DNA of 59,116 nt from Deltaproteobacteria bacterium (GCA_016935665.1 JAFGQN010000130.1:1-59116); one strand, 5' to 3'; shown: positions 1 to 59,116, counted from the first letter of the stretch. Program-made: numbers and translations. The notes: a model not told the origin generated them from the letters alone.

Positions 1-11
1 GCTGAGAGCGG

Positions 12-28
12 CCGGGCATAAAGCCCGG
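12..28. repeat. GC-rich hairpin
   Basis: CCGGGC (12-17), loop ATAAA, GCCCGG (23-28): a perfect 6-bp stem. No T-run follows on either strand, so it is a weak terminator candidate. It could be the end of a palindromic repeat cut by the window edge. No second copy was noticed. Confidence 0.4.
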
Positions 29-165
29 TCCCTACATCTTTTAGAAAACATTTCATTCTTGCGATTGCCCTGTTTCAGTGGTTGGGCCTGGTTGCTTTTT
101 CAAGCGGATTGTGAGAGGCTCCTCTGGCTTTTTTCCGCATTTTTACGCTTATAAGGAATAACGAT

Positions 166-1200
166 TTGATACTTAAAGGAGAAATTGCTCCAGTTGCAAA
201 AGGGCTCAAAGGCTGGGTTCTGAATGCGCAGGCGCCAGGGCAGCGTTTGAAAATGGTGTTGTCCATCAACGGTATTCCCGTTGAAACAAGCCGCAACTGG
301 CGATACAGGTCCACACTCCGTGAGAATGGCACTCATCCCACAGGCAGGTGCGGTTTCCAGTTTGGATATGATGTGTGCAAATTAAAAAGTGGGGACGTGC
401 TCGATATATGCGAAAAGTCATCGGGGACCCGTCTTGAGGGCGCGCCATTTACCTATGCTTCAAGGCCACTCTATTTTATGCATATTCCCAAAACCGCCGG
501 GTCTGCAGTAAATGCGGTCATGATGCGAAAAATGGGCCCACAAAACAGTGTTGTGCATATAAATCGAAACAATCTCAAAAAGGGGCTGTCCCGTGAGATA
601 CCGTATAAAAAATTTGTGTCTGGCCACATGCGCATTCACGAGGTCATGACCACGCTCGATATCTCATCCTTTTGTAAAGCGACCCTGCTTCGGGATCCCT
701 TTAAACGCCTCATTTCGAACATCGCATGGTCCAGACGACTGGCCGAACCCGAGATGCAAACGCGTTTCGAATTTCTATCCAGGAAACAACAGACGCAGGC
801 CCTGTATTTGAAGAGTCTGGATTTGGCCAACATGAAGGATATTCAGAAACTCGTTGACAATAAAGATCTCAAAACACATAACGCCTTCGATAACATTCAA
901 ACCCGCATGCTGTTGCCCAATGGCATCACCGGAAATCTCACGACGCAGCACCTCGGGTTCGCGCAACAGACGCTGAAATTGTTCGACGTTGTGGGCATTA
1001 ACGAACAGCTGGAGTCATTCGTGCAGGCGGTTTGCGAACAGTTGTCAATCCCGGTCGCGCCCACCGAACTGAAACGGGTCAACGTGCAGAAAAACAACTT
1101 TGGCCTGGACCCGCAAAACCCAGAGCTTAAACAGATTTTACGCCCCCTTTACCAGGTGGATGAGGAACTGTACCAGCTCGTGAAAAACCGCCTTCGCTGA
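166..1200 (+). CDS. PAPS-dependent sulfotransferase (Sulfotransfer_2-like)
   Basis: Transfers sulfate from PAPS to a hydroxyl or amine acceptor, by analogy with carbohydrate sulfotransferases of the heparan-sulfate 2-O type. The 5'-phosphosulfate-binding loop is HIPKTAGSAVN (about residues 106-116) and the 3'-phosphate site is RDPFKRLISN (about 176-185). About 100 N-terminal residues come before the catalytic fold and are unassigned. There is no signal peptide, so it is cytosolic or peripheral. The start is TTG at 166, with AAGGAA 7-9 bases upstream; no in-frame ATG precedes the core. It stands alone on the plus strand. The APS kinase gene at 33.9 kb could supply its PAPS, and polysaccharide genes near 53-58 kb are possible acceptors; both links are inference. 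Acceptor unknown. Family assignment is good. Confidence 0.8.
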   Translation: MILKGEIAPVAKGLKGWVLNAQAPGQRLKMVLSINGIPVETSRNWRYRSTLRENGTHPTGRCGFQFGYDVCKLKSGDVLDICEKSSGTRLEGAPFTYASRPLYFMHIPKTAGSAVNAVMMRKMGPQNSVVHINRNNLKKGLSREIPYKKFVSGHMRIHEVMTTLDISSFCKATLLRDPFKRLISNIAWSRRLAEPEMQTRFEFLSRKQQTQALYLKSLDLANMKDIQKLVDNKDLKTHNAFDNIQTRMLLPNGITGNLTTQHLGFAQQTLKLFDVVGINEQLESFVQAVCEQLSIPVAPTELKRVNVQKNNFGLDPQNPELKQILRPLYQVDEELYQLVKNRLR

Positions 1201-1242
1201 AATTCGCTCATCAATACACCATTTATGCGAATTCAATTTTTT
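1201..1242 (+). terminator. Likely intrinsic terminator of the sulfotransferase gene
   Basis: AATTCGC (1201-1207) pairs with GCGAATT (1227-1233) over a 19-base loop, followed by six T (1237-1242). It directly follows the TGA of the sulfotransferase gene. The loop is long and the stem AT-rich, so strength is uncertain. Confidence 0.45.
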
Positions 1243-1253
1243 ACGTGCTGTAA

Positions 1254-3008
1254 TTAAAACAGTTGGAAAAGCGATTGGGTGGACCGTTTGGGTTGCAGCG
1301 AACATCCCTCTATGGCAGCTGCGCCGGAGGTTGCCGTAGCGGATGCGGTGGTCGATGATACGGAAGATGCAGTACCGGTATCGTCATCACTTCCGTTGAT
1401 GGGAACGGTATCTGAATCCTGTGGCGCGACGTCCGGGTTCAGTTGGGGGTGGGACAGATTCACCACGGCGTCCAGGTCATAGCCCGACCCCGCTTCGTTG
1501 AAGGTGATGCCGGTGCTTTGGTCGGTAATTTTTACAAACCGAATCCCATTGCGCTGATCAAAACCGGGGTCGCTCAACGCCAGATCCACCAGAATATCCC
1601 CACTGCCCAATGCCACATCGATATACGGCCCATCCCGCATCGCCGCCACCGACACCAGGGCCACCTCATCGCCCCGCAAACTGCTCACTATCCACAAATC
1701 GTCGCCAGGACCATCCGCAACGGGAATTGCTTCGCCCATATCGATGGTGATGCTGCCCATCTTCCCCAGTGCATACCCGTATCCATCGGGCATCCCCAAC
1801 GCATCCGACGTTACGGTTTCGTTTTCGTAGCCCACCATTTCCACATATGCATTGCTGATGTCCTGCATCTGGGTCATTTCACTGATTTGAAACCCGGCGG
1901 TCATGGCCGAGTTGTGCTGCAGGGCGAAATCAACGCGTGTGGCCGCACCCGCCACCCAGACATTTTCCAAAGTCATGGGCTGATACCCAGGGGCCCATGC
2001 GGTCACTTCATAAGCACCCTCCAAAAGCACGCGGTGATAGTCTCCCAGGGGTACATCAGTAAATACAGGGGCACCTTCCGGTTCCACCGTAATCATGGCG
2101 TGCAGTGGAACTCCGGTCTCCGCATCGGTAACCACTCCCTTGACGCCGCGAAGTGCCCACGCAAAAAAGGATCGCAACGCGGGTTCGTGAACGTCCCATA
2201 CCAAATCATCTTTTTGGGTCAGCTCAATGGTCCAGTCCAGCGTCCCCGCCGTGCCCAGAGACCAGTCATTCAAATCTCCTGAAATCTGATACCAATCCCA
2301 TCCAAATACCACCTGATAATCACTGGTTCCGGCGTAGTCCAGACCGATGGCGTCAATCAATTCCTCATCAAGGGGGTGAAACGGGGAGTAATTCCACGGT
2401 CCATTCACATAGTTGGAAAGAGTGTGATAACTCAGTCCCATCACAAAGGCATTTTGCAGCCCCAATTCGCGAAGCGCCCGGGACTCCGGTTCGGAAAACG
2501 GCCTGAACAAATTGGTTTGGCTCCAGCCAAATCCAAAATTGCGGTTAATATCAACAAAATTGGCGTTGGTGCGCATGGCCGGTGACGCATTGTACCCGTC
2601 TGGATTGATCAGGGGCACAAAGGTGAATTCGATGCTGTCCACAAAGCCTCTCAGTTGCGTATCGGTATCGTAGCCCCAAAGCAGCCATTCGATAGTGTGC
2701 AGCACCTCGGCAACCGACTGACATTCGTTTCCGTGAATGCCACCGATAATTCGAATTTCCGGTTCCATCTGTTCAGTCTGCACCTGGCTGGATATGCGCA
2801 AGGCATTGAGGGGCCGTCCTTCCACAGATGCGCCAATGATTTGATAGTCCACCAGCTGGGGATAGTGCTCTGTCCACGTCAATAGCTGGGATTCAATTTC
2901 ATCTACAGATGGAAATCCGTCGCACTTGGCTGTCGCACGGGACACGATAAACCCCACAATAAGATTAACCAGGACAATCCGAAAAACGTGGGAGTTCCGC
3001 AACGTCAC
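1254..3008 (-). CDS. Secreted M14-family zinc carboxypeptidase
   Basis: Zinc metallopeptidase expected to trim peptides outside the cytoplasm. An N-terminal hydrophobic segment (about 8-25) ends near ATAKC, a signal peptide. Zinc ligands fit His92 and Glu95 (HGNE) and His195 (SYHT); Glu262 (TIELT) fits the catalytic glutamate, and NRNF holds the substrate-binding arginine. After the catalytic domain (about 35-290) comes a carboxypeptidase-regulatory-like beta domain (about 292-365), then a beta-rich region (about 370-530). The Ser/Thr/Ala-rich tail contains GCS, similar to the start of a sorting tag but with no membrane segment or Arg cluster after it. Its start overlaps the stop of the upstream histidine kinase by 4 bases, so the two are coupled. 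Length (584) exceeds the catalytic domain because of the C-terminal beta domains. Confidence 0.88.
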   Translation of the reverse strand: MTLRNSHVFRIVLVNLIVGFIVSRATAKCDGFPSVDEIESQLLTWTEHYPQLVDYQIIGASVEGRPLNALRISSQVQTEQMEPEIRIIGGIHGNECQSVAEVLHTIEWLLWGYDTDTQLRGFVDSIEFTFVPLINPDGYNASPAMRTNANFVDINRNFGFGWSQTNLFRPFSEPESRALRELGLQNAFVMGLSYHTLSNYVNGPWNYSPFHPLDEELIDAIGLDYAGTSDYQVVFGWDWYQISGDLNDWSLGTAGTLDWTIELTQKDDLVWDVHEPALRSFFAWALRGVKGVVTDAETGVPLHAMITVEPEGAPVFTDVPLGDYHRVLLEGAYEVTAWAPGYQPMTLENVWVAGAATRVDFALQHNSAMTAGFQISEMTQMQDISNAYVEMVGYENETVTSDALGMPDGYGYALGKMGSITIDMGEAIPVADGPGDDLWIVSSLRGDEVALVSVAAMRDGPYIDVALGSGDILVDLALSDPGFDQRNGIRFVKITDQSTGITFNEAGSGYDLDAVVNLSHPQLNPDVAPQDSDTVPINGSDDDTGTASSVSSTTASATATSGAAAIEGCSLQPKRSTQSLFQLF

Positions 3009-4648
3009 TCAAGAACCTTTTTGACTCTGGTAACCAGCGTCTCCACATCAAAGGGCTTGTGCAGTATGTTTGGCTCGTCACTCAGGTTGCAGTCTGCCAG
3101 CATGTCGGGACCATAACCCGTCATATACAACACCCGCATCCCCGGCGCCCGGGCACAAAGTTCGTCGGCCAGTTGCTTGCCATCGAGCTCCGGCAGAATC
3201 ACATCCGCCAACAGAAGATTAAATCGGTTTCGATGCAGATGCATCATCGCCCGGGCTTCCTGCACTCCAGACGCCATCTCCACCGCATACCCCTGTTGCG
3301 TCAACAGCCGGCGCACCAGACGGCACATCCGCTTGTCGTCATCAACCACCAGAACCCGCTTGCCATTGCTGGGCATCGCAGCTGGGCCGGACATCGCTTC
3401 GATGGCGTCGGACATTGAAAGCAGGGGAAACCACACTGAAAAAGTGGTCCCCTGCCGGGGATGAGTCTCCACCTTGATGTAACTGTCATGCTGCTTTGCA
3501 ATTCCCCATACAGTGGACAATCCCAGCCCGGTACCGTCCAGTTTTTTAGTACTGAAAAACGGCTCGAAAATATGTTCTTGCGTTTCTTCGTCCATTCCCC
3601 GGCCGTCATCGATGACGGTCAATATCACGTACTTGCCAGGGGGAATGCGACTCCAGCGGGTTTGCAGCTCGTGTTCCAGTTCGCGCACCTCTGTTTGTAC
3701 CAATATCCTGCCGCGACCGGAAATGGCGTCACCCGCGTTGATGAACAGATTCAGCAGAATCTGTTTCAATTGCGCCCCGTCTCCCAGAATGTCGCAGGCA
3801 TCACTGGAATACGCATATTCGATATAAATGCTTTCCGGCACCAGTCGCCGGACCAGTTGAGCGGTATCCCGAATAATGTCGTTGAGATTCAGCCGCTCCT
3901 TTTGCACATGCTGTTTTTGGCCAAATGTGAGCAGTTGCTGCGTGATTTCCCTGGCGCTGTGAGCCGATGCCAGAATCTCCCGCATATCTTCGAGAATCGG
4001 ATGCGATGGACCCAGCTGTTCAATCACCACTTCACTGTAACCAATAATGGGCGACAGCAGATTGTTAAAATCGTGCGCCACACCTGCGGCCAGCCGCCCC
4101 ACGGACTCCACCCGCCTGGCGTGGCGCAGCTGTTCCGCTAGCACCTCCCGGTCATTTTCCAGAGCCACTCTATCGCTAATATCAATCAATACGCCGCGGA
4201 TTCCCTGAAACACACCGTTTACAAAAATACCCTCCGAATAAATCAGCGATTCAAACTCGCTGCCATCCCGCCGTACGCCGACATACTCGTTACCGGTGGA
4301 TTTAATCCCTCTGCGACGCGCTTCGAACCCTTCTTTCATGCGATGCAAAGAATCCTGGCGCAACACATCGTATATTTGCTTCCGATACAGCACTTCATGG
4401 AGCTCGTATCCAAACTGGGCCAGGCTTCTGGCGTTGACCCGGGTTAAATAGCCATCGCTATCGGTTTCAAAAGCGGGAAGCGGCAAAAACTCAAATAATT
4501 CGTCATACATGCGGTTGGTGAGCGTGTCCGAGGCGGCCCCGGGCGATACACTTTTGGCCGTATCCGACATTCCGCGCATTAAATTCAATTCCCGTTGGAG
4601 CCGTTTGATATACTGAATGAGTTCCTCACGACTTAGATGGTCATACAT
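3005..4648 (-). CDS. PAS-containing hybrid sensor histidine kinase with receiver domain
   Basis: Signal transduction kinase. Order: short coiled-coil N-terminus, PAS/PAC (about 40-165), HisKA with the H-box GVAHDFNNLL (about residue 190), HATPase with DGRGMD and GTGLGLS boxes, and a C-terminal receiver with RVLVVDDD and the phospho-acceptor aspartate in LLADVILPE. No transmembrane helix is visible, so sensing is probably cytoplasmic through PAS. ATG at 4648 is preferred because GGGGAAG precedes it at good spacing; an upstream in-frame start would add 12 residues. No separate response regulator with an output domain is adjacent, so its target is unknown. The last 4 bases overlap the carboxypeptidase start, which implies co-expression. 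Confidence 0.88.
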   Translation of the reverse strand: MYDHLSREELIQYIKRLQRELNLMRGMSDTAKSVSPGAASDTLTNRMYDELFEFLPLPAFETDSDGYLTRVNARSLAQFGYELHEVLYRKQIYDVLRQDSLHRMKEGFEARRRGIKSTGNEYVGVRRDGSEFESLIYSEGIFVNGVFQGIRGVLIDISDRVALENDREVLAEQLRHARRVESVGRLAAGVAHDFNNLLSPIIGYSEVVIEQLGPSHPILEDMREILASAHSAREITQQLLTFGQKQHVQKERLNLNDIIRDTAQLVRRLVPESIYIEYAYSSDACDILGDGAQLKQILLNLFINAGDAISGRGRILVQTEVRELEHELQTRWSRIPPGKYVILTVIDDGRGMDEETQEHIFEPFFSTKKLDGTGLGLSTVWGIAKQHDSYIKVETHPRQGTTFSVWFPLLSMSDAIEAMSGPAAMPSNGKRVLVVDDDKRMCRLVRRLLTQQGYAVEMASGVQEARAMMHLHRNRFNLLLADVILPELDGKQLADELCARAPGMRVLYMTGYGPDMLADCNLSDEPNILHKPFDVETLVTRVKKVLE

Positions 4649-4771
4649 ACTGCTTCCCCGCTGTAAAATGGCGCCGATAATCAAACTGAGAAATATCGAT
4701 AAGACAGGCTTTATTCATATTTGTCAAATTTGATTCCCCAAAAACCATAAATTCCCCAGTGGCCCACCTGC

Positions 4772-5818
4772 TTAAAGATTCTGCCACTTTGCACTCGACG
4801 CCACGGCAAATTTACGTCGATACGCGGACGGCGATACGCCACATACCCTGACGAACAACTTGCTGAAGGTGGCTGCATCCCCGTATCCCACCGCTTCGGT
4901 AATCTGCTCGACAGTCTGATTGTCTGTTTCCAAAATACGTTTCGCCGCTTCGATGCGCAAATTCTGCAAATACGATTTCGGGCTGCAACCGGTGGCTGAT
5001 TTAAATCGACGTTCAAATGTCCGTCGGCCCAGCCCGGCCCGATGCGCCAAATCCATCACAGTGACGGGCAAATAGTACGCACAATCCATGTAATCCTGTA
5101 TGGTAGCGATTTCATTGTCGTTATGGTCTTTTTCCTGCAAAAAAACCGTGTAAGGCAACTGACTGTCTGTTTCAAAATCCCGCATCATCACTTTGGCCGA
5201 CTGGACGGCGATTTCCCGACCCGCAAAACGCTCCACCAGATGCAGGCACAAATTCATGGCGCCGTGGCTGCCGCCGGAGGTGAAAAGAGTGCCCTCGTCG
5301 GTAAGCAGTCGATGAGGCGTTACGTTTACTCGGGGATGCATCCGCTGTAACCGTTTGGCGGCGCCCCAGTGCGTGGTGGCCATCTTGCCATCCAAAAGTC
5401 CCGTGGCGGCAAGAACAAACGCCCCGGTGCACAGACTGGCCAATGCGCCCCCCCGCTCATGCTGCCCACGAAGCCACGACACCACATCCCGCAATGTCTC
5501 AATATTACAGGTGTTTCCAATTAAAGCGGTAATGACCACCAAATCCGCATTGTGCACATCATGCATTGCGCCGTGGACTGCAATATGGGGAATTCCCGCA
5601 CACAGCACCGGGCGACCATCCGGCGACACCAGCTTCACATCAAACACCGGTGATTCCGGAATGCGCTGGATACGGTTCCACATAACGCCCGCAGTGGAAA
5701 AGACATCGGTTGCCGTGGCCACCGCCGAAAGCATTGTGCCCGGCAATGCCAACACCGCCACTGTGGGACGGTGACGGTCGCTCTTCGTTGTGAAAGCCGA
5801 ATTCGGTACATCTGTCAT
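4772..5818 (-). CDS. GlxA-family transcriptional regulator (DJ-1/PfpI-like domain + AraC HTH)
   Basis: Transcription factor with an N-terminal amidotransferase-like domain (about 20-190, including ASLCTGAFVLAATGLL around the nucleophile-elbow cysteine) and a C-terminal AraC double helix-turn-helix (about 235-335; AHRAGLGRRTFERRF and VGYGDAATFSKLF). ATG at 5818 is chosen because homology starts just after it and AAAGGA lies about 11 bases upstream; an open frame extends 58 residues further but looks non-coding. It is divergent from the AhpD-like gene at 6011, with about 190 bases between, so it probably regulates that gene and the following oxidoreductase. The ligand is unknown. Confidence 0.85.
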   Translation of the reverse strand: MTDVPNSAFTTKSDRHRPTVAVLALPGTMLSAVATATDVFSTAGVMWNRIQRIPESPVFDVKLVSPDGRPVLCAGIPHIAVHGAMHDVHNADLVVITALIGNTCNIETLRDVVSWLRGQHERGGALASLCTGAFVLAATGLLDGKMATTHWGAAKRLQRMHPRVNVTPHRLLTDEGTLFTSGGSHGAMNLCLHLVERFAGREIAVQSAKVMMRDFETDSQLPYTVFLQEKDHNDNEIATIQDYMDCAYYLPVTVMDLAHRAGLGRRTFERRFKSATGCSPKSYLQNLRIEAAKRILETDNQTVEQITEAVGYGDAATFSKLFVRVCGVSPSAYRRKFAVASSAKWQNL

Positions 5819-6010
5819 ATATCTACTTTTCCTTTGGTCTGTTGATCTCTGGCTTCCCACATTATTCCGTGGGGAACAACTGACGCATTCAACCATATTT
5901 TTGTCGTTTGCGCCAATGGGATTGTGCGGAGCGTTTCGTAGACTGACGGCAGAACATATGGAACCCGTCAACGTGTCAGACCCACGACACATTAAGAGGA
6001 GATGTCACCA

Positions 6011-6520
6011 ATGAAAATTAAAACCGAAAACAGCACAACAACAACAGACCCCTTCGCTGCGTTGTATCGCAGCTTCGCCGAAAAAGGATTGCCCATTCCG
6101 GCGCCGCTGGAACTAATGAGTGCGTCGAAACCGCTGTTTGAAGTGTTTCGCACGTATCTGGGCCATTATGTTTCCAATCCGTCGCTTTCTCCCAAACTGC
6201 TGGCCTGCATCCGATATGCTGTGGCGCATCGTTCTGATTTCGACGCCTGTATTGCGTTTAATCGGGAAGTATTGTCATTGCACGGTATTCAGAAAGAACT
6301 TGCCCTGCTGGAAAAAGCAGAGTGTCACGCAGTGCTGGATGATCGGGATTCGCGTATTTTTCATCTGGCCATGGACGCGATATTTCATCCCGATAAAGTC
6401 ACGGAGGAACGGCTGGCACAAATGAAACATCACGACATTTCGGAACAGACGCTCTTTGAGGCGGCCTATCACGGCGCAATGCTTCTGGCCACCGGACCAC
6501 TGGTACGTGCATTCGGGTGA
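6011..6520 (+). CDS. AhpD/carboxymuconolactone decarboxylase-like protein without CxxC
   Basis: A 169-residue all-alpha protein resembling the AhpD-like superfamily: helix pairs with AVAHRSDFDACIAFN in the place where peroxidase members carry CxxC. Only one cysteine (DAC) is present there, so a dithiol peroxidase mechanism is not supported. ATG at 6011 is preferred over 6002 because GAGGAGA sits 8 bases before 6011. Next to it lie the divergent GlxA-type regulator and, 87 bases downstream, an NAD(P)-binding protein, which suggests a small inducible detoxification or modification unit. Family call moderate; reaction unknown. Confidence 0.55.
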   Translation: MKIKTENSTTTTDPFAALYRSFAEKGLPIPAPLELMSASKPLFEVFRTYLGHYVSNPSLSPKLLACIRYAVAHRSDFDACIAFNREVLSLHGIQKELALLEKAECHAVLDDRDSRIFHLAMDAIFHPDKVTEERLAQMKHHDISEQTLFEAAYHGAMLLATGPLVRAFG

Positions 6521-6607
6521 ATGACATTCTTTTTCCTGGTGTAATATCACCAACACATTTTAAGACGTCCTGCAAAAAGTGGTTAAATGACTGCAGGGAG
6601 GAATAAT

Positions 6608-7279
6608 ATGAAGTGCATACTTTTAGGCGGAAGTGGCGAAGTGGGGCAGGCGGTGGCCAGGGCGTTGCTAAAGAGCAGTGTGTGTTCGCACCTGACGATG
6701 ATAGGACGTCGGTCGATGGACGTGTTTCAGGATGTCCCGAAGGTCGAACAGATTGTGGTGGATACATGCGATTCGGAGTTTGAGAACGTGGTCAAAGAAA
6801 AAGCGACCGGTTGCGATGTGGCGATTAGTTGTCTGGGGATTGGCAGTGGAACGGCCACAATGAGCGAAGCCGAGATGATGGCCGTTGAAGTCACTTTAGT
6901 GGGAAAATTTGCTCGGGGATGCTGGGCCGCAGGCATCCAGAGTTTTGAGCTTTTGACCGCTGCGGGCGTCAGCGAACACAGCGCCACATCGAGGATTAAA
7001 TATTTACGGGTGCTGGGTAAAAAGCTCCACACGGTTCTCGAAATTGGCTTTAAAAAAGTGGCGGTATTCAAACCGGGCATGATAGTGGGTAACGCCCACA
7101 CTCCCCTGTGGATGACTCTTTTCACCGCTCTGATTCCCGATGGTTTTGGTTTTGGGAACATTCGGCAGGAAGAACTGGCACAGGCCTTTGTGGCGCATCT
7201 GGAAACACAGTTGCACCGACAGACACCCCCGGTTGTGTACTATGGAAATAAAGAAATGAAACAACTGGTTAGGGGTTGA
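6608..7279 (+). CDS. NAD(P)-binding Rossmann oxidoreductase (SDR / TIP30-like)
   Basis: A 223-residue atypical short-chain dehydrogenase. The N-terminus carries the dinucleotide-binding loop GGSGEVGQAVARALL and the basic residues GRR that often mark NADPH preference. A weak SxxYK-like arrangement appears as SRIKYLRVLGKK, as in TIP30/HTATIP2 relatives; the active site is not certain. ATG at 6608 is chosen because GGGAGGAATAAT lies directly upstream. It probably belongs with the AhpD-like gene in front. Substrate unknown. Confidence 0.7.
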   Translation: MKCILLGGSGEVGQAVARALLKSSVCSHLTMIGRRSMDVFQDVPKVEQIVVDTCDSEFENVVKEKATGCDVAISCLGIGSGTATMSEAEMMAVEVTLVGKFARGCWAAGIQSFELLTAAGVSEHSATSRIKYLRVLGKKLHTVLEIGFKKVAVFKPGMIVGNAHTPLWMTLFTALIPDGFGFGNIRQEELAQAFVAHLETQLHRQTPPVVYYGNKEMKQLVRG

Positions 7280-7501
7280 CACACTGTCGGCAAAACGGGC
7301 CACAACCCAACTGCGCTAACCATCCTCCAACACTTCCAATCAAAGCGGGCGAGTGGCGGTGCTCACTGGTGGAAACAGACACCATCGCCATAAGCGAAGT
7401 CGCTCCCTGATTCAATGTTGCGATTAAGCCACTGATTCTCGCCAAACAGAATTCCCTTTATCCTTTTGCAGGTCCTTTCATGGCAAAGAATCCATTGTGA
7501 A

Positions 7502-8776
7502 TCAGTCGACTTCTCCATTCACGTATTTTGCGAGGGATTCCTTTAAATATGAGCGAGGGTAAATAAGTTCGACATAATCAACGGCCAGAGAATGCAGTTT
7601 TTGCACGAGGTCGGGATTTTCAAGCAACTCAACACATCGTGAAGCGAATGCCTGATCGTTGTCGACAACGGTAAGAAGTCCACTCATCACAACGTCTTCG
7701 GGTTGACCAGGAACACCATAACTGTATGAAACAACGGGACGGTGATGACAAATCGCTTCGGACACGTTCACATTCCCGCCTTCGCCAGACAGCATTGGAC
7801 ACACTACAATTTGCGCCTGTTCATAAACAGCGGAGACATCGTCCACTTCTCCAATGACTTCAACGCCGCGCCTGGGCAGGCCCAGCTGAGCCTGAGTCTC
7901 GTCCAATCCCTTGCCGGCAAGTATCAGACATACATCCGGAACTTTTTTCTTTATGATGGGAAAAACAGTGTGGAGAAAACGCTTCAAATCCATGAGGTTG
8001 AAAGAGTGATGATACGTGTCGACAAACCCGATGGTATGCGTATTGGGCAGTGGCACCGCCTTTTGGGGCTCTGGACGACAATACGCCACATTTTGCACGG
8101 AATGCGTGTTGTGCAAAGGAAGACCTTTTGCATCCACGTCTGCGAACACCAGGTTGACATCTGCATTTTCGGCGATATTTCTTTCGAAGTGTCTTGCGAA
8201 ACGCGCTTTCAAACTTTTCATCGCATTGGGGGTGCCCAGTTTTATCCGCGTTGAGGGCCGATTATCAAATTCAACGATAATACGTCCGGCGCGCACATAT
8301 TGACTTAAGGAACAATACAGTTCCGGGGAACGAAAAACGGCGACGTCATACCATTTTTAACTGAGCTGTTCAATTCTGTCGTATGAGGACTCGACAAGAC
8401 CACCAAAAAGCCGGTCCATTCGCAATGCGCGCGCTACTGATTTTTCCAGGGGATTGCCAAGAGCAGGTGAGGAATTCGCCGACAATTCCTTTGTTGAAAG
8501 AGGGAAATGAGTCACATTCAGATTGCGTTGTTTCATTTTTTCAATAGCGAAGCGAATACTCTCGCTTTCCTCACACGCCACCACCACATCGAGCTTCCCC
8601 AGGCTGTTCAGTGCATCGATTATCATTCCAGTACGTTGCGCGTAGCCATCGTTCGCAGGCTCGTCTGGCCACGGGATAAGAGCGAGAACTTTCTTTGGCG
8701 CGGTTTTTTGTTTCTCTGACAAATCATACCTCTCGCATCTGAGGTCCCCTTGCAGGAAAACAGTCCAGCCTGTCAC
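7502..8776 (-). pseudogene. Family 4 glycosyltransferase interrupted by one in-frame TAA
   Basis: One reading frame from GTG at 8776 to 7502, broken only by TAA at 8357-8359. Before the stop: residues 1-139 with an N-terminal GT-B start (KKVLALIPWPDEPANDGYAQR). After it, without change of frame: YDVAVFRSPEL and a C-terminal GT4 domain with GFVDTYHHSFN, LAGKG, EVIGEVDD and the donor-site segment GGNVNVSEAICHHRPVV. Joined, it would be about 424 residues, normal for the family. The GTG start overlaps the TGA of the NRPS-PKS gene by 4 bases, so it was co-translated and may have glycosylated that product or a cell-surface glycan. A CAA or AAA to TAA change would explain the stop. A GTG at 8296 could start a C-terminal-only product, probably inactive. 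Sequencing error is the main alternative. Confidence 0.8.
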
Positions 8777-11700
8777 TTGCCACTGTAAACATTTTGAAGA
8801 CTTTCGAGCATTTGCCGGCCAAGATATGACGCATTTTCAATCTCTCTCACCAGGGTCAAATGGCCACCCTGAACAGGCACAACTCTCAGCTCTCCTTTGA
8901 TAAGATCTCGCCATCCTTCGAACGGATCTATCGTATAGGAAAAATCTTCCCCCAGCAACAACTCCCCTTTGGGAACTCTGAATAAAAATGCATTGCCATT
9001 GTATGGTACCGGGTTGTACCGCTTTTCAGCCAGATCTGTTGCTCTCGCCACTAAATCGTATTGTTCGTTCAACTTAACTTCAGACTGCAAAAAGCGACGT
9101 TCAATAACACCGCTTAAAAATCGTCTGGGATCACGAATGATTCGTTTTGCCCATACCCGACGAAAATCAAGTCTGCTCCTCAACGGAAGAGTGGGGCTTT
9201 GTGCATCCAGTAATCCAAACCAGCCAACTGTTTCATTTTGTGCCGTCAATTGCTGCACCATCTCGAACGCGATGGTTCCACCAAACGAGTATCCGGCAAT
9301 GTTATACGGACCAAACGGCTGTACTTTTTTTAACCCTTTAATATGGTCCGCCGCAATCTCCTCTATTGTTTCCAGAGGCTTGTGCCCTGCCACTCCGCGC
9401 GTCTCCAGTCCATAAAACGGGATATTGGGCGCGAACGCTTTTGCCAGATGGTGAAGTTCCATCACATGACCGCCATGACCTGCCACACAGAATATGGGTT
9501 TTTTTGACCCTTTTGATGAAAGTGCCACAACGGGTGTCCATTCTTCCTCCGTTGTTTTGTGTGCAGTTTCTTTAAAAGTCACATTGACGTTCATTCTGCT
9601 CAACTCTAATGCAAATTCGCGAATCGTTGGTTTGTTGATTATATCGGAAAGAATAAATTGGGTTTGATACCGGATATTAATTTTGTCCAACAGGGTAATG
9701 CCTACAAGAGAATGTCCACCGAGGTCAAAAAAATCATCATCAATGGACATGGAATCGACACCGAGGAGCTCCTTCCACAAGCCGACGAGATACCGTTGTT
9801 CCGGGGTGTATTCCGGGTCGTTGAGGCCCGGCAGGTCAACACCACTGTCCTCCATCTCTTCTGTAGGCGGCTGTATATGTTGTGTGGATGTTACGGGCTT
9901 CAGCCAGTATGATTTTCTCTCGAACTGATATGTCGGCAGCGGTATTCTTTTACGTTTTTCCAAAGCGTAAAACCGGGATGCATCCACGGTGACACCATTG
10001 CACCACATTTCTCCAATCGCCGATAAAAATGCCTGCCATTCCTGATCATTTTCCTGCGTTTCGCCAAGCGATGACATCACCCGATGCCGCTGCGAATTAT
10101 CCATGTGCCGGCGTGACAGGACTGCTAAAACGTTCCTTGGGCCAATTTCCAGAAAGACGCGATCGTCACCTGTGAGCATCTTTGAAATCGCTTCAGAAAA
10201 ACGAACGGGCATCCGCAAATGGCGTGCCCAATAGGCTGCGGCAACGGCATCTTCATACGTTATCCAGTCGCCGGTACATGTGGATACAAATGGCAATTCC
10301 GGCTTGTTTCGCGGTACATTCTCAACGGCGTCTGTGAACGGTTGAACTATTGGGTTCATCATTTCGGAATGAAATGCATGAGAGGTATGCAGGCGGGTGG
10401 TTGTCAAACCTTCCTTTTTCAGTTCATCTGCAAACGCATCAATCTGCATTACAGGTCCTGCAACCACGCACAGTTCGGGACTGTTCGATGCGGCCAGCCC
10501 AATTCCCTCTGGCAGACGATTTTCAATATCCTTTGCTCCAGCGCGTACCGACAACATAGCGCCTTGAGGAAGTGCTCCCATTAGCCGACCGCGCAGGGCC
10601 ACTAACTTCAGCGCATCGTCAAGGCTAAAAACGCCGGACAACGTGGCGCAAACAAATTCTCCAATACTGTGCCCAATCATAGCCGATGGCTGTATGCCCA
10701 AATGCATCCACAATTTTGCAAGGGAATACTCAATGGTAAAAATGGCCGGCTGCGTATAGGCAGTGTTTTTTAAAAGCTCGGCCGCCGCCGCCTCCCTGCC
10801 TGTGTCAGGAAACAGAATGCTTTTTAAATCTCTGTCCATATGGGGTTTGAGCAATTCGCAACACGTGTCCAGTGCTTCTGTAAAGACCGGTTCGGACTGG
10901 TACAGACTTTTACCCATATTTACATATTGAGCGCCTTGTCCTGGAAACATAAATACGACATCAGGCGCCATGGTTTCCAATGCTCTAAAACCGCTTTTGG
11001 GTTTTGACAGCTTTTTTGCGGCTTCACTGACGGCGCCGCAAACGACAAAATCGCGGAATCTGTGATGCGACCGCCCCTGATCAAGGGTAAAAGCGGCATC
11101 GGCAAGATTGATATTTGAATTTTGTTTAAAAAAATGTGCCAGCTCGCTGCGATTCCGATCTATTGCCGCTTTGCTTTTTCCTGAAACGCGCAGCAGCTGC
11201 AAGGGTCGCGATGGACCCGAGGCGTCCTGAATCGGTGCTTCCTGCAAAATACTATGCACATTTGTCCCACCAAATCCAAATGAACTGACGGACGCAATTC
11301 TAGGTTTTTCATTTCGTGGCCAGGGCGTTAATTCCGTCACAATTTTAAACGGTGTTTGTGCAAAATCGATTTTGGGATTGGGGGACTCATAGTGCATGAC
11401 CGGCGGAATTTTTTCGTGATACAGAGCCAATGCCGCCTTTATAAACCCAGCAACACCGGAGGCAATGGTTGGATGTCCGATATTGCCTTTGATGGAACTG
11501 AGATGGCAATATTCCTTTTTTGTTGTTCGCGCACCAAACGCCCTGGTCAGCGCTTCAATCTCGATGGGGTCTCCAAGAGGTGTTCCGGTACCGTGGGCTT
11601 CATGGTATCCAATGTCTTCCGGATGCACGTTGGCATGCGCGTGTGCCAGGGCGATGACCCGTGCCTGACCATCAACACTTGGCGCAAGGAAACTGACTTT

Positions 11701-14475
11701 ACGTGCGCCATCGTTATTTCTGGCAGAACCGCGCATGACCGCATAGATAGTGTCACCGTCCGCGATGGCGTCTTCCAGACGACGCAGCACCACCAGTCCT
11801 GCGCCATCGCAGAACATTGTGCCCGTCGCTTTCGCATCGAAAGGCCGACAGTGCCCATCCCGTGTAAACGTGCCGCCTTCCCGATATACCTGGCCGCTTT
11901 TTTGAGGCACATAAATATCCACACCTCCCGCTATAGCCATGTCGCATTCCAACTCTTTTAGTGACCTGAATGCATTGTCCACGGCGAGCAGCGAAGTGGA
12001 GCAACCCGTATTCGCACTCATACTGGGGCCCGTTAAATCCAGGTGATATGAGACACGCGTGGCAATATAGTCTTTTTCGTTTCCATATCCGACCATGGTA
12101 TGACCCACATTTTGCACCACCTCGGGATGGCAAAGTACATTGCGGTGATAGTAGTGATTGTCGCCAACGCCGGCGAAAACGCCAATATGGCCGCGAAAGT
12201 TATCGGGAGAATACCCTGCGTTTTCCAGCGCTGCCCACGAGAGCTCCAGCATTAAACGTTGCTGAGGATCCATTGATTTCGCTTCCAGAGGAGAAATGCC
12301 AAAAAATTTCGCATCAAACTTGTCCGCGTCTTCGATGATTCCCCTGGTGGGGACATAATTGGGGTGGTTCAATATATCAGGGTCGATACATGAGTCCAGT
12401 TCGTCTTTGGAAAAACGGGTGATGGATTCGATGCTGTTACAAATATTATCCCAGAGCATCTCTGTATTGTTTGCGCCTGGGAAACGACCGGCCATTCCGA
12501 TAACGGCGATGCCGTCCAGTCCGAAATTCTCTCGCCCTCGCTTCGCCTGCAAACGTGCGGCACGCTCCATCGCATCGTTTACAAAGTCGGTTTCACCGTT
12601 TTCACTTTCCTGCAAAAACGTTGAGAGGTCCGCCACTGTGGGATGCTGAAACAGTTTTACCTCAGGCAATTCAACTTTGAACGCCTCAGCAATACGGGTC
12701 GCTGCAGTCACAATCAAAAGGGAGTTTGCTCCCAGTTCAAAAAAGTTGTCATGAATACCCACTTTGTTCAGTCGAAGCAGTTCTCCCCATATTTTACACA
12801 GTATTTTCTCATTCGGGTGTTTGGGCGCCACATACATTGCCGAGAGCTCGGGGCGGTCGTCTTCGCCAAAGTGAAGTGATTTCCTGTCAATTTTTCCATT
12901 GGGGCTCAACGGCATTTTATCCAGATAAACAAACCGCGTGGGCACCATATAATCCGGAAGCCATTCCAGCAAAAATGTTCTCAGATTATCCACCGTGCTT
13001 TTTTCATTCGGGTTTGTGGGAACTAAAAAGGCCACCAGCTGTTTCTCTGCAAAACTGTCATCGGTGGCAACGATGGCGGCTTCCTTAATGGAATCGTGTT
13101 TCATCAGCACGGCTTCAATTTCCTGCAACTCTATTCGAAGCCCACGTATTTTTACCTGAAAATCAATGCGGCCGAGGAACTCAATGCTGCCATCTTCCCT
13201 GAATCTGGCGAGGTCGCCTGTTTTGTACAAACGATCACTCTCTTCGTTTTCCAGGGGATTTTTAATAAAGCGTTCGCTGGAAAGCGCTTCACGTTTCCAG
13301 TATCCCCGCGCCAAACCAATGCCCCCAATATGCAGTTCGCCAGTTTCACCGAAAGGAACGGGATTTAATGCCTCATCCAGAATAAACAGCTGGATATTGG
13401 CAATAGGAAATCCAATGGGAACAACGTTGTCGGGACTTTCCTTTAAACATTTCCAATGGGTAACATCGATAGCCGCTTCTGTGGGGCCATAAAGATTGTG
13501 GAGTTCGGTGTTGGGCAGTTTTTCAAAAAAGCGACGCGTCAGTTCAAATGGCAATGCCTCTCCACTGCAAATGACGCGCTTCAAAGGTGTCTGGCTGTTT
13601 AACTTTTCGCTGGTGAGAAAAAGACTCAGCATGGAGGGCACAAAATGAATGGTGGTAACGCTCTTTTTAACAATTAAATCAGCCAGATAGTTTGCATCTT
13701 TATGGCCGCCGGGTTTCGCCACGACCAGCCTGGCGCCAAACATGAATGGCCAGAAAAATTCCCACACCGACACATCGAAACTGTACGGCGTTTTCTGAAT
13801 GCAAACGTCTTCTTCTCCAATATTAAGAACTTCCTGCTGCCAGAAAAGTCGATTCACCAGAGCGCGATGAATATTGGGGACGCCTTTGGGCCGGCCCGTG
13901 GAGCCTGAGGTGTAAATCATGTAACATAAACTGTCGGCAGTGGCGACAGGCGCCGGATTTTCACAGCTGCACAATTCAACACCAGCCATATCTGCAGCAT
14001 TATCCATCCGCACAATTTGTTTGGAATTGCCAGGATATTTATCCACCACTTTTTCCATGGTCAGCAGTATTTCAATGTCCGCGTCCTGTGCCATAAATGC
14101 GATACGATCGTCTGGATAGTCGGGATCAATTGGCACGTAGGCGCCACCGGCCTTTACAATACCGTGCAGCGCAACCACCATCTCAATGCTACGCTCCATG
14201 TATACGCCAACAAGTGTTTCCTTTTTTACGCCCAAACTCCTTAGATAATGCGCCAGTCTGTTGGCCCGCCTATTAAATTCATTATAGGTAAGTGATATAT
14301 CTTCAAAGGATACTGCTGTATGGTTGGGCGTTTTGGCTGCCTGCGCTTCAATAAACAAATGGATTGGCCTGTCCAGCGGATAATCCCTTACGGTCCCATA
14401 TGCACCCCGCCCTGTATTTCCCCCTGACAATTTTGTGGCGCCATCGTTACCAGGAGTTCTTGTACTACTTTTCAT
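8773..14475 (-). CDS. Hybrid NRPS-PKS synthetase, A(Ser)-PCP-KS-AT-ACP-TE
   Basis: A single-protein assembly line of 1900 residues. Adenylation domain about 40-535 (YTSGSTGRPKG, NGKIDRK with Lys528). By manual alignment with GrsA the specificity positions read D234 V235 W238 H277 I302 S304 L328 I336 D337, the pattern for serine. PCP with FFELGANSL (Ser585). KS about 655-1080 with Cys825 (NTGCSTS), His961 and His1001. AT about 1172-1460 with GHSIGEF (Ser1270) and HAFHS (1366-1370), the malonyl-CoA signature. ACP with DLGGHSL (Ser1589). TE about 1655-1895 with GYSFGG (Ser1730), Asp1757 and a late GGHLTLV. There is no condensation, KR, DH or ER domain. The expected chain is a serine extended by one malonate: a gamma-amino-beta-keto thioester that TE could hydrolyse or cyclise. 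No phosphopantetheinyl transferase is in the window. ATG at 14475 follows AAGGGAAAAG. Confidence 0.93.
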   Translation of the reverse strand: MKSSTRTPGNDGATKLSGGNTGRGAYGTVRDYPLDRPIHLFIEAQAAKTPNHTAVSFEDISLTYNEFNRRANRLAHYLRSLGVKKETLVGVYMERSIEMVVALHGIVKAGGAYVPIDPDYPDDRIAFMAQDADIEILLTMEKVVDKYPGNSKQIVRMDNAADMAGVELCSCENPAPVATADSLCYMIYTSGSTGRPKGVPNIHRALVNRLFWQQEVLNIGEEDVCIQKTPYSFDVSVWEFFWPFMFGARLVVAKPGGHKDANYLADLIVKKSVTTIHFVPSMLSLFLTSEKLNSQTPLKRVICSGEALPFELTRRFFEKLPNTELHNLYGPTEAAIDVTHWKCLKESPDNVVPIGFPIANIQLFILDEALNPVPFGETGELHIGGIGLARGYWKREALSSERFIKNPLENEESDRLYKTGDLARFREDGSIEFLGRIDFQVKIRGLRIELQEIEAVLMKHDSIKEAAIVATDDSFAEKQLVAFLVPTNPNEKSTVDNLRTFLLEWLPDYMVPTRFVYLDKMPLSPNGKIDRKSLHFGEDDRPELSAMYVAPKHPNEKILCKIWGELLRLNKVGIHDNFFELGANSLLIVTAATRIAEAFKVELPEVKLFQHPTVADLSTFLQESENGETDFVNDAMERAARLQAKRGRENFGLDGIAVIGMAGRFPGANNTEMLWDNICNSIESITRFSKDELDSCIDPDILNHPNYVPTRGIIEDADKFDAKFFGISPLEAKSMDPQQRLMLELSWAALENAGYSPDNFRGHIGVFAGVGDNHYYHRNVLCHPEVVQNVGHTMVGYGNEKDYIATRVSYHLDLTGPSMSANTGCSTSLLAVDNAFRSLKELECDMAIAGGVDIYVPQKSGQVYREGGTFTRDGHCRPFDAKATGTMFCDGAGLVVLRRLEDAIADGDTIYAVMRGSARNNDGARKVSFLAPSVDGQARVIALAHAHANVHPEDIGYHEAHGTGTPLGDPIEIEALTRAFGARTTKKEYCHLSSIKGNIGHPTIASGVAGFIKAALALYHEKIPPVMHYESPNPKIDFAQTPFKIVTELTPWPRNEKPRIASVSSFGFGGTNVHSILQEAPIQDASGPSRPLQLLRVSGKSKAAIDRNRSELAHFFKQNSNINLADAAFTLDQGRSHHRFRDFVVCGAVSEAAKKLSKPKSGFRALETMAPDVVFMFPGQGAQYVNMGKSLYQSEPVFTEALDTCCELLKPHMDRDLKSILFPDTGREAAAAELLKNTAYTQPAIFTIEYSLAKLWMHLGIQPSAMIGHSIGEFVCATLSGVFSLDDALKLVALRGRLMGALPQGAMLSVRAGAKDIENRLPEGIGLAASNSPELCVVAGPVMQIDAFADELKKEGLTTTRLHTSHAFHSEMMNPIVQPFTDAVENVPRNKPELPFVSTCTGDWITYEDAVAAAYWARHLRMPVRFSEAISKMLTGDDRVFLEIGPRNVLAVLSRRHMDNSQRHRVMSSLGETQENDQEWQAFLSAIGEMWCNGVTVDASRFYALEKRKRIPLPTYQFERKSYWLKPVTSTQHIQPPTEEMEDSGVDLPGLNDPEYTPEQRYLVGLWKELLGVDSMSIDDDFFDLGGHSLVGITLLDKINIRYQTQFILSDIINKPTIREFALELSRMNVNVTFKETAHKTTEEEWTPVVALSSKGSKKPIFCVAGHGGHVMELHHLAKAFAPNIPFYGLETRGVAGHKPLETIEEIAADHIKGLKKVQPFGPYNIAGYSFGGTIAFEMVQQLTAQNETVGWFGLLDAQSPTLPLRSRLDFRRVWAKRIIRDPRRFLSGVIERRFLQSEVKLNEQYDLVARATDLAEKRYNPVPYNGNAFLFRVPKGELLLGEDFSYTIDPFEGWRDLIKGELRVVPVQGGHLTLVREIENASYLGRQMLESLQNVYSGK

Positions 14476-15088
14476 TTCGCTTTTCCCTTGTTGCCATAAA
14501 TTCCTCGTTTGTATTGGCGGGCATCACCGCAGTCGCCAAACACTATTTATTCATCCTGAATATTTCGAAAACCCTATGGACTGGGTCAGCAAAATTCCCT
14601 GCTGTCCCCCGTTGCTTCATTGCGATGAGAAGTTTGCTGCCTTCACTATCCGTCCAGACGCCAGAAACTGGCTTCCCTGATGCTGCGTACCCATAAACAT
14701 TCTGGTAAAAGCACCTGCTGTTGCAGGACCAGAAAGGCTTTTGGCTGATTCCTCCGGGTTTCCTCCCTTTTTTCGAAAATCCGGCATGTATTTAAGATTT
14801 AGATGCGGATTTTCCCGAACCAACACCAATATCCCGAAAGACAGGAACATTGCTGTTGATACGTTGAAATAAAGTGGGGCTTCAGGGTGTGAAAAAGAGT
14901 AAACAGCGAACCCCAGAAGCGCAGCATACAATATTGACACCAATTGGAACAAATTTTCTGAAGCGCAAGAAGAAAATCATCTGGGCACTCCGGCTTTTGT
15001 GAATTTTTTCCATAAAACTGAACTGTTCTGCAATAAAGAACATATCTTTTAACAATTTGAACAAGTAATAACGAATCGAGACGCTCCT
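14476..15088. other. Unassigned 613-base stretch between the SLC13 permease and the NRPS-PKS
   Basis: No recognised gene. On the minus strand, an open frame of 60 codons begins with TTG at 15064 and runs into a second frame from 14952 (listed separately). A single frame change near 14930-14950 would join them. AAAGGAG lies at the permease stop codon but no start codon is at suitable spacing. No clear terminator was seen. Confidence 0.4.
14617..14952 (-). CDS. Small hydrophobic ORF, function unknown
   Basis: 111 codons from a TTG. The first part has two hydrophobic stretches, LVSILYAALLGFAVYSF and LYFNVSTAMFLSFGILVLV, separated by a short polar turn, then a polar region (HLNLKYMPDFRKKGG). This looks like a two-helix membrane protein. 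The C-terminal 40 residues are less convincing. It lies upstream of the NRPS-PKS gene on the same strand, about 140 bases away. It may be a real small protein or the tail of a frameshifted gene that began near 15064. Confidence 0.35.
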   Translation of the reverse strand: MFQLVSILYAALLGFAVYSFSHPEAPLYFNVSTAMFLSFGILVLVRENPHLNLKYMPDFRKKGGNPEESAKSLSGPATAGAFTRMFMGTQHQGSQFLASGRIVKAANFSSQ

Positions 15089-16882
15089 TTAAAAAGGCCA
15101 GATCAATGGAGACAGAACGACCGCAACCAGACCAATGGCCAAATTCAAAGGAATGCCAAATTTGAGATAATCACCAAATCGATATCCCCCCGGTCCGTAC
15201 ACCATCATGTTGGTTTGATATCCGATGGGTGTGGCAAAACTGGCGGACGCTCCCACCATGATGCACATAACAAAGGGCATCGGATTGACATCCAGGCGCA
15301 CGGCGGTGCTCATGGCAATGGGGAAAACAAGCGCTGCGGCCGCATTGTTGGTAATTATCTCTGTAAAGAATGTGGTCACCACATATACCATACCAAGGGC
15401 CAGCCAGGGATCATCGTGAACCAGATTTATGACACCAACGGCAATCGCTTCTGCGGCTTTTGTCTGTTCGAGCGCGGCGCCAAATCCAAGCGCAGCGGCA
15501 ATAACAATGAGAACATCCCATTCAATGCTTCGTCGGGCCTGCGCAGGAGAGCTGCATTTGCAGGCAAACATGGCGCCGGCAGCCAGAAGCGCAGCGTTAA
15601 GCATATCCAGCAGATTGAACGCAACAGCGCTAACCATGCTCAACAAAATCAGAGCAGCGAAAGGGGCCCTGTCGTATCGTCTGGGTGAGGCGTTCTCGAT
15701 ACCACTCACCAGATAAAAATCTCTTGAGTCCTTTTGCCGTGGGATGAATCCGGCGTGGGCCTCTACCAATAGCAGGTCACCTGTCCGAAGGCGAATATCA
15801 CCAATCTTTCCACGCAGTCGTTCTCCATTGCGAGCCACGGCGATGACCACGGCGTTGTAAACATTGCGAAATCGACCTTCCCGAATGGTTTTTCCAACCA
15901 GAGAGCAGGTGTGAGAGACCACCGCTTCCACCAGAATTCGCTGATGGCGAGCGCCTGTCAATTTAAACAGTTGCCCCGGAGCGGGTTCCAGCCCCTGCTG
16001 TTCATACAGAGAGCGGACGGAATCGATGTTTCCCACAAAAACAAGCCGGTCACCCTTTTCGATGATCTGATCGGGGGACACCGCGGATATAACCTGTTCA
16101 TCGCGAATTATTTCGGCAATAAAGGCCCCTGGAAGATTGCGCAGTCCGGATTTGCCAATGGAATGACCTATCAGCGAACTGTTATGAGCGACCTCCAACT
16201 CCAATGTGTATTCAAGCGGATTTTCGAATATTTCGCCTGCGGGTTTCCTATCGGGCAGCCGTGTCTTTCCAAAAAGTACCAGATATGCGATACCGACAAT
16301 GGCACAGGGAATGCCGATTTTTGCAATATCAAACATGCCCAACCCATCATTGTGAAATCGCTCCTGTACCATGGTGTTCACAACCAGATTTGTACTGGTG
16401 CCAATCAGTGTACAGATCCCTCCAAAAATAGAGGCATAACTGAGAGGGATTAAAAGCTTCGACGGCGAGATGCCAAGACGCCGACACCAACTGGTGACTA
16501 CGGGAATGAACATGGCCACAACCGGCGTGTTGTTCAGAAATGCGCTCAGACCAATGACCGGCGGAAGGAGTCGCAGCTGTGCGGAGCGGATTCCCTCTGG
16601 ATGTCCGAGTATTTTTGAAGAAATCCAGGTCAGGGCGCCCGTTTCCTGAAGTCCGGCGACAACCACATACAACAATCCCACAGTGATCATTCCCGGCGCC
16701 GAGAATCCCTGCAACGCAGAATTCACATCAAGCACACTGGATACCAGCAACACAGTAAGCCCCGCCATGAATACCAAATCCGCGGATAGGCGGGTGAAGA
16801 TAAGAACACCAAGAACCGTTATAGTGACAGCCATGGATACCCACGCCTGCCATCCGAGAACCGAAAACGAAATCGTCTCCAT
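15089..16882 (-). CDS. SLC13/DASS-type anion permease with two RCK_C (TrkA_C) domains, probable sulfate transporter
   Basis: A 597-residue membrane permease: hydrophobic helices in about 10-205, two soluble TrkA-C-like domains (about 210-290 and 300-385), then helices to the end. Conserved SLC13 stretches are NNTPVVAMFIPVV and a second NNAAAALVFPIA with the nearby TPIGYQTNMMVYGPGG. Relatives with this layout include sulfate permeases such as the algal SAC1/SLT type and bacterial uncharacterised anion carriers. It is the last gene of the sulfate ABC operon (27 bases after cysA), which supports sulfate or a related oxyanion as substrate. It gives the operon a secondary, ion-coupled carrier next to an ATP-driven one. 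Confidence 0.85.
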   Translation of the reverse strand: METISFSVLGWQAWVSMAVTITVLGVLIFTRLSADLVFMAGLTVLLVSSVLDVNSALQGFSAPGMITVGLLYVVVAGLQETGALTWISSKILGHPEGIRSAQLRLLPPVIGLSAFLNNTPVVAMFIPVVTSWCRRLGISPSKLLIPLSYASIFGGICTLIGTSTNLVVNTMVQERFHNDGLGMFDIAKIGIPCAIVGIAYLVLFGKTRLPDRKPAGEIFENPLEYTLELEVAHNSSLIGHSIGKSGLRNLPGAFIAEIIRDEQVISAVSPDQIIEKGDRLVFVGNIDSVRSLYEQQGLEPAPGQLFKLTGARHQRILVEAVVSHTCSLVGKTIREGRFRNVYNAVVIAVARNGERLRGKIGDIRLRTGDLLLVEAHAGFIPRQKDSRDFYLVSGIENASPRRYDRAPFAALILLSMVSAVAFNLLDMLNAALLAAGAMFACKCSSPAQARRSIEWDVLIVIAAALGFGAALEQTKAAEAIAVGVINLVHDDPWLALGMVYVVTTFFTEIITNNAAAALVFPIAMSTAVRLDVNPMPFVMCIMVGASASFATPIGYQTNMMVYGPGGYRFGDYLKFGIPLNLAIGLVAVVLSPLIWPF

Positions 16883-16909
16883 AAAAACCTGCTTTAAAAC
16901 GAAAACCGT

Positions 16910-17986
16910 TTAAAAAGAGATGTTGTCATACTCACCACGTTCGGGAAAAATCCGAACCCGTTTCACTTTGGCATTTACCTCCGCGCCCACTTTAAGATTC
17001 TTTGAACGCCAGTCATCCAGCGAGAGTTCCACTTCCATTGATGCCGCGTCACTGCTATCCTTCGGAGAAAACAGTGTGCGCACCACCGGGCCAACCCGTC
17101 TGGCATAGGTGATAATACCTTTGGTACTTTGCGAATCATCGTGCGACCTGCAATATTCAATGTCCCCACTTCGGATGTAGGCTTTGGCCACCACCGGAAT
17201 ATCCGCTTTGTACGTGTCTTTGAACGTGAGGCCGCAAAAGTGGCTACCTCTGTGGTCTATCATACCGTCCAACACATTGACGTTGCCCACAAAATCCATC
17301 ACGAATGCGTTTGCGGGATGATCAAAAATATCGTCGGGCGCACCGCTCTGTTCCACACGGCCATTGTTTAAAATGACCACCCGGTCCGCCACCTCGAACG
17401 CCTCCTCCTGGTCGTGGGTAACGAATACGGTTGTGACGTGAATGTCGTTGTGAAGACGTCGCAGCCAACGACGTAAATCCTGACGGACTCTGGCATCCAA
17501 TGCACCAAAGGGTTCGTCGAGCAGCAACACTTTGGGGTTCGGCGCAAGGGCCCTGGCCAGCGCCACACGCTGACGCTGGCCGCCCGACAATTCCGAAGGC
17601 AACCGCCGTTCCAGTCCGTCCAGCTGCATCAGGGATACCAGTTCAGCCACTCTTTCCGCTGTTTCGGCCCGGCTCGCTTTTCTCACGCGCAGCCCAAATG
17701 CAATATTCTGTGCCACTGTCATATGTTGAAAAAGCGCGTAATGCTGAAACACAAATCCCACATTGCGGGTTCGAACCGGATGATCGGTGACATCTGTTTC
17801 TCCAAAAATCACATGACCGGTTTCAGGAGTTTCCAAACCCGCAATGACGCGCAACAGCGTTGTTTTTCCAGAACCGGAAGGACCCAGCAGCGCCACGAGT
17901 TCACCGGATGGAACAGTCACATCCACGGCGTCGAGCGCAGGAAAATAGCCAAATGCCTTTGATACTTTTCTAATGTCAATTTTCAT
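16910..17986 (-). CDS. cysA: Sulfate/thiosulfate ABC transporter ATPase CysA
   Basis: ATP-hydrolysing subunit that powers sulfate import with CysT and CysW. Walker A is GPSGSGKTT (about 36-44), the Q-loop QHYALFQHM, signature [15 protein letters not shown], Walker [13 protein letters not shown] and the switch [17 protein letters not shown]-terminal TOBE-like domain follows (about 240-358). Its ATG overlaps the CysW TGA (ATGA, 17983-17986), so the pair is coupled. Length 358 is normal. The operon arrangement and the sulfate-binding lipoprotein gene upstream support the sulfate assignment over other oxyanions. Confidence 0.93.
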
Positions 17987-18885
17987 TGAGCAGCCTCCAG
18001 GGTGCGCTTCCGGTTTTCGGATGCCCTGCTTTTTTCCATAAATTCTGCGACTGATTTTATTCCAAGCGTAATGAACGCCATGGCCACCAATAGTGTGGCC
18101 ACTGCAAATGCGGCTGAAAAATGATACTCGTTGTACACCACTTCCACATGTAACGGCAACGTATTGGTCTCTCCGCGAATGTGACCGGAGACAACCGACA
18201 CTGCACCAAATTCACCCACAGCTCGGGCGGTGCACAGGATGGTGCCGTACAACAGGCCCCATTTAATGTTGGGAAGTGTGACCATGCGCAGCATTTGCCA
18301 GGGGCTGGCCCCAAGAGTGAGGGCTGCCAGTTCCATATCGGCGCCCTGGGATTGCATAACAGGAATAAGTTCTCTGGCGACGAACGGAAACGTAACAAAG
18401 GTTGTGGCAATGACAATACCCGGCAGGGCAAAAATGACTTTTATTCCATTTTCCAACAGCCACCCGCCAATGACGCTGTTGGCGCCAAACAGGAGAACAA
18501 AAATCATTCCCGAAATGACCGGCGATACCGCAAACGGCACATCTATCAGGCTTAGGACGAATCGTTTAAAAGGAAAATCAAATCTCGTGATGGACCATGC
18601 TGCAGCGAACCCAAAAACAATATTCAGGGGCACAGCGATAACAACGGCCAGCAGCGTTACCTTGATAGCTGAGACGGTGTCCGGATCCATAAGCGCGTTC
18701 AGATAGTTTGGCACGCCATCGCGAAACGCGGTTTGAAACACCACGACCAGCGGCAATATCAGCACCATAAAAATAAAACAGAGAGACGTGAAAATTAACC
18801 CCCAGCGCAACCAGAGAGGGTCAGACACACCCTTGGAAGAGTTGGTTCGTATGGCGCGCGCCGTCATATCCATTGCGGGTTTCAT
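17983..18885 (-). CDS. cysW: Sulfate ABC transporter permease CysW
   Basis: Inner-membrane permease, 300 residues, with about six hydrophobic helices and a BPD-transport loop: [27 protein letters not shown] matches the EAA motif that contacts CysA. The region after it ([28 protein letters not shown]) is characteristic of CysW. It starts 4 bases after the CysT stop and overlaps cysA by 4 bases. The polar first 25 residues precede the first helix; an internal ATG at residue 5 is also possible. Confidence 0.92.
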
Positions 18886-18889
18886 TCCA

Positions 18890-19804
18890 TTATCCCTTCA
18901 AAAAGGACCGTACTCGAAGCACATTTGCGAAAGATACGGATCGATGTTTGGTTTTCCACTGAACGCTGTTCACAATGAACAGCACGGTAAAAGACGCCAG
19001 CAGCATCACCAGGGCCAGTGCAGTGGCGCCGCGATAGTCGAATTGTTCCAATTTGGTCATGATCAGCAGCGGCACGATTTCAGTGCGATGGGGCATGTTC
19101 CCTGAGATAAAGACAATCGATCCGTATTCGCCCAGCGCTCGCGCAAAACTTAAGGCAAATCCGGTAAACAGCGCAGGAGCCAAATGGGGTAAAATCACTT
19201 TGAAAAAAGTGCGAACCCGGCCTGCTCCAAGTGTGGCTGCGGCTTCTTCCACATCCACCGAAAGTCCTTCCAGCACGGGTTGAACCGTTCTGACCACAAA
19301 GGGCAGGCCCACAAACACCATGGCCACCAATACGCCCAGACGCGCATACGCCACCAAAATTCCCGCTCTGCCAAGGGGTTCGCCCAAAGGACCATTGGGA
19401 CCCCATACGGCCGTCAGCGCAATACCCGCCACAGCGGTGGGCACCGCAAACGGCAAATCGATAATGGCATCAATGAGTTTCTTTGCAAAAAAATTGTATC
19501 TCACCAGCACCCACGCCAGCATGAGACCAAAAATGCAATTAATTGTTGCCGCTAAAAGTGCTCCCAGAAAGCTCAGACCATAAGCGGCAACAGCGCGGGG
19601 CGCCGTGACGACAGCGATGAAATCGCGCCATTCCATGGCTGCGGTTTCAAACACAATCGTAGATAGGGGAATGAGAACCAATAGACCCAGGTAGGCCAGG
19701 CAATAGCCAAGACTCAATTTAAAACCAGGCAGCGGGTTTCGATGCGTCCTTTGGCACACGGTAATTTTGGCGGCCGTCATCTGTGCCGTACGTTCCATGT
19801 TCAT
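18890..19804 (-). CDS. cysT: Sulfate ABC transporter permease CysT
   Basis: Inner-membrane permease partner of CysW, 304 residues. It has the EAA loop (EEAAATLGAGRVRTFFKVILP) and the family stretch FARALGEYGSIVFISGNMP. The second half is rich in hydrophobic helices. Its start overlaps the last 4 bases of the sulfate-binding protein gene. The first 25 residues are polar; the ATG eight codons in (MTAAKIT) is an alternative start. Confidence 0.92.
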   Translation of the reverse strand: MNMERTAQMTAAKITVCQRTHRNPLPGFKLSLGYCLAYLGLLVLIPLSTIVFETAAMEWRDFIAVVTAPRAVAAYGLSFLGALLAATINCIFGLMLAWVLVRYNFFAKKLIDAIIDLPFAVPTAVAGIALTAVWGPNGPLGEPLGRAGILVAYARLGVLVAMVFVGLPFVVRTVQPVLEGLSVDVEEAAATLGAGRVRTFFKVILPHLAPALFTGFALSFARALGEYGSIVFISGNMPHRTEIVPLLIMTKLEQFDYRGATALALVMLLASFTVLFIVNSVQWKTKHRSVSFANVLRVRSFLKG

Positions 19805-20853
19805 CTGCTTTCTGCGGTTGAGTAGATTCGGTCAAATTCGCCACCGTCTGCAAAATGTCGCTTTTGAGCAGCGTTCCAGCCACCCGCAATTTCGTCGACG
19901 GTGACCATCTGAATTTTGGGGAACTTATCACTGAATTGTTTTGCCGCAGTTTGTGACCGGGGCCGGAAATTGTGTTTTCCGACAATCTGTTGAATTTTTT
20001 CATTGTACAAAAAATTGAGATATTCTTTTGCCACATCACAGGTATTGTGTTTTTTACAATTGGCATCCACCAGTGATACCGATGGTTCGGCCAGGATGCT
20101 CATTGAGGGGTAAACAACGTCGAATTTACCCTCCCCGAACTCTCTTTTTGCGAGCAGCGCTTCGTTTTCCCAGGCCAGCAGTACGTCTCCAATACCCCTT
20201 TCCACAAACGTATTGGTCGAACCGCGTGCGCCGGAATCCAGCACTGGCACATTTCCAAACAACAAGCCAAGATACTCGCGCGCTTTTACTTCACTTCCCC
20301 ACTTTTTCATGGCGAACGCCCAGCCGGCGAGGTAATTCCAGCGGGCGCCACCCGACGTTTTGGGATTGGGAGTAATTACCTGAACGCCGGGATCCACCAG
20401 GTCTCCCCAGTCTTTGATGCCTTTGGGATTCCCCCTGCGAACCAGAAACACGATGGTGGATGTATACGGCGCGCTGTTGCCCGGTAAACGGGAACGCCAC
20501 TTCAGATTCATCAGACCTTTTTCGGCAATGGCATTGAGGTCGTATTCCAGCGCAAGGGTCACCACATCCGCTTCAAGACCATCCATCACCGCCCGGGCCT
20601 GCTTGCCCGCGCCGCCATGGGACATCTTTATTTCCACGTTCTGATTCGATGTTTGCTTCCAGTGAGCAGCAAACAGCGGATTAATCTCCTGATACAATTC
20701 CCGGGTCGGGTCATAAGAAACGTTCAACATTTCCACATGATTATCGGTTTTGGACGCGATTGACTTTTGACCGCAACCGGCAAGGGGCAACAGTGTCACA
20801 AAGACAACAATGTTGATGCAGTGGCGTATACTGAGTATTTTTAAACGAACCAT
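19801..20853 (-). CDS. sbp: Sulfate-binding lipoprotein (Sbp/CysP family)
   Basis: Extracytoplasmic receptor delivering sulfate to CysTWA. The signal ends in the lipobox LAGC (Cys27), so it is membrane-anchored rather than free periplasmic as in Escherichia coli. Family landmarks: NVSYDPTRELYQEIN, SHGGAGKQARAVMDGLEADVVTLALEYD, NPKTSGGARWNYLAGWA, DVLLAWENEA and KEYLNFLYNEKIQQI. Length 350. ATG at 20853 is preceded by AAAGGACA at good spacing. It is the first gene of a five-gene operon and carries a -24/-12 promoter about 40 bases upstream. The divergent gene is a sigma54 activator. Confidence 0.93.
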   Translation of the reverse strand: MVRLKILSIRHCINIVVFVTLLPLAGCGQKSIASKTDNHVEMLNVSYDPTRELYQEINPLFAAHWKQTSNQNVEIKMSHGGAGKQARAVMDGLEADVVTLALEYDLNAIAEKGLMNLKWRSRLPGNSAPYTSTIVFLVRRGNPKGIKDWGDLVDPGVQVITPNPKTSGGARWNYLAGWAFAMKKWGSEVKAREYLGLLFGNVPVLDSGARGSTNTFVERGIGDVLLAWENEALLAKREFGEGKFDVVYPSMSILAEPSVSLVDANCKKHNTCDVAKEYLNFLYNEKIQQIVGKHNFRPRSQTAAKQFSDKFPKIQMVTVDEIAGGWNAAQKRHFADGGEFDRIYSTAESR

Positions 20854-20894
20854 GTACTGTCCTTTCGGGTAATGCTCAATGCAATCACGGTTTC

Positions 20895-20910
20895 TGCAAC
20901 TTTGATGCCG
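20895..20910 (-). promoter_or_regulatory. Sigma54 (-24/-12) promoter of the sulfate uptake operon
   Basis: On the minus strand: CGGCATCAAAGTTGCA. The GG and GC pairs are 12 bases apart, and TTGCA matches the -12 consensus exactly. The predicted start site is near 20884, giving a leader of about 31 bases before the sbp ATG. The divergent neighbour is a sigma54 activator, which makes the match more credible than sequence alone. Confidence 0.72.
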
Positions 20911-21031
20911 ATAGTTTTAAACCTCTTAAGTGGTTGTTTTTATTTTTATTTTATACTTAGCCACTCCGATGATATTCATTTGCCACCAAATATCGTTGAT
21001 TTTATATTTTTTATGGTGGTATAACGCCGAT

Positions 21032-22024
21032 ATGCCACAGTCTGGAATAATCATTGGCGCTGAAATGGGACTGGCCCGGGTGATGCAGCGGGTCGAAATC
21101 GTTGCCAACAAGGATTTGCCTGTGCTCATTCATGGTGAATCCGGCACGGGCAAGGAAGTCATTGCGCTGGCCATTCATCAACGTTCCCATCGAAAAGAAA
21201 AACCGTTTCGCCGGGTGAATTGCGGCGCCATTCCCCTGGAACTGATTGATTCCGAACTGTTTGGTCATGAGCTGGGCGCGTTTACGGGGTCCACCTCACG
21301 ACACAGAGGATGGTTTGAACAGGCGGACGGCGGCACACTATTGCTCGATGAAGTGGGAGAGTTGCCGCTGAATGCGCAGGTGCGACTGTTGCGTGTTATT
21401 CAGGAAGGGGAATTTACCAGAGTGGGTGGCGAAAAACCGATTCGTGTAGACGTGCGAATCATTGCCGCTACGCATCGCGATCTGCCCGCGATGATTGAGG
21501 AGAAGCTGTTTCGGGAGGATCTGTACTACCGATTGACGGTATTTCCAATTGTGATTCCGCCCCTTAGGGAGCGGCAGGACGACATATCTCTTTTGGCAGA
21601 ATACTTTGTCCAGCGTGCGACCACTCGATTTGGGTACAAGCCAATCCCAATTTTCGAAAAAGACATTGAGTTGCTAAAAAAATACGACTGGCCTGGGAAT
21701 ATCCGTGAATTTGCAGCGGTCATCGACCGGGCTGTATTGCTTGGAGATGGTGAGTGCCTTAAAACAGAGAAGGCGCTGGGTATCTCGTTGCCCAGGCAAT
21801 CCGCTCAAAAAACGATTTCACCCGGCGCACCGGTCACAAATGAAGCTGTTGATATTCAACCTTTAAATACTATTATTAAAGCATATATTGAAAAAGCACT
21901 GGTGGCGTGTTGCGGCAGAGTGGAAGGGCCGTTTGGCGCGGCAAAAAAGCTGGCTCTCAATCCCAACACGCTTCGTTCAAAAGCGAAGAAGCTGGGCATT
22001 GAAATAGAAAACTTCAGAGTATAA
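21032..22024 (+). CDS. Sigma54-dependent transcriptional activator without a sensor domain
   Basis: Bacterial enhancer-binding protein of 330 residues. The AAA+ domain starts almost at the N-terminus: Walker A GESGTGKE (35-42), the sigma54-contact loop GAFTGS (82-87), Walker B GGTLLLDEVGE, then REDLYYRLTVFPIVIPPLRER. A Fis-type helix-turn-helix closes the protein (GAAKKLALNPNTLRSKAKKLGI). There is no receiver, GAF, PAS or V4R domain, as in PspF-like activators, so control may come from a partner protein or from transcription. ATG at 21032 is preferred because family homology begins there; the frame is open for 34 more hydrophobic, AT-rich codons that look non-coding. It lies between two operons with -24/-12 promoters and is the obvious candidate to activate both. 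Confidence 0.9.
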   Translation: MPQSGIIIGAEMGLARVMQRVEIVANKDLPVLIHGESGTGKEVIALAIHQRSHRKEKPFRRVNCGAIPLELIDSELFGHELGAFTGSTSRHRGWFEQADGGTLLLDEVGELPLNAQVRLLRVIQEGEFTRVGGEKPIRVDVRIIAATHRDLPAMIEEKLFREDLYYRLTVFPIVIPPLRERQDDISLLAEYFVQRATTRFGYKPIPIFEKDIELLKKYDWPGNIREFAAVIDRAVLLGDGECLKTEKALGISLPRQSAQKTISPGAPVTNEAVDIQPLNTIIKAYIEKALVACCGRVEGPFGAAKKLALNPNTLRSKAKKLGIEIENFRV

Positions 22025-22095
22025 GCTCTGTCGTTTTATTCGACTTCGACAAATCTCCTAAATAAAACAGATTGACCAATTGCATGGTGGATAAA

Positions 22096-22111
22096 CTGCG
22101 ATATTTCGCAG
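22096..22111. promoter_or_regulatory. Inverted repeat, candidate activator binding site 1
   Basis: CTGCGA, spacer TATT, TCGCAG: a perfect 6-bp inverted repeat about 200 bases upstream of the -24 element at 22304, the usual distance for an enhancer site. It shares the TGCG...CGCA core with the second palindrome at 22161. Confidence 0.45.
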
Positions 22112-22160
22112 CAGGATCATCAATTCCCCAATTCCAATATCATTGTGAGGAATTAGACAA

Positions 22161-22178
22161 TGCGTGATGCAACGCATC
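22161..22178. promoter_or_regulatory. Nested palindrome, candidate activator binding site 2
   Basis: TGCGT-N6-ACGCA (22161-22176) overlaps GATGC-N3-GCATC (22166-22178). It lies about 140 bases upstream of the -24 element. A Fis-type helix-turn-helix dimer would fit such a site. Binding is inferred from position only. Confidence 0.45.
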
Positions 22179-22303
22179 CGAATGCGACAGGCAGTAGTGA
22201 TTTAATTATTATTTTCGTCATCAGTTAACAGCGATAGTGAGGGTCGGCCTTTTGGACCCCTCCAATGGTGTGTTTGCAGCTGTCAGCGCGAACAATTTCT
22301 TTT

Positions 22304-22319
22304 TGGCACATGGTTTGCT
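22304..22319 (+). promoter_or_regulatory. Sigma54 (-24/-12) promoter of the hdr-apr-qmo-cysC operon
   Basis: TGGCACATGGTTTGCT matches the consensus TGGCAC-N5-TTGCW without a mismatch in the core and with the correct 12-base GG-to-GC spacing. Predicted transcription start is near 22330, 22 bases before the first ATG. Confidence 0.82.
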
Positions 22320-22351
22320 GAAGCAACCGCCAGACTCTTTCATGGACAAAA

Positions 22352-24553
22352 ATGATGAAACAGATGAATGCAGATTTTGGCTGGAGATATAAGGGACGAT
22401 GGGTTGGCGTGTATCGAGACCTCTCACGAGAAGGTACACCCGACAATAGCGTTAATAACAGCCGCAAAGAAAAAGACCGAACCCTCACATGTTTGCAATG
22501 CGGTATCTGCACAGCGGCATGCCACCTGGCAAAAGACAACAACGTGTTTCCCAGAAGGGAAATGAGCCTCGTTCAGGGAGGACTGGAAGATCGCGCAGTC
22601 ACCCTTCCTTCCATTTGGCATTGTTATCAATGCGATGATTGCACGCAAGGGTGTCCGTCTCTGGCGGGACCATCTGAAGTGATGGCGCAACTGCGAGCGA
22701 AAGCAATAACTGAATTCTCAATTCTCCCCGATTTTGCAAAGTGGTTGAATACACCCAAAGGATTCGCTTTTTTTTTTGGATTCGTATTGCTGCTTATTGG
22801 AATTCTGGGAATCATTTTTTCAGACCATGTGTGGGATCGAGATGCGGTGGTGTATAAAGCCATGTACCCGCATCGTCTTTTAATTCCTTTCTTTTCTTTA
22901 TTGACTTTGCTGTCATTTGCTTTGACTGGAATCAGCCTGGCAAAAGCATGGCGCACCTGGTGCGGATATGCACCGGCAATAAGACGTTTGAAAAGCAGTG
23001 TGTTTTGGCTATCGACTTTGCAGGCCATAACTGAAACTATCGCTCATTCTCGCTTTGCAGCATGCGAGACAAAGCGCTATCGTCGTTTAGCGCATATCCT
23101 TATCATCGCGGGATTCTCAGGGCTATGCGGCGTCGCTTTTGCTGCGGCTATTGCACCTTTGACAAATGCCAATCCCGACAGTCTTCAAAAGCCGTTCACC
23201 CTATTCAAAATATTCGCAAATATATTCTCAACTTGCCTGATCCTCGGTATTGGACTATTTCTCGTTTATCGACTTTCAACACTGAGCGACAAAACTGCAG
23301 TCGCATTTGAAGACTGGGTTTTCCCGTCATTGATGTTGGCAATCGTGTTCAGTGGTCTATTCAGTCAGTGGGCGAGATGGGCGAACGTTGGCGTTATTGC
23401 ATATCCTGTTTATGTGTTTCATCTATCGTCGGTATTTGTGCTGATTGCAACGCTGCCGTTTGCAAAACCGGCGCATGCATTGTACAGATTGGCTGCTGAG
23501 ATTCACAGAATCGCTTTGGAAAGAAGCGTGATGCTGAACGCATCCGATGTTTTTTTTAACCCAAATAAAATTCAACAGCGATTTGGCGAAAACACTGACG
23601 TGGAAAATTCAAAAGCTGTGGATATGTGTCTGGTTAAAGATGCGCCATTTCTGTTGTGTCATGAAGACGCAAAAAATATTGCAGACACTGTTATTATCGA
23701 CACATACAATACGCTGAGGGATTCATACCGGAAGGTCAACGGCGAAAAGCTTTTTTACAATATCGAAAATCTTTACGGCACTGCTTTTGAAAGAGAAAAA
23801 GATCGACGGGAGCTGAGGCGAAGGCAAAAGTCCAATGACTCTGGAGAACTACCCGGATGGTATGAAGAAGCGGCAGGCAATACCTGTACATGGTGGCTGG
23901 AGAATCAACTGCTCGCACGTCATTCGCTTCGAAGTTGCATGTTTTGCGGCATGTGTACCGCTGTCTGTCCAGCTGCAGAACATTATGAGGAATATAATCC
24001 CAGAAGCATCGTGGATGCCGCATTATCCGGCAAAGAAGAAGAAATAATCGCACTGCTTAAGGCGGATACCATTTGGTATTGTGGACAATGCGGTTCCTGC
24101 AAGGAACGCTGTCCCAGGGGAAACAGTATCATGGGTCTTATATCCTCCCTGCGAATTCTGGCACAATTGAAGGGATACCATCTTTACAGCGCCAGAGGGC
24201 GTCAACAGTATGCATCGCGATATCTCTGGGGAAGCAATTTCTGGAATCGCGGATGCAGTCTTTATTTTCGGAATTGTGACAAATGGGCGCATCCCGATTT
24301 CGGACCTAACTATGAAAAATTTTTTGATCATCAGGAGCAGGAATTTTTGCGACTTGGCGCCAATCCTGACAGGCCAGGCATGTTTGGTGGCAGGAAAGTC
24401 AACACCGAAACTCTGGAAGAACTGCGTTCGCTGGTGGAAGCGGGTGGCACTATTGCCCTGTGGAAAAAAGTGGACGATTTTGGAAACAGTCATCGCTCAG
24501 AATTGAAACTCACTGAAGAAGCGTATCTGGAAATGGTTGCAAAGGAGGGTTGA
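22352..24553 (+). CDS. QmoC-like cytochrome b fused to an HdrC-like iron-sulfur domain
   Basis: A 733-residue fusion. Part 1 has two 4Fe-4S motifs (Cys47/50/53/57 and Cys91/94/97/101), then about six membrane helices (130-400). Three histidines stand in the same contexts as in the QmoC at 32659 (YPHRLLI / VPHWMIY, LAHILIIAGF / TGHFMIMWGF, FHLSSVF / THLGLVF) and are probable heme ligands. Part 2 is soluble and HdrC-like with two more clusters (Cys529/532/535/539 and Cys577/580/583/587). It is predicted to pass electrons between menaquinone and a cytoplasmic HdrB-type site, as HdrE-HdrD or DsrM-DsrK do with separate or differently joined parts. It is the first gene after the sigma54 promoter. 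The first ATG is used; 22355 and 22364 are close alternatives with equally weak ribosome sites. Confidence 0.85.
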   Translation: MMKQMNADFGWRYKGRWVGVYRDLSREGTPDNSVNNSRKEKDRTLTCLQCGICTAACHLAKDNNVFPRREMSLVQGGLEDRAVTLPSIWHCYQCDDCTQGCPSLAGPSEVMAQLRAKAITEFSILPDFAKWLNTPKGFAFFFGFVLLLIGILGIIFSDHVWDRDAVVYKAMYPHRLLIPFFSLLTLLSFALTGISLAKAWRTWCGYAPAIRRLKSSVFWLSTLQAITETIAHSRFAACETKRYRRLAHILIIAGFSGLCGVAFAAAIAPLTNANPDSLQKPFTLFKIFANIFSTCLILGIGLFLVYRLSTLSDKTAVAFEDWVFPSLMLAIVFSGLFSQWARWANVGVIAYPVYVFHLSSVFVLIATLPFAKPAHALYRLAAEIHRIALERSVMLNASDVFFNPNKIQQRFGENTDVENSKAVDMCLVKDAPFLLCHEDAKNIADTVIIDTYNTLRDSYRKVNGEKLFYNIENLYGTAFEREKDRRELRRRQKSNDSGELPGWYEEAAGNTCTWWLENQLLARHSLRSCMFCGMCTAVCPAAEHYEEYNPRSIVDAALSGKEEEIIALLKADTIWYCGQCGSCKERCPRGNSIMGLISSLRILAQLKGYHLYSARGRQQYASRYLWGSNFWNRGCSLYFRNCDKWAHPDFGPNYEKFFDHQEQEFLRLGANPDRPGMFGGRKVNTETLEELRSLVEAGGTIALWKKVDDFGNSHRSELKLTEEAYLEMVAKEG

Positions 24554-24554
24554 T

Positions 24555-25634
24555 ATGACAACACACTCAACAGTGACACAGCAGTATTTATTACCCAGAA
24601 TGAATGATGCGTTCTATTTAACGCCAAGTTGCATTCTGGGTTCTTTCAGCCCTGCAATCGAACCATTAATTTCAACAATTTATGAACTGCTGGGAATTCG
24701 GGGAAAAGACACCGTTGGAAAGCCCGAATCTCAGGGCACATGCTGTTCCGGAATTCTGTTCCACGGCGATGTCATTACTTTGGAAAGCACATTGATGATA
24801 GTGGCGCGACTATGGCATGTGGCCGCTGAGGCGGGTTTTGACAGCCTGACAACAGCCTGTGTCACTTCATTTGGCGTCCACCAGGAATGCCTGGATATCC
24901 TTGAGAAGGACCGGAAAGCTGCCAAAATCGTTGACCAGCAGTTAAAAAAGGCAATTGGGAGGGAGCTGATTTTTCCCAAAAGAGTGCTTCACGCCAGTGA
25001 GGTTTTTTATATGTACCGAAGTCAGATTGCCAAATTGCTTTTGTATCGACTGGTCGAAAAAGATACAGGCAGAAAACTGAACGCGGTTGACCATGTGGGG
25101 TGTCACTACAACAAACTTTTCCCAAAGCGTGCAATTGGCGGGATGGAATTTTGTGAAGTGCTTACCGGCCCCATCGTGTCGTGGGGAGGCGCGGAAGTTG
25201 ACTATCCGGAACGACGGCATTGCTGTGGAATGGGTTTTCGCCAATGCATGGTGCAGCCGAACCGGGGATACACAATGGCGTGTGTATTGAAAAAGATGCG
25301 AAGCATGGCGTCATTCAATCCCGACCTTATTTTGACAAACTGCCCAGGATGTCAGCAGTTCCTCGATAAGGAACAATGGGCCATCTGGAAAATGACAGGG
25401 GAGCACTTTTTTGTACCGGTGCTCAACTATGCTGAATTAGCTGGGTTGCTTCTTGGTTATGACCCTTACGAACAGGTCGGCATTCAGTGTCATTCAGTTC
25501 CGGTGGAGCCGTTACTCGACAAAATTGGCATCCCGTATAATCGTGATTTTTATCTGTACAACGAAGAAGTTTTGAAACGAAATCCGCTAACTTATAAAAA
25601 TGAAAAACAGAAACGGGTTGGGAACGCGATATGA
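24555..25634 (+). CDS. HdrB-like CCG-domain protein
   Basis: A 359-residue heterodisulfide-reductase B relative. The second cysteine-rich (CCG) site is complete in pattern: VGCHY, HCCGMGF and NCPGC. The first is altered: LTPSC, GTCCSG and TTACVTSF, where the usual final CxxC has lost its second cysteine. In HdrB the two CCG sites bind unusual 4Fe-4S clusters that cleave a disulfide. With one site altered, the substrate or electron path may differ. ATG at 24555 follows AAAGGAGGGTTGAT, and the gene nearly abuts the fusion gene. It overlaps the next gene by 4 bases (ATGA). Confidence 0.83.
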   Translation: MTTHSTVTQQYLLPRMNDAFYLTPSCILGSFSPAIEPLISTIYELLGIRGKDTVGKPESQGTCCSGILFHGDVITLESTLMIVARLWHVAAEAGFDSLTTACVTSFGVHQECLDILEKDRKAAKIVDQQLKKAIGRELIFPKRVLHASEVFYMYRSQIAKLLLYRLVEKDTGRKLNAVDHVGCHYNKLFPKRAIGGMEFCEVLTGPIVSWGGAEVDYPERRHCCGMGFRQCMVQPNRGYTMACVLKKMRSMASFNPDLILTNCPGCQQFLDKEQWAIWKMTGEHFFVPVLNYAELAGLLLGYDPYEQVGIQCHSVPVEPLLDKIGIPYNRDFYLYNEEVLKRNPLTYKNEKQKRVGNAI

Positions 25635-26740
25635 ACGCAAAAGTTCTTATTATTGGTGGCGGAGTGACCGGAATGCACACCGCTTTGGTATTGGCGGATT
25701 TGGGAATCTCTTCTTTCATTGTTGAGAAAAAGGACTGTCTGGGCGGAAGAGTTCGATTTTTGTCCAGAACTTTTCCTTTCTTTACAGATGACGGATTTCA
25801 CAATGGCGCAGAGTTTACTCAGGATTTGGAGACTCTGGTAAAAAAATGCAATCGGATTGATGTCAAACTGAACACTCAGGTGGAATGTGTTAGCGGGCAG
25901 TTTCCCTGTTTTGATGTTCGGCTCAAAGATGGCAGTCAATATCAGGTTGGCGGTATTGTTGTGGCCACCGGATTTGAGCCTTTCGATCCTTCGTCGATGG
26001 GCGAATACGGTTATCGTCGATACGCAAATGTAATCACCGCACCAGAGTTGGAGTGGATGCTCAATATCAACGGCCCGACGCGTGGTGAACTTCGGCGTCC
26101 TTCTGATAGCGGGCCAGTTTCGCGAATGGCGATTATCTTCTGCGTGGGTTCCCGAAATCGCCGACTCGGTGCACCCTTTTGCTCAAGAATCTGTTGCTCC
26201 TACAGTACCAAACAGGCGCTCACTGTAATGGAAAAATCTCCCAAAACGGAGGTCTGTTGTTTTTATATGGATGTGCGTACATATGATCGTGGATTCGAAG
26301 AAATGTATTCTCTTGCACAGGAGAGGGGTGTTAAATATATCCGTGGACGCGTATCTGGATGCAAGGAGATGGATGACAAGAAAATTCATCTTCGCGCGGA
26401 ACACACTCTTATCCAAAAAATGTACGCCAATGAATTTGATCTGGTGTCGCTTTCAACAGGTATGCGTCCCTGCCTCGAAGCGGATTTGCTTGCAAAAACA
26501 CTGGGTATTCAGCGGTCTGACGATGGATTCTTTTCGAGTCGCGCATGGTTTCGCTTTCCTCACGATTCAACGCGCATGGGTATACTTATTGCCGGTTGCG
26601 CGACGGGAATGAAACCTATTCGAAATTGCATGATGGATGGTGCTGCGGCGGCTTCCAGAATGGCATCGCTTTTTAGACAACAAAGCAGTGTTTGCTGCGA
26701 CACATCCAATGGAACAAATTCTGAAACAGTAACGTTATAA
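25631..26740 (+). CDS. HdrA/QmoA-like flavoprotein without a ferredoxin domain
   Basis: A 369-residue FAD protein: dinucleotide loop IIGGGVTGMHTALVLADLG, EKKDCLGGRV, VVATGFEPFD and the HdrA-type cysteine segment FCVGSRNRRLGAPFCSRICCSYSTKQA. Unlike QmoA at 29154 it has no CxxCxxCxxxC ferredoxin motif and no second CxxC block. Translationally coupled to HdrB (ATGA). It would complete an HdrCBA-like unit with the two genes before it. Known HdrA proteins bifurcate electrons at FAD; whether this short form can do so is unknown. Confidence 0.85.
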   Translation: MNAKVLIIGGGVTGMHTALVLADLGISSFIVEKKDCLGGRVRFLSRTFPFFTDDGFHNGAEFTQDLETLVKKCNRIDVKLNTQVECVSGQFPCFDVRLKDGSQYQVGGIVVATGFEPFDPSSMGEYGYRRYANVITAPELEWMLNINGPTRGELRRPSDSGPVSRMAIIFCVGSRNRRLGAPFCSRICCSYSTKQALTVMEKSPKTEVCCFYMDVRTYDRGFEEMYSLAQERGVKYIRGRVSGCKEMDDKKIHLRAEHTLIQKMYANEFDLVSLSTGMRPCLEADLLAKTLGIQRSDDGFFSSRAWFRFPHDSTRMGILIAGCATGMKPIRNCMMDGAAAASRMASLFRQQSSVCCDTSNGTNSETVTL

Positions 26741-26781
26741 AAGGTCACGATACAAACTGTGTATGTGAACTGGAGGAAATT

Positions 26782-27222
26782 ATGCCAAGTTATGTTAACC
26801 CGGAAAAATGTGACGGCTGTAAAGCCCAGGATAAAACTGCATGTCAGTATATCTGTCCCAATAATTTAATGGTCCTCGACAAGGACAAAATGAAGGCCTA
26901 CAACCAGGAGCCAAATCAATGCTGGGAATGTCAGTGCTGCGTAAAAATATGCCCATCGCAAGCCATTGATATACGGGGATATGCTGACTTTGTCCCAATG
27001 GGGGCCAGTGTCGTGCCTTTGCGTTCAACAGACAGCATTATGTGGACAGTCAAATTTCGTAATGGCAGCATAAAGCGATTCAAATTCCCCATTCGTACAA
27101 CACCGGAAGGTAAAGCTGAACCACTTGGTGGATTCAAAGCCGCTTTGGAGATTGACAACCAGTTGCTTTGCACAGAACCGGAATCCATAGGAATGGATGA
27201 ACTGTGGACGACTGGCAAATAG
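26782..27222 (+). CDS. aprB: Adenylylsulfate reductase beta subunit AprB
   Basis: Iron-sulfur subunit of APS reductase, carrying electrons to the FAD of AprA. 146 residues, normal length. Two 4Fe-4S sites: CDGCKAQDKTACQYIC (with the insertion typical of AprB) and CWECQCCVKIC. Family stretches include PEKCDGC and WTVKFRNGSIKRFKFPIRTTPEG. A strong ribosome site GGAGGAAATT precedes the ATG. It follows the HdrA-like gene by 41 bases with no evident promoter. Confidence 0.96.
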   Translation: MPSYVNPEKCDGCKAQDKTACQYICPNNLMVLDKDKMKAYNQEPNQCWECQCCVKICPSQAIDIRGYADFVPMGASVVPLRSTDSIMWTVKFRNGSIKRFKFPIRTTPEGKAEPLGGFKAALEIDNQLLCTEPESIGMDELWTTGK

Positions 27223-27236
27223 AGGGAGTGATTAAA

Positions 27237-29117
27237 ATGGAACCGTTTGAAACCGTTGAAGTAAAAACTGATGTATTGATTCTTGGCGGTGGCATGTCCG
27301 CCTGTGGCGCTGCTGTTGAAGCGGCATATTGGGCTAAGAAGGAAGGCCTGAAGGTCACCCTTGTGGACAAAGCCGCACTGGATCGTTCGGGCGCTGTCGC
27401 CATGGGCCTTTCGGCCATCAACCAGTATGTGGGCCTTAAGGACAGTGAAAACACAATTCAGGATTATGTCGATTACGTGCGCAATGACCTGATGGGGATA
27501 ACTCGGGAGGATCTTGTGGCCAACATTGCGCGACATGTGGACAGCAGCGTGCACCTGTTTGAAAAGTGGGGACTGCCCATATGGAAAGATGATGATGGAA
27601 AATATGTGCATGAGGGTCGCTGGCAACTCATGATTAATGGTGAGTCGTACAAACCGATTGTCGCAGAGGCGGCAAAGAATGCGCTGGGCATGGAAAATAT
27701 TTATGAACGCGTTTTTATTACCGGCCCATTGATGGAAGACAACGTATGCAAAGGCGCAGTTGGGTTTTCGGTTCGTGAAAATAAGTTTTATGTGTTTAAG
27801 GCCAAAGCGGTGTTGGTGGCCATGGGAGGTGCTGTAGGCATTTTCAAGCCGCGGTCTTCAGGAGAAGGTGCAGGGCGTGCATGGTATCCGCCATTCAATT
27901 CAGCGGCATCGGCATATTTTACGATTAAAGCCGGCGCGGAAATGACATGTCAGGAAGTTCGATTTATTCCTGTTCGATTTAAAGACGCATATGGGCCGGT
28001 GGGGGCATGGTTTTTGCTGTTTAAATCAAGAGCGACCAATGCGCATGACGAAAACTATATGGAAACAAGGGCGACAGATTTGAAGAAGTATGGCCAATAT
28101 GGTGAGGTTAAACCTGTCCCCGCCAATCTGAGAAACTATTTGATGATGCGTGATATTGAAGATGGGAAGGGTCCAATTTTCATGCGTACTGAAGAAGCGA
28201 TTTCAGCTATCGCGGATCTGTACCAGGATGACCCCAAAGCGTTTAAAAAGAAAATCAGGTCTCTTGAAAACGAGGCATGGGAAGACTTTCTGGATATGAC
28301 CATTTCCCAGGCACTGCTGTGGGCGGCCACCAACATTGAACCCGACAAAAGCAAGTCAGAAATTGCGGCTGCGGAACCGTACTTTATCGGGTCACATTCC
28401 GGCGCATCAGGCGCCTGGGTGTCCGGTCCCGAGGACCTTGCTCCTGAAGAGTATTTCTGGGGATATACCAATATGACAACCGTCAACGGTCTTTTTGCCG
28501 CGGGCGATGCATCTGGTGCGTCATCGCACAAATTCTCTTCCGGCTCTCATGCGGAAGGTCGTATTGCGGCAAAAGCGGCATGTCGGTATGCATTGGACCA
28601 CAAAGGGCAAACCGAATATTGCAATGATGGGGAGATTGAAAAGCAAAAAGAAAATGTTTTCAAGCCACTTCAGGTATTTGAGGCAGCGCAGCATCTTTCC
28701 ACAGACCCTGAGATAAATCCTGGATACATTCTGCCCAACATGTTTCAGATGCGTTTGCAGAAAATGATGGATGAATATGCCGGTGGCGTCAGTTCGCAAT
28801 TCAAGACGTCAAAACCGGGTTTGGAAAAATGTCTGGAGCTGCTCACCTTTTTAATAGAGGATTCCGACAAATTGGGCGCTCGAAACTCTCATGAACTGAT
28901 GCGTTGCTGGGAAAATCGCCATCGCATGTATCAGGCAATCGCCCATGTTCGGTCATTAATGTTCAGAGATGAAACGCGATGGCCCGGATATTATGTGCGC
29001 ACAGACGCGCCCGAAATCAGTCTCGATAAATGGCATTGCTTTGTAAATGCGACGCTGGATCCACAAACCAATGAATGGTCAATGAAGGCTGTTCCCATTA
29101 AATCCATGAACGTCTGA
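27237..29117 (+). CDS. aprA: Adenylylsulfate reductase alpha subunit AprA
   Basis: FAD subunit that interconverts APS with sulfite and AMP. 626 residues. FAD-binding start VLILGGGMSACGAAVEAAYWAKK, then DKAALDRSGAVAMGLSAINQY, PIWKDDDGKYVHEGRWQLMINGE, GAEMTCQEVRFIPVRFKDAYGPVG and SGSHAEGRIAAKAACRY, all AprA landmarks. ATG at 27237 is chosen because GGGAGTG precedes it and the next-upstream start would overlap aprB. Direction of catalysis cannot be read from sequence. The neighbouring qmoABC genes are the usual electron partner in sulfate reducers, though Qmo also occurs in some sulfur oxidisers. Confidence 0.97.
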   Translation: MEPFETVEVKTDVLILGGGMSACGAAVEAAYWAKKEGLKVTLVDKAALDRSGAVAMGLSAINQYVGLKDSENTIQDYVDYVRNDLMGITREDLVANIARHVDSSVHLFEKWGLPIWKDDDGKYVHEGRWQLMINGESYKPIVAEAAKNALGMENIYERVFITGPLMEDNVCKGAVGFSVRENKFYVFKAKAVLVAMGGAVGIFKPRSSGEGAGRAWYPPFNSAASAYFTIKAGAEMTCQEVRFIPVRFKDAYGPVGAWFLLFKSRATNAHDENYMETRATDLKKYGQYGEVKPVPANLRNYLMMRDIEDGKGPIFMRTEEAISAIADLYQDDPKAFKKKIRSLENEAWEDFLDMTISQALLWAATNIEPDKSKSEIAAAEPYFIGSHSGASGAWVSGPEDLAPEEYFWGYTNMTTVNGLFAAGDASGASSHKFSSGSHAEGRIAAKAACRYALDHKGQTEYCNDGEIEKQKENVFKPLQVFEAAQHLSTDPEINPGYILPNMFQMRLQKMMDEYAGGVSSQFKTSKPGLEKCLELLTFLIEDSDKLGARNSHELMRCWENRHRMYQAIAHVRSLMFRDETRWPGYYVRTDAPEISLDKWHCFVNATLDPQTNEWSMKAVPIKSMNV

Positions 29118-29153
29118 ACCGATATTCTTTACCCGAACTACCGGAGGATAACC

Positions 29154-30404
29154 ATGGAAAAATCCATTCCCAATTCCACGATTCTCGTTGTTGGCGCCGG
29201 CATTGCCGGTATTAGCGTTGCTGCGGCTCTGGCTGAGACCGGCGCAAGATCACTGATAATTGAAAAAGAACCATGGATAGGAGGACGTGTCTCGCGTGTC
29301 GCACGGTATTTCCCAAAATTCTGTCCGCCATCGTGTGGCATGGAAATCCATGGCAGGCGACTGTATGAAAATCCGCGCATAGAGGTGATGGTCAATACCG
29401 TGATCAAGTCGGCCGATAAAAAAGGTGATGTTTGGCAGATCACCCTGGAAACCGCGCCATCGTACGTATCCGATGCCTGCACTGGTTGCGGTCAATGCAT
29501 TGCCGTTTGTCCAAAGTTCGCTCCAAATCCCTTTAATCTGGGAATGAACAAAATTAAGGCTATCGATTTTGTGCATCCCAATGTTCGCCCACATATACCA
29601 TTTCTCATGCGCGCCAACTGTGTAGCGAACTGCAATCGATGTGAGCAGCAATGCCCGGTTGGAGCCATTTCTCTGAATGCGACCAGAACTGAGAAAACTG
29701 TATTTGTAAAAACCATCGTCGCCGCAACAGGCTGGAGCCCATACGACATAAAGAATTTGCCATTATATGGTGCGGGAACCCTGGAGAATGTAATTCCCAA
29801 TGTGGTTATGGAGCGTCTATATTCGCCAGATGGTCCTACGGGGGGAAAAATTCTTAAAACAAACGGGGACCCCCCAAAAAAAGTAGCATTTGTTCAATGT
29901 GCAGGATCGCGCGATGCCAACCATTTGCCTTTTTGTTCTGAGGTATGCTGCGCTGCTTCCATAAAACAGGCGTCTTATGTGAAATCTCAAAACCCCAATG
30001 CGGAAGTGACCATTTATTACATTGACAGGCGCACCACAGGGCGAAACGAGTCCATGCTGGCAGACGCTATCGCAAATGATACGTGCCGATTTGTGAAGGG
30101 AAAAGTGGGAAAAATTGAAAAGCGAGGTGAGATGCTTTCTCTTCGGGTGGAAGACACCGAAGAATCCACCGTTATGGAAGCCGAAGCCGACATGGTGGTT
30201 CTGGCCCTTGGAATGACACCCACTCATTCAGCCGTTTCATTGCCACTGCCATTTCCGATGGATGATAACGGCTTTTTGGAAAATGCGCCCGATATTGGGC
30301 TAATTGCAGCCGGCACAAGTAAAGCGCCCTTTGATGTCGCATCAACGGTTAGAGATGCCGCCGGCGCAGCTGTGGAAGCATTGATTTGTGAAGGGGTGTT
30401 GTAA
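29154..30404 (+). CDS. qmoA: Quinone-interacting oxidoreductase subunit QmoA
   Basis: HdrA-type flavoprotein of the Qmo complex, thought to contact AprBA. 416 residues. FAD loop VVGAGIAGISVAAALAE, EKEPWIGGRV, the segment FPKFCPPSCGMEIH, a 4Fe-4S motif CTGCGQCIAVCP, CNRCEQQCPVGA and the HdrA block QCAGSRDANHLPFCSEVCCAASIKQA. Ribosome site GGAGGATAACC before ATG. Ends with TAA whose last base is the first base of qmoB. Confidence 0.94.
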   Translation: MEKSIPNSTILVVGAGIAGISVAAALAETGARSLIIEKEPWIGGRVSRVARYFPKFCPPSCGMEIHGRRLYENPRIEVMVNTVIKSADKKGDVWQITLETAPSYVSDACTGCGQCIAVCPKFAPNPFNLGMNKIKAIDFVHPNVRPHIPFLMRANCVANCNRCEQQCPVGAISLNATRTEKTVFVKTIVAATGWSPYDIKNLPLYGAGTLENVIPNVVMERLYSPDGPTGGKILKTNGDPPKKVAFVQCAGSRDANHLPFCSEVCCAASIKQASYVKSQNPNAEVTIYYIDRRTTGRNESMLADAIANDTCRFVKGKVGKIEKRGEMLSLRVEDTEESTVMEAEADMVVLALGMTPTHSAVSLPLPFPMDDNGFLENAPDIGLIAAGTSKAPFDVASTVRDAAGAAVEALICEGVL

Positions 30405-32644
30405 TGGATAGAACAGGCGTTTTTATATGCGGCGGATGCGGCATCAAAGATAAAACAGATATTGATGCCCTTTGTTCGACAACACTCAAAAAAGGCGCAA
30501 TTATTGCTCGAACGCACGATGCGTTGTGCAGTGCAGACGCGAGATTGGCAATTTTGGAGGAACTCGAAGCACAATCTCTTGATAGTGTACTAATAGCTGC
30601 ATGTTCGGTGCGACGTAAAAAAGCAGCATTCTCGCCCCTGAAGGAAAAAGCGGTAAATAAGCGGATATGTATTCGCGAGCAGGCAGCATGGTCCCGCGAT
30701 GCCAAAACAGAAGATATTCAATCAGCAGCGGCTGACCAGATATGCATGGGAATAGCAGCGCTTAGAAGTGAACAAAAAGCAACGGTTGGTTTTGTTGATG
30801 TCCGTCGCGCCGTTCTCGTTGTTGGGGCGGGTCTTTGTGGCATGGTTGCTGCGGATGCGATTGCCCGACTCGGATTTCAGGTTTACCTGGTTGAAAAGGA
30901 CGAGATACCTGGCGGATTTCTTAAAAGGACGGCCTCCGTTGCGCCCTTTCGGGCGCCGTATAACACGCCGGCTGTCAGCCCTGTAGAATACTGGAGTGAG
31001 GCGATTGCCTGTAACCGCAATATTACACTGCTAACCAGAACCGAAATTTCATCCATCAGTGGACAGCCAGGACAGTTTGAAGTCGATGTCGGCAGCAGGA
31101 AATTTGTTGTGGGCGCAGTCATTCAGGCCACTGGTGCAACGCCAGTGCCACTTGAGTCATTGCCGGCGATATATGATTTGAATTGTGCCGACATTGTTAC
31201 CGGCGCGGATTTTGAAAAGATGCTGGTAAATGAATCCACTTTCATAAAACCGTCAAACGGTACTGTCCCAAAAAATGTTGTGTTTATACAGTGCGCCGGG
31301 TCCCGAGACAGCGGCCAGCTTCCTTATTGCTCAAGGGAATGCTGCCAGATTACGCTCAAACAGATTCATCAGATTCAAAAAATCATGCCTGGGGTAGAAT
31401 GTCAGGTCATTTACCAGGACATGCGAACAACGGGAATGATGGAATTGTTTTATTCCGCAACACTTGAATTGGAAAATGTTTCGATGATTAAGGGCGATGT
31501 AAAACGGGTGACAAAAGTCGGTGATCAACTGACTGTATTTGTTGCCAATACCGTACTCGGAGAACAAATTCATATCACCACCGATCTGGTCGTGGCGGCG
31601 ACCGGGATGGTCCCCAACGCTGCTGACGGCGAAGCAATACGTGCAATTCGGGATGCAAAATTAACAATTGAAAAAAACGAATCGGCAGAACAGGTTTCAA
31701 ATGCACAGGAACGTATTGCATCTCTCGCGTATCTGGATACACCAGCTATTTTAAATCTCGATTATCGTCAGGGGCCCGACCTGCCGCAGCTGGCATATCG
31801 CTTTTTGGATTCTCACTTCATCTGTTTTCCTTACGAGACGAGGCGTACCGGAATATATGCGGCCGGTACAGTGCGGGCGCCTATGGATATTGCCATGGGA
31901 ATTTCAGACGCAAAGGGAGCTGCGCTGATGGCAGTGCAATGTATAGAAGGCGCAGCCAGAGGAGAATCGGCACTGCCGAGAATCGCAGATATAGAAACTG
32001 CCGATTTCTTCATGCAGCGCTGTACCCAATGCAAACGGTGCACAGAGGAATGTCCATATGGTGCACTAAATGAAGATGCAAAGGGGACGCCCCTTTACAA
32101 CCCTACCCGGTGTCGCCGGTGCGGTATCTGCCTGGGAGCATGTCCCGAACGGATTGTGTCGTTCCCTTCTTTCTCCATAGATACAGTGGTGTCAATGATT
32201 AAGGCGCCAGAGATACCGGACGAATTCGAAGAGAAGCCGCGTATTCTGGTATTTATGTGTGAAAACGACGCTGCACCCGCGTTGGATGCCGCCGTACAGC
32301 AGGGGTTGAAGATTAATCCCTGGGTCAGATTTATTGAAATTCGCTGTCTCGGCTCATTTCACAACGTCTGGGTGGCGGATGCATTGTCACATGGATACGA
32401 CGGTGTGCTTTTGATGGGCTGTAAACAGGGCGATGATTACCAGTGTCATAATATCCAGGGGTCCGCATTGGCACATACTCGAATTGCCAATATTGGAGAA
32501 ACACTGGATCGTCTGGCGCTTGAGAAGGACCGTGTCCGCGTGGTTGAGGTCGCCCGCGACGAATCTGCTCAGGCAGTTCAGTTTATTGAACAGTTTACCA
32601 AAGACATTGAGGCGCTTGGGCCAAATCCATTAAAGGGATTTTGA
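30404..32644 (+). CDS. qmoB: Quinone-interacting oxidoreductase subunit QmoB
   Basis: A 746-residue Qmo subunit with HdrA-like and MvhD-like parts. The N-terminal 125 residues form a small domain beginning FICGGCG. Then FAD loop VVGAGLCGMVAADAIARLG, QCAGSRDSGQLPYCSRECC, two ferredoxin motifs CTQCKRCTEECPYGA and CRRCGICLGACPERI, and a C-terminal MvhD-like domain (about 610-745; LVFMCENDAAPALDAA, IEIRCLGSF, GVLLMGCKQGDDYQCH). Overlaps qmoA by one base. Length and order are as in sulfate-reducer QmoB. Confidence 0.94.
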   Translation: MDRTGVFICGGCGIKDKTDIDALCSTTLKKGAIIARTHDALCSADARLAILEELEAQSLDSVLIAACSVRRKKAAFSPLKEKAVNKRICIREQAAWSRDAKTEDIQSAAADQICMGIAALRSEQKATVGFVDVRRAVLVVGAGLCGMVAADAIARLGFQVYLVEKDEIPGGFLKRTASVAPFRAPYNTPAVSPVEYWSEAIACNRNITLLTRTEISSISGQPGQFEVDVGSRKFVVGAVIQATGATPVPLESLPAIYDLNCADIVTGADFEKMLVNESTFIKPSNGTVPKNVVFIQCAGSRDSGQLPYCSRECCQITLKQIHQIQKIMPGVECQVIYQDMRTTGMMELFYSATLELENVSMIKGDVKRVTKVGDQLTVFVANTVLGEQIHITTDLVVAATGMVPNAADGEAIRAIRDAKLTIEKNESAEQVSNAQERIASLAYLDTPAILNLDYRQGPDLPQLAYRFLDSHFICFPYETRRTGIYAAGTVRAPMDIAMGISDAKGAALMAVQCIEGAARGESALPRIADIETADFFMQRCTQCKRCTEECPYGALNEDAKGTPLYNPTRCRRCGICLGACPERIVSFPSFSIDTVVSMIKAPEIPDEFEEKPRILVFMCENDAAPALDAAVQQGLKINPWVRFIEIRCLGSFHNVWVADALSHGYDGVLLMGCKQGDDYQCHNIQGSALAHTRIANIGETLDRLALEKDRVRVVEVARDESAQAVQFIEQFTKDIEALGPNPLKGF

Positions 32645-32658
32645 CAAAGGAAATATAG

Positions 32659-33822
32659 ATGAACAGCGAAAATATACACAATGCGCTGATAATCGACCGC
32701 ACAGTCCGACAACGGTTGAAAAGGTTGAGTGGCGCCAACGCATCAAAATGTTATCAATGCGCCACGTGCTCGTCTGTCTGCGATCTGTCGTTTGGAGATA
32801 ATGCTTTTCCGCGCAAACAACTTCAGTGGGCACAGCTGGGATTGATTGACAAAATCAAATCCGATTATGCCATATGGCTTTGTCATCAATGCAACGACTG
32901 CAGTGTTCATTGTCCAAAGGATGTCAGACCCGGTGACATTATGGCAGCGATGCGTGCGCTGTTTATTTCAGAAAATTCCGTTATCCGCACAGTGGGCAGA
33001 ATGTATGAGCGTATAGGCGTCTTTTGGCCTTTGACAGTGTTTGTGCCAATAGTGGCGTGGTTTTCTTTTTTTCTGGCTACAAAGGGCAGGACTGAATTTA
33101 TCTCCAGTGCAGTGGACTTCAAGTTTGAAACGCTGGTCCCACACTGGATGATATACAGTGTGAATATTCCAATATTTGCAGGAGCACTTATCGCACTTGG
33201 CATCAGCGGTATTCGCGCCTGGGATGCGTGGGGGGCGCCAAAGGCAACTCTGAGTATGAAATTAACTGCCTTTTATATGGCTATCCTCGACATTGTCCTC
33301 CATCGAAAAATGACAGATTGCACTACTGCCAAACAGCGAAGCACCGGACATTTTATGATAATGTGGGGTTTCGCAGGTGCACTTGTCACCACAACCGTTA
33401 TCGCTATGCTGTTATTTTTCTCTTCCTTTAAATTGCCGCTGCCCTTTTTTCATCCATTGAAGATATTTGGCAATATTGCGGGTGCACTGATTCTGTTGGG
33501 TGGCATCTACGTATTGCAGCGACGTTGGAGTGATTCAAAAAAAATGGGGCATTCATCGGCCTTTGACAACTATTTTGTTCTGCTGATATTCGCGGTCACC
33601 ACAACTGGATTTGGCGCACAGTTTGCGCGTATGGCCAACCTGCAGGCATTGGCGCTTTTTGTATACCTCACACATTTGGGTTTGGTTTTTTCTTTATTTG
33701 CATCTCTGCCTTTTTCAAAGTTCAGCCACATGTGGTATCGACTACTCGCAGTGACAAGGCTTCATCTGAATTCCCAGGAAAAACCAGTCCGGCTTCCACA
33801 ACCGGTTTCGGTAAATGATTGA
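32659..33822 (+). CDS. qmoC: Quinone-interacting oxidoreductase membrane subunit QmoC
   Basis: Membrane anchor that exchanges electrons with menaquinone. 387 residues: two 4Fe-4S motifs (CYQCATCSSVC and CHQCNDCSVHC), then a NarI-like cytochrome b with about six helices. Histidines in VPHWMIY, TGHFMIMWGF and YLTHLGLVF are probable heme ligands. AAAGGAAA before ATG at 32659. Clearly paralogous to the first half of the fusion at 22352. Followed by cysC after 49 bases. Confidence 0.94.
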   Translation: MNSENIHNALIIDRTVRQRLKRLSGANASKCYQCATCSSVCDLSFGDNAFPRKQLQWAQLGLIDKIKSDYAIWLCHQCNDCSVHCPKDVRPGDIMAAMRALFISENSVIRTVGRMYERIGVFWPLTVFVPIVAWFSFFLATKGRTEFISSAVDFKFETLVPHWMIYSVNIPIFAGALIALGISGIRAWDAWGAPKATLSMKLTAFYMAILDIVLHRKMTDCTTAKQRSTGHFMIMWGFAGALVTTTVIAMLLFFSSFKLPLPFFHPLKIFGNIAGALILLGGIYVLQRRWSDSKKMGHSSAFDNYFVLLIFAVTTTGFGAQFARMANLQALALFVYLTHLGLVFSLFASLPFSKFSHMWYRLLAVTRLHLNSQEKPVRLPQPVSVND

Positions 33823-33871
33823 TTGACGCAATTGATAGGAGTGCAGCTCAACTTTTGAAAGGATTTCAACC

Positions 33872-34510
33872 ATGGCAACCAATGTAGCAAGCAATATTAC
33901 CTGGCATCAGGGCAACATCAATCAAAATGACCGGGAGTCGCTTTTGAATCAAAAGGGGGTTGTGCTCTGGTATACTGGCCTTTCTGGTTCGGGCAAGTCG
34001 ACTCTGGCCAATGCCGTTGAAGAACGGCTGTATCAACGTGGACGATTAACGTACATGCTGGACGGTGACAACGTGCGTCACGGACTAAACAAAAACCTGG
34101 GTTTTTCGCCGGAAGACCGAACAGAAAATATTCGCCGTATCGGAGAAGTTGCCAAATTATTTTGTGACGCTGGTGCGATTGTAATGACGGCGTTCATTTC
34201 GCCATACAAAAAGGATCGTCGCGCAGCGCGAGCGCTTGTGGAATCTGGAAAATTTATCGAAATATATTGCGCTGCCGATTTAAAGTCCTGCGAACAGCGC
34301 GATCCCAAAGGCCTGTATGAGAAGGCGCGATCCGGTCAAATCCGTCAATTTACCGGCGTGGATGCCCCGTATGAAATCCCGGAACACCCTGAACTGGCAA
34401 TTCCCACGCACCGAATTTCTCTTGAAGACAGTGTCGATTGGGTCATCGCCTATCTCGAAGGCCGTGAAATTATCCCGTCGGAACGAGATTCACAACAGTC
34501 TGCGGGATAG
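33872..34510 (+). CDS. cysC: Adenylylsulfate (APS) kinase CysC
   Basis: Phosphorylates APS to PAPS. 212 residues: P-loop GLSGSGKST (36-44), DGDNVRHGLNKNLGFSPEDR, FISPYKKDRRAAR and the Asp/Lys-rich segment RDPKGLYEKARSGQIRQFTGVDAPYE, all typical of CysC. It is a stand-alone kinase, not fused to CysN or Sat. As last gene of the apr-qmo operon it would compete with AprBA for APS. PAPS could serve the sulfotransferase at 166 or assimilation. ATG at 33872 follows GAAAGGA. Confidence 0.95.
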   Translation: MATNVASNITWHQGNINQNDRESLLNQKGVVLWYTGLSGSGKSTLANAVEERLYQRGRLTYMLDGDNVRHGLNKNLGFSPEDRTENIRRIGEVAKLFCDAGAIVMTAFISPYKKDRRAARALVESGKFIEIYCAADLKSCEQRDPKGLYEKARSGQIRQFTGVDAPYEIPEHPELAIPTHRISLEDSVDWVIAYLEGREIIPSERDSQQSAG

Positions 34511-34612
34511 CTGCAATATTAAAAATATTTCTTCGAATCGCCATTGCTTCGATCAGATTTTTTTCATTATCTTTTCAAACAGTATATACAGATAATTGTC
34601 ATTATTTGTAAT

Positions 34613-35146
34613 AATCTCGAAAACTGCACCAGAGATTGTCAAAACTTTGATGACCACTACCCAAAGGAAGAATGCGCTCAGTGGATAGATGCCTACAACA
34701 CCTGCATGCTCAATGCCTCTGAAGTGGATTGGAACTGCGCCGCATCGCAGTGGCATTCGGTTATCATCAATGCATGTCGTTTTGAGGCCACATCGCTCTT
34801 TATGTGTGAGCGCACCGGGGGCGCGTCCTGTGTGCCGGCAACAGAAAATGACGCCGATTGTGTGGCGCTGGGCAAACCGCCTCATTATCATTACTGTATC
34901 AGCAACGAGCTGGCGCTATCCGGGTGTGTTTCGGCGTTGACCGATGTATTTAGTGGCGGCTATTGCTGCCCGTGACAGTTTTGTAAACGAGAACCGAACA
35001 AACCAATCTGCAGTGACGAAACATTTGCGAGGCCCTTTGCTCAGGATGCCGACGGATTCTGTATGTCCGACGAGGTTCCCGCTGCAATCGAGGGAGAACC
35101 CTGCGGGCAACGGACCGATATTACACTTGTGTTTGTGCAGGAATAA
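34613..35146 (+). pseudogene. Cysteine-rich exported-type protein with in-frame TGA, start unclear
   Basis: A frame rich in spaced cysteines (NCTRDC, ECAQW, NTCML, NCAASQ, CERTGGASC, GYCCP) reaches TGA at 34973-34975 and then continues in the same frame (QFCKREPNKPICSDE, GFCMSDEV, GEPCGQR) to TAA at 35144-35146. The similar composition on both sides indicates one gene broken by a nonsense codon. The frame is open upstream to an ATG at 34544, but that part is AT-rich and lacks a good signal peptide, so the 5' end may be lost. Function unknown; such proteins are common among extracellular proteins of Myxococcota-like bacteria. A selenocysteine reading is possible but no convincing SECIS is seen. 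Confidence 0.5.
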
Positions 35147-35241
35147 CATGCCACAGCATTTTTTTGAACAGGTACACGGACACTGGCCCGGCCCCACACT
35201 CTCCCGCCGTTATTGAAGATACGTGCCCGGATACGCGCTTT

Positions 35242-35808
35242 TCAGAACAACAGCCGCCATAAGCTCAACGCAGTATCCCCCGCTACAGTGCATTGACAGC
35301 TATTGTCCTTACTGCGCTGTGCTTCGCCACTGTCCGTGTCGTTCTGTTCATCGCTGGACACGTCTGTATCCGCATCCGGATGATGTACCCATACCACACG
35401 ACCTTTGGCAATTCCCCTGGCAGTGCCCATGGGCGCATTGGGCCCGTCTTCAGAGTCAAACGCCGCAGCGGGAGACGCGGGCGAGCCGTTAATCAGCCGC
35501 ATACTGCCGAGCAATACGGCCAGGAGTGTGACAGAAAACGCATCAGAACCATTTCGTCTTCGCCGCACTGTCTGGCGAATCGCGTGCACCCATACCGATA
35601 TGCCCAAAATCCACGATGTCCACGCCAGCCCTGTTGCCGCGGCGGCCCGCTGACAGGGATAGGGCATCCGGCTCGGCCTGGGCAAAGATCGCACCAGCAG
35701 CCAACCAATCGCCACAGGCCCCACGAGCCACAACAGCACTTTGGCCAGGTGGGGATTCACATGAGGGTCAACCTGTTTTTTATGGGGGTGGGGGCAATGA
35801 CATGACAT
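35242..35808 (-). pseudogene. N-terminal remnant of a DUF362 iron-sulfur membrane protein
   Basis: 188 codons. Two or more hydrophobic helices with the family stretch LPRPSRMPYPCQRAAA (about 42-57), then the start of the DUF362 domain, PMGTARGIAKGRVVWVHHPDA (about 126-146). Homology then stops: the rest is an acidic, low-complexity end (SSDEQNDTDSGEAQ) and stop, whereas family members continue for some 250 residues. A ribosome site AGGAG precedes the ATG at 35808. It is most likely a 3' deletion with fusion to unrelated DNA. Function of the intact family is not established. Confidence 0.6.
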
Positions 35809-35967
35809 TCCCTATACTCCTATCTCTGTCACGTTAAAGATTTTCCACCACAAGACACGCGTCCCCGCCCTTTGGCAGGTAGCCTGCTGAACTGATTTCC
35901 TTATTTAAAGCAAATCCCTTTTCTTTTTAGTGAGGGCCGCATCCCATCCGCCTTGTTAAAGGCGCGT
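35809..35967. other. Short intergenic stretch, nothing recognised
   Basis: About 160 bases between the truncated DUF362 gene and the TOS1-like lipoprotein gene. No gene, strong hairpin or promoter element was seen. Confidence 0.5.
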
Positions 35968-37353
35968 CTACTTCTGCGCCGGTAACCGCAGATTTATGAT
36001 TTGATCAATAGTGCTGCGCGCCAACTGACCTGGAAAAGCCGGCAGCAGGGGTGCCAAAACCGCGGGAATATTTTTGGGATGAATCATCGCCACCTGAATG
36101 GTACGGGTGCGCTCATCCAGCAAAATCATAAAAAATCGATTCCCCACCGGACGCCGCCAAACGGGGCAGCCATCCGAGTTGCCACCCGACACAATTGTGG
36201 GCCCCAGGGCATAGGCCTTTTGCGCACAGGCATCCAATACGTCCACATCGTTGGCATAGTCATTTCGGTCACATCCGCCGCCGCACACACTGCCGCCCAC
36301 ATGGCCGTTCTGGAACGACCGCACGCCAGTGCTGATAAATTCCCTGTTGGAGTAGTCATTGTTGTCCATCACCACTTCAAACACATTAATTTCACCACAC
36401 CCATCGCCCACGCTGCCGGTTTTGGAGTAACAGTTGCACAGGCCATTCCACTTGCGGGCGCCGTCGCGAATCAGTTCCGCCGAAACAAATGCCATCCACG
36501 GACCCGGATGTCCCTGATCTGTGCCACCACACGCCTTTACATCCGCATCATTCACCGTCATGTTGCCAAGGAATGTGATGAGCTTCGATCCGGACCAGCC
36601 ATGATGATTGATGCCTGGATCATCGGGACAGAAATAGTCATTAAAACCGGCGCACTCAAACGATGGCTCCTGCATCACGTACCAGACACAGTCATCGCCG
36701 GTAAGTGTCCCGTTAAAAAGCGCATTGTCGTCACCGCTTTTAGTGAAGGTAAAATTCTGTGCACCAGTCCGATTGTCAAAAAACGATACCAGGCGCCAGT
36801 CGTCATTGGATGTGTCCAAAGATGCCCCGGTGGACGGCTGGTACACGGCCAGCTGTTTCACGTTCAATGCCTTTAAAATCAGAATCATTTCTTCATCAAA
36901 GGGCGAGAGGGTATCGCTTTGGGTATAATGCTTTTCCATACAGCACGTGCCCCCCCAGGTGTCGTCACCGTCTTTGTAATCGCACGCGGGATCACCGTTC
37001 TCCCTATTCAGACGGCGCGGCCACCATCCGGCAGCCCCAATGTTTGTAAACGTGATAGTGCCTCCTTTCGTAACCGGCGCGTCATCGGTGGGATATGCCT
37101 CATGACCGCTGACATCGCCATCAGTGTCAGTGTCAGTGTCAGTGTCAGTGTCAGTGTCAGTGTCAGTGTCTGTATCTGCGTCGATGTCTGAGTCTGTGTC
37201 ACTGTCACTGCCGGTTTCACTATCCGTATCCGTATTACTGCTGCCATCGCTGACAGTCGACGCATCCGGCTCACTGTCCGACTCCCCGCAACCGACAAAC
37301 AACAGGAGGCTTCCCAACCATAAAAGTGGTGCAACAAACAACGCCAATTTCAT
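35968..37353 (-). CDS. Surface lipoprotein resembling fungal TOS1/DUF2401 wall proteins
   Basis: 461 residues from ATG at 37353, which overlaps the GH128 stop (ATGA). Signal peptide with lipobox LFVGC (Cys22), then an Asp/Thr/Ser linker (about 24-75) with alternating Asp-Thr. The globular part starts ITFTNIGAAGWWPRRLNRENGD and contains a segment NCYS...GCGEINVFEVV that resembles the CSCW...GCGEFDIFEV segment I recall from fungal cell-wall proteins TOS1/YJL171C. Many cysteines suggest disulfides outside the cell. If homologous, the GEIxxFE core could be a glucanase-type active site. The assignment rests on motif memory and needs a profile search. Coupling to GH128 supports a role on beta-glucan. 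Confidence 0.5.
   Translation of the reverse strand: MKLALFVAPLLWLGSLLLFVGCGESDSEPDASTVSDGSSNTDTDSETGSDSDTDSDIDADTDTDTDTDTDTDTDTDTDGDVSGHEAYPTDDAPVTKGGTITFTNIGAAGWWPRRLNRENGDPACDYKDGDDTWGGTCCMEKHYTQSDTLSPFDEEMILILKALNVKQLAVYQPSTGASLDTSNDDWRLVSFFDNRTGAQNFTFTKSGDDNALFNGTLTGDDCVWYVMQEPSFECAGFNDYFCPDDPGINHHGWSGSKLITFLGNMTVNDADVKACGGTDQGHPGPWMAFVSAELIRDGARKWNGLCNCYSKTGSVGDGCGEINVFEVVMDNNDYSNREFISTGVRSFQNGHVGGSVCGGGCDRNDYANDVDVLDACAQKAYALGPTIVSGGNSDGCPVWRRPVGNRFFMILLDERTRTIQVAMIHPKNIPAVLAPLLPAFPGQLARSTIDQIINLRLPAQK
37121..37170. repeat. Hexanucleotide tandem repeat (TCAGTG)n in a lipoprotein linker
   Basis: About eight uninterrupted copies of TCAGTG (plus strand), encoding alternating Asp-Thr on the minus strand, flanked by degenerate copies to about 37230. 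The unit is a multiple of three, so slippage changes linker length without breaking the frame. Confidence 0.9.
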
Positions 37354-38480
37354 GGGCACACCTCATTATACGGCGCGTTCACATAGGCCTGGCCCAGCTC
37401 TGTCAGCTCACCAGCCGCACCCAGCAAATCCACATTGGTCATATTGTCTGCCCGGCCGGCAAACCAGGCGTACCGCTCAATTCGCGGCTCGTTCTCAAGA
37501 TACGCCACCGCATCCTGTAGAAACGTCTTTTGTTCCGCTTTCGATGGCGACCCCGAGCAGGCGAATTCCGTCAGCCACAGGGGACGGGCGAACGCCGCCT
37601 TGTACATTTCCACATGGTTAATCAGCCACTGAGCCCGATTATTTTTCAGCCCATCGCTGTTTTCATCACATTCCACGTAAATGTGAATGGCAATGGCGTC
37701 CACCCGGCAATTGGAACAGGCCGCAAAAAAGTCATTCAGATAATCCACCGGCCCATCTCCATGACAACCGCCACCGCAAAAATTGACCGCCGGCGACACC
37801 AGTTTAAGTCCCCTTTCATTTGCAATGGTTTCCAGTTCCGGCCACATGGCTGCCGCCTCCGTTGCCGACAAATTGGCCTGTGAAAAAAAATTGGGTTCGT
37901 TAAACCCCAAAAGATAGCCGGCATCCGGCGCAATGTTGGCAGCCACATCCGCAATATCGTAGTTTTTCCCCCAGCGCATCGGCACAAACTCAACGCCCAG
38001 CCGTTGCCAGTCGCCCCGCAATTCGCTGTCGGGTGCAAAGTACCAGTTATACCACCAGGTGACACCGGCACTGAGCGCCTGCATATCTGCCAAAGTATGA
38101 TGACCATACGCCACCCCGCGCTTACACGATTTGGAGGGCGGTTGCACAGTGCCTGACGCCGTTTCAGTTGCGGTATCGCCTGATTCATCACCGGTATCCG
38201 TGGCACTGTCCGTGTGGGTGATCCCACCGCTGTCGATACCCCCCGATGTATCCGGTCCCACATCAGACGCCGTATCGAATGCATCTGCAAAAGCGGAATC
38301 AGGGTGCGCGTCAGTAGCAGAATCCGTTTTGTCTGCAGCCGGCGAATCAGATGACAAATCCGACGATGCAGAATCCACGTCATCCGTATCATTGGCCGCA
38401 TCGCCAGGATCACATCCGAACACCATCAGGCCAATGGTCGCAATCAACAAAAACGGTACAGGAAAATGGTGTGAACGCAT
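37350..38480 (-). CDS. GH128-type endo-beta-1,3-glucanase lipoprotein
   Basis: 376 residues. Signal with lipobox MVFGC (Cys23), acidic Ser/Asp/Thr linker (24-115), and a glycoside-hydrolase catalytic core (about 118-372). Expected catalytic pair: Glu195 in GFNEPN (acid/base) and Glu305 in WLTEFAC (nucleophile). Other family traits are KRGVAYGHH, WWYNW, FVPMRWG and IAIHIYVECD. It should cut beta-1,3-glucan at the cell surface. AAAGGATACACCC precedes the ATG. It starts an operon with the TOS1-like gene and has the shared GGGAAG-N19-AACA element upstream. Confidence 0.85.
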   Translation of the reverse strand: MRSHHFPVPFLLIATIGLMVFGCDPGDAANDTDDVDSASSDLSSDSPAADKTDSATDAHPDSAFADAFDTASDVGPDTSGGIDSGGITHTDSATDTGDESGDTATETASGTVQPPSKSCKRGVAYGHHTLADMQALSAGVTWWYNWYFAPDSELRGDWQRLGVEFVPMRWGKNYDIADVAANIAPDAGYLLGFNEPNFFSQANLSATEAAAMWPELETIANERGLKLVSPAVNFCGGGCHGDGPVDYLNDFFAACSNCRVDAIAIHIYVECDENSDGLKNNRAQWLINHVEMYKAAFARPLWLTEFACSGSPSKAEQKTFLQDAVAYLENEPRIERYAWFAGRADNMTNVDLLGAAGELTELGQAYVNAPYNEVCP

Positions 38481-38518
38481 GGGTGTATCCTTTCGAAAAA
38501 AGGGAGAGTCCTTTCACC

Positions 38519-38547
38519 TGTTGTGCCCAACCGGCCAATTCCTTCCC
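38519..38547 (-). promoter_or_regulatory. Candidate ECF-type promoter of the GH128 operon
   Basis: Minus strand GGGAAG (38547-38542), 19 bases, AACA (38522-38519), with C just before AACA and TTG three bases after GGGAAG. The same layout occurs before the sigma factor at 42.4 kb and GH81. The start codon is about 40 bases downstream. Confidence 0.55.
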
Positions 38548-38774
38548 GATGATATAAAAAAATGTCGCCATCGTCGTCGATATCACCCATCTCATATGGC
38601 GCATTGGTGCGACTCGTGTCGCCAGATATGATTGCATTTTTGCGACCTTTTTGCCTCAACCGAATCCCTTGCCTCAAATCATAGACATCTGTTTCCCCTT
38701 GAAATCAACGGATTACAACTTCTGGCCCCAGGGTTGCACAAGCCGAAAAAGGACTTTGAACGAAAAGAGATAAT

Positions 38775-39416
38775 ATGACCTCAATTACAAAAAACACTCA
38801 AATGACCAATTGGCTATCATTCAAACTCAATCTAAAGCTGGTTATCGCACTTGTTTTGTGTACCGGCACAGCAGGCTGCTTTAGTAGCGGCGGCAATGTG
38901 GGGTTGCGCAAATCATTTAAATACAGTGCCCGTTTGAATCAGAACGGCGTTTACGGTGGTCCATCCTTCGGCATACATCTTTTTCAATCCAATTTCGACG
39001 AAGCGACGGAGGGACTTGATGATGATGAGAGTGACAATCCCGTCTCGTCCCCCGGCGCAACGGTAACTGCAGGGTTTACTTACAGCCTGTTTTTTTCATC
39101 CCACAGGGTGTTCCATACCTTCCTGCCCACCGTCACTGTGCTCCGCCATCCGGCCCATACCATCGATTTTGCAGACAAATTTGGCTGGGCGCCAGGTGGT
39201 TCACTGGGAATGGGCATCGAATGGGGTAAAGGCGCACCACCTGGATTTCATACCGCTTTATGCGGCGGTGTATACGGCATGCTGTATGGCCTCGGCTGTG
39301 GTCGACTAAGCACCCGTAACGGTGGATGGATGGGATTCGATTTTGCAGCCGGCCATGCGGCGCCCTTCATGCCTGTTGAAACGCTCGATTTACTTTCCCT
39401 GGGTAGTATGCCCTGA
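38775..39416 (+). CDS. Lipoprotein or outer-membrane-like protein, unknown function
   Basis: 213 residues. After a polar N-terminus, the signal helix LKLVIALVLCTGTAGC ends in lipobox TAGC. The mature part is Gly/aromatic rich with alternating patterns (GVYGGPSFGIHLF, TVTAGFTYSLFFSSH, GGSLGMGIEWG, CGGVYGMLYGLGCG), suggesting short beta strands, possibly a small barrel. AAAGAGATAAT lies before ATG. It stands alone on the plus strand among minus-strand genes and lacks the shared GGGAAG element. No family recognised. Confidence 0.6.
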   Translation: MTSITKNTQMTNWLSFKLNLKLVIALVLCTGTAGCFSSGGNVGLRKSFKYSARLNQNGVYGGPSFGIHLFQSNFDEATEGLDDDESDNPVSSPGATVTAGFTYSLFFSSHRVFHTFLPTVTVLRHPAHTIDFADKFGWAPGGSLGMGIEWGKGAPPGFHTALCGGVYGMLYGLGCGRLSTRNGGWMGFDFAAGHAAPFMPVETLDLLSLGSMP

Positions 39417-39484
39417 AAAACGGTTGATATGTAAAAGATAATTATAGAAGTAAAAGCAATTTGTGAACCTATGCGATTCGGTTA

Positions 39485-40276
39485 TCAATTGCACGCTGTG
39501 GGGGAGGACCTCAGGATGAGATTGTCCACATAGACAGTGGCTTGCTCCTGTCCATTTTCGGTCCAGCCAATTCCGATGCGCAATTCACTGACACCGCCGG
39601 TAATCACCGCTTCCTTTGAGGCTGTTGTACTTACCACCAGATTGTCGTCAATCCAGAAGCTGGCCTCACCGGACACATCGGAAATGGAATAACGACCCCA
39701 AAGGCAAAACCATCTGCCGGTGGGAACCTGTTTTTCGCCAGAAGTGTATCGGGTGTAATTGCCGTGCACATAAATATCGAGGGAGCGGGTGGGTGACACA
39801 TTTATATCAACCCCAAAGGTCTGCTCGGACGATTCATCGACCTGTCCCGACAAATTCACCAATGTAGTATTTCCGGTAATTGTGTCGTCGGGAATAAAAA
39901 TATGGGCCGACAAATACAACGTATCGCGGTTAATGGCAGCAAACGGATATACCATGCACGCCCAGCTCTGCTCGGCCATGGTTTGCGAACACAGCGCCTG
40001 CTCCCCTTCAAACGAAGGGTCGGTCACCCACGACACCTTACCGTTCACTGTTTTCGCTCCCTCATGTTCCTGCTCAAAATCATCACAGACAATCACATCC
40101 GCAGCCGCGCTGTCACAAAATCCTCCCTCGCTGTCCGGGGCGACCGTTGCAGTGTCATCGGAATTATTTCCGTTTGAATCCGTTTCGCCGTCGTGAATTA
40201 TGAAAGTGGTATCGCACGCCACTGCGCTGCAAAGAAAAATGCCCAAAATGAAGTTGCAGACAGAGGTGTTGCCCAT
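39485..40276 (-). CDS. Lipoprotein with concanavalin-like jelly-roll fold, possible glycan-binding protein
   Basis: 263 residues. Signal with lipobox AVAC (Cys21), acidic linker (DGETDSNGNNSDD), then a beta-rich domain from about 55: VIVCDDFEQEHEG, TLYLSAHIFIPDD, GRWFCLWGRYSISDVSG, ASFWIDDNLVVST and VYVDNLIL. This order resembles LamG/concanavalin-like glucan-binding or lyase folds. No catalytic motif identified. It lies 22 bases after the FecR/TPR gene, so it is the last gene of the first signalling module. Role as surface sensor or glucan binder is inference. Confidence 0.6.
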   Translation of the reverse strand: MGNTSVCNFILGIFLCSAVACDTTFIIHDGETDSNGNNSDDTATVAPDSEGGFCDSAAADVIVCDDFEQEHEGAKTVNGKVSWVTDPSFEGEQALCSQTMAEQSWACMVYPFAAINRDTLYLSAHIFIPDDTITGNTTLVNLSGQVDESSEQTFGVDINVSPTRSLDIYVHGNYTRYTSGEKQVPTGRWFCLWGRYSISDVSGEASFWIDDNLVVSTTASKEAVITGGVSELRIGIGWTENGQEQATVYVDNLILRSSPTACN

Positions 40277-40298
40277 ATTGTTTTTTTAAATTCCAGAA

Positions 40299-41786
40299 TT
40301 ACGGTTGTATCTCGCGCAGTCGATTTCGTGCGCGCTGGCCAATGCCAGTGCGACCAAATGTGTGTACCACACTTTCGAGAATCTGTGTCGCCTCTTTTTT
40401 TTGTCCCAGCTGCAGCAGCGCTTCGGCCTTATAGTACAATGCCTCCCCGCGTTGAGGCGCATCCCTGCCGCTATGGTCTAAAAATGGCGTAAAATATTGA
40501 AGTGCGCATTGAGGGTTGGAGAGCTGTTTAATGCACACATCCCCGGCCAGATACGCCGCCCTGTTGGCCACCGATAGCGTCTGATGCTGCGCCAGTTGCT
40601 GGTATAGAGCAAGCGCTTCTTTGGGATGGCCTTTTCGTTTATGGCAGGTGGCCAAAAGAAACCGTGCGTCGACATCGTTTGGATGCGCCTGCAAATAGCG
40701 CAAAAGACCCTCAATGGCCCCATCCACATCACCGGCAATCATTTCCTTTCGCCATGTATCCAGCATTTTCAGCGATTGTGCCTGGGCGGTATCCTGCAAC
40801 TGATGCGCGTCATGGACTACCGGCTTTTTAGCCGACTTCAAATGCAGAGGTTTTGCGGGCACTTCCTCAATCATCTTCGACAGCACCGAGAATGCCGCCA
40901 GTTCATCCCAGGTGGCCAAACGGGTCACAATACCGGATTTTTCCGAAACTATCCGCGCCACAGCGCCTTTTTGAACCATCGCTGCCTCGTTATCGCCCTC
41001 AACCCGCACAGTGCCCTTTTTCACCACCACCTGCAGCATGTGCTCCGGTGTCACTGTCACTGAGAAACGGGTTCCCACCACCACCACCGTTCCCAAAGGG
41101 GTGGTCACCCGAAACTCTCGCGTTTCGTTTGGTTGAACATAAAAGACCGCACTGCCGGATTGCAGCGCCACCACATGCGCTTTATCACTCACCATCACCT
41201 CTGCGCGACTTTTTGGAAACAGGCACAGCGTATCAGGCCCCATATGCGCGCATTGCCCATTGTGCGCTGACGCATGCAGTGTCTCAGAGCCTGTCAGTTC
41301 CTTCACTTTCGTATCAAAATGCACATCTGTTGCTGAAGGCGACACCAACGGCGCTTCCGAAAGCGACTGGGACGGCGCCCCTGATGTGTCACTTTTGTGC
41401 GGCGCCACCCGGGAAGATACCGCTGCAGGAGCGGCGACATGCGGTGTATCTGGCGCTTCGTTTTTCCAAACCCCAATGGCAATCCCCAAAAGGACAGCCG
41501 CTGCTATTGCCACAGCGAGAGGCCGTCCCAAAAAGGATAGACGGCCCAAGTGCTCAATCCGTTTACGCGCCATGGTTTCAAACCGCTGCACATCCAAAGA
41601 AGAAGGCGGCGCCACTCGCGCCCCAACGTCCTTATTGTCAAGCGATGCGGCCACCGTCAATATCTGCTGCCAATCACTCGTCTGTTGCAGGCATGCCGGA
41701 CAATGGGCCAAATGGTCTTCAAACAGGCGTCTGTCTTCCCAATCCAGGCGACCGTCCAGATATTTATAAAGGTATTTACACACCAT
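40299..41786 (-). CDS. FecR-domain anti-sigma protein with zinc finger and TPR repeats (module A)
   Basis: About 495 residues. The N-terminal anti-sigma zinc finger has HLAHCPAC (HxxxCxxC) with an earlier Cys. A membrane helix (LAVAIAAAVLLGIAIGVW) follows, then a periplasmic FecR-like domain (GTVVVVGTRFSVTVTPEH, VVKKGTVRVEG) and C-terminal tetratricopeptide repeats (DARFLLATCHKRKGHPKEALALYQQLAQ and following). It should bind the ECF sigma factor inside and relay a periplasmic signal. ATG at 41786 is preferred because GGAGGG lies about 8 bases upstream; ATG at 41792 is equally in frame. Both lie within the end of the sigma gene, so the two are co-translated. Confidence 0.85.
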   Translation of the reverse strand: MVCKYLYKYLDGRLDWEDRRLFEDHLAHCPACLQQTSDWQQILTVAASLDNKDVGARVAPPSSLDVQRFETMARKRIEHLGRLSFLGRPLAVAIAAAVLLGIAIGVWKNEAPDTPHVAAPAAVSSRVAPHKSDTSGAPSQSLSEAPLVSPSATDVHFDTKVKELTGSETLHASAHNGQCAHMGPDTLCLFPKSRAEVMVSDKAHVVALQSGSAVFYVQPNETREFRVTTPLGTVVVVGTRFSVTVTPEHMLQVVVKKGTVRVEGDNEAAMVQKGAVARIVSEKSGIVTRLATWDELAAFSVLSKMIEEVPAKPLHLKSAKKPVVHDAHQLQDTAQAQSLKMLDTWRKEMIAGDVDGAIEGLLRYLQAHPNDVDARFLLATCHKRKGHPKEALALYQQLAQHQTLSVANRAAYLAGDVCIKQLSNPQCALQYFTPFLDHSGRDAPQRGEALYYKAEALLQLGQKKEATQILESVVHTFGRTGIGQRARNRLREIQP

Positions 41787-42390
41787 TTTCATGCCCTCCA
41801 GGTTCTTCCCGCTCATTTTCCAGAAGTTGCAGCATTGTCTTGCGGGCGCGATGCAACCTTGACCAGACGGTGTTTATTTCAATTTCCAGTATTTCAGCAA
41901 TTTCTTCGCCTTTAAAGCCTTCCACCGCATGCAAAATCAATACGTCCTTCTGGCCGGCCGGCAGAGAGGAGAGACCTTTTTCCATTATTTCAGCGTTCTC
42001 CAACTGGCCATCCGCAGGCGGATGAACCGGATTGTCTTCGCTGTTCGTTGCCCGCTGTCGCAGCAGCAGGGCACGAACGCTGCGCTTGCGCCGAAAATTT
42101 TGCGTTTTTTTTATTGCCACGCCGTAGAGCCACGGCCGAAACACACGCGCGCGGTCAAATTTGTTGACCAGCTTCAGCAGTGACAAAAACACGTCGTGTA
42201 CCAGGTCCTCCCTGTCCGCATCCGAAATCCGCGGCATGGTCCGCACCACCGCCTTTTGCACCATCACACTGTACCTTGCATACAGATCACCCAGCGCACG
42301 CACGTCCCCTCCCTGCACCCGCTTCACCAGTGTCGCATCAACCGCCGAATCATCTATTGCCAAAGGAGGCTTCGAAATCTGTTTAATCAC
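41776..42390 (-). CDS. ECF-family RNA polymerase sigma factor (module A)
   Basis: 204 residues. Region 2: LGDLYARYSVMVQKAVV, DREDLVHDVFLSLLKLVNKFDRARVFRPWLYGVAIKK. Region 4: LSSLPAGQKDVLILHAVEGFKGEEIAEILEIEINTVWSRLHRARK. It directs RNA polymerase to the promoters of its regulon, with the overlapping FecR/zinc-finger gene as anti-sigma. GTG start at 42390; the length equals that of the second sigma factor at 49161. Its own upstream region has GGGAAG-N19-AATA, also found before GH128 and GH81, which suggests autoregulation and control of the glucanases. Confidence 0.92.
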   Translation of the reverse strand: MIKQISKPPLAIDDSAVDATLVKRVQGGDVRALGDLYARYSVMVQKAVVRTMPRISDADREDLVHDVFLSLLKLVNKFDRARVFRPWLYGVAIKKTQNFRRKRSVRALLLRQRATNSEDNPVHPPADGQLENAEIMEKGLSSLPAGQKDVLILHAVEGFKGEEIAEILEIEINTVWSRLHRARKTMLQLLENEREEPGGHENGV

Positions 42391-42427
42391 TGTTTTTCTA
42401 AACCGCGTTTCAGTCCAGTCACCACTC

Positions 42428-42456
42428 TATTGTACGTGCAAAACCAAAAACTTCCC
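42428..42456 (-). promoter_or_regulatory. Candidate ECF-type promoter of the module A sigma operon
   Basis: Minus strand GGGAAG (42456-42451), 19 bases, AATA (42431-42428), with TTTTG starting one base after GGGAAG and C before AATA. About 38 bases upstream of the sigma GTG. Equal spacing to the elements at 38519 and 47453. Confidence 0.6.
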
Positions 42457-42479
42457 TGCGCCGTTTAAAAACATCATTT

Positions 42480-43541
42480 TTAAAAGACGGCACCCATGGA
42501 AACAGCGAGCATTGGAGACAGTCTGGGGGTGTCAAACAGAGACGTTGCAGCGGATTGGCGAGAAAATGTCAGCTTTCGAAACCAAAGCATAGCGCCCAGT
42601 TGCATCTGTCCCACCCAATGGTTGCCCACAAACACTCGCCCCTGCCACGCGAGCGATGCATTGCCGTTCATATAAAACGCGCTCTCTGTGGCAAACCCAT
42701 TCGGTTCAACCTTTACGTATTGCAACACAGGTCGAACGCTCAGTCTGGCGCCAAAGGACACCAGCGAGAGCCGCCTGCTGAAAACCACCGCCAGCCCCGG
42801 CCGCACCTGCAACTGAGATACATCTACATCTGATACGCGCCAGTCTCGCCTGCCCGACGCCCCAAGCATCAAACAACCGCCCCATCCGCCGGCGCTCTGT
42901 GTGCATCCTTCCAGCCCGCCTCCGGGTAAAATGGCAAACGGGTTATAGGAAACCACATCGGTTTCACCCGTTGCGAACAGGAAATAGTCCCGTTTCGGAG
43001 GTTTGTCTTTTTTCTGTTTGTGCGCCGGCGCGTCTGCGGGCGCTGTCGGCGCGGATGCCTTCGCATCCTGTATTTCGTCCTGCATCGGCATCTTTAGTTC
43101 GGCGTCCGTCTGCGCCAGCAATTCATTGACAACAATAGCCGTGTCCGCCGCCACTTGAGATGGCGCCTTTCCGTCGGTCATATTCGCCTCAATGGAGCGC
43201 AACGACATACGCCCCGGCGCCATGGCCAAAAGCTGCACCAGCGCCTGGCTATTCGATACTTCATCTATCCACACCGCCGTATCACACTTCATCGATTCCC
43301 CAAGGGGCTTTACCTGTGCAAATCGACCCGGCAAAGATGCGTCATTGAACGCCAGCTCTTCGACTATCCAGTTATACGTCCCCAGCATCTGCAATTCTGC
43401 CAGCAGCGCCTGTTGATACCCGGTAAAACGGGGAAGCTTTTGAACAATAAACAATACGCGCACCTGTGCCGGCGCCTTTGCATGCCCGATGTGCGGAAAA
43501 AAGCAGAGTAATAACGCGAATATCCCGAATATCTGTTTCAT
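42480..43541 (-). CDS. Exported protein with C-terminal beta-barrel-like domain (module A)
   Basis: 353 residues from ATG at 43541. Signal peptide KQIFGIFALLLCFFPHIGHAKA without lipobox. The N-terminal half is an alpha/beta periplasmic domain (VRVLFIVQKLPRFTGYQQALLAEL, DTAVWIDEVSNSQALVQLLA). Then a Lys/Pro/Ala-rich hinge (APADAPAHKQKKDKPPKR), and a second half of alternating hydrophobic strands ending in a terminal phenylalanine (AVSMGAVF), as in outer-membrane barrels. It precedes the sigma factor in the same orientation. The equivalent position in module B holds a protein of the same size and layout. Candidate for the outer-membrane part of the signal path. Confidence 0.6.
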   Translation of the reverse strand: MKQIFGIFALLLCFFPHIGHAKAPAQVRVLFIVQKLPRFTGYQQALLAELQMLGTYNWIVEELAFNDASLPGRFAQVKPLGESMKCDTAVWIDEVSNSQALVQLLAMAPGRMSLRSIEANMTDGKAPSQVAADTAIVVNELLAQTDAELKMPMQDEIQDAKASAPTAPADAPAHKQKKDKPPKRDYFLFATGETDVVSYNPFAILPGGGLEGCTQSAGGWGGCLMLGASGRRDWRVSDVDVSQLQVRPGLAVVFSRRLSLVSFGARLSVRPVLQYVKVEPNGFATESAFYMNGNASLAWQGRVFVGNHWVGQMQLGAMLWFRKLTFSRQSAATSLFDTPRLSPMLAVSMGAVF

Positions 43542-43615
43542 CGCGGCCGACAATACCACACATGGCCACCGGCTATAAAGGAATTGTCAAAAGGGGAATG
43601 ATGGGCGTCTCGCCG

Positions 43616-44770
43616 TCAGTTCGCGCCACACCCGTGGCCGGTTTGCGTATCTGCACCACATTGATACACTCGAACATAGTCGACCAGCATCTCCTGCGGG
43701 AAAGACGTGCTGTCATTCGGCGCACCCGGCCAGTTGCCCCCCACCGCGAGATTGAGCAAAATATGAAATCGCTGGTCAAACGGTGCGGGAAAAGCCGCGC
43801 CACTGGCTGTGGTCCACTCGGTCTGCGTGGCATAATGGACATCATTCAAATACCAGCGAATCTCTCCGGCTTCCCATTCCACCGCATATATGTTGAATGA
43901 CGATGCGACATTCACATCCGGAGCAACCGATTCACCGCTATGCACATTGTCCGGCCATTCTCCGCCGTAATGCAATGTGCCGTACACCACATTATTGGCG
44001 GGCGATAAGTTCACCGCTTCCATAATATCAATCTCGCCACTGGCTGCCCAGCCCCCATATTCCCAATCGGTTGGCAGCATCCAGAACGCCGGCCAAATTC
44101 CCTGTCCGAAGGGTAACTGAAGCCGTGCCTCGATTCGTCCATACTTCCAGTCTCCCTTATCTTTGGTGCGCAGCCGCGCCGACGAATACGGCAGGGTCGT
44201 CATCGCCGTATTGTCTGGCGGATTTGTCTCTCCCGTCGGATTATCCGCAATGGCTTTAATATGCAAAATCCCATCTTCAACATAGGCGTTCTTCGCGTCA
44301 TCCACATAACATTGCTGTTCATTATTGCCACCCCCCCAGCAATTCACTTCGTATGCCCACTTTGACGAGTCTATCTGATTCCCCTCAAATTCATCCCGCC
44401 ACACCAACTGCCATCCTGCCGTTTCCAGAGTATCGTGAGTATCTGTGCCATCCACGGTGTCCCCGATGCTCTCGGTGTCCACGCCATACTCACTATCCCT
44501 CTCCTCCGCACTGTCCCCCCCCACCTCACTGTCCTCCACCTTCGCACTATCTCTTGCGACCTCACTATCCCTCTGCTCCCCGGAGTCTTCCGCTTTCTCG
44601 GAGTCTCCCGCCTTCTCGGAGTCTTCCAATTCCGTAGAGTCTTCCGATTTCTCAGAGTCCACCGCCTCATCCTTATCGTTGGTGCTCTGTCCACATGCCA
44701 CCGCCAGCAACCCTGTCAGCATCATTGCCCAAAGCACCATCAATCTCAATTCGCTTACATTCATCCACAT
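43616..44770 (-). CDS. GH16 beta-glucanase (laminarinase-type) lipoprotein
   Basis: 384 residues. Lipobox AVAC (Cys26), then a linker with thirteen Asp-Ser/Asp-Thr pairs spaced exactly six residues apart (38-111). GH16 catalytic domain about 118-380 with WRDEFEGNQID, YGRIEARLQLPFGQGIWPAFWMLP and the active site GEIDIMEAVN, giving Glu246, Asp248 and Glu251. The spacing ExDxxE fits the laminarinase/beta-glucanase subgroup. It is 10 bases downstream of GH81, so co-transcribed. AAGGAG lies 6 bases before ATG at 44770. Expected to hydrolyse beta-1,3- or mixed-linkage glucan on the cell surface. Confidence 0.92.
   Translation of the reverse strand: MWMNVSELRLMVLWAMMLTGLLAVACGQSTNDKDEAVDSEKSEDSTELEDSEKAGDSEKAEDSGEQRDSEVARDSAKVEDSEVGGDSAEERDSEYGVDTESIGDTVDGTDTHDTLETAGWQLVWRDEFEGNQIDSSKWAYEVNCWGGGNNEQQCYVDDAKNAYVEDGILHIKAIADNPTGETNPPDNTAMTTLPYSSARLRTKDKGDWKYGRIEARLQLPFGQGIWPAFWMLPTDWEYGGWAASGEIDIMEAVNLSPANNVVYGTLHYGGEWPDNVHSGESVAPDVNVASSFNIYAVEWEAGEIRWYLNDVHYATQTEWTTASGAAFPAPFDQRFHILLNLAVGGNWPGAPNDSTSFPQEMLVDYVRVYQCGADTQTGHGCGAN
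44426..44659 (-). repeat. Strict hexapeptide (DSxxxx) linker repeat in GH16
   Basis: Asp-Ser pairs begin at residues 38, 44, 50, 56, 62, 68, 74, 80, 86 and 92, then Asp-Thr at 98, 104 and 110: an 18-bp period over 13 units, with variable residues in between, mostly Glu, Lys, Ala and Val. The DNA is not a perfect repeat, so the period is kept at protein level. Confidence 0.9.
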
Positions 44771-44780
44771 CTCATACTCC

Positions 44781-47390
44781 TTATTTCAGTTTCTCGGTAT
44801 GGGTCAGCAGCGACCGCGCGGGCACGTCAAACGATGTCAGGGGGCCACCACCCCGGGCGTAAACCGTTACCTTTAACGGGCCATCACCGGGATTGTACGC
44901 ACTGATACGATGACCTTTACCCGTGCCCTCATACACCAGCCCAGTGGGCATATCGGTATATTTGCTCCAGTCCACATGCCCCAGCGCACGGTTGGAATGG
45001 GCATAATAGTAGTTCAGAATAGCAGTGTTTTCCTTCATCACATCATGCCCGGCGTCCCACAACTCATCGAGTCGCTGCACTACATACGCCGCGTCAAACA
45101 GCTGCGCATATCCAAACGACACATTGGCCCACGTGCCCCAGTTGGCCTCGTCGTCCTTTGCTTCGTCAAGCAGACTCTGATATTCCATTGCCGCATAATC
45201 GTAGTCTTCAACCAGGTAATAAAACGAGGGTGCAATGGGCAACCATTGAATGCCGTGCTTGTACACCGGCTCATCGCCAAAATAGGTCCAGTACCCAATA
45301 TGATCGTTACGCACCACCGATGCAATCTCGTGGGTCCACTCCGATGGGAAATTCTCGTGATCCCGGTCAAACCAGTACTCGGCCACAGCACGGGATTCCA
45401 CGGTGTAGCCAAAGATGCCGGCATCCCGCATTACCGGATTTTTTGTAGCCACACCCAGCAGAAACAGCCCGGTCCACGACTGCATGGCCTCAGACGAAGA
45501 CTCCTGATTATTACCGCTGCCCGGATCTCCCAGACCACCGGCATAGGAATGCCCCATCCAAATGTCAAAGGTGCGCAGAAACGGAAAATTTTTATCGTTG
45601 CGATTGTAATTGGCATACTCCTTGGCCACCAGCGTGGCCATCTCGCCGTATTTGGCAGCAAAATCCGCGTCATACATGCCCAGAATGCCCGCCGCATATG
45701 TGTGATACCCATAATGAAAATGGTGATCCGTAAATTCCTGCGACCAATAGGAAAAGCCCATCCCCACCAGCGCCTTCCACCTGGGATAGGCGGCAAACAG
45801 ATGCTCTTTTTCGCCAGGAGTGTACGTGTACCAATCTTCCATGGCGGCGCGCAGCGTGTCGTGATATGTGTTGAAAAGTTCGGTATTGCCCAGCTCAAAG
45901 GCAAAATTCATGTACTTGGCGTAATTCACCAAATCCTTTCCACCCCAATACGTGTCGCCGCCGTATTCCGTATGTCCCCTGTAATCGTCCAGCAATTGGG
46001 TCATGCGCGTCGGCTGATACGCATTCGCTGCACCATCCAGCACCTCCGGTGCAGCAATTTTAGGCAAAATACCGATAAACGGATACGTAATGTCAAACAC
46101 ATGTCCGGCACTCACCTTAAGAGTGCCTCTGGGGGTAAACCATTCCAGCTTTGGCAACAGTTCAAACGAAAGTGCCGTCCGCTTGTAATGATGGGGAATC
46201 CACCCCTGCAACGTATCCACATTACCCAGGCCATGCAGATTTTCGCATACAATCTGCCAATGGGTGTTGACCTTCCCCTCTGCAGGGCGATAGTCCCAGC
46301 TGATTTCAGAATTCCGGGGCACCGCCGCGGCATACTGTGCAAACAGCGTTAAATCCGCAACGCCCTTCATGGTGGCCACCACCAGACTGTCCGATGTGAT
46401 CTGCAACGTATTGCCGTCTTTTGAAAAAACAGTGTTTTTGGGCGCAAACAATCCATAGGCAATCCCATCATTGACCACCGCCAGCGCGCCCCCCGTATAA
46501 GGGAATGTCACTGCAGCGCCAGCCTCATCATAGGCGTCCACATTTTCGAATGTTGCCTCGGCGGTCGTTCCCTTGAATTCAAACCACGTGTAGGGGCTGC
46601 CATGCAGCACGGTGGTGGTCATGGCCATGTCCCCATCGGGCATCACAAATCGCAGCAGCCAGTCCGCCCAGTCATCCGCCAGTGCGTTCCCCGGACTCAT
46701 GCCCGCACCGGACACCCTGACCGGCGCACTCTGAACCACGTGGAATCCATTATCCCCCGCATAATCCCAGTCCGTCATGGTGCGAATGACTACCCCTGTG
46801 CCGTTCACTGTCTCAAGCGCCGCAGGATACGCAAACAGTTTTTCATTTCCGTCGTTCACCAGCAACGCGGTCCACCAGTCGTTGGTGGGAATGGGCCGCC
46901 CAATGTTGGCGTCGGTCATATAAATGGGGCGAGAGCTGTTCATGGATTGCAAAATCACTTCATCGTCTTCGCCCAGTGTGCCGGGAATGGGACAACTCGC
47001 ATAACTGCCGCCGCCAACTGCCACCGGAACAATTTTTCCTTCGCAATCTCCCTTCACCTCTGTAATTTTTTCCGTATCCGCATCTCCTTTCGTATCGGTA
47101 TCGGCATCACCGCCGGTATCGACATCTGAATCTGCGCCCGAACCTGAATATGCATCGGGATTTGTATCTGTAATTGCACCGGAATCTGAATCAGTGTCCA
47201 AATCGGAAAACGTATCGATGTCCGAACTGGAATCAGGTGCCTTGTCGGTGTCTGTTTCGCCCGCCTGAGAGTCGGTGTCTCCGCCGTTGTTCGTTGGCGC
47301 GTCATTGCAGGCAACAGTCAGGCACATAACGGCCAGGTACGCAATGGTCAGCAATGCATTCCCGGCAATCTCCGTAATTTTCTGCGTCAT
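44781..47390 (-). CDS. GH81 endo-beta-1,3-glucanase lipoprotein
   Basis: 869 residues from ATG at 47390; AAAGGA lies about 11 bases upstream, and a GTG 36 bases earlier is a weaker alternative. Lipobox LTVAC, then about 95 residues of Asp/Thr/Ser linker. The catalytic module has the GH81 start IGRPIPTNDWWTALL, DHHFHYGYHTYAAGILG, and NNQESSSEAMQSWTGLFLLG with Glu630 and Glu634, the family's catalytic motif. GH81 enzymes cut beta-1,3-glucan such as laminarin, curdlan and fungal wall glucan. First gene of an operon with GH16; carries the GGGAAG-N19-AATA element upstream. Confidence 0.94.
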   Translation of the reverse strand: MTQKITEIAGNALLTIAYLAVMCLTVACNDAPTNNGGDTDSQAGETDTDKAPDSSSDIDTFSDLDTDSDSGAITDTNPDAYSGSGADSDVDTGGDADTDTKGDADTEKITEVKGDCEGKIVPVAVGGGSYASCPIPGTLGEDDEVILQSMNSSRPIYMTDANIGRPIPTNDWWTALLVNDGNEKLFAYPAALETVNGTGVVIRTMTDWDYAGDNGFHVVQSAPVRVSGAGMSPGNALADDWADWLLRFVMPDGDMAMTTTVLHGSPYTWFEFKGTTAEATFENVDAYDEAGAAVTFPYTGGALAVVNDGIAYGLFAPKNTVFSKDGNTLQITSDSLVVATMKGVADLTLFAQYAAAVPRNSEISWDYRPAEGKVNTHWQIVCENLHGLGNVDTLQGWIPHHYKRTALSFELLPKLEWFTPRGTLKVSAGHVFDITYPFIGILPKIAAPEVLDGAANAYQPTRMTQLLDDYRGHTEYGGDTYWGGKDLVNYAKYMNFAFELGNTELFNTYHDTLRAAMEDWYTYTPGEKEHLFAAYPRWKALVGMGFSYWSQEFTDHHFHYGYHTYAAGILGMYDADFAAKYGEMATLVAKEYANYNRNDKNFPFLRTFDIWMGHSYAGGLGDPGSGNNQESSSEAMQSWTGLFLLGVATKNPVMRDAGIFGYTVESRAVAEYWFDRDHENFPSEWTHEIASVVRNDHIGYWTYFGDEPVYKHGIQWLPIAPSFYYLVEDYDYAAMEYQSLLDEAKDDEANWGTWANVSFGYAQLFDAAYVVQRLDELWDAGHDVMKENTAILNYYYAHSNRALGHVDWSKYTDMPTGLVYEGTGKGHRISAYNPGDGPLKVTVYARGGGPLTSFDVPARSLLTHTEKLK

Positions 47391-47452
47391 ATCTGTTTTT
47401 ATCCTTTGATAGGGGTGTGCTGTCACACGCTTTTTTGCTGATGCTCAAAGCG

Positions 47453-47481
47453 TATTGCCGCAAAGAGAGCAAAACCTTCCC
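47453..47481 (-). promoter_or_regulatory. Candidate ECF-type promoter of the GH81-GH16 operon
   Basis: Minus strand GGGAAG (47481-47476), 19 bases, AATA (47456-47453), with TTTTG two bases after GGGAAG and C before AATA. About 63 bases upstream of the GH81 ATG. Confidence 0.6.
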
Positions 47482-47605
47482 GAAAATTTTCCTTTAATAA
47501 AATCAGTCTGCGCGTGTGCCCGTTTGCAACTGCCCCACTTTTTTGCCGAGGGCGGCGGGTTGACTGCCGGATGCCCGACACTGAATTGGCCTGGTACGAC
47601 TCTAA

Positions 47606-47773
47606 ACGTCACTGGAAAGGACCCACTCCAGGGACGTGTCGGTTGGCACAGAGTTGCATATCGAACAGTCGGGCATTCCCGAGGTCATTCCCCTTGACGC
47701 CTGTTACCTCGGCTGGCAGGTATCCCTCATCCAGCTGGCCAATCTGGTAGAACCGAATATTCCCGACCCATAG
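47606..47773 (+). pseudogene. C-terminal fragment of an SRPBCC/AHSA1-like protein
   Basis: An open frame between TAA (47603-47605) and TAG (47771-47773) encodes ELHIEQSGIPEVIPL followed by CYLGWQVSLIQLANLV. This matches the conserved end of AHSA1-type SRPBCC proteins (signature GIPxxxPxxxCYLGWQxSLxxLAxLVE). There is no start codon or N-terminal domain, so it is a gene remnant. It sits in the 500-base gap between GH81 and the next exported protein, with no other gene recognised there. Confidence 0.6.
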
Positions 47774-47899
47774 CAAAATCGCCCCCCTCTGCGCTTTCAG
47801 CACACCGAACCCCTCGATACTGTTGGTCTCGACACAGTCTCAGAATAGACGTAATGTGGGGCGGATGATGAAACAAAAAAAAAATACTGGCCAGGTGGT

Positions 47900-48994
47900 A
47901 TGGGTAACGAAGCGATTCAGGAAAAATCATTGATTTCGGTAGGGGTTGCGCTCTGTTTGCTGCTGAGCATCTGGATATTTGGGGCGTCCGCGTTGGCGTC
48001 GACACAAGGTCCCTCTGCCAAACCCGTTGTGATTGTATTCAGTGGTACAGCATCCGAGGGCCGTTCGGCGATGGAGGAGCAGTTTATCGTGTCGCTGCAG
48101 CTGGCACTGGACCGGTTTTCAGTGCGCGAGGTGGACGTGAGTCATGAGCCATTTACCTCGCTACCGCTCTCGGAGCGACTTGAAGTGATTGGCCAACATA
48201 CCGCTGTGTATGACGCTGTGGCGTCCGTGTGGATTGAACAGACCAATCGGCAACAGGTATTGCTGCATCTGGTGGCCATTGGAACGGGTCGGGCACTGGT
48301 GCGCATTATCGAAGCAAAAAATTCACCTTCTGCAGCGGAAGAACTGGCGTTTGCCGCGCAGGAACTGCTGGGCGAAGCGTACCTGTTTGAACAGACCCCG
48401 TCCAGTCCCCAGCTGGCATATGCGGTGAACCGTGTAAAAGAAACGATTCAAATCCCCCCCGAAACGCCACTGTCCAGGGTGGCACTCATTGCGCTGTTTA
48501 CCCTGAGTCGCAGTATTGCGGGCCATATTGGGCCATCTTTATATCTCGGGGGGGGAATGGATGTGTTTGTACCGCTGGGCAGCCGCTTTTTCGTCCGGTT
48601 TGGCGCCGGTGGCAGCTCTGGTCCCAACGCATCTTTTGCCGATGGAAATTTGACCACGCGAGGGGGATATATCAGAGCAATGGCGGGATTTCGCTCCCAG
48701 TTGTGGATGCTGTCCATCGGTCCCTATGTGGGAATGAGCGCCACTTGTCAGTTTGTCACGCTCCGGTTGGGCGAAGGAAAGGAACAAAAGGCTACCCGGG
48801 CCGGTTTCCGAGGGGACATGGGGGTGCAGCTGACGTTTCCGGTTACGGCGAACATGCACATTTTTGCCGATGGCGCGGTGGGGGGCTATGCAATTCGCAA
48901 TCGATACCGGCGTCTGTCCGATAATTCGGTTGTGGTGATGTCTCCGTTTGTGGACTGGCGCGCCTCGTTGGGTTTTTTATTCGCGATTTGGTAA
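47900..48994 (+). CDS. Exported protein with C-terminal beta-barrel-like domain (module B)
   Basis: 364 residues. Signal anchor or signal peptide (SVGVALCLLLSIWIFGASALAS). The N-terminal half has alternating alpha/beta pattern (KPVVIVFSGTASEGRSAMEEQFIVSLQLAL, AVYDAVASVWIEQTNRQQVLLHLVAIGTGRALVRIIE). The second half is strand-rich and glycine-rich (LYLGGGMDVFVPLGSRFFVRFGAGG, VDWRASLGFLFAIW), ending in an aromatic residue as outer-membrane barrels do. No clear ribosome site; GGTGGT precedes ATG. It lies upstream of the second sigma factor, matching the gene at 42480 in size, layout and position. Function unknown. Confidence 0.6.
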   Translation: MGNEAIQEKSLISVGVALCLLLSIWIFGASALASTQGPSAKPVVIVFSGTASEGRSAMEEQFIVSLQLALDRFSVREVDVSHEPFTSLPLSERLEVIGQHTAVYDAVASVWIEQTNRQQVLLHLVAIGTGRALVRIIEAKNSPSAAEELAFAAQELLGEAYLFEQTPSSPQLAYAVNRVKETIQIPPETPLSRVALIALFTLSRSIAGHIGPSLYLGGGMDVFVPLGSRFFVRFGAGGSSGPNASFADGNLTTRGGYIRAMAGFRSQLWMLSIGPYVGMSATCQFVTLRLGEGKEQKATRAGFRGDMGVQLTFPVTANMHIFADGAVGGYAIRNRYRRLSDNSVVVMSPFVDWRASLGFLFAIW

Positions 48995-49109
48995 AAAGTC
49001 AGTTCATAAAAAAAATGAAACAGTTTTGCCATATGCTGTCATTACAAAAGTGGCGTGAGTCCCATTGTCAATCCAATTGGGCGATGGGCCAACTGGAATG
49101 GGGGCGACG

Positions 49110-49152
49110 TGGGACATGCAATCGGTGTGTTTTGGGACAGTATTTTGGGACA
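49110..49152 (+). repeat. Direct repeats TGGGACA before the module B sigma gene
   Basis: TGGGACA occurs at 49110-49116, 49133-49139 and 49146-49152; the last two are part of a longer TTTTGGGACA repeat 13 bases apart. They end 8 bases before the ATG. They may be regulator or sigma contacts; position so close to the start suggests control of initiation or a leader. Confidence 0.45.
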
Positions 49153-49160
49153 ATATATAG

Positions 49161-49775
49161 ATGAATAACGGAATGGAGCAGGCTGCGGGCAGTACTCATT
49201 TGAATGACGATGCGCTGATGGCTCAGATGGTCGATGGTGATCTGACAGTGCTGGGAGAACTGTACCTGCGTCACAGTGCCATGGTTCACGGGGCCCTGGG
49301 GCGGTTCGCTCCTTTGATGCCCGACGCGGAAATACAGGAGATGAGCCAGGAGGTCTTCATGCTGCTTTGCAAAAAGGCCCGTCACTACCGGCAGCAGGGA
49401 AAATTCAGGGCGTTTCTGTACGGTATCGCGGTAAAAAAAGCCCGCACCTGGCAGCGGAACCACCTGTTGCGTCACCGCCTCCTCGGCACAATATCCAAAG
49501 ATCCCAATCCTCCCTGGCAGGGGCCAACAGAAAATTGCCCATCGGAACGCACGGCCCAGCGTGAAGTGGTGCGTCAGGTGTTGCAGCGATTGCCAAAGCA
49601 ACAGCGCGCGGTGCTGATTTTGTATTCAGTGGAGGGATTTAACAGCGAAGAAATCGGTGAAATTCTGAATATCAGTCCACAAGGGGTAAGAACCAGACTG
49701 TTTCGGGCGCGGCAGACCCTTATGGAAAACATTCATAGCGATGACTGGCTTCAATCGTTGCAGAGGGAAACATGA
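49161..49775 (+). CDS. ECF-family RNA polymerase sigma factor (module B)
   Basis: 204 residues, same length as the module A factor and similar throughout. Region 2: LGELYLRHSAMVHGALGRF, EMSQEVFMLLCKKARHYRQQGKFRAFLYGIAVKKA. Region 4: LQRLPKQQRAVLILYSVEGFNSEEIGEILNISPQGVRTRLFRARQ. Overlaps the FecR gene by 4 bases (ATGA). It lacks the GGGAAG-N19-AAYA element; the TGGGACA repeats lie just upstream, so it may recognise a different promoter. Confidence 0.92.
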   Translation: MNNGMEQAAGSTHLNDDALMAQMVDGDLTVLGELYLRHSAMVHGALGRFAPLMPDAEIQEMSQEVFMLLCKKARHYRQQGKFRAFLYGIAVKKARTWQRNHLLRHRLLGTISKDPNPPWQGPTENCPSERTAQREVVRQVLQRLPKQQRAVLILYSVEGFNSEEIGEILNISPQGVRTRLFRARQTLMENIHSDDWLQSLQRET

Positions 49776-51241
49776 CCAACAAGTGTAAACAGCTGCAAAA
49801 TAGTATCGACTGGCGATACCCCAGGGAACTGCCAGAGCCACTTTTAACCCACGTGGCGTCTTGCTCCGCCTGTCAGCGATACCTGCAAAAATGGCCGCTG
49901 ATTGAACGGGACGTCCAGGAAATCCTGCGCCTGCCGGAATTGGAAGACGACTGTGCAAAACAACGAAGCGCCAACAAGCTGGTACAACGTGCCACATCTA
50001 TGCAGGACCACCATCGCACTCATCCCCGCCTGCAGCCCGCTCTGGCGCTTTTGAGTATCGTTCTGTTTTCCATTGGCGCCGGCATTTTCTGGCGCCATAC
50101 GTCATCCACAAACCGCAACACGCCCCCATCGCAGTCGCTCAGTATCCGCTATCTGAACGGCCAATCCATCGTAAGTACAGCAACATTGAGGGTCGGAGAA
50201 TCGCTGGCATCACCCCCAAACGCACCGAAATTACTGAGTGTTTCCGGCGACAAAGTGGGTATGAGCGCAAAAAGTGCATTGCGTCTGAATCGAGCCACCG
50301 AAAAGGAACGGGTTTTTGAGCTGCAAAAAGGCGCCGTGGCCTGCCATGTGGCACATCGCAAAAGGGGCGTTCATTTTCGGATACAGATAGATGACATCCT
50401 GGTGACGGTGGTGGGCACCCGCTTCAGCGTTCACAAACAGAAAGACGGCGCCAGTGTGGCTGTCAATGATGGGACCGTAAGGGTTGGTCTCCAGGGGATG
50501 CGCTGGTCTGTTCACAGAGGCCAGCGTCTGACGGTTAAAGGTAGTGGGCGAATCCGGTGGGACGATGTATCCGCACAGGAAGCATTGCAGATGAAAAGGC
50601 TCCTTGGCGAAATTATGGAAACCAAAATCGATGACGCACCCAGCACTGGAGACGTGGTGGCGATGCCAGTGGCATTCGATGAGGATGACACGGGGGATGC
50701 GGATACAGAATCCCAGGCGGAATCGGGCGGCATCAAAGCCATTGCCCCCAAAGGTGCGTCCCGCGCGCCCAATCCCGCCATGAACCAATGGCGCAGCTGG
50801 ATCCTTTCGGGAAATCTGACGCAGGCCGAAAATGCGTTGACTGATTATCTGCGTCACGCCCCCAAAGATCGATTGGCCTGGACACTGCTGGCGGACTGCT
50901 ATCGCAAGGCCCATAAATGGAATGAGGCCGTATCGGCGTACCAAAAAGTCATTCGGCTGGCGCCTGTTGTGGAACGCAGACGGGCCCAATATCGCGCGGC
51001 CGCCATTCTGCAGGACAACCTGGGGGACCATCCGGGGGCTGTATTGCTGCTTGAAAAATATCTGTCTTCTGCAAAAAAAAGCGATATGCTCGGTGCGGAG
51101 GCCAGATTGCGTCTGGCGCGATCGTACATGCATGTGGGTAAGCGACAACGGGGGAAGGACATGTTGAATACCGTGATTAATAATTATACTGGCACTCCAG
51201 CCGCAGCCCAGGCGCATCGGATGTTGGCAAAATTGAAATGA
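49772..51241 (+). CDS. FecR-domain anti-sigma protein with zinc finger and TPR repeats (module B)
   Basis: 489 residues. Anti-sigma zinc finger HVASCSAC (HxxxCxxC, with Cys5 before it), membrane helix LALLSIVLFSIGAGIFW (about 90-106), FecR-like periplasmic domain (LQKGAVACHVAHRK, ILVTVVGTRFSVHK), an acidic hinge (DEDDTGDADTESQAESGG) and C-terminal TPRs (AWTLLADCYRKAHKWNEAVSAYQKVIRLAP). Same order as the module A protein. Coupled to the sigma gene in front and to the vWA-like gene behind (ATGA at both joints). Confidence 0.86.
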   Translation: MTNKCKQLQNSIDWRYPRELPEPLLTHVASCSACQRYLQKWPLIERDVQEILRLPELEDDCAKQRSANKLVQRATSMQDHHRTHPRLQPALALLSIVLFSIGAGIFWRHTSSTNRNTPPSQSLSIRYLNGQSIVSTATLRVGESLASPPNAPKLLSVSGDKVGMSAKSALRLNRATEKERVFELQKGAVACHVAHRKRGVHFRIQIDDILVTVVGTRFSVHKQKDGASVAVNDGTVRVGLQGMRWSVHRGQRLTVKGSGRIRWDDVSAQEALQMKRLLGEIMETKIDDAPSTGDVVAMPVAFDEDDTGDADTESQAESGGIKAIAPKGASRAPNPAMNQWRSWILSGNLTQAENALTDYLRHAPKDRLAWTLLADCYRKAHKWNEAVSAYQKVIRLAPVVERRRAQYRAAAILQDNLGDHPGAVLLLEKYLSSAKKSDMLGAEARLRLARSYMHVGKRQRGKDMLNTVINNYTGTPAAAQAHRMLAKLK

Positions 51242-52125
51242 GCAGGGCACCGATGACAGACAAAACGGTTTGGCGTTTGTTTTTTTATGTATTGTGGGCC
51301 ACTGTGGCCTGCACAGAAGAGTTTATTGTGAACGATGTGGGAAATCGCGACGATACAGAGACGAAAGATACACATTCGCCACCTGTCGATACCAACAATA
51401 ATCCGAGAGGATGCGATTTGAACACCGCAGACGGCGCCCCTGTAAATACAAAGGTCGATTTGGTTTTGGCGGTGGATAATTCCGCGGGAATGGAAGCAGA
51501 AACGGTCATGGTGCACACTGAGCTGCCAATACTGTTTTCAAATCTGACGCAGCAGGGAATCGATATGCACGTGATTCTTATTGCGGCATCAACGCCTGCT
51601 GATGATGGCAAAATTAAAAACGGTATCTGTCTCGAAGCGCCCATGGGCAGCGGCCAGTGCCCCGACGACACAAATCTGCCCAAATATCTTCATATTGAAC
51701 AAAACATTGGCAGCAAGGACGCGCTAACGGTCTTTGAAAAAACAAGGGATACCTGGCGCCCCGCTATTCGACCGGACAGTCAGGTCCACCTCATGGTGGT
51801 CTCCGATGACGATGCCAACATGGATGCCGCATCATTCATGTCACAGATGGACGCACTCACCCCGCCTTTGAACACGTTTTATTTTCACGCCATTGGTGCA
51901 TCCGTGGATAAAGCAATTGCCTGCGCATCCAACCCGCCCCTTGCCTGCTGTGAAACCGCTGCCAAAGAGGGCATCGCGTACAAAGACCTCGCGCAACAGA
52001 CCGATGGTTTATTTTACGATTTGTGTGAACAGAATTTCGCTTCGGCATTTGAGGAGTTGGACAGTTTCATAATGCAACGGGTGTGTGGCGAAGATATGCT
52101 GCCGGAAGCGCCCATCTCAGAGTAA
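51238..52125 (+). CDS. Lipoprotein with vWA-like domain
   Basis: 295 residues. Lipobox ATVAC, acidic linker (NRDDTETKDTHSPPVD), then a von Willebrand A-like domain: KVDLVLAVDNSAGMEAE (D-N-S-A-G in place of the metal-site DxSxS), VILIAAS, SQVHLMVVSDDDANMD and FYFHAIGASV. The canonical metal-site motif DxSxS is only partly kept (DNSAG), so metal binding is uncertain. Many cysteines in the second half. The last gene of module B, overlapping the FecR gene. Similar vWA lipoproteins are common in Myxococcota-like bacteria and mediate protein contacts. Confidence 0.72.
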   Translation: MSRAPMTDKTVWRLFFYVLWATVACTEEFIVNDVGNRDDTETKDTHSPPVDTNNNPRGCDLNTADGAPVNTKVDLVLAVDNSAGMEAETVMVHTELPILFSNLTQQGIDMHVILIAASTPADDGKIKNGICLEAPMGSGQCPDDTNLPKYLHIEQNIGSKDALTVFEKTRDTWRPAIRPDSQVHLMVVSDDDANMDAASFMSQMDALTPPLNTFYFHAIGASVDKAIACASNPPLACCETAAKEGIAYKDLAQQTDGLFYDLCEQNFASAFEELDSFIMQRVCGEDMLPEAPISE

Positions 52126-52242
52126 CCAGTGCAATTCATATTCAGGACACTGACCCAAATTGGTTTTCCATTAGGCCGCTGCTGCATTCCGTCCGGCTGC
52201 GTTGCTCGTCGGTCAAACATTCCGTTACTCTTTGGGCGCCGT

Positions 52243-52818
52243 CTATCCGTTCAAAACCGATGATGAAATCATCAGGGAATCAACTACATAACGCTGCATT
52301 TTGTCGATGGCTTCGTACAGAAACTGCGAATAAATTGTAGTCAGATCGGCGGCTTCTTTGTAGCAGTTCCATGCCCGGTTGCAAATATCTTTAGCGTTGC
52401 CAATGCCATAGGTATCCAGCTCGGCTCTGACAAATAAACCGTTGAGGCGATTGTACTGGATGCGCGCTTCCTTCACTGTATCGCAATCAAACATGGGAAT
52501 CTTCGCCGACACCGCCATACTTTTCTCGCCCGGAATGTTGAGCGAGAGCACCAGCACCATATCCTTGTGGCCGCGTCCCTCTCTTTCGAGGTTGATTTGC
52601 TGCATCAGATCATTGTTGTCCCTGAACGCAAAGGCCATAAACCGCAACAGGCATCGGCCCAACTCATATCCCGCCGGAAACTTCGCATCCCGGATTTGCT
52701 TCGTTTCCAGGTTCTGCGCCAGAGTCAGCTGGTCCAGCGCCGCCGAATAAGCGATTGCCACGGCGCGACGGGTCATGGACATAATGACAACAGCCGCCCA
52801 AAAAGTCCTTCCGGTCAA
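52243..52818 (-). CDS. Protein of unknown function, possible 5' frameshift
   Basis: 191 codons; start shown is TTG at 52818. Contents: TFWAAVVIMSMTRRAVAIAYSAALDQLTLAQNLE at the N-terminus, a beta-rich middle (DMVLVLSLNIPGEKSMAVSAKIPMFDCDT), then a helical end (IYSQFLYEAIDKMQRYVVDSLM). No family recognised. Just upstream, in the +1 frame, MDIAVNETTKMSLASK (ATG near 52864) runs into this frame if one base is removed at about 52820, so the true gene may start there. Convergent with the vWA gene. Confidence 0.5.
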   Translation of the reverse strand: MTGRTFWAAVVIMSMTRRAVAIAYSAALDQLTLAQNLETKQIRDAKFPAGYELGRCLLRFMAFAFRDNNDLMQQINLEREGRGHKDMVLVLSLNIPGEKSMAVSAKIPMFDCDTVKEARIQYNRLNGLFVRAELDTYGIGNAKDICNRAWNCYKEAADLTTIYSQFLYEAIDKMQRYVVDSLMISSSVLNG

Positions 52819-53179
52819 CTTTAGAAGCCAGTGACATCTTCGTGGTCTCGTTCACCGCGATGTCCATGGAAGGTTGCAGTGCACAACCTTGTCCTGGGGA
52901 TTGCCATAAGGCCATCAATATACCTTTAACGAGAGCGCAATTGTCTGACCATTTTTAAATCAGGGATTTTGTCGTTGACGGTGGTCGCGGATTGCGGGCA
53001 TATGTGGCAACAGACAGTCTCCCTATGTAACAGAAGGCATTGGGAGCGGAGAAAAACGTCAGGGAGGCAATGGCCACGTCCTGGCGGGATGCATTTATAA
53101 TTAAGCACGAGTGGATTCTTCGTCTTCATTTTTTAAATCAAGAATAAAATCATGAAATTAAAGTGGGCCGCAGGCTATC
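52819..53179. other. Intergenic stretch with no further gene recognised
   Basis: 361 bases between the unknown gene and the flippase gene. It holds the possible frameshifted 5' end described for 52243-52818 (minus strand, near 52820-52870). The rest shows no gene, hairpin with T-run or recognised promoter. Confidence 0.5.
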
Positions 53180-54640
53180 ATGGATGAGCAACAGAGTATT
53201 AAGAAAGGACTTTTTTGGATGGGCATTGCCAGCGCGGTGTCCAAACTGGTGGATTTGTCCAGCCTCTTTGTAACCCTTGTTTTTATTACCAAAGAAGAGC
53301 TGGGCCTGGCGACTTTGGCGTGGTCTTTTGCAGTGTTGCTTGAAGCGTTTAACGGTCTGGGGACCGCCACCGCCATTGTTCAGGCGCCGGAAATATCAAA
53401 AAAGCAGCTGGACAGTCTGTTTTGGTACATCATGGCCATTGCCACAGTCATGTTCAGCGTGGTGCTGATGAGCAGCCCCTGGCTGTCAGACTTTTACAAC
53501 GATTCAAACCTGCGGTATCTGATGATTGTGCCGGCGGTAAAGCTGTTTTGCGTGGGCGGTTCATTAATTCCATTGCAGCTTTTAAATCGAGAGCTGCGAT
53601 ACCGGGAAATCAGCACAATCCGCATGGTGGCCACATTTCTTTCTGCCGTGGTGTCCATTGTGCTGGTTAGCAGCGGGTACGGCGCGTGGGCCATTGTCAT
53701 TGCCCACAGCTCGTTTGGCGTATTTCAGCTGATAGGTGTATATATCGTTAAACCGTTTTTGCCCTCGTTTACCTTTTCGTTTTCCGAGATTAAAAGTCTG
53801 GTGGTCTTTGGCGCCAAAGCGGCGCTCTCCGGTGTTATTTATCACTTTTACCGAAATATGGATTATTTGATTATTGGCCGCTTTCTGGGCAAGGAGGCGC
53901 TGGGGATTTACAAGGTCGCATTTGACTTGTCCATGAAGACCGCCGAGGAAGTCTCAAATATCATCAACCGAACAGCCTTTCCGGTATTTAGCCGGCTGGC
54001 AGGTGAACCGGAGCGACTCTCCCGTATTTTTGTGTGGACGTCCAGGAATCTTGCATTACTGCTGATGCCCGTTGCCGTGGGCCTGTTCTTTTGTGCGGAT
54101 GAGTTTCTCGCCATAATCAAAGACGGAAAATGGTCAGAGGCAGCGCTGAGCGTGCAAATACTGTGCTGGGCGGCGCTGCTCAGATGCCTGGCAATGGCAT
54201 TTCCCCATCTGTATCACGCCATTGGCAGACCGACTCTGGCTATTTATCAGTCATTGCTCAGTTGTGTTGCGCTCGCCGTTACGTTTTCCATTTCGCTGTA
54301 TTTTTGGGGCGACCAGTATGGCAGCGCGGCTGTATGCGGCGCCTGGCTGGCGAGTTACCCTGTGTTACTGATGCTGTTTTGGTGGTTCGCAAAGCTGCAT
54401 TTGCCGCTTTTGCTCTTGTCCTACCTGGGCGGACTAAAAGACAGCTTGCTTAGCGGAATCGCCATGTTTCTTCCCATGATGGCGGTTGATTTTTTACTTC
54501 CCAAGGACGCCGGCATCTGGGTTTCGCTGCTGTGTCTTTTGCCAACGGGCGCCATCGCATATATGGCATTTTTGCGCTTCAAACTCAAAATCACCCCTAA
54601 AAGCCTTTGGGCAAAACCCAAACAGACGGCCCTGAGCTGA
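53180..54640 (+). CDS. Wzx-type polysaccharide flippase (MOP exporter superfamily)
   Basis: Inner-membrane exporter of lipid-linked glycan repeat units. 486 residues with about 12-14 hydrophobic helices. Family landmarks: KKGLFWMGIASAVSKLVDLSSLFVTLVFITKEELGLATLAWSF near the start and FYRNMDYLIIGRFLGKEALGIYKVAF in the middle (DxLIIGRFLG... is the characteristic segment). ATG at 53180 lacks a strong ribosome site (AGGC nearby). It opens a run of surface-polysaccharide genes. The substrate is unknown. Confidence 0.88.
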   Translation: MDEQQSIKKGLFWMGIASAVSKLVDLSSLFVTLVFITKEELGLATLAWSFAVLLEAFNGLGTATAIVQAPEISKKQLDSLFWYIMAIATVMFSVVLMSSPWLSDFYNDSNLRYLMIVPAVKLFCVGGSLIPLQLLNRELRYREISTIRMVATFLSAVVSIVLVSSGYGAWAIVIAHSSFGVFQLIGVYIVKPFLPSFTFSFSEIKSLVVFGAKAALSGVIYHFYRNMDYLIIGRFLGKEALGIYKVAFDLSMKTAEEVSNIINRTAFPVFSRLAGEPERLSRIFVWTSRNLALLLMPVAVGLFFCADEFLAIIKDGKWSEAALSVQILCWAALLRCLAMAFPHLYHAIGRPTLAIYQSLLSCVALAVTFSISLYFWGDQYGSAAVCGAWLASYPVLLMLFWWFAKLHLPLLLLSYLGGLKDSLLSGIAMFLPMMAVDFLLPKDAGIWVSLLCLLPTGAIAYMAFLRFKLKITPKSLWAKPKQTALS

Positions 54641-54865
54641 CAGATTGAAACTGCGAGAAGGGACGTCCATGGACGGTTGTTCGCGCGACTACTGTCTTCA
54701 TTCAATACAAAATAAACTCGTCTGTTGTATGTTGACGGCGAATCGTATACTTCTTCTGAAAATATAATTTCGGTGCAATATGCCGAGTAGCTTAGTGCGA
54801 CTGCTGGGATGTCGATTTTCGATGGAACAAGCGCGCGGTGCGTAAAATGAAGGGATATTCCGGTT

Positions 54866-55843
54866 ATGACAGAGGGTATACATACGAAAAGCGATAAATG
54901 TCGCATCTGCGGCCATGCTGATGGCAATGAAGAATTCATAGTTCGTGAGATGATGTTTGGTCTGCGCGAAGAATTTGTTTACTTTCAGTGCAGCGCATGC
55001 AGGTGCTTGCAGATTCGCGACATTCCCACCGATATGAACCCGTACTATCCGTCGAACTACTATTCTATAAATACAACATTGCCGAGTTACGGATCATTGC
55101 GAAAGGGCCTCTGCGCTATCGAATCGCGCGTTCGCCTTGGTGTAAGCAACAGGCTGTTTGGGAATCATACACGGAATCAGCGTATTTTCGACTGGATGCG
55201 CGGTACACACACTGGCCGTGACTGCGCCATCCTTGATGTGGGATGCGGAAGCGGGAAGCTTCTTTATGAACTGAGAAATTTCGGATTCCGCGATCTCACG
55301 GGCGCAGATCCATTTATTCCGGCATCGATACACCACGAAAACGGAATTATTATTCACAAAAGCGAGCTGTCCGAGCTCGATCGCAAGTTTGATCTGATCA
55401 TGATGCACCACGCCTTTGAGCATTTGCCAAATCCTGAAGCAACAATGCAGGATGTGGCCAGGTGCCTGAGGCCGGGCCGCATGTTGCTCCTGCGTATTCC
55501 AGTCATCGACCGCTATGCATGGCGACACTATGGGGTGAACTGGCTGGCGTTGGATGCACCGCGCCATTTTTATCTCCACAGCGAAGCCAGTATCGAAGCA
55601 TTGGCCGAAAGGACTGGCTTCAAAATAGAAAAAGTGGTGTACGACTCAGGCGCGCATCAGTTTTGGGGCAGTGAACAGTATGTGCGCGATATACCTCACC
55701 GTTCGGAACGGTCTTTCGAAAACAATCGTGACGCATCCATTTTTACCCGACGACAAATCAAAGAGTACGAAAAGCGCAGTCGCGAATTGAATGCCGCGCA
55801 AGATGGTGATTCCGCCTGTTTTTATTTGCGCAGATACAAATAG
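54866..55843 (+). CDS. Class I SAM-dependent methyltransferase with N-terminal zinc-ribbon-like motif
   Basis: 325 residues. N-terminus has CRICGHADG and, 30 residues on, CSACRCLQI, forming a four-cysteine zinc-ribbon-like unit found in some sugar or polysaccharide methyltransferases. SAM motif I is ILDVGCGSGKLLYEL (about 125-139), then MMHHAFEHLPNPEATM and RCLRPGRMLLLRIP. The C-terminal part includes HFYLHSEASIEALAERTGF. Gene context (flippase before, GT2 after) suggests modification of a surface glycan or lipid-linked sugar. Confidence 0.85.
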   Translation: MTEGIHTKSDKCRICGHADGNEEFIVREMMFGLREEFVYFQCSACRCLQIRDIPTDMNPYYPSNYYSINTTLPSYGSLRKGLCAIESRVRLGVSNRLFGNHTRNQRIFDWMRGTHTGRDCAILDVGCGSGKLLYELRNFGFRDLTGADPFIPASIHHENGIIIHKSELSELDRKFDLIMMHHAFEHLPNPEATMQDVARCLRPGRMLLLRIPVIDRYAWRHYGVNWLALDAPRHFYLHSEASIEALAERTGFKIEKVVYDSGAHQFWGSEQYVRDIPHRSERSFENNRDASIFTRRQIKEYEKRSRELNAAQDGDSACFYLRRYK

Positions 55844-55864
55844 CGAGCCCGGATTCTGATTGCG

Positions 55865-56905
55865 TCACCGGCGATGAAGGGGATGAACTGAAAAACGGGT
55901 GAATTCCAAAAGATACCATATGGGCCAGATGAGGATGGTACGTAGGCTTACGAATAACTTTTGCTCGAAGCGGGTGTAGCTCAGGGAATCCTTCCAAATC
56001 CACCGCAATGTACTGAACGCGGACACAATGGGGAACATTGGGTAAATCGCCAGCGACTTGAGTTTACGGTTTGGGATGACCAAATGGTGATAGTATCGAT
56101 GCCAGTTGGCAAAAGTACGTCGGACTCCGGCGAAACGAACGGCTGCCCCCCCGGGGATGTCTTTGCTTCGCAGTAATTTTATGCTGGGGTCAAATACCAG
56201 TCGCTCTTTGGGCCGCAATTGGTTTTGCAAAGGCAAACAGAGTGGATGTTCGTCATTTTCGGTGGAAACGCCCCAGCCCCCCACCACGCGATGGGCGACC
56301 GCGACACGGATGGAGCCGTTGGTGCCATGAACCCAGTTGACCGACTCCAGGCGCTCATCGAAGCGACAATATGCATGGGGATATCCAAAAAAGTTATATC
56401 GCAGACAGCGACGTCGCGCCTGAGAACGATTTTGGTAGCCACATTCTTCGTTGACCGAATAGACATGACGACCGGTGACTGCAACAACTGATGGATCCAG
56501 GTAGTTGCGGGCGTGGCCGGAAATCACCTGGTTCCCGATGGGTAAGTCGTCGTCATCAAAAGACAACAGAATTTCTTTTGTTGCGTGTTTAAGCGCCTCG
56601 TTTCGACATCCACCAAGCCCCAGAGGTTTACGATACAGCGCGCGGAGTCTGGAATCCTGAGCTGCCAGGCTGTCCAGAGGTGCGCGCTCGACCTCTGACC
56701 ATTCGCTCTGTTCCACCACCAGTATTTCGTAGTCAGGATGATCTTGATTGAGCAGCGCATCAACCAGTTTCAACATGCTTTCTTTCCGGTGATAAGATCG
56801 GACAAGAACGCTGACAGAGGGCAGCGGGCCGACTGGGGAACAGTTGGCGCCGGCGGACGAGGTACTGTTATTCAAGTTTGGTGGTTCCTGTGTTTGCTTA
56901 GTCAT
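55865..56905 (-). CDS. Family 2 glycosyltransferase
   Basis: 346 residues, GT-A fold. SVSVLVRSYHRKESMLKLVDALLNQDHPDYEILVVEQS is the nucleotide-sugar start, LGLGGCRNEALKHA follows, and LLSFDDDDLP holds the metal-binding DxD. A further segment HGTNGSIRVAVAHRVVGGW resembles the acceptor-side region. The C-terminal 80 residues have a basic/hydrophobic stretch that may touch the membrane. It is convergent with the methyltransferase (21 bases apart). Substrate unknown; likely surface polysaccharide. Confidence 0.88.
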   Translation of the reverse strand: MTKQTQEPPNLNNSTSSAGANCSPVGPLPSVSVLVRSYHRKESMLKLVDALLNQDHPDYEILVVEQSEWSEVERAPLDSLAAQDSRLRALYRKPLGLGGCRNEALKHATKEILLSFDDDDLPIGNQVISGHARNYLDPSVVAVTGRHVYSVNEECGYQNRSQARRRCLRYNFFGYPHAYCRFDERLESVNWVHGTNGSIRVAVAHRVVGGWGVSTENDEHPLCLPLQNQLRPKERLVFDPSIKLLRSKDIPGGAAVRFAGVRRTFANWHRYYHHLVIPNRKLKSLAIYPMFPIVSAFSTLRWIWKDSLSYTRFEQKLFVSLRTILIWPIWYLLEFTRFSVHPLHRR

Positions 56906-57260
56906 TTATTAAAAATAATTCGCCTTGTGAATGAAATGCTTCAAAACATGTTATTGCACAAATATGTGGTGACATACAGTGCCGAATACCTGCGGGGAAC
57001 TCCCGCAGACAAGCCGGTGGCTCTGTCGCATATAACAGTAACCGACTACATGTGTCACTTGCTATTTATCAGGCGGCTATTTCGCTGGAGATGACAAAGG
57101 TGCCCGTCTTTTAAGGTATTGATATGCTTTTCCCCTGGCTGACTTGCTGTACAAATCGCTTTATTGTGTTTTGTATGCCGAAGAAAACCCGAATATAAGC
57201 GGTATTCTTAAACAGACAAGGGTTGGGCCTTATTATACGTTCGGCTATCGGGCTATCGGG
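56906..57260. other. Intergenic region between GT2 and radical SAM genes
   Basis: 355 bases with no recognised gene. The open frames in it have poor coding character. Its right edge carries three copies of an octamer (listed separately). The GT2 promoter should lie in its left part on the minus strand; no clear -10/-35 was identified. Confidence 0.5.
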
Positions 57261-57267
57261 CTATCGG
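57244..57267. repeat. Triplicated octamer (GCTATCGG)x3 at a stop codon
   Basis: Three head-to-tail copies; the last supplies the TAG stop (57261-57263) of the radical SAM gene on the minus strand. Copy-number changes would alter only the 3' flank. Confidence 0.8.
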
Positions 57268-58193
57268 GGCGCCACCATGCCTCGCGGCTTATACTGTTGC
57301 CAATAGTTTCTTTTTTCAGTTTTGAATCTGAGGCGCCGGATAATCCCTGTCTTTTCGAACGACGGCGAACAGTAATTGCATATGTTGCACGGTGGAAAGT
57401 TTTTCCGGTTGCCACTTCGGTGGGCCTGTTTCACCAGCCGTGCCTGCAGATTATTGTAGATGTCGAGGACCGACTCGTTGCGAACGTCACCCCATGAATA
57501 TTCACCTTCCTGATCCATGCAGCACAGGGTGACCGTGCCCGATGCCAGTATGTCCACCCTGGTGATATTGGCGCAGGGAAAATTGGGAACCGGCAGCGCA
57601 CTGTTGATGTCGCCCTTGTAGTTGTACAAAGCGGCGATGAACGGAATGGCGTTTTTTTCGACGCAGAACTGATTGAACTTTTCCTGCTCTTCAAGGGGCG
57701 TGTCGTCGAGCCGGGTCATTCGGATGGTCAATTTTCGGGCAATGCGCTGCCTTTGGGGGTGATTGGAAAGATAGTCCAGATTGTCGAGGGTTTTTTCAAG
57801 GGACAACCCGGTTATCTTTTCGTAACGACCGGCATCCAGCGTGTTCAGGCTGATAAACAGATGGTCTACCCCAATGTCGGCGAGCGCATCCTGTTTTGCG
57901 GGCGTCAGTGCATATCCGTTTGTATACAAACGCAATTCAGTATTGGGGAGTCGTTTGCGGATATGTTCAAGACGCTCAAGCAAATTGGGATCGCACAATG
58001 GCTCTCCATTTAAAAACGGTTCGATAGCAGGCAACTGAAATTTGGTGCAGTCGTCTATAATTTTTTCGAAAAGATCCTGTGCCATCGTCTGCCGATTTCT
58101 CGCCAGACTGGAGTTGGGACAAAAACTGCATTTGGCGTTGCAGCGATTGGTTGTTTCGATTGACACAATTCGAGGAATTTCCGTCCTGGACAT
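57261..58193 (-). CDS. Radical SAM protein with SPASM-like C-terminus
   Basis: 310 residues from ATG at 58193, which has AAGGAGATCAAC before it; an upstream in-frame start would add 63 AT-rich codons without a ribosome site. Radical SAM cluster Cys18/22/25 (CNAKCSFC), with EPFLNGEPLCDP near the SAM site. The C-terminus has FPCANITRVDILASGTVTLCCMDQEGEYSWGDV and CNICNYC, a SPASM-type auxiliary-cluster pattern. Such proteins modify peptides, lipids or sugars. No peptide substrate gene is seen next to it; the polysaccharide context suggests a sugar or lipid substrate. Function unknown. Confidence 0.85.
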   Translation of the reverse strand: MSRTEIPRIVSIETTNRCNAKCSFCPNSSLARNRQTMAQDLFEKIIDDCTKFQLPAIEPFLNGEPLCDPNLLERLEHIRKRLPNTELRLYTNGYALTPAKQDALADIGVDHLFISLNTLDAGRYEKITGLSLEKTLDNLDYLSNHPQRQRIARKLTIRMTRLDDTPLEEQEKFNQFCVEKNAIPFIAALYNYKGDINSALPVPNFPCANITRVDILASGTVTLCCMDQEGEYSWGDVRNESVLDIYNNLQARLVKQAHRSGNRKNFPPCNICNYCSPSFEKTGIIRRLRFKTEKRNYWQQYKPRGMVAPR

Positions 58194-58833
58194 GTTGATC
58201 TCCTTCGTGTTTATAACATCCTTAGGCATAAGCCATTTGATCGTTACCTTCCATAAAGTATAATTGCCGATTTTTGGCATGTGATTGAACTCGTGCTTGT
58301 CAAAATAGCATTCATCAATACAAAAATATATCGGAAATTGTAATGGGGTGTAGATCTCAAACTGACGGTGAATTTTTGACATGAAAAGGTGGTGCCGCCT
58401 GGTGTAACTTGTTGAAATTTGGAAACGAAAAGCGACACAAGGAAATTAAACGCCCGGCCCCATGTTTCCGCCACTCTCGAAGGAACTGGTCGACCGACAG
58501 GGTGGTATAAAAGGGTCTCGGCCACAGGAGAAATAGAGAGGCTAATGTCAAAAATAACCATAAAGACACGACGGATGGCGGGCGCGATGAGCGCGAGGCT
58601 TCCGGAAATTGGAATGAAGCAGGTGGTGATGGCCGCGGGATGAAAAAGCTTTGCCGAAACCGAACGCCTGACCGAGGAGATGAGTTTGGCAATGATAAGA
58701 AAGCCTGGCATTCCAGGACGAATATCGGATACGACAATGCGAAACACGATGGTGATACTGTTGCCGGAATAATTTCGAATTTGTCTGTACCGGCAGATAA
58801 AGACTGCCTATAGGCGCAAGGCGCTTATGCCCG
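58194..58833. other. Stretch without a recognised gene
   Basis: About 640 bases. The minus strand has overlapping hydrophobic open frames (for example SGSLALIAPAIRRVFMVIFDISLSISPVAE around 58540-58620), but none has a clear start, ribosome site or family. It may be a decayed membrane-protein gene. No terminator or promoter was recognised. Confidence 0.4.
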
Positions 58834-59004
58834 ATGATTTTCCTTTCGGTGTGGCTGTTTCGCAGCGTTACCCAGCGCAGTGAGGAGAACAGACTCACTC
58901 CATGGAAAGACATTCTTCGCTGGGTATACAACACGCTGATTGCCGCGCGAGAAGATGACATAGCAGGTCTGCGGGAACGGAAGGCAATTACCACCGAAAT
59001 ATAA
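58834..59004 (+). CDS. Small ORF of unknown function
   Basis: 56 codons, beginning MIFLSVWLFRSVTQRS and containing LTPWKDILRWVYNTLIAARED, an amphipathic, amino-acid-balanced sequence that looks more coding than the other frames here. No ribosome site of note and no family recognised. It could be a remnant of a longer gene. Confidence 0.3.
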   Translation: MIFLSVWLFRSVTQRSEENRLTPWKDILRWVYNTLIAAREDDIAGLRERKAITTEI

Positions 59005-59116
59005 TTCGGGGCCGGGCGTTATTTTTCCAACCTTCCAGTTAATAAGACCCGCTTCGCGGATGAATACACCGATGGTTGCTATTAAATGTGCCTGGAGCTG
59101 CGCATTGGTCAGCCCC

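Follow-up and report, generated by a model that had tools for sequence, protein, structure and literature searches.

Several systems that combine Hdr-type and Qmo-type proteins have been described. In HdrED and DsrMK, HdrC is fused to HdrB (as HdrD or DsrK) and cytochrome b is a separate protein. QmoAB-HdrBC and QmoAB-HdrD arrangements are also known, and the former, present in Gram-positive sulfate reducers and some sulfur oxidizers, lacks QmoC and is thought not to be membrane-coupled (PMC10504309). In sulfur oxidation, the sHdr genes follow the layout hdrC1B1A-hyp-hdrC2B2 (PMC6067878; PMC6335251); the destination of the sHdr electrons has been proposed rather than demonstrated, transfer to NADH via LbpA being one proposal (PMC6335251). 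For Ca. Methanoglobus, which has no HdrB in its genome, a QmoC-HdrC fusion has already been reported that clusters with two HdrA and MvhAGD (PMC10945360).

Here, we analysed a stretch of 59,116 nucleotides (GCA_016935665.1, JAFGQN010000130.1:1-59116; hereafter the window), which is contig C191 of a Myxococcota draft genome of 8.16 Mb and 95% completeness. An initial annotation had placed a QmoC-HdrC fusion gene, an HdrB-like gene and an HdrA-like gene ahead of aprBA-qmoABC. All three were found there on the plus strand, and aprBA-qmoABC was confirmed as well; the extent of the operon had to be corrected, since it also ends in cysC. The nine genes (22352-34510, plus strand) encode the fusion, HdrB, HdrA, AprB, AprA, QmoA, QmoB, QmoC and CysC, with intergenic gaps that range from overlap up to 49 bp (Table 1). 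All nine reading frames are intact and retain their cluster ligands. Gene content, motifs and this tight organization support the suggestion that the apr-qmo operon encodes a second quinone-linked electron unit.

Table 1. Coordinates of the operon, its upstream neighbours and promoter-like elements in the window.
Feature	Position	Strand	Basis or remark
CitMHS/DASS-type anion permease with TrkA-C domains	15089..16882	-	Pfam CitMHS, Na_sulph_symp, TrkA_C
Sulfate ABC importer sbp-cysT-cysW-cysA	16910..20853	-	Divergent from operon; NCBIfam, all four above cut-off
Sigma-54-like -24/-12 element upstream of sbp, CGGCATCAAAGTTGCA	20895..20910	-	One-mismatch scan; weak alone
Sigma-54-dependent AAA+ activator, PspF/NorR-like	20930..22024	+	Pfam Sigma54_activat 234 bits
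Exact sigma-54 promoter consensus TGGCAC-N5-TTGCT	22304..22319	+	Exact match
QmoC-HdrC fusion, 733 aa	22352..24553	+	QmoC-like at aa 1-390 and HdrC1-like at aa 470-733, joined by a linker
HdrB (HdrB1-like)	24537..25634	+	Start more likely ATG at 24555
Short HdrA, single FAD domain	25631..26740	+	Colinear with sHdrA (PDB 6TJR)
AprB	26782..27222	+	TIGR02060 213 bits, above cut-off
AprA	27204..29117	+	TIGR02061 896 bits, above cut-off; start more likely 27237
QmoA, fast-evolving	29154..30404	+	Homology to QmoA of class members; branch length
QmoB, fast-evolving	30404..32644	+	Homology and branch length
QmoC proper, fast-evolving	32659..33822	+	NF038018 323 bits, cut-off 300
CysC, stand-alone APS kinase	33872..34510	+	NCBIfam apsK 261 bits

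The fusion protein contains four CxxCxxCxxxC motifs (at aa 47, 91, 529 and 577), that is, four [4Fe-4S] motifs, and hydropathy places its five membrane helices as in QmoC. Residues 45-382 matched the QmoC model with 256 bits, which is below the NF038018 (QmoC) equivalog cut-off of 300 that the operon's own QmoC passes, and residues 525-609 matched HdrC models with 98-110 bits. Both elements of QmoC-family anatomy, two cluster motifs and a membrane domain with conserved histidines, are present, and five histidines are common to the fusion and true QmoC proteins. The QmoC half would be expected to bind two b hemes and to exchange electrons with (mena)quinone. We considered whether this half is a duplicate of the operon's QmoC, which was ruled out by an identity of only 32% between the two and by its separate phylogenetic position: the QmoC halves of the fusion and of a second one described below form their own branch at 96/93, with long branches. 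An AlphaFold model of the fusion, built on a two-row alignment, had a mean pLDDT of 39.

Among 318 genomes of the class, matches spanning the whole fusion were identified in the window genome and in one other, Myxococcota bacterium isolate Prado146 (G082), which belongs to the same family; the fusion is thus rare. The two fusions share 43% identity over their full length, and in G082 the fusion gene is likewise followed by hdrB (58% identity to the window HdrB); the contig ends inside this hdrB, and the short hdrA is missing there. Recurrence in a second Myxococcota genome rules out that the fusion is an assembly artefact, one of two objections foreseen in the initial annotation; as to the other, that the fusion is an already characterised subunit, no characterised form was found. 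Neither AprA nor QmoC was found in G082, which, like the occurrence of the module in only two genomes, argues against the reading that we favour below, although the contig is cut short. Two other genomes of the same genus gave no match for the fusion, QmoC or AprA. In 379 evenly drawn genomes of the phylum, the HdrC half had no other strong match, and the HdrB matches across the phylum were ordinary Hdr proteins with just 20-28% identity. A scan of genome contigs for the HdrC half with two narrow peptide patterns retrieved G082 only, which is no evidence of absence elsewhere, and a scan of viral contigs gave no match.

In the HdrB protein, a Ser replaces the final Cys of the first CCG domain (C32, C69, C70, C108, S111) and the second domain is complete (C189, C229, C230, C269, C272), leaving one intact CCG domain. 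The AlphaFold model of HdrB, again built on a two-row alignment, had a mean pLDDT of 31. The short HdrA has a single FAD domain and no iron-sulfur inserts, and its residues 5-349 align end to end with residues 4-341 of sHdrA (6TJR). In the phylogenetic tree it falls with HdrA/sHdrA, apart from QmoA and QmoB, with support of 99/98; the sHdrA grouping inside HdrA has just 81/87 support.

The best matches in the plasmid collection were three adjacent genes on a plasmid of Picosynechococcus PCC 7003 (NZ_CP016476), with the same gene order and identities of 42% (HdrC), 43% (HdrB) and 36% (HdrA). On the plasmid this block is followed by a second HdrC, a second HdrB, which is much less similar to the window HdrB (22%), and a flavoprotein resembling sulfide:quinone reductase. 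A degenerate first CCG site (CVTSF replacing CxxC) together with a complete second one is common to the window HdrB and the plasmid HdrB1. The plasmid region (L067, NZ_CP016476.1, 11206-16946) thus reads as an sHdr-like hdrC1-B1-A-C2-B2 set plus an SQR-like gene, and no LbpA is annotated nearby. On a plasmid of Acidithiobacillus ferrooxidans (L068, NZ_AP025161.1, 787-4490), an HdrB-like gene lies near a GcvH/LbpA-like gene, a DUF2249 gene and hemerythrins.

By sequence comparison, the C1-B1-A block of an sHdr-like cluster is the best match found for the HdrC-HdrB-HdrA half of the window module. The two share the gene order hdrC1-hdrB1-hdrA, and the window HdrA is reduced to one FAD domain and the first CCG site is degenerate, as in sHdr and in the Picosynechococcus HdrB1, respectively. 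They differ in that the window HdrC is fused to a QmoC-like membrane anchor, C2B2 and LbpA were not found in the window genome, and the module adjoins apr-qmo-cysC and a sulfate importer. HdrED and DsrMK likewise combine cytochrome b, HdrC-type clusters and a CCG catalytic protein; in the window, by contrast, it is cytochrome b that carries HdrC, HdrB has a gene of its own and HdrA is added. An HdrD/DsrK origin of the Hdr half was ruled out, the best match found being sHdr-like C1-B1-A, with HdrB encoded separately. The earlier view that the module recombines the parts of HdrED/DsrMK was therefore not upheld, the C, B and A proteins being closest to sHdr-like C1-B1-A and HdrA grouping with HdrA/sHdrA rather than QmoA or QmoB.

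Of the claim that these parts stand in a new order, only a portion can be kept. The QmoC-HdrC fusion itself is not new: compared by description, the fusion of Ca. Methanoglobus also joins QmoC to HdrC and is clustered with HdrA-type proteins, but it belongs to a hydrogenase cluster of a methanogenic archaeon, whereas the window combines it with HdrB, a single-FAD HdrA and apr-qmo. This remaining combination appears to be new. In the open-access literature subset, we found no report of a membrane-anchored sHdr-type C1-B1-A in an apr-qmo operon unaccompanied by detectable dsr or sat. Compared with QmoABC that accompanies AprBA, the window operon contains the complete set and the N-terminal half of the fusion is QmoC-like, but the fusion carries an additional HdrC domain and falls short of the QmoC equivalog cut-off, the Qmo proteins are strongly diverged, and dsr and sat were not found.

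The region upstream of the operon points to regulation by sigma-54. An exact -24/-12 consensus lies 32 bp 5' of the fusion gene, with 0.18 such matches expected over the two strands of the entire window. The number of one-mismatch matches across the window is at chance level, and the element upstream of sbp counts by its position. The activator gene, which lacks a receiver domain, sits between the sulfate importer and the operon. In G082, a near-consensus sigma-54 element is present at the start of the fusion gene (with a pattern loosened after sequence inspection), and a sulfate importer adjoins an activator gene (68% identity over 116 aa); at the sulfate importer loci of relatives, the contigs break just upstream of sbp. 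Because promoter-like sites and an activator gene are present in both genomes, the operon and the adjacent sulfate importer probably form one sigma-54 regulon. The neighbouring anion permease is possibly a sulfate carrier, and its membership of the regulon is uncertain.

Other features of the window are noted here. The G+C content of the operon is 45-49% (22001-34000), compared with about 50-54% across most of the flanks, a hint that the operon may have a separate origin. A Sulfotransfer_2 protein (166-1200) is a possible PAPS user if the operon CysC makes PAPS, and a hybrid NRPS/PKS-like megasynthase of 1900 aa, judged by eye, is encoded at 8773-14475.

To place the operon in its metabolic context, we searched the whole draft genome (95% complete) for other sulfur genes. 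The best DsrA score against TIGR02064 was 38 bits compared with a cut-off of 393, and the sole NIR_SIR gene encodes a NirA/Sir-like siroheme reductase. PF01747, for Sat-type ATP sulfurylase, had no match, CysD and CysNC being present instead. PF02754 gave one HdrB and two other CCG proteins, so that HdrC2/HdrB2 were not found in the genome; LbpA was not found either, as the only GCV_H gene sits in gcvT-gcvH-gcvPA. It is likely that dsr, sat and lbpA are absent from the cell, even if one dsr cluster could fall in the missing part of a 95%-complete draft. A separate assimilatory set consists of CysD, CysNC, a CysH whose cysteine pairs are those of Fe-S APS reductases, and the one siroheme reductase. 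The same genome encodes an HdrF/GlpC-like enzyme of 674 aa (L042, 13548-15572), probably a membrane protein, which has two CCG domains and a 4Fe-4S dicluster domain. Of the 13 other AprA carriers in the set of QmoC-bearing relatives, 12 have DsrA. G225 (locus L034; 93% complete) is a second member of the class in which apr-qmo is present but no DsrA match was found; it has no fusion.

The best reading of these data is that the module is a quinone-linked thiol/disulfide or sulfane-sulfur oxidoreductase that serves APS/sulfite metabolism together with a strongly diverged Qmo. The initial annotation had named a thiol/disulfide or sulfur carrier as the possible partner, and this remains plausible. 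For complex formation, electron path, substrate and direction, we infer the following scheme. Quinone would exchange electrons with the b hemes of the QmoC half, and the path would continue via the fusion's two pairs of ferredoxin-type clusters to HdrB. The single complete non-cubane-cluster site of HdrB would act on a carrier of thiol/disulfide or sulfane-sulfur type, and the short HdrA would contribute flavin. The module would be co-produced with AprBA-QmoABC and CysC from a sigma-54-controlled operon adjacent to a sulfate importer. Its most likely role would therefore lie in APS/sulfite turnover, where it would form a second quinone branch alongside the modified Qmo complex and outside Dsr respiration. 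We give roughly even chances that a membrane-anchored, quinone-linked HdrC-HdrB-HdrA module, made with these proteins, serves APS/sulfite turnover in this way. Given the neighbouring sulfate importer and AprBA-Qmo, we favour a role in APS/sulfite metabolism that is reductive or balances redox, and the direction is probably reductive; since the genome has CysDNC, CysH and a siroheme reductase, a reductive role would not be needed for assimilation. The oxidative reading, from sulfur via sulfite and APS to PAPS, is less likely.

In its most specific form, the oxidative reading makes the module a cut-down sHdr system: HdrC1-B1-A would oxidise carrier-bound sulfane sulfur to sulfite and deliver electrons to quinone via the fused QmoC, AprBA-Qmo would convert sulfite to APS, and CysC would convert APS to PAPS. 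The C1-B1-A gene order as in sHdr (PMC6067878), the similarity to an sHdr-like cluster, the stand-alone CysC that closes the operon, and the view that AprBA with Qmo is oxidative in some sulfur oxidizers (PMC2211403) all fit this explanation. We consider it doubtful, as HdrC2/HdrB2, Sat and LbpA, the last described as inevitably associated with sHdr, were not found in the genome, and the operon adjoins a sulfate importer, not genes of thiosulfate or sulfide oxidation.

Phylogenetic analysis of the operon's remaining proteins bears on two further explanations. The branches of the window QmoA, QmoB and QmoC measure 1.55, 1.46 and 2.32, compared with about 0.05-0.23 in G083 and G085 of the same family, and are thus 7 to 30 times longer; the AprA branch (0.24 vs 0.11 in G083) is about twice as long, the mistranslated AprA sequence of G085 having been left out of this comparison. 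AprA keeps W234, R265 and H398 (A. fulgidus numbering; alignment to 1JNR), which we take to be active-site residues of the A. fulgidus enzyme. AprB retains the Lys14/Asp17 loop, the proposed docking site for Qmo (PMC2211403). From these comparisons, conservation of the APS reductase seems to contrast with change in its electron partner, as if Qmo had acquired a different partner or role, and conserved AprBA with changed Qmo would fit a new companion module. In relatives, a conserved cysteine-rich gene (YkgJ-like, judged by eye) lies directly 5' of qmoA (L028, 9567-10367; L032, 4599-5432; L031, 5419-6243), between aprA and qmoA where both are present, and in L028 qmoC is followed by a sat-like gene. 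Neither the cysteine-rich gene nor the sat-like gene is present in the window operon.

Strong Qmo divergence would also be expected if HdrB, HdrC and HdrA were extra Qmo subunits that join QmoAB and aid AprBA by electron confurcation, with no substrate of their own. All the genes lie in one operon, and QmoAB-HdrBC and QmoAB-HdrD provide precedents (PMC10504309), the former, compared by description, also being encoded as HdrB and HdrC with apr and qmoAB. The reported QmoAB-HdrBC cases, however, lack QmoC and a membrane link, whereas the window has QmoC as well and a membrane-anchored HdrC, and the second genome has the fusion without detected Qmo; extra subunits are therefore an improbable explanation. 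A decaying remnant of sulfate respiration, in which dsr and sat were lost, Qmo is drifting and the extra genes are passengers, would account for the very long Qmo branches and for the missing DsrA of a genome whose AprA-bearing counterparts nearly all have it (12 of 13), but it is very unlikely given nine intact reading frames with retained cluster ligands, a slowly evolving AprA with its active-site residues kept, and an exact consensus promoter.

The favoured reading, a quinone-linked thiol/disulfide or sulfane-sulfur oxidoreductase working beside APS reductase, suggests that sulfate/sulfite and thiol chemistry are connected by an uncharacterised, quinone-linked route. A wider possibility, which we regard as rather unlikely, is that AprBA-Qmo takes part in a route independent of Dsr, in which its APS reduction (or sulfite oxidation) would be coupled, via the quinone-reactive membrane sHdr-type module, to a protein- or thiol-bound sulfur intermediate; if true, it would represent a quinone-linked sHdr variant that works without LbpA and without HdrC2B2. 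The gene fusion, in which an HdrC1 partner is directly attached to a quinone module of QmoC type, hints that Hdr of this type can be linked to quinones. The window genome has an APS reductase and Qmo pair, but Dsr and Sat were not detected, whereas most other Apr carriers of the phylum have Dsr; it thus offers a test case for the role of AprBA-Qmo outside sulfate respiration.
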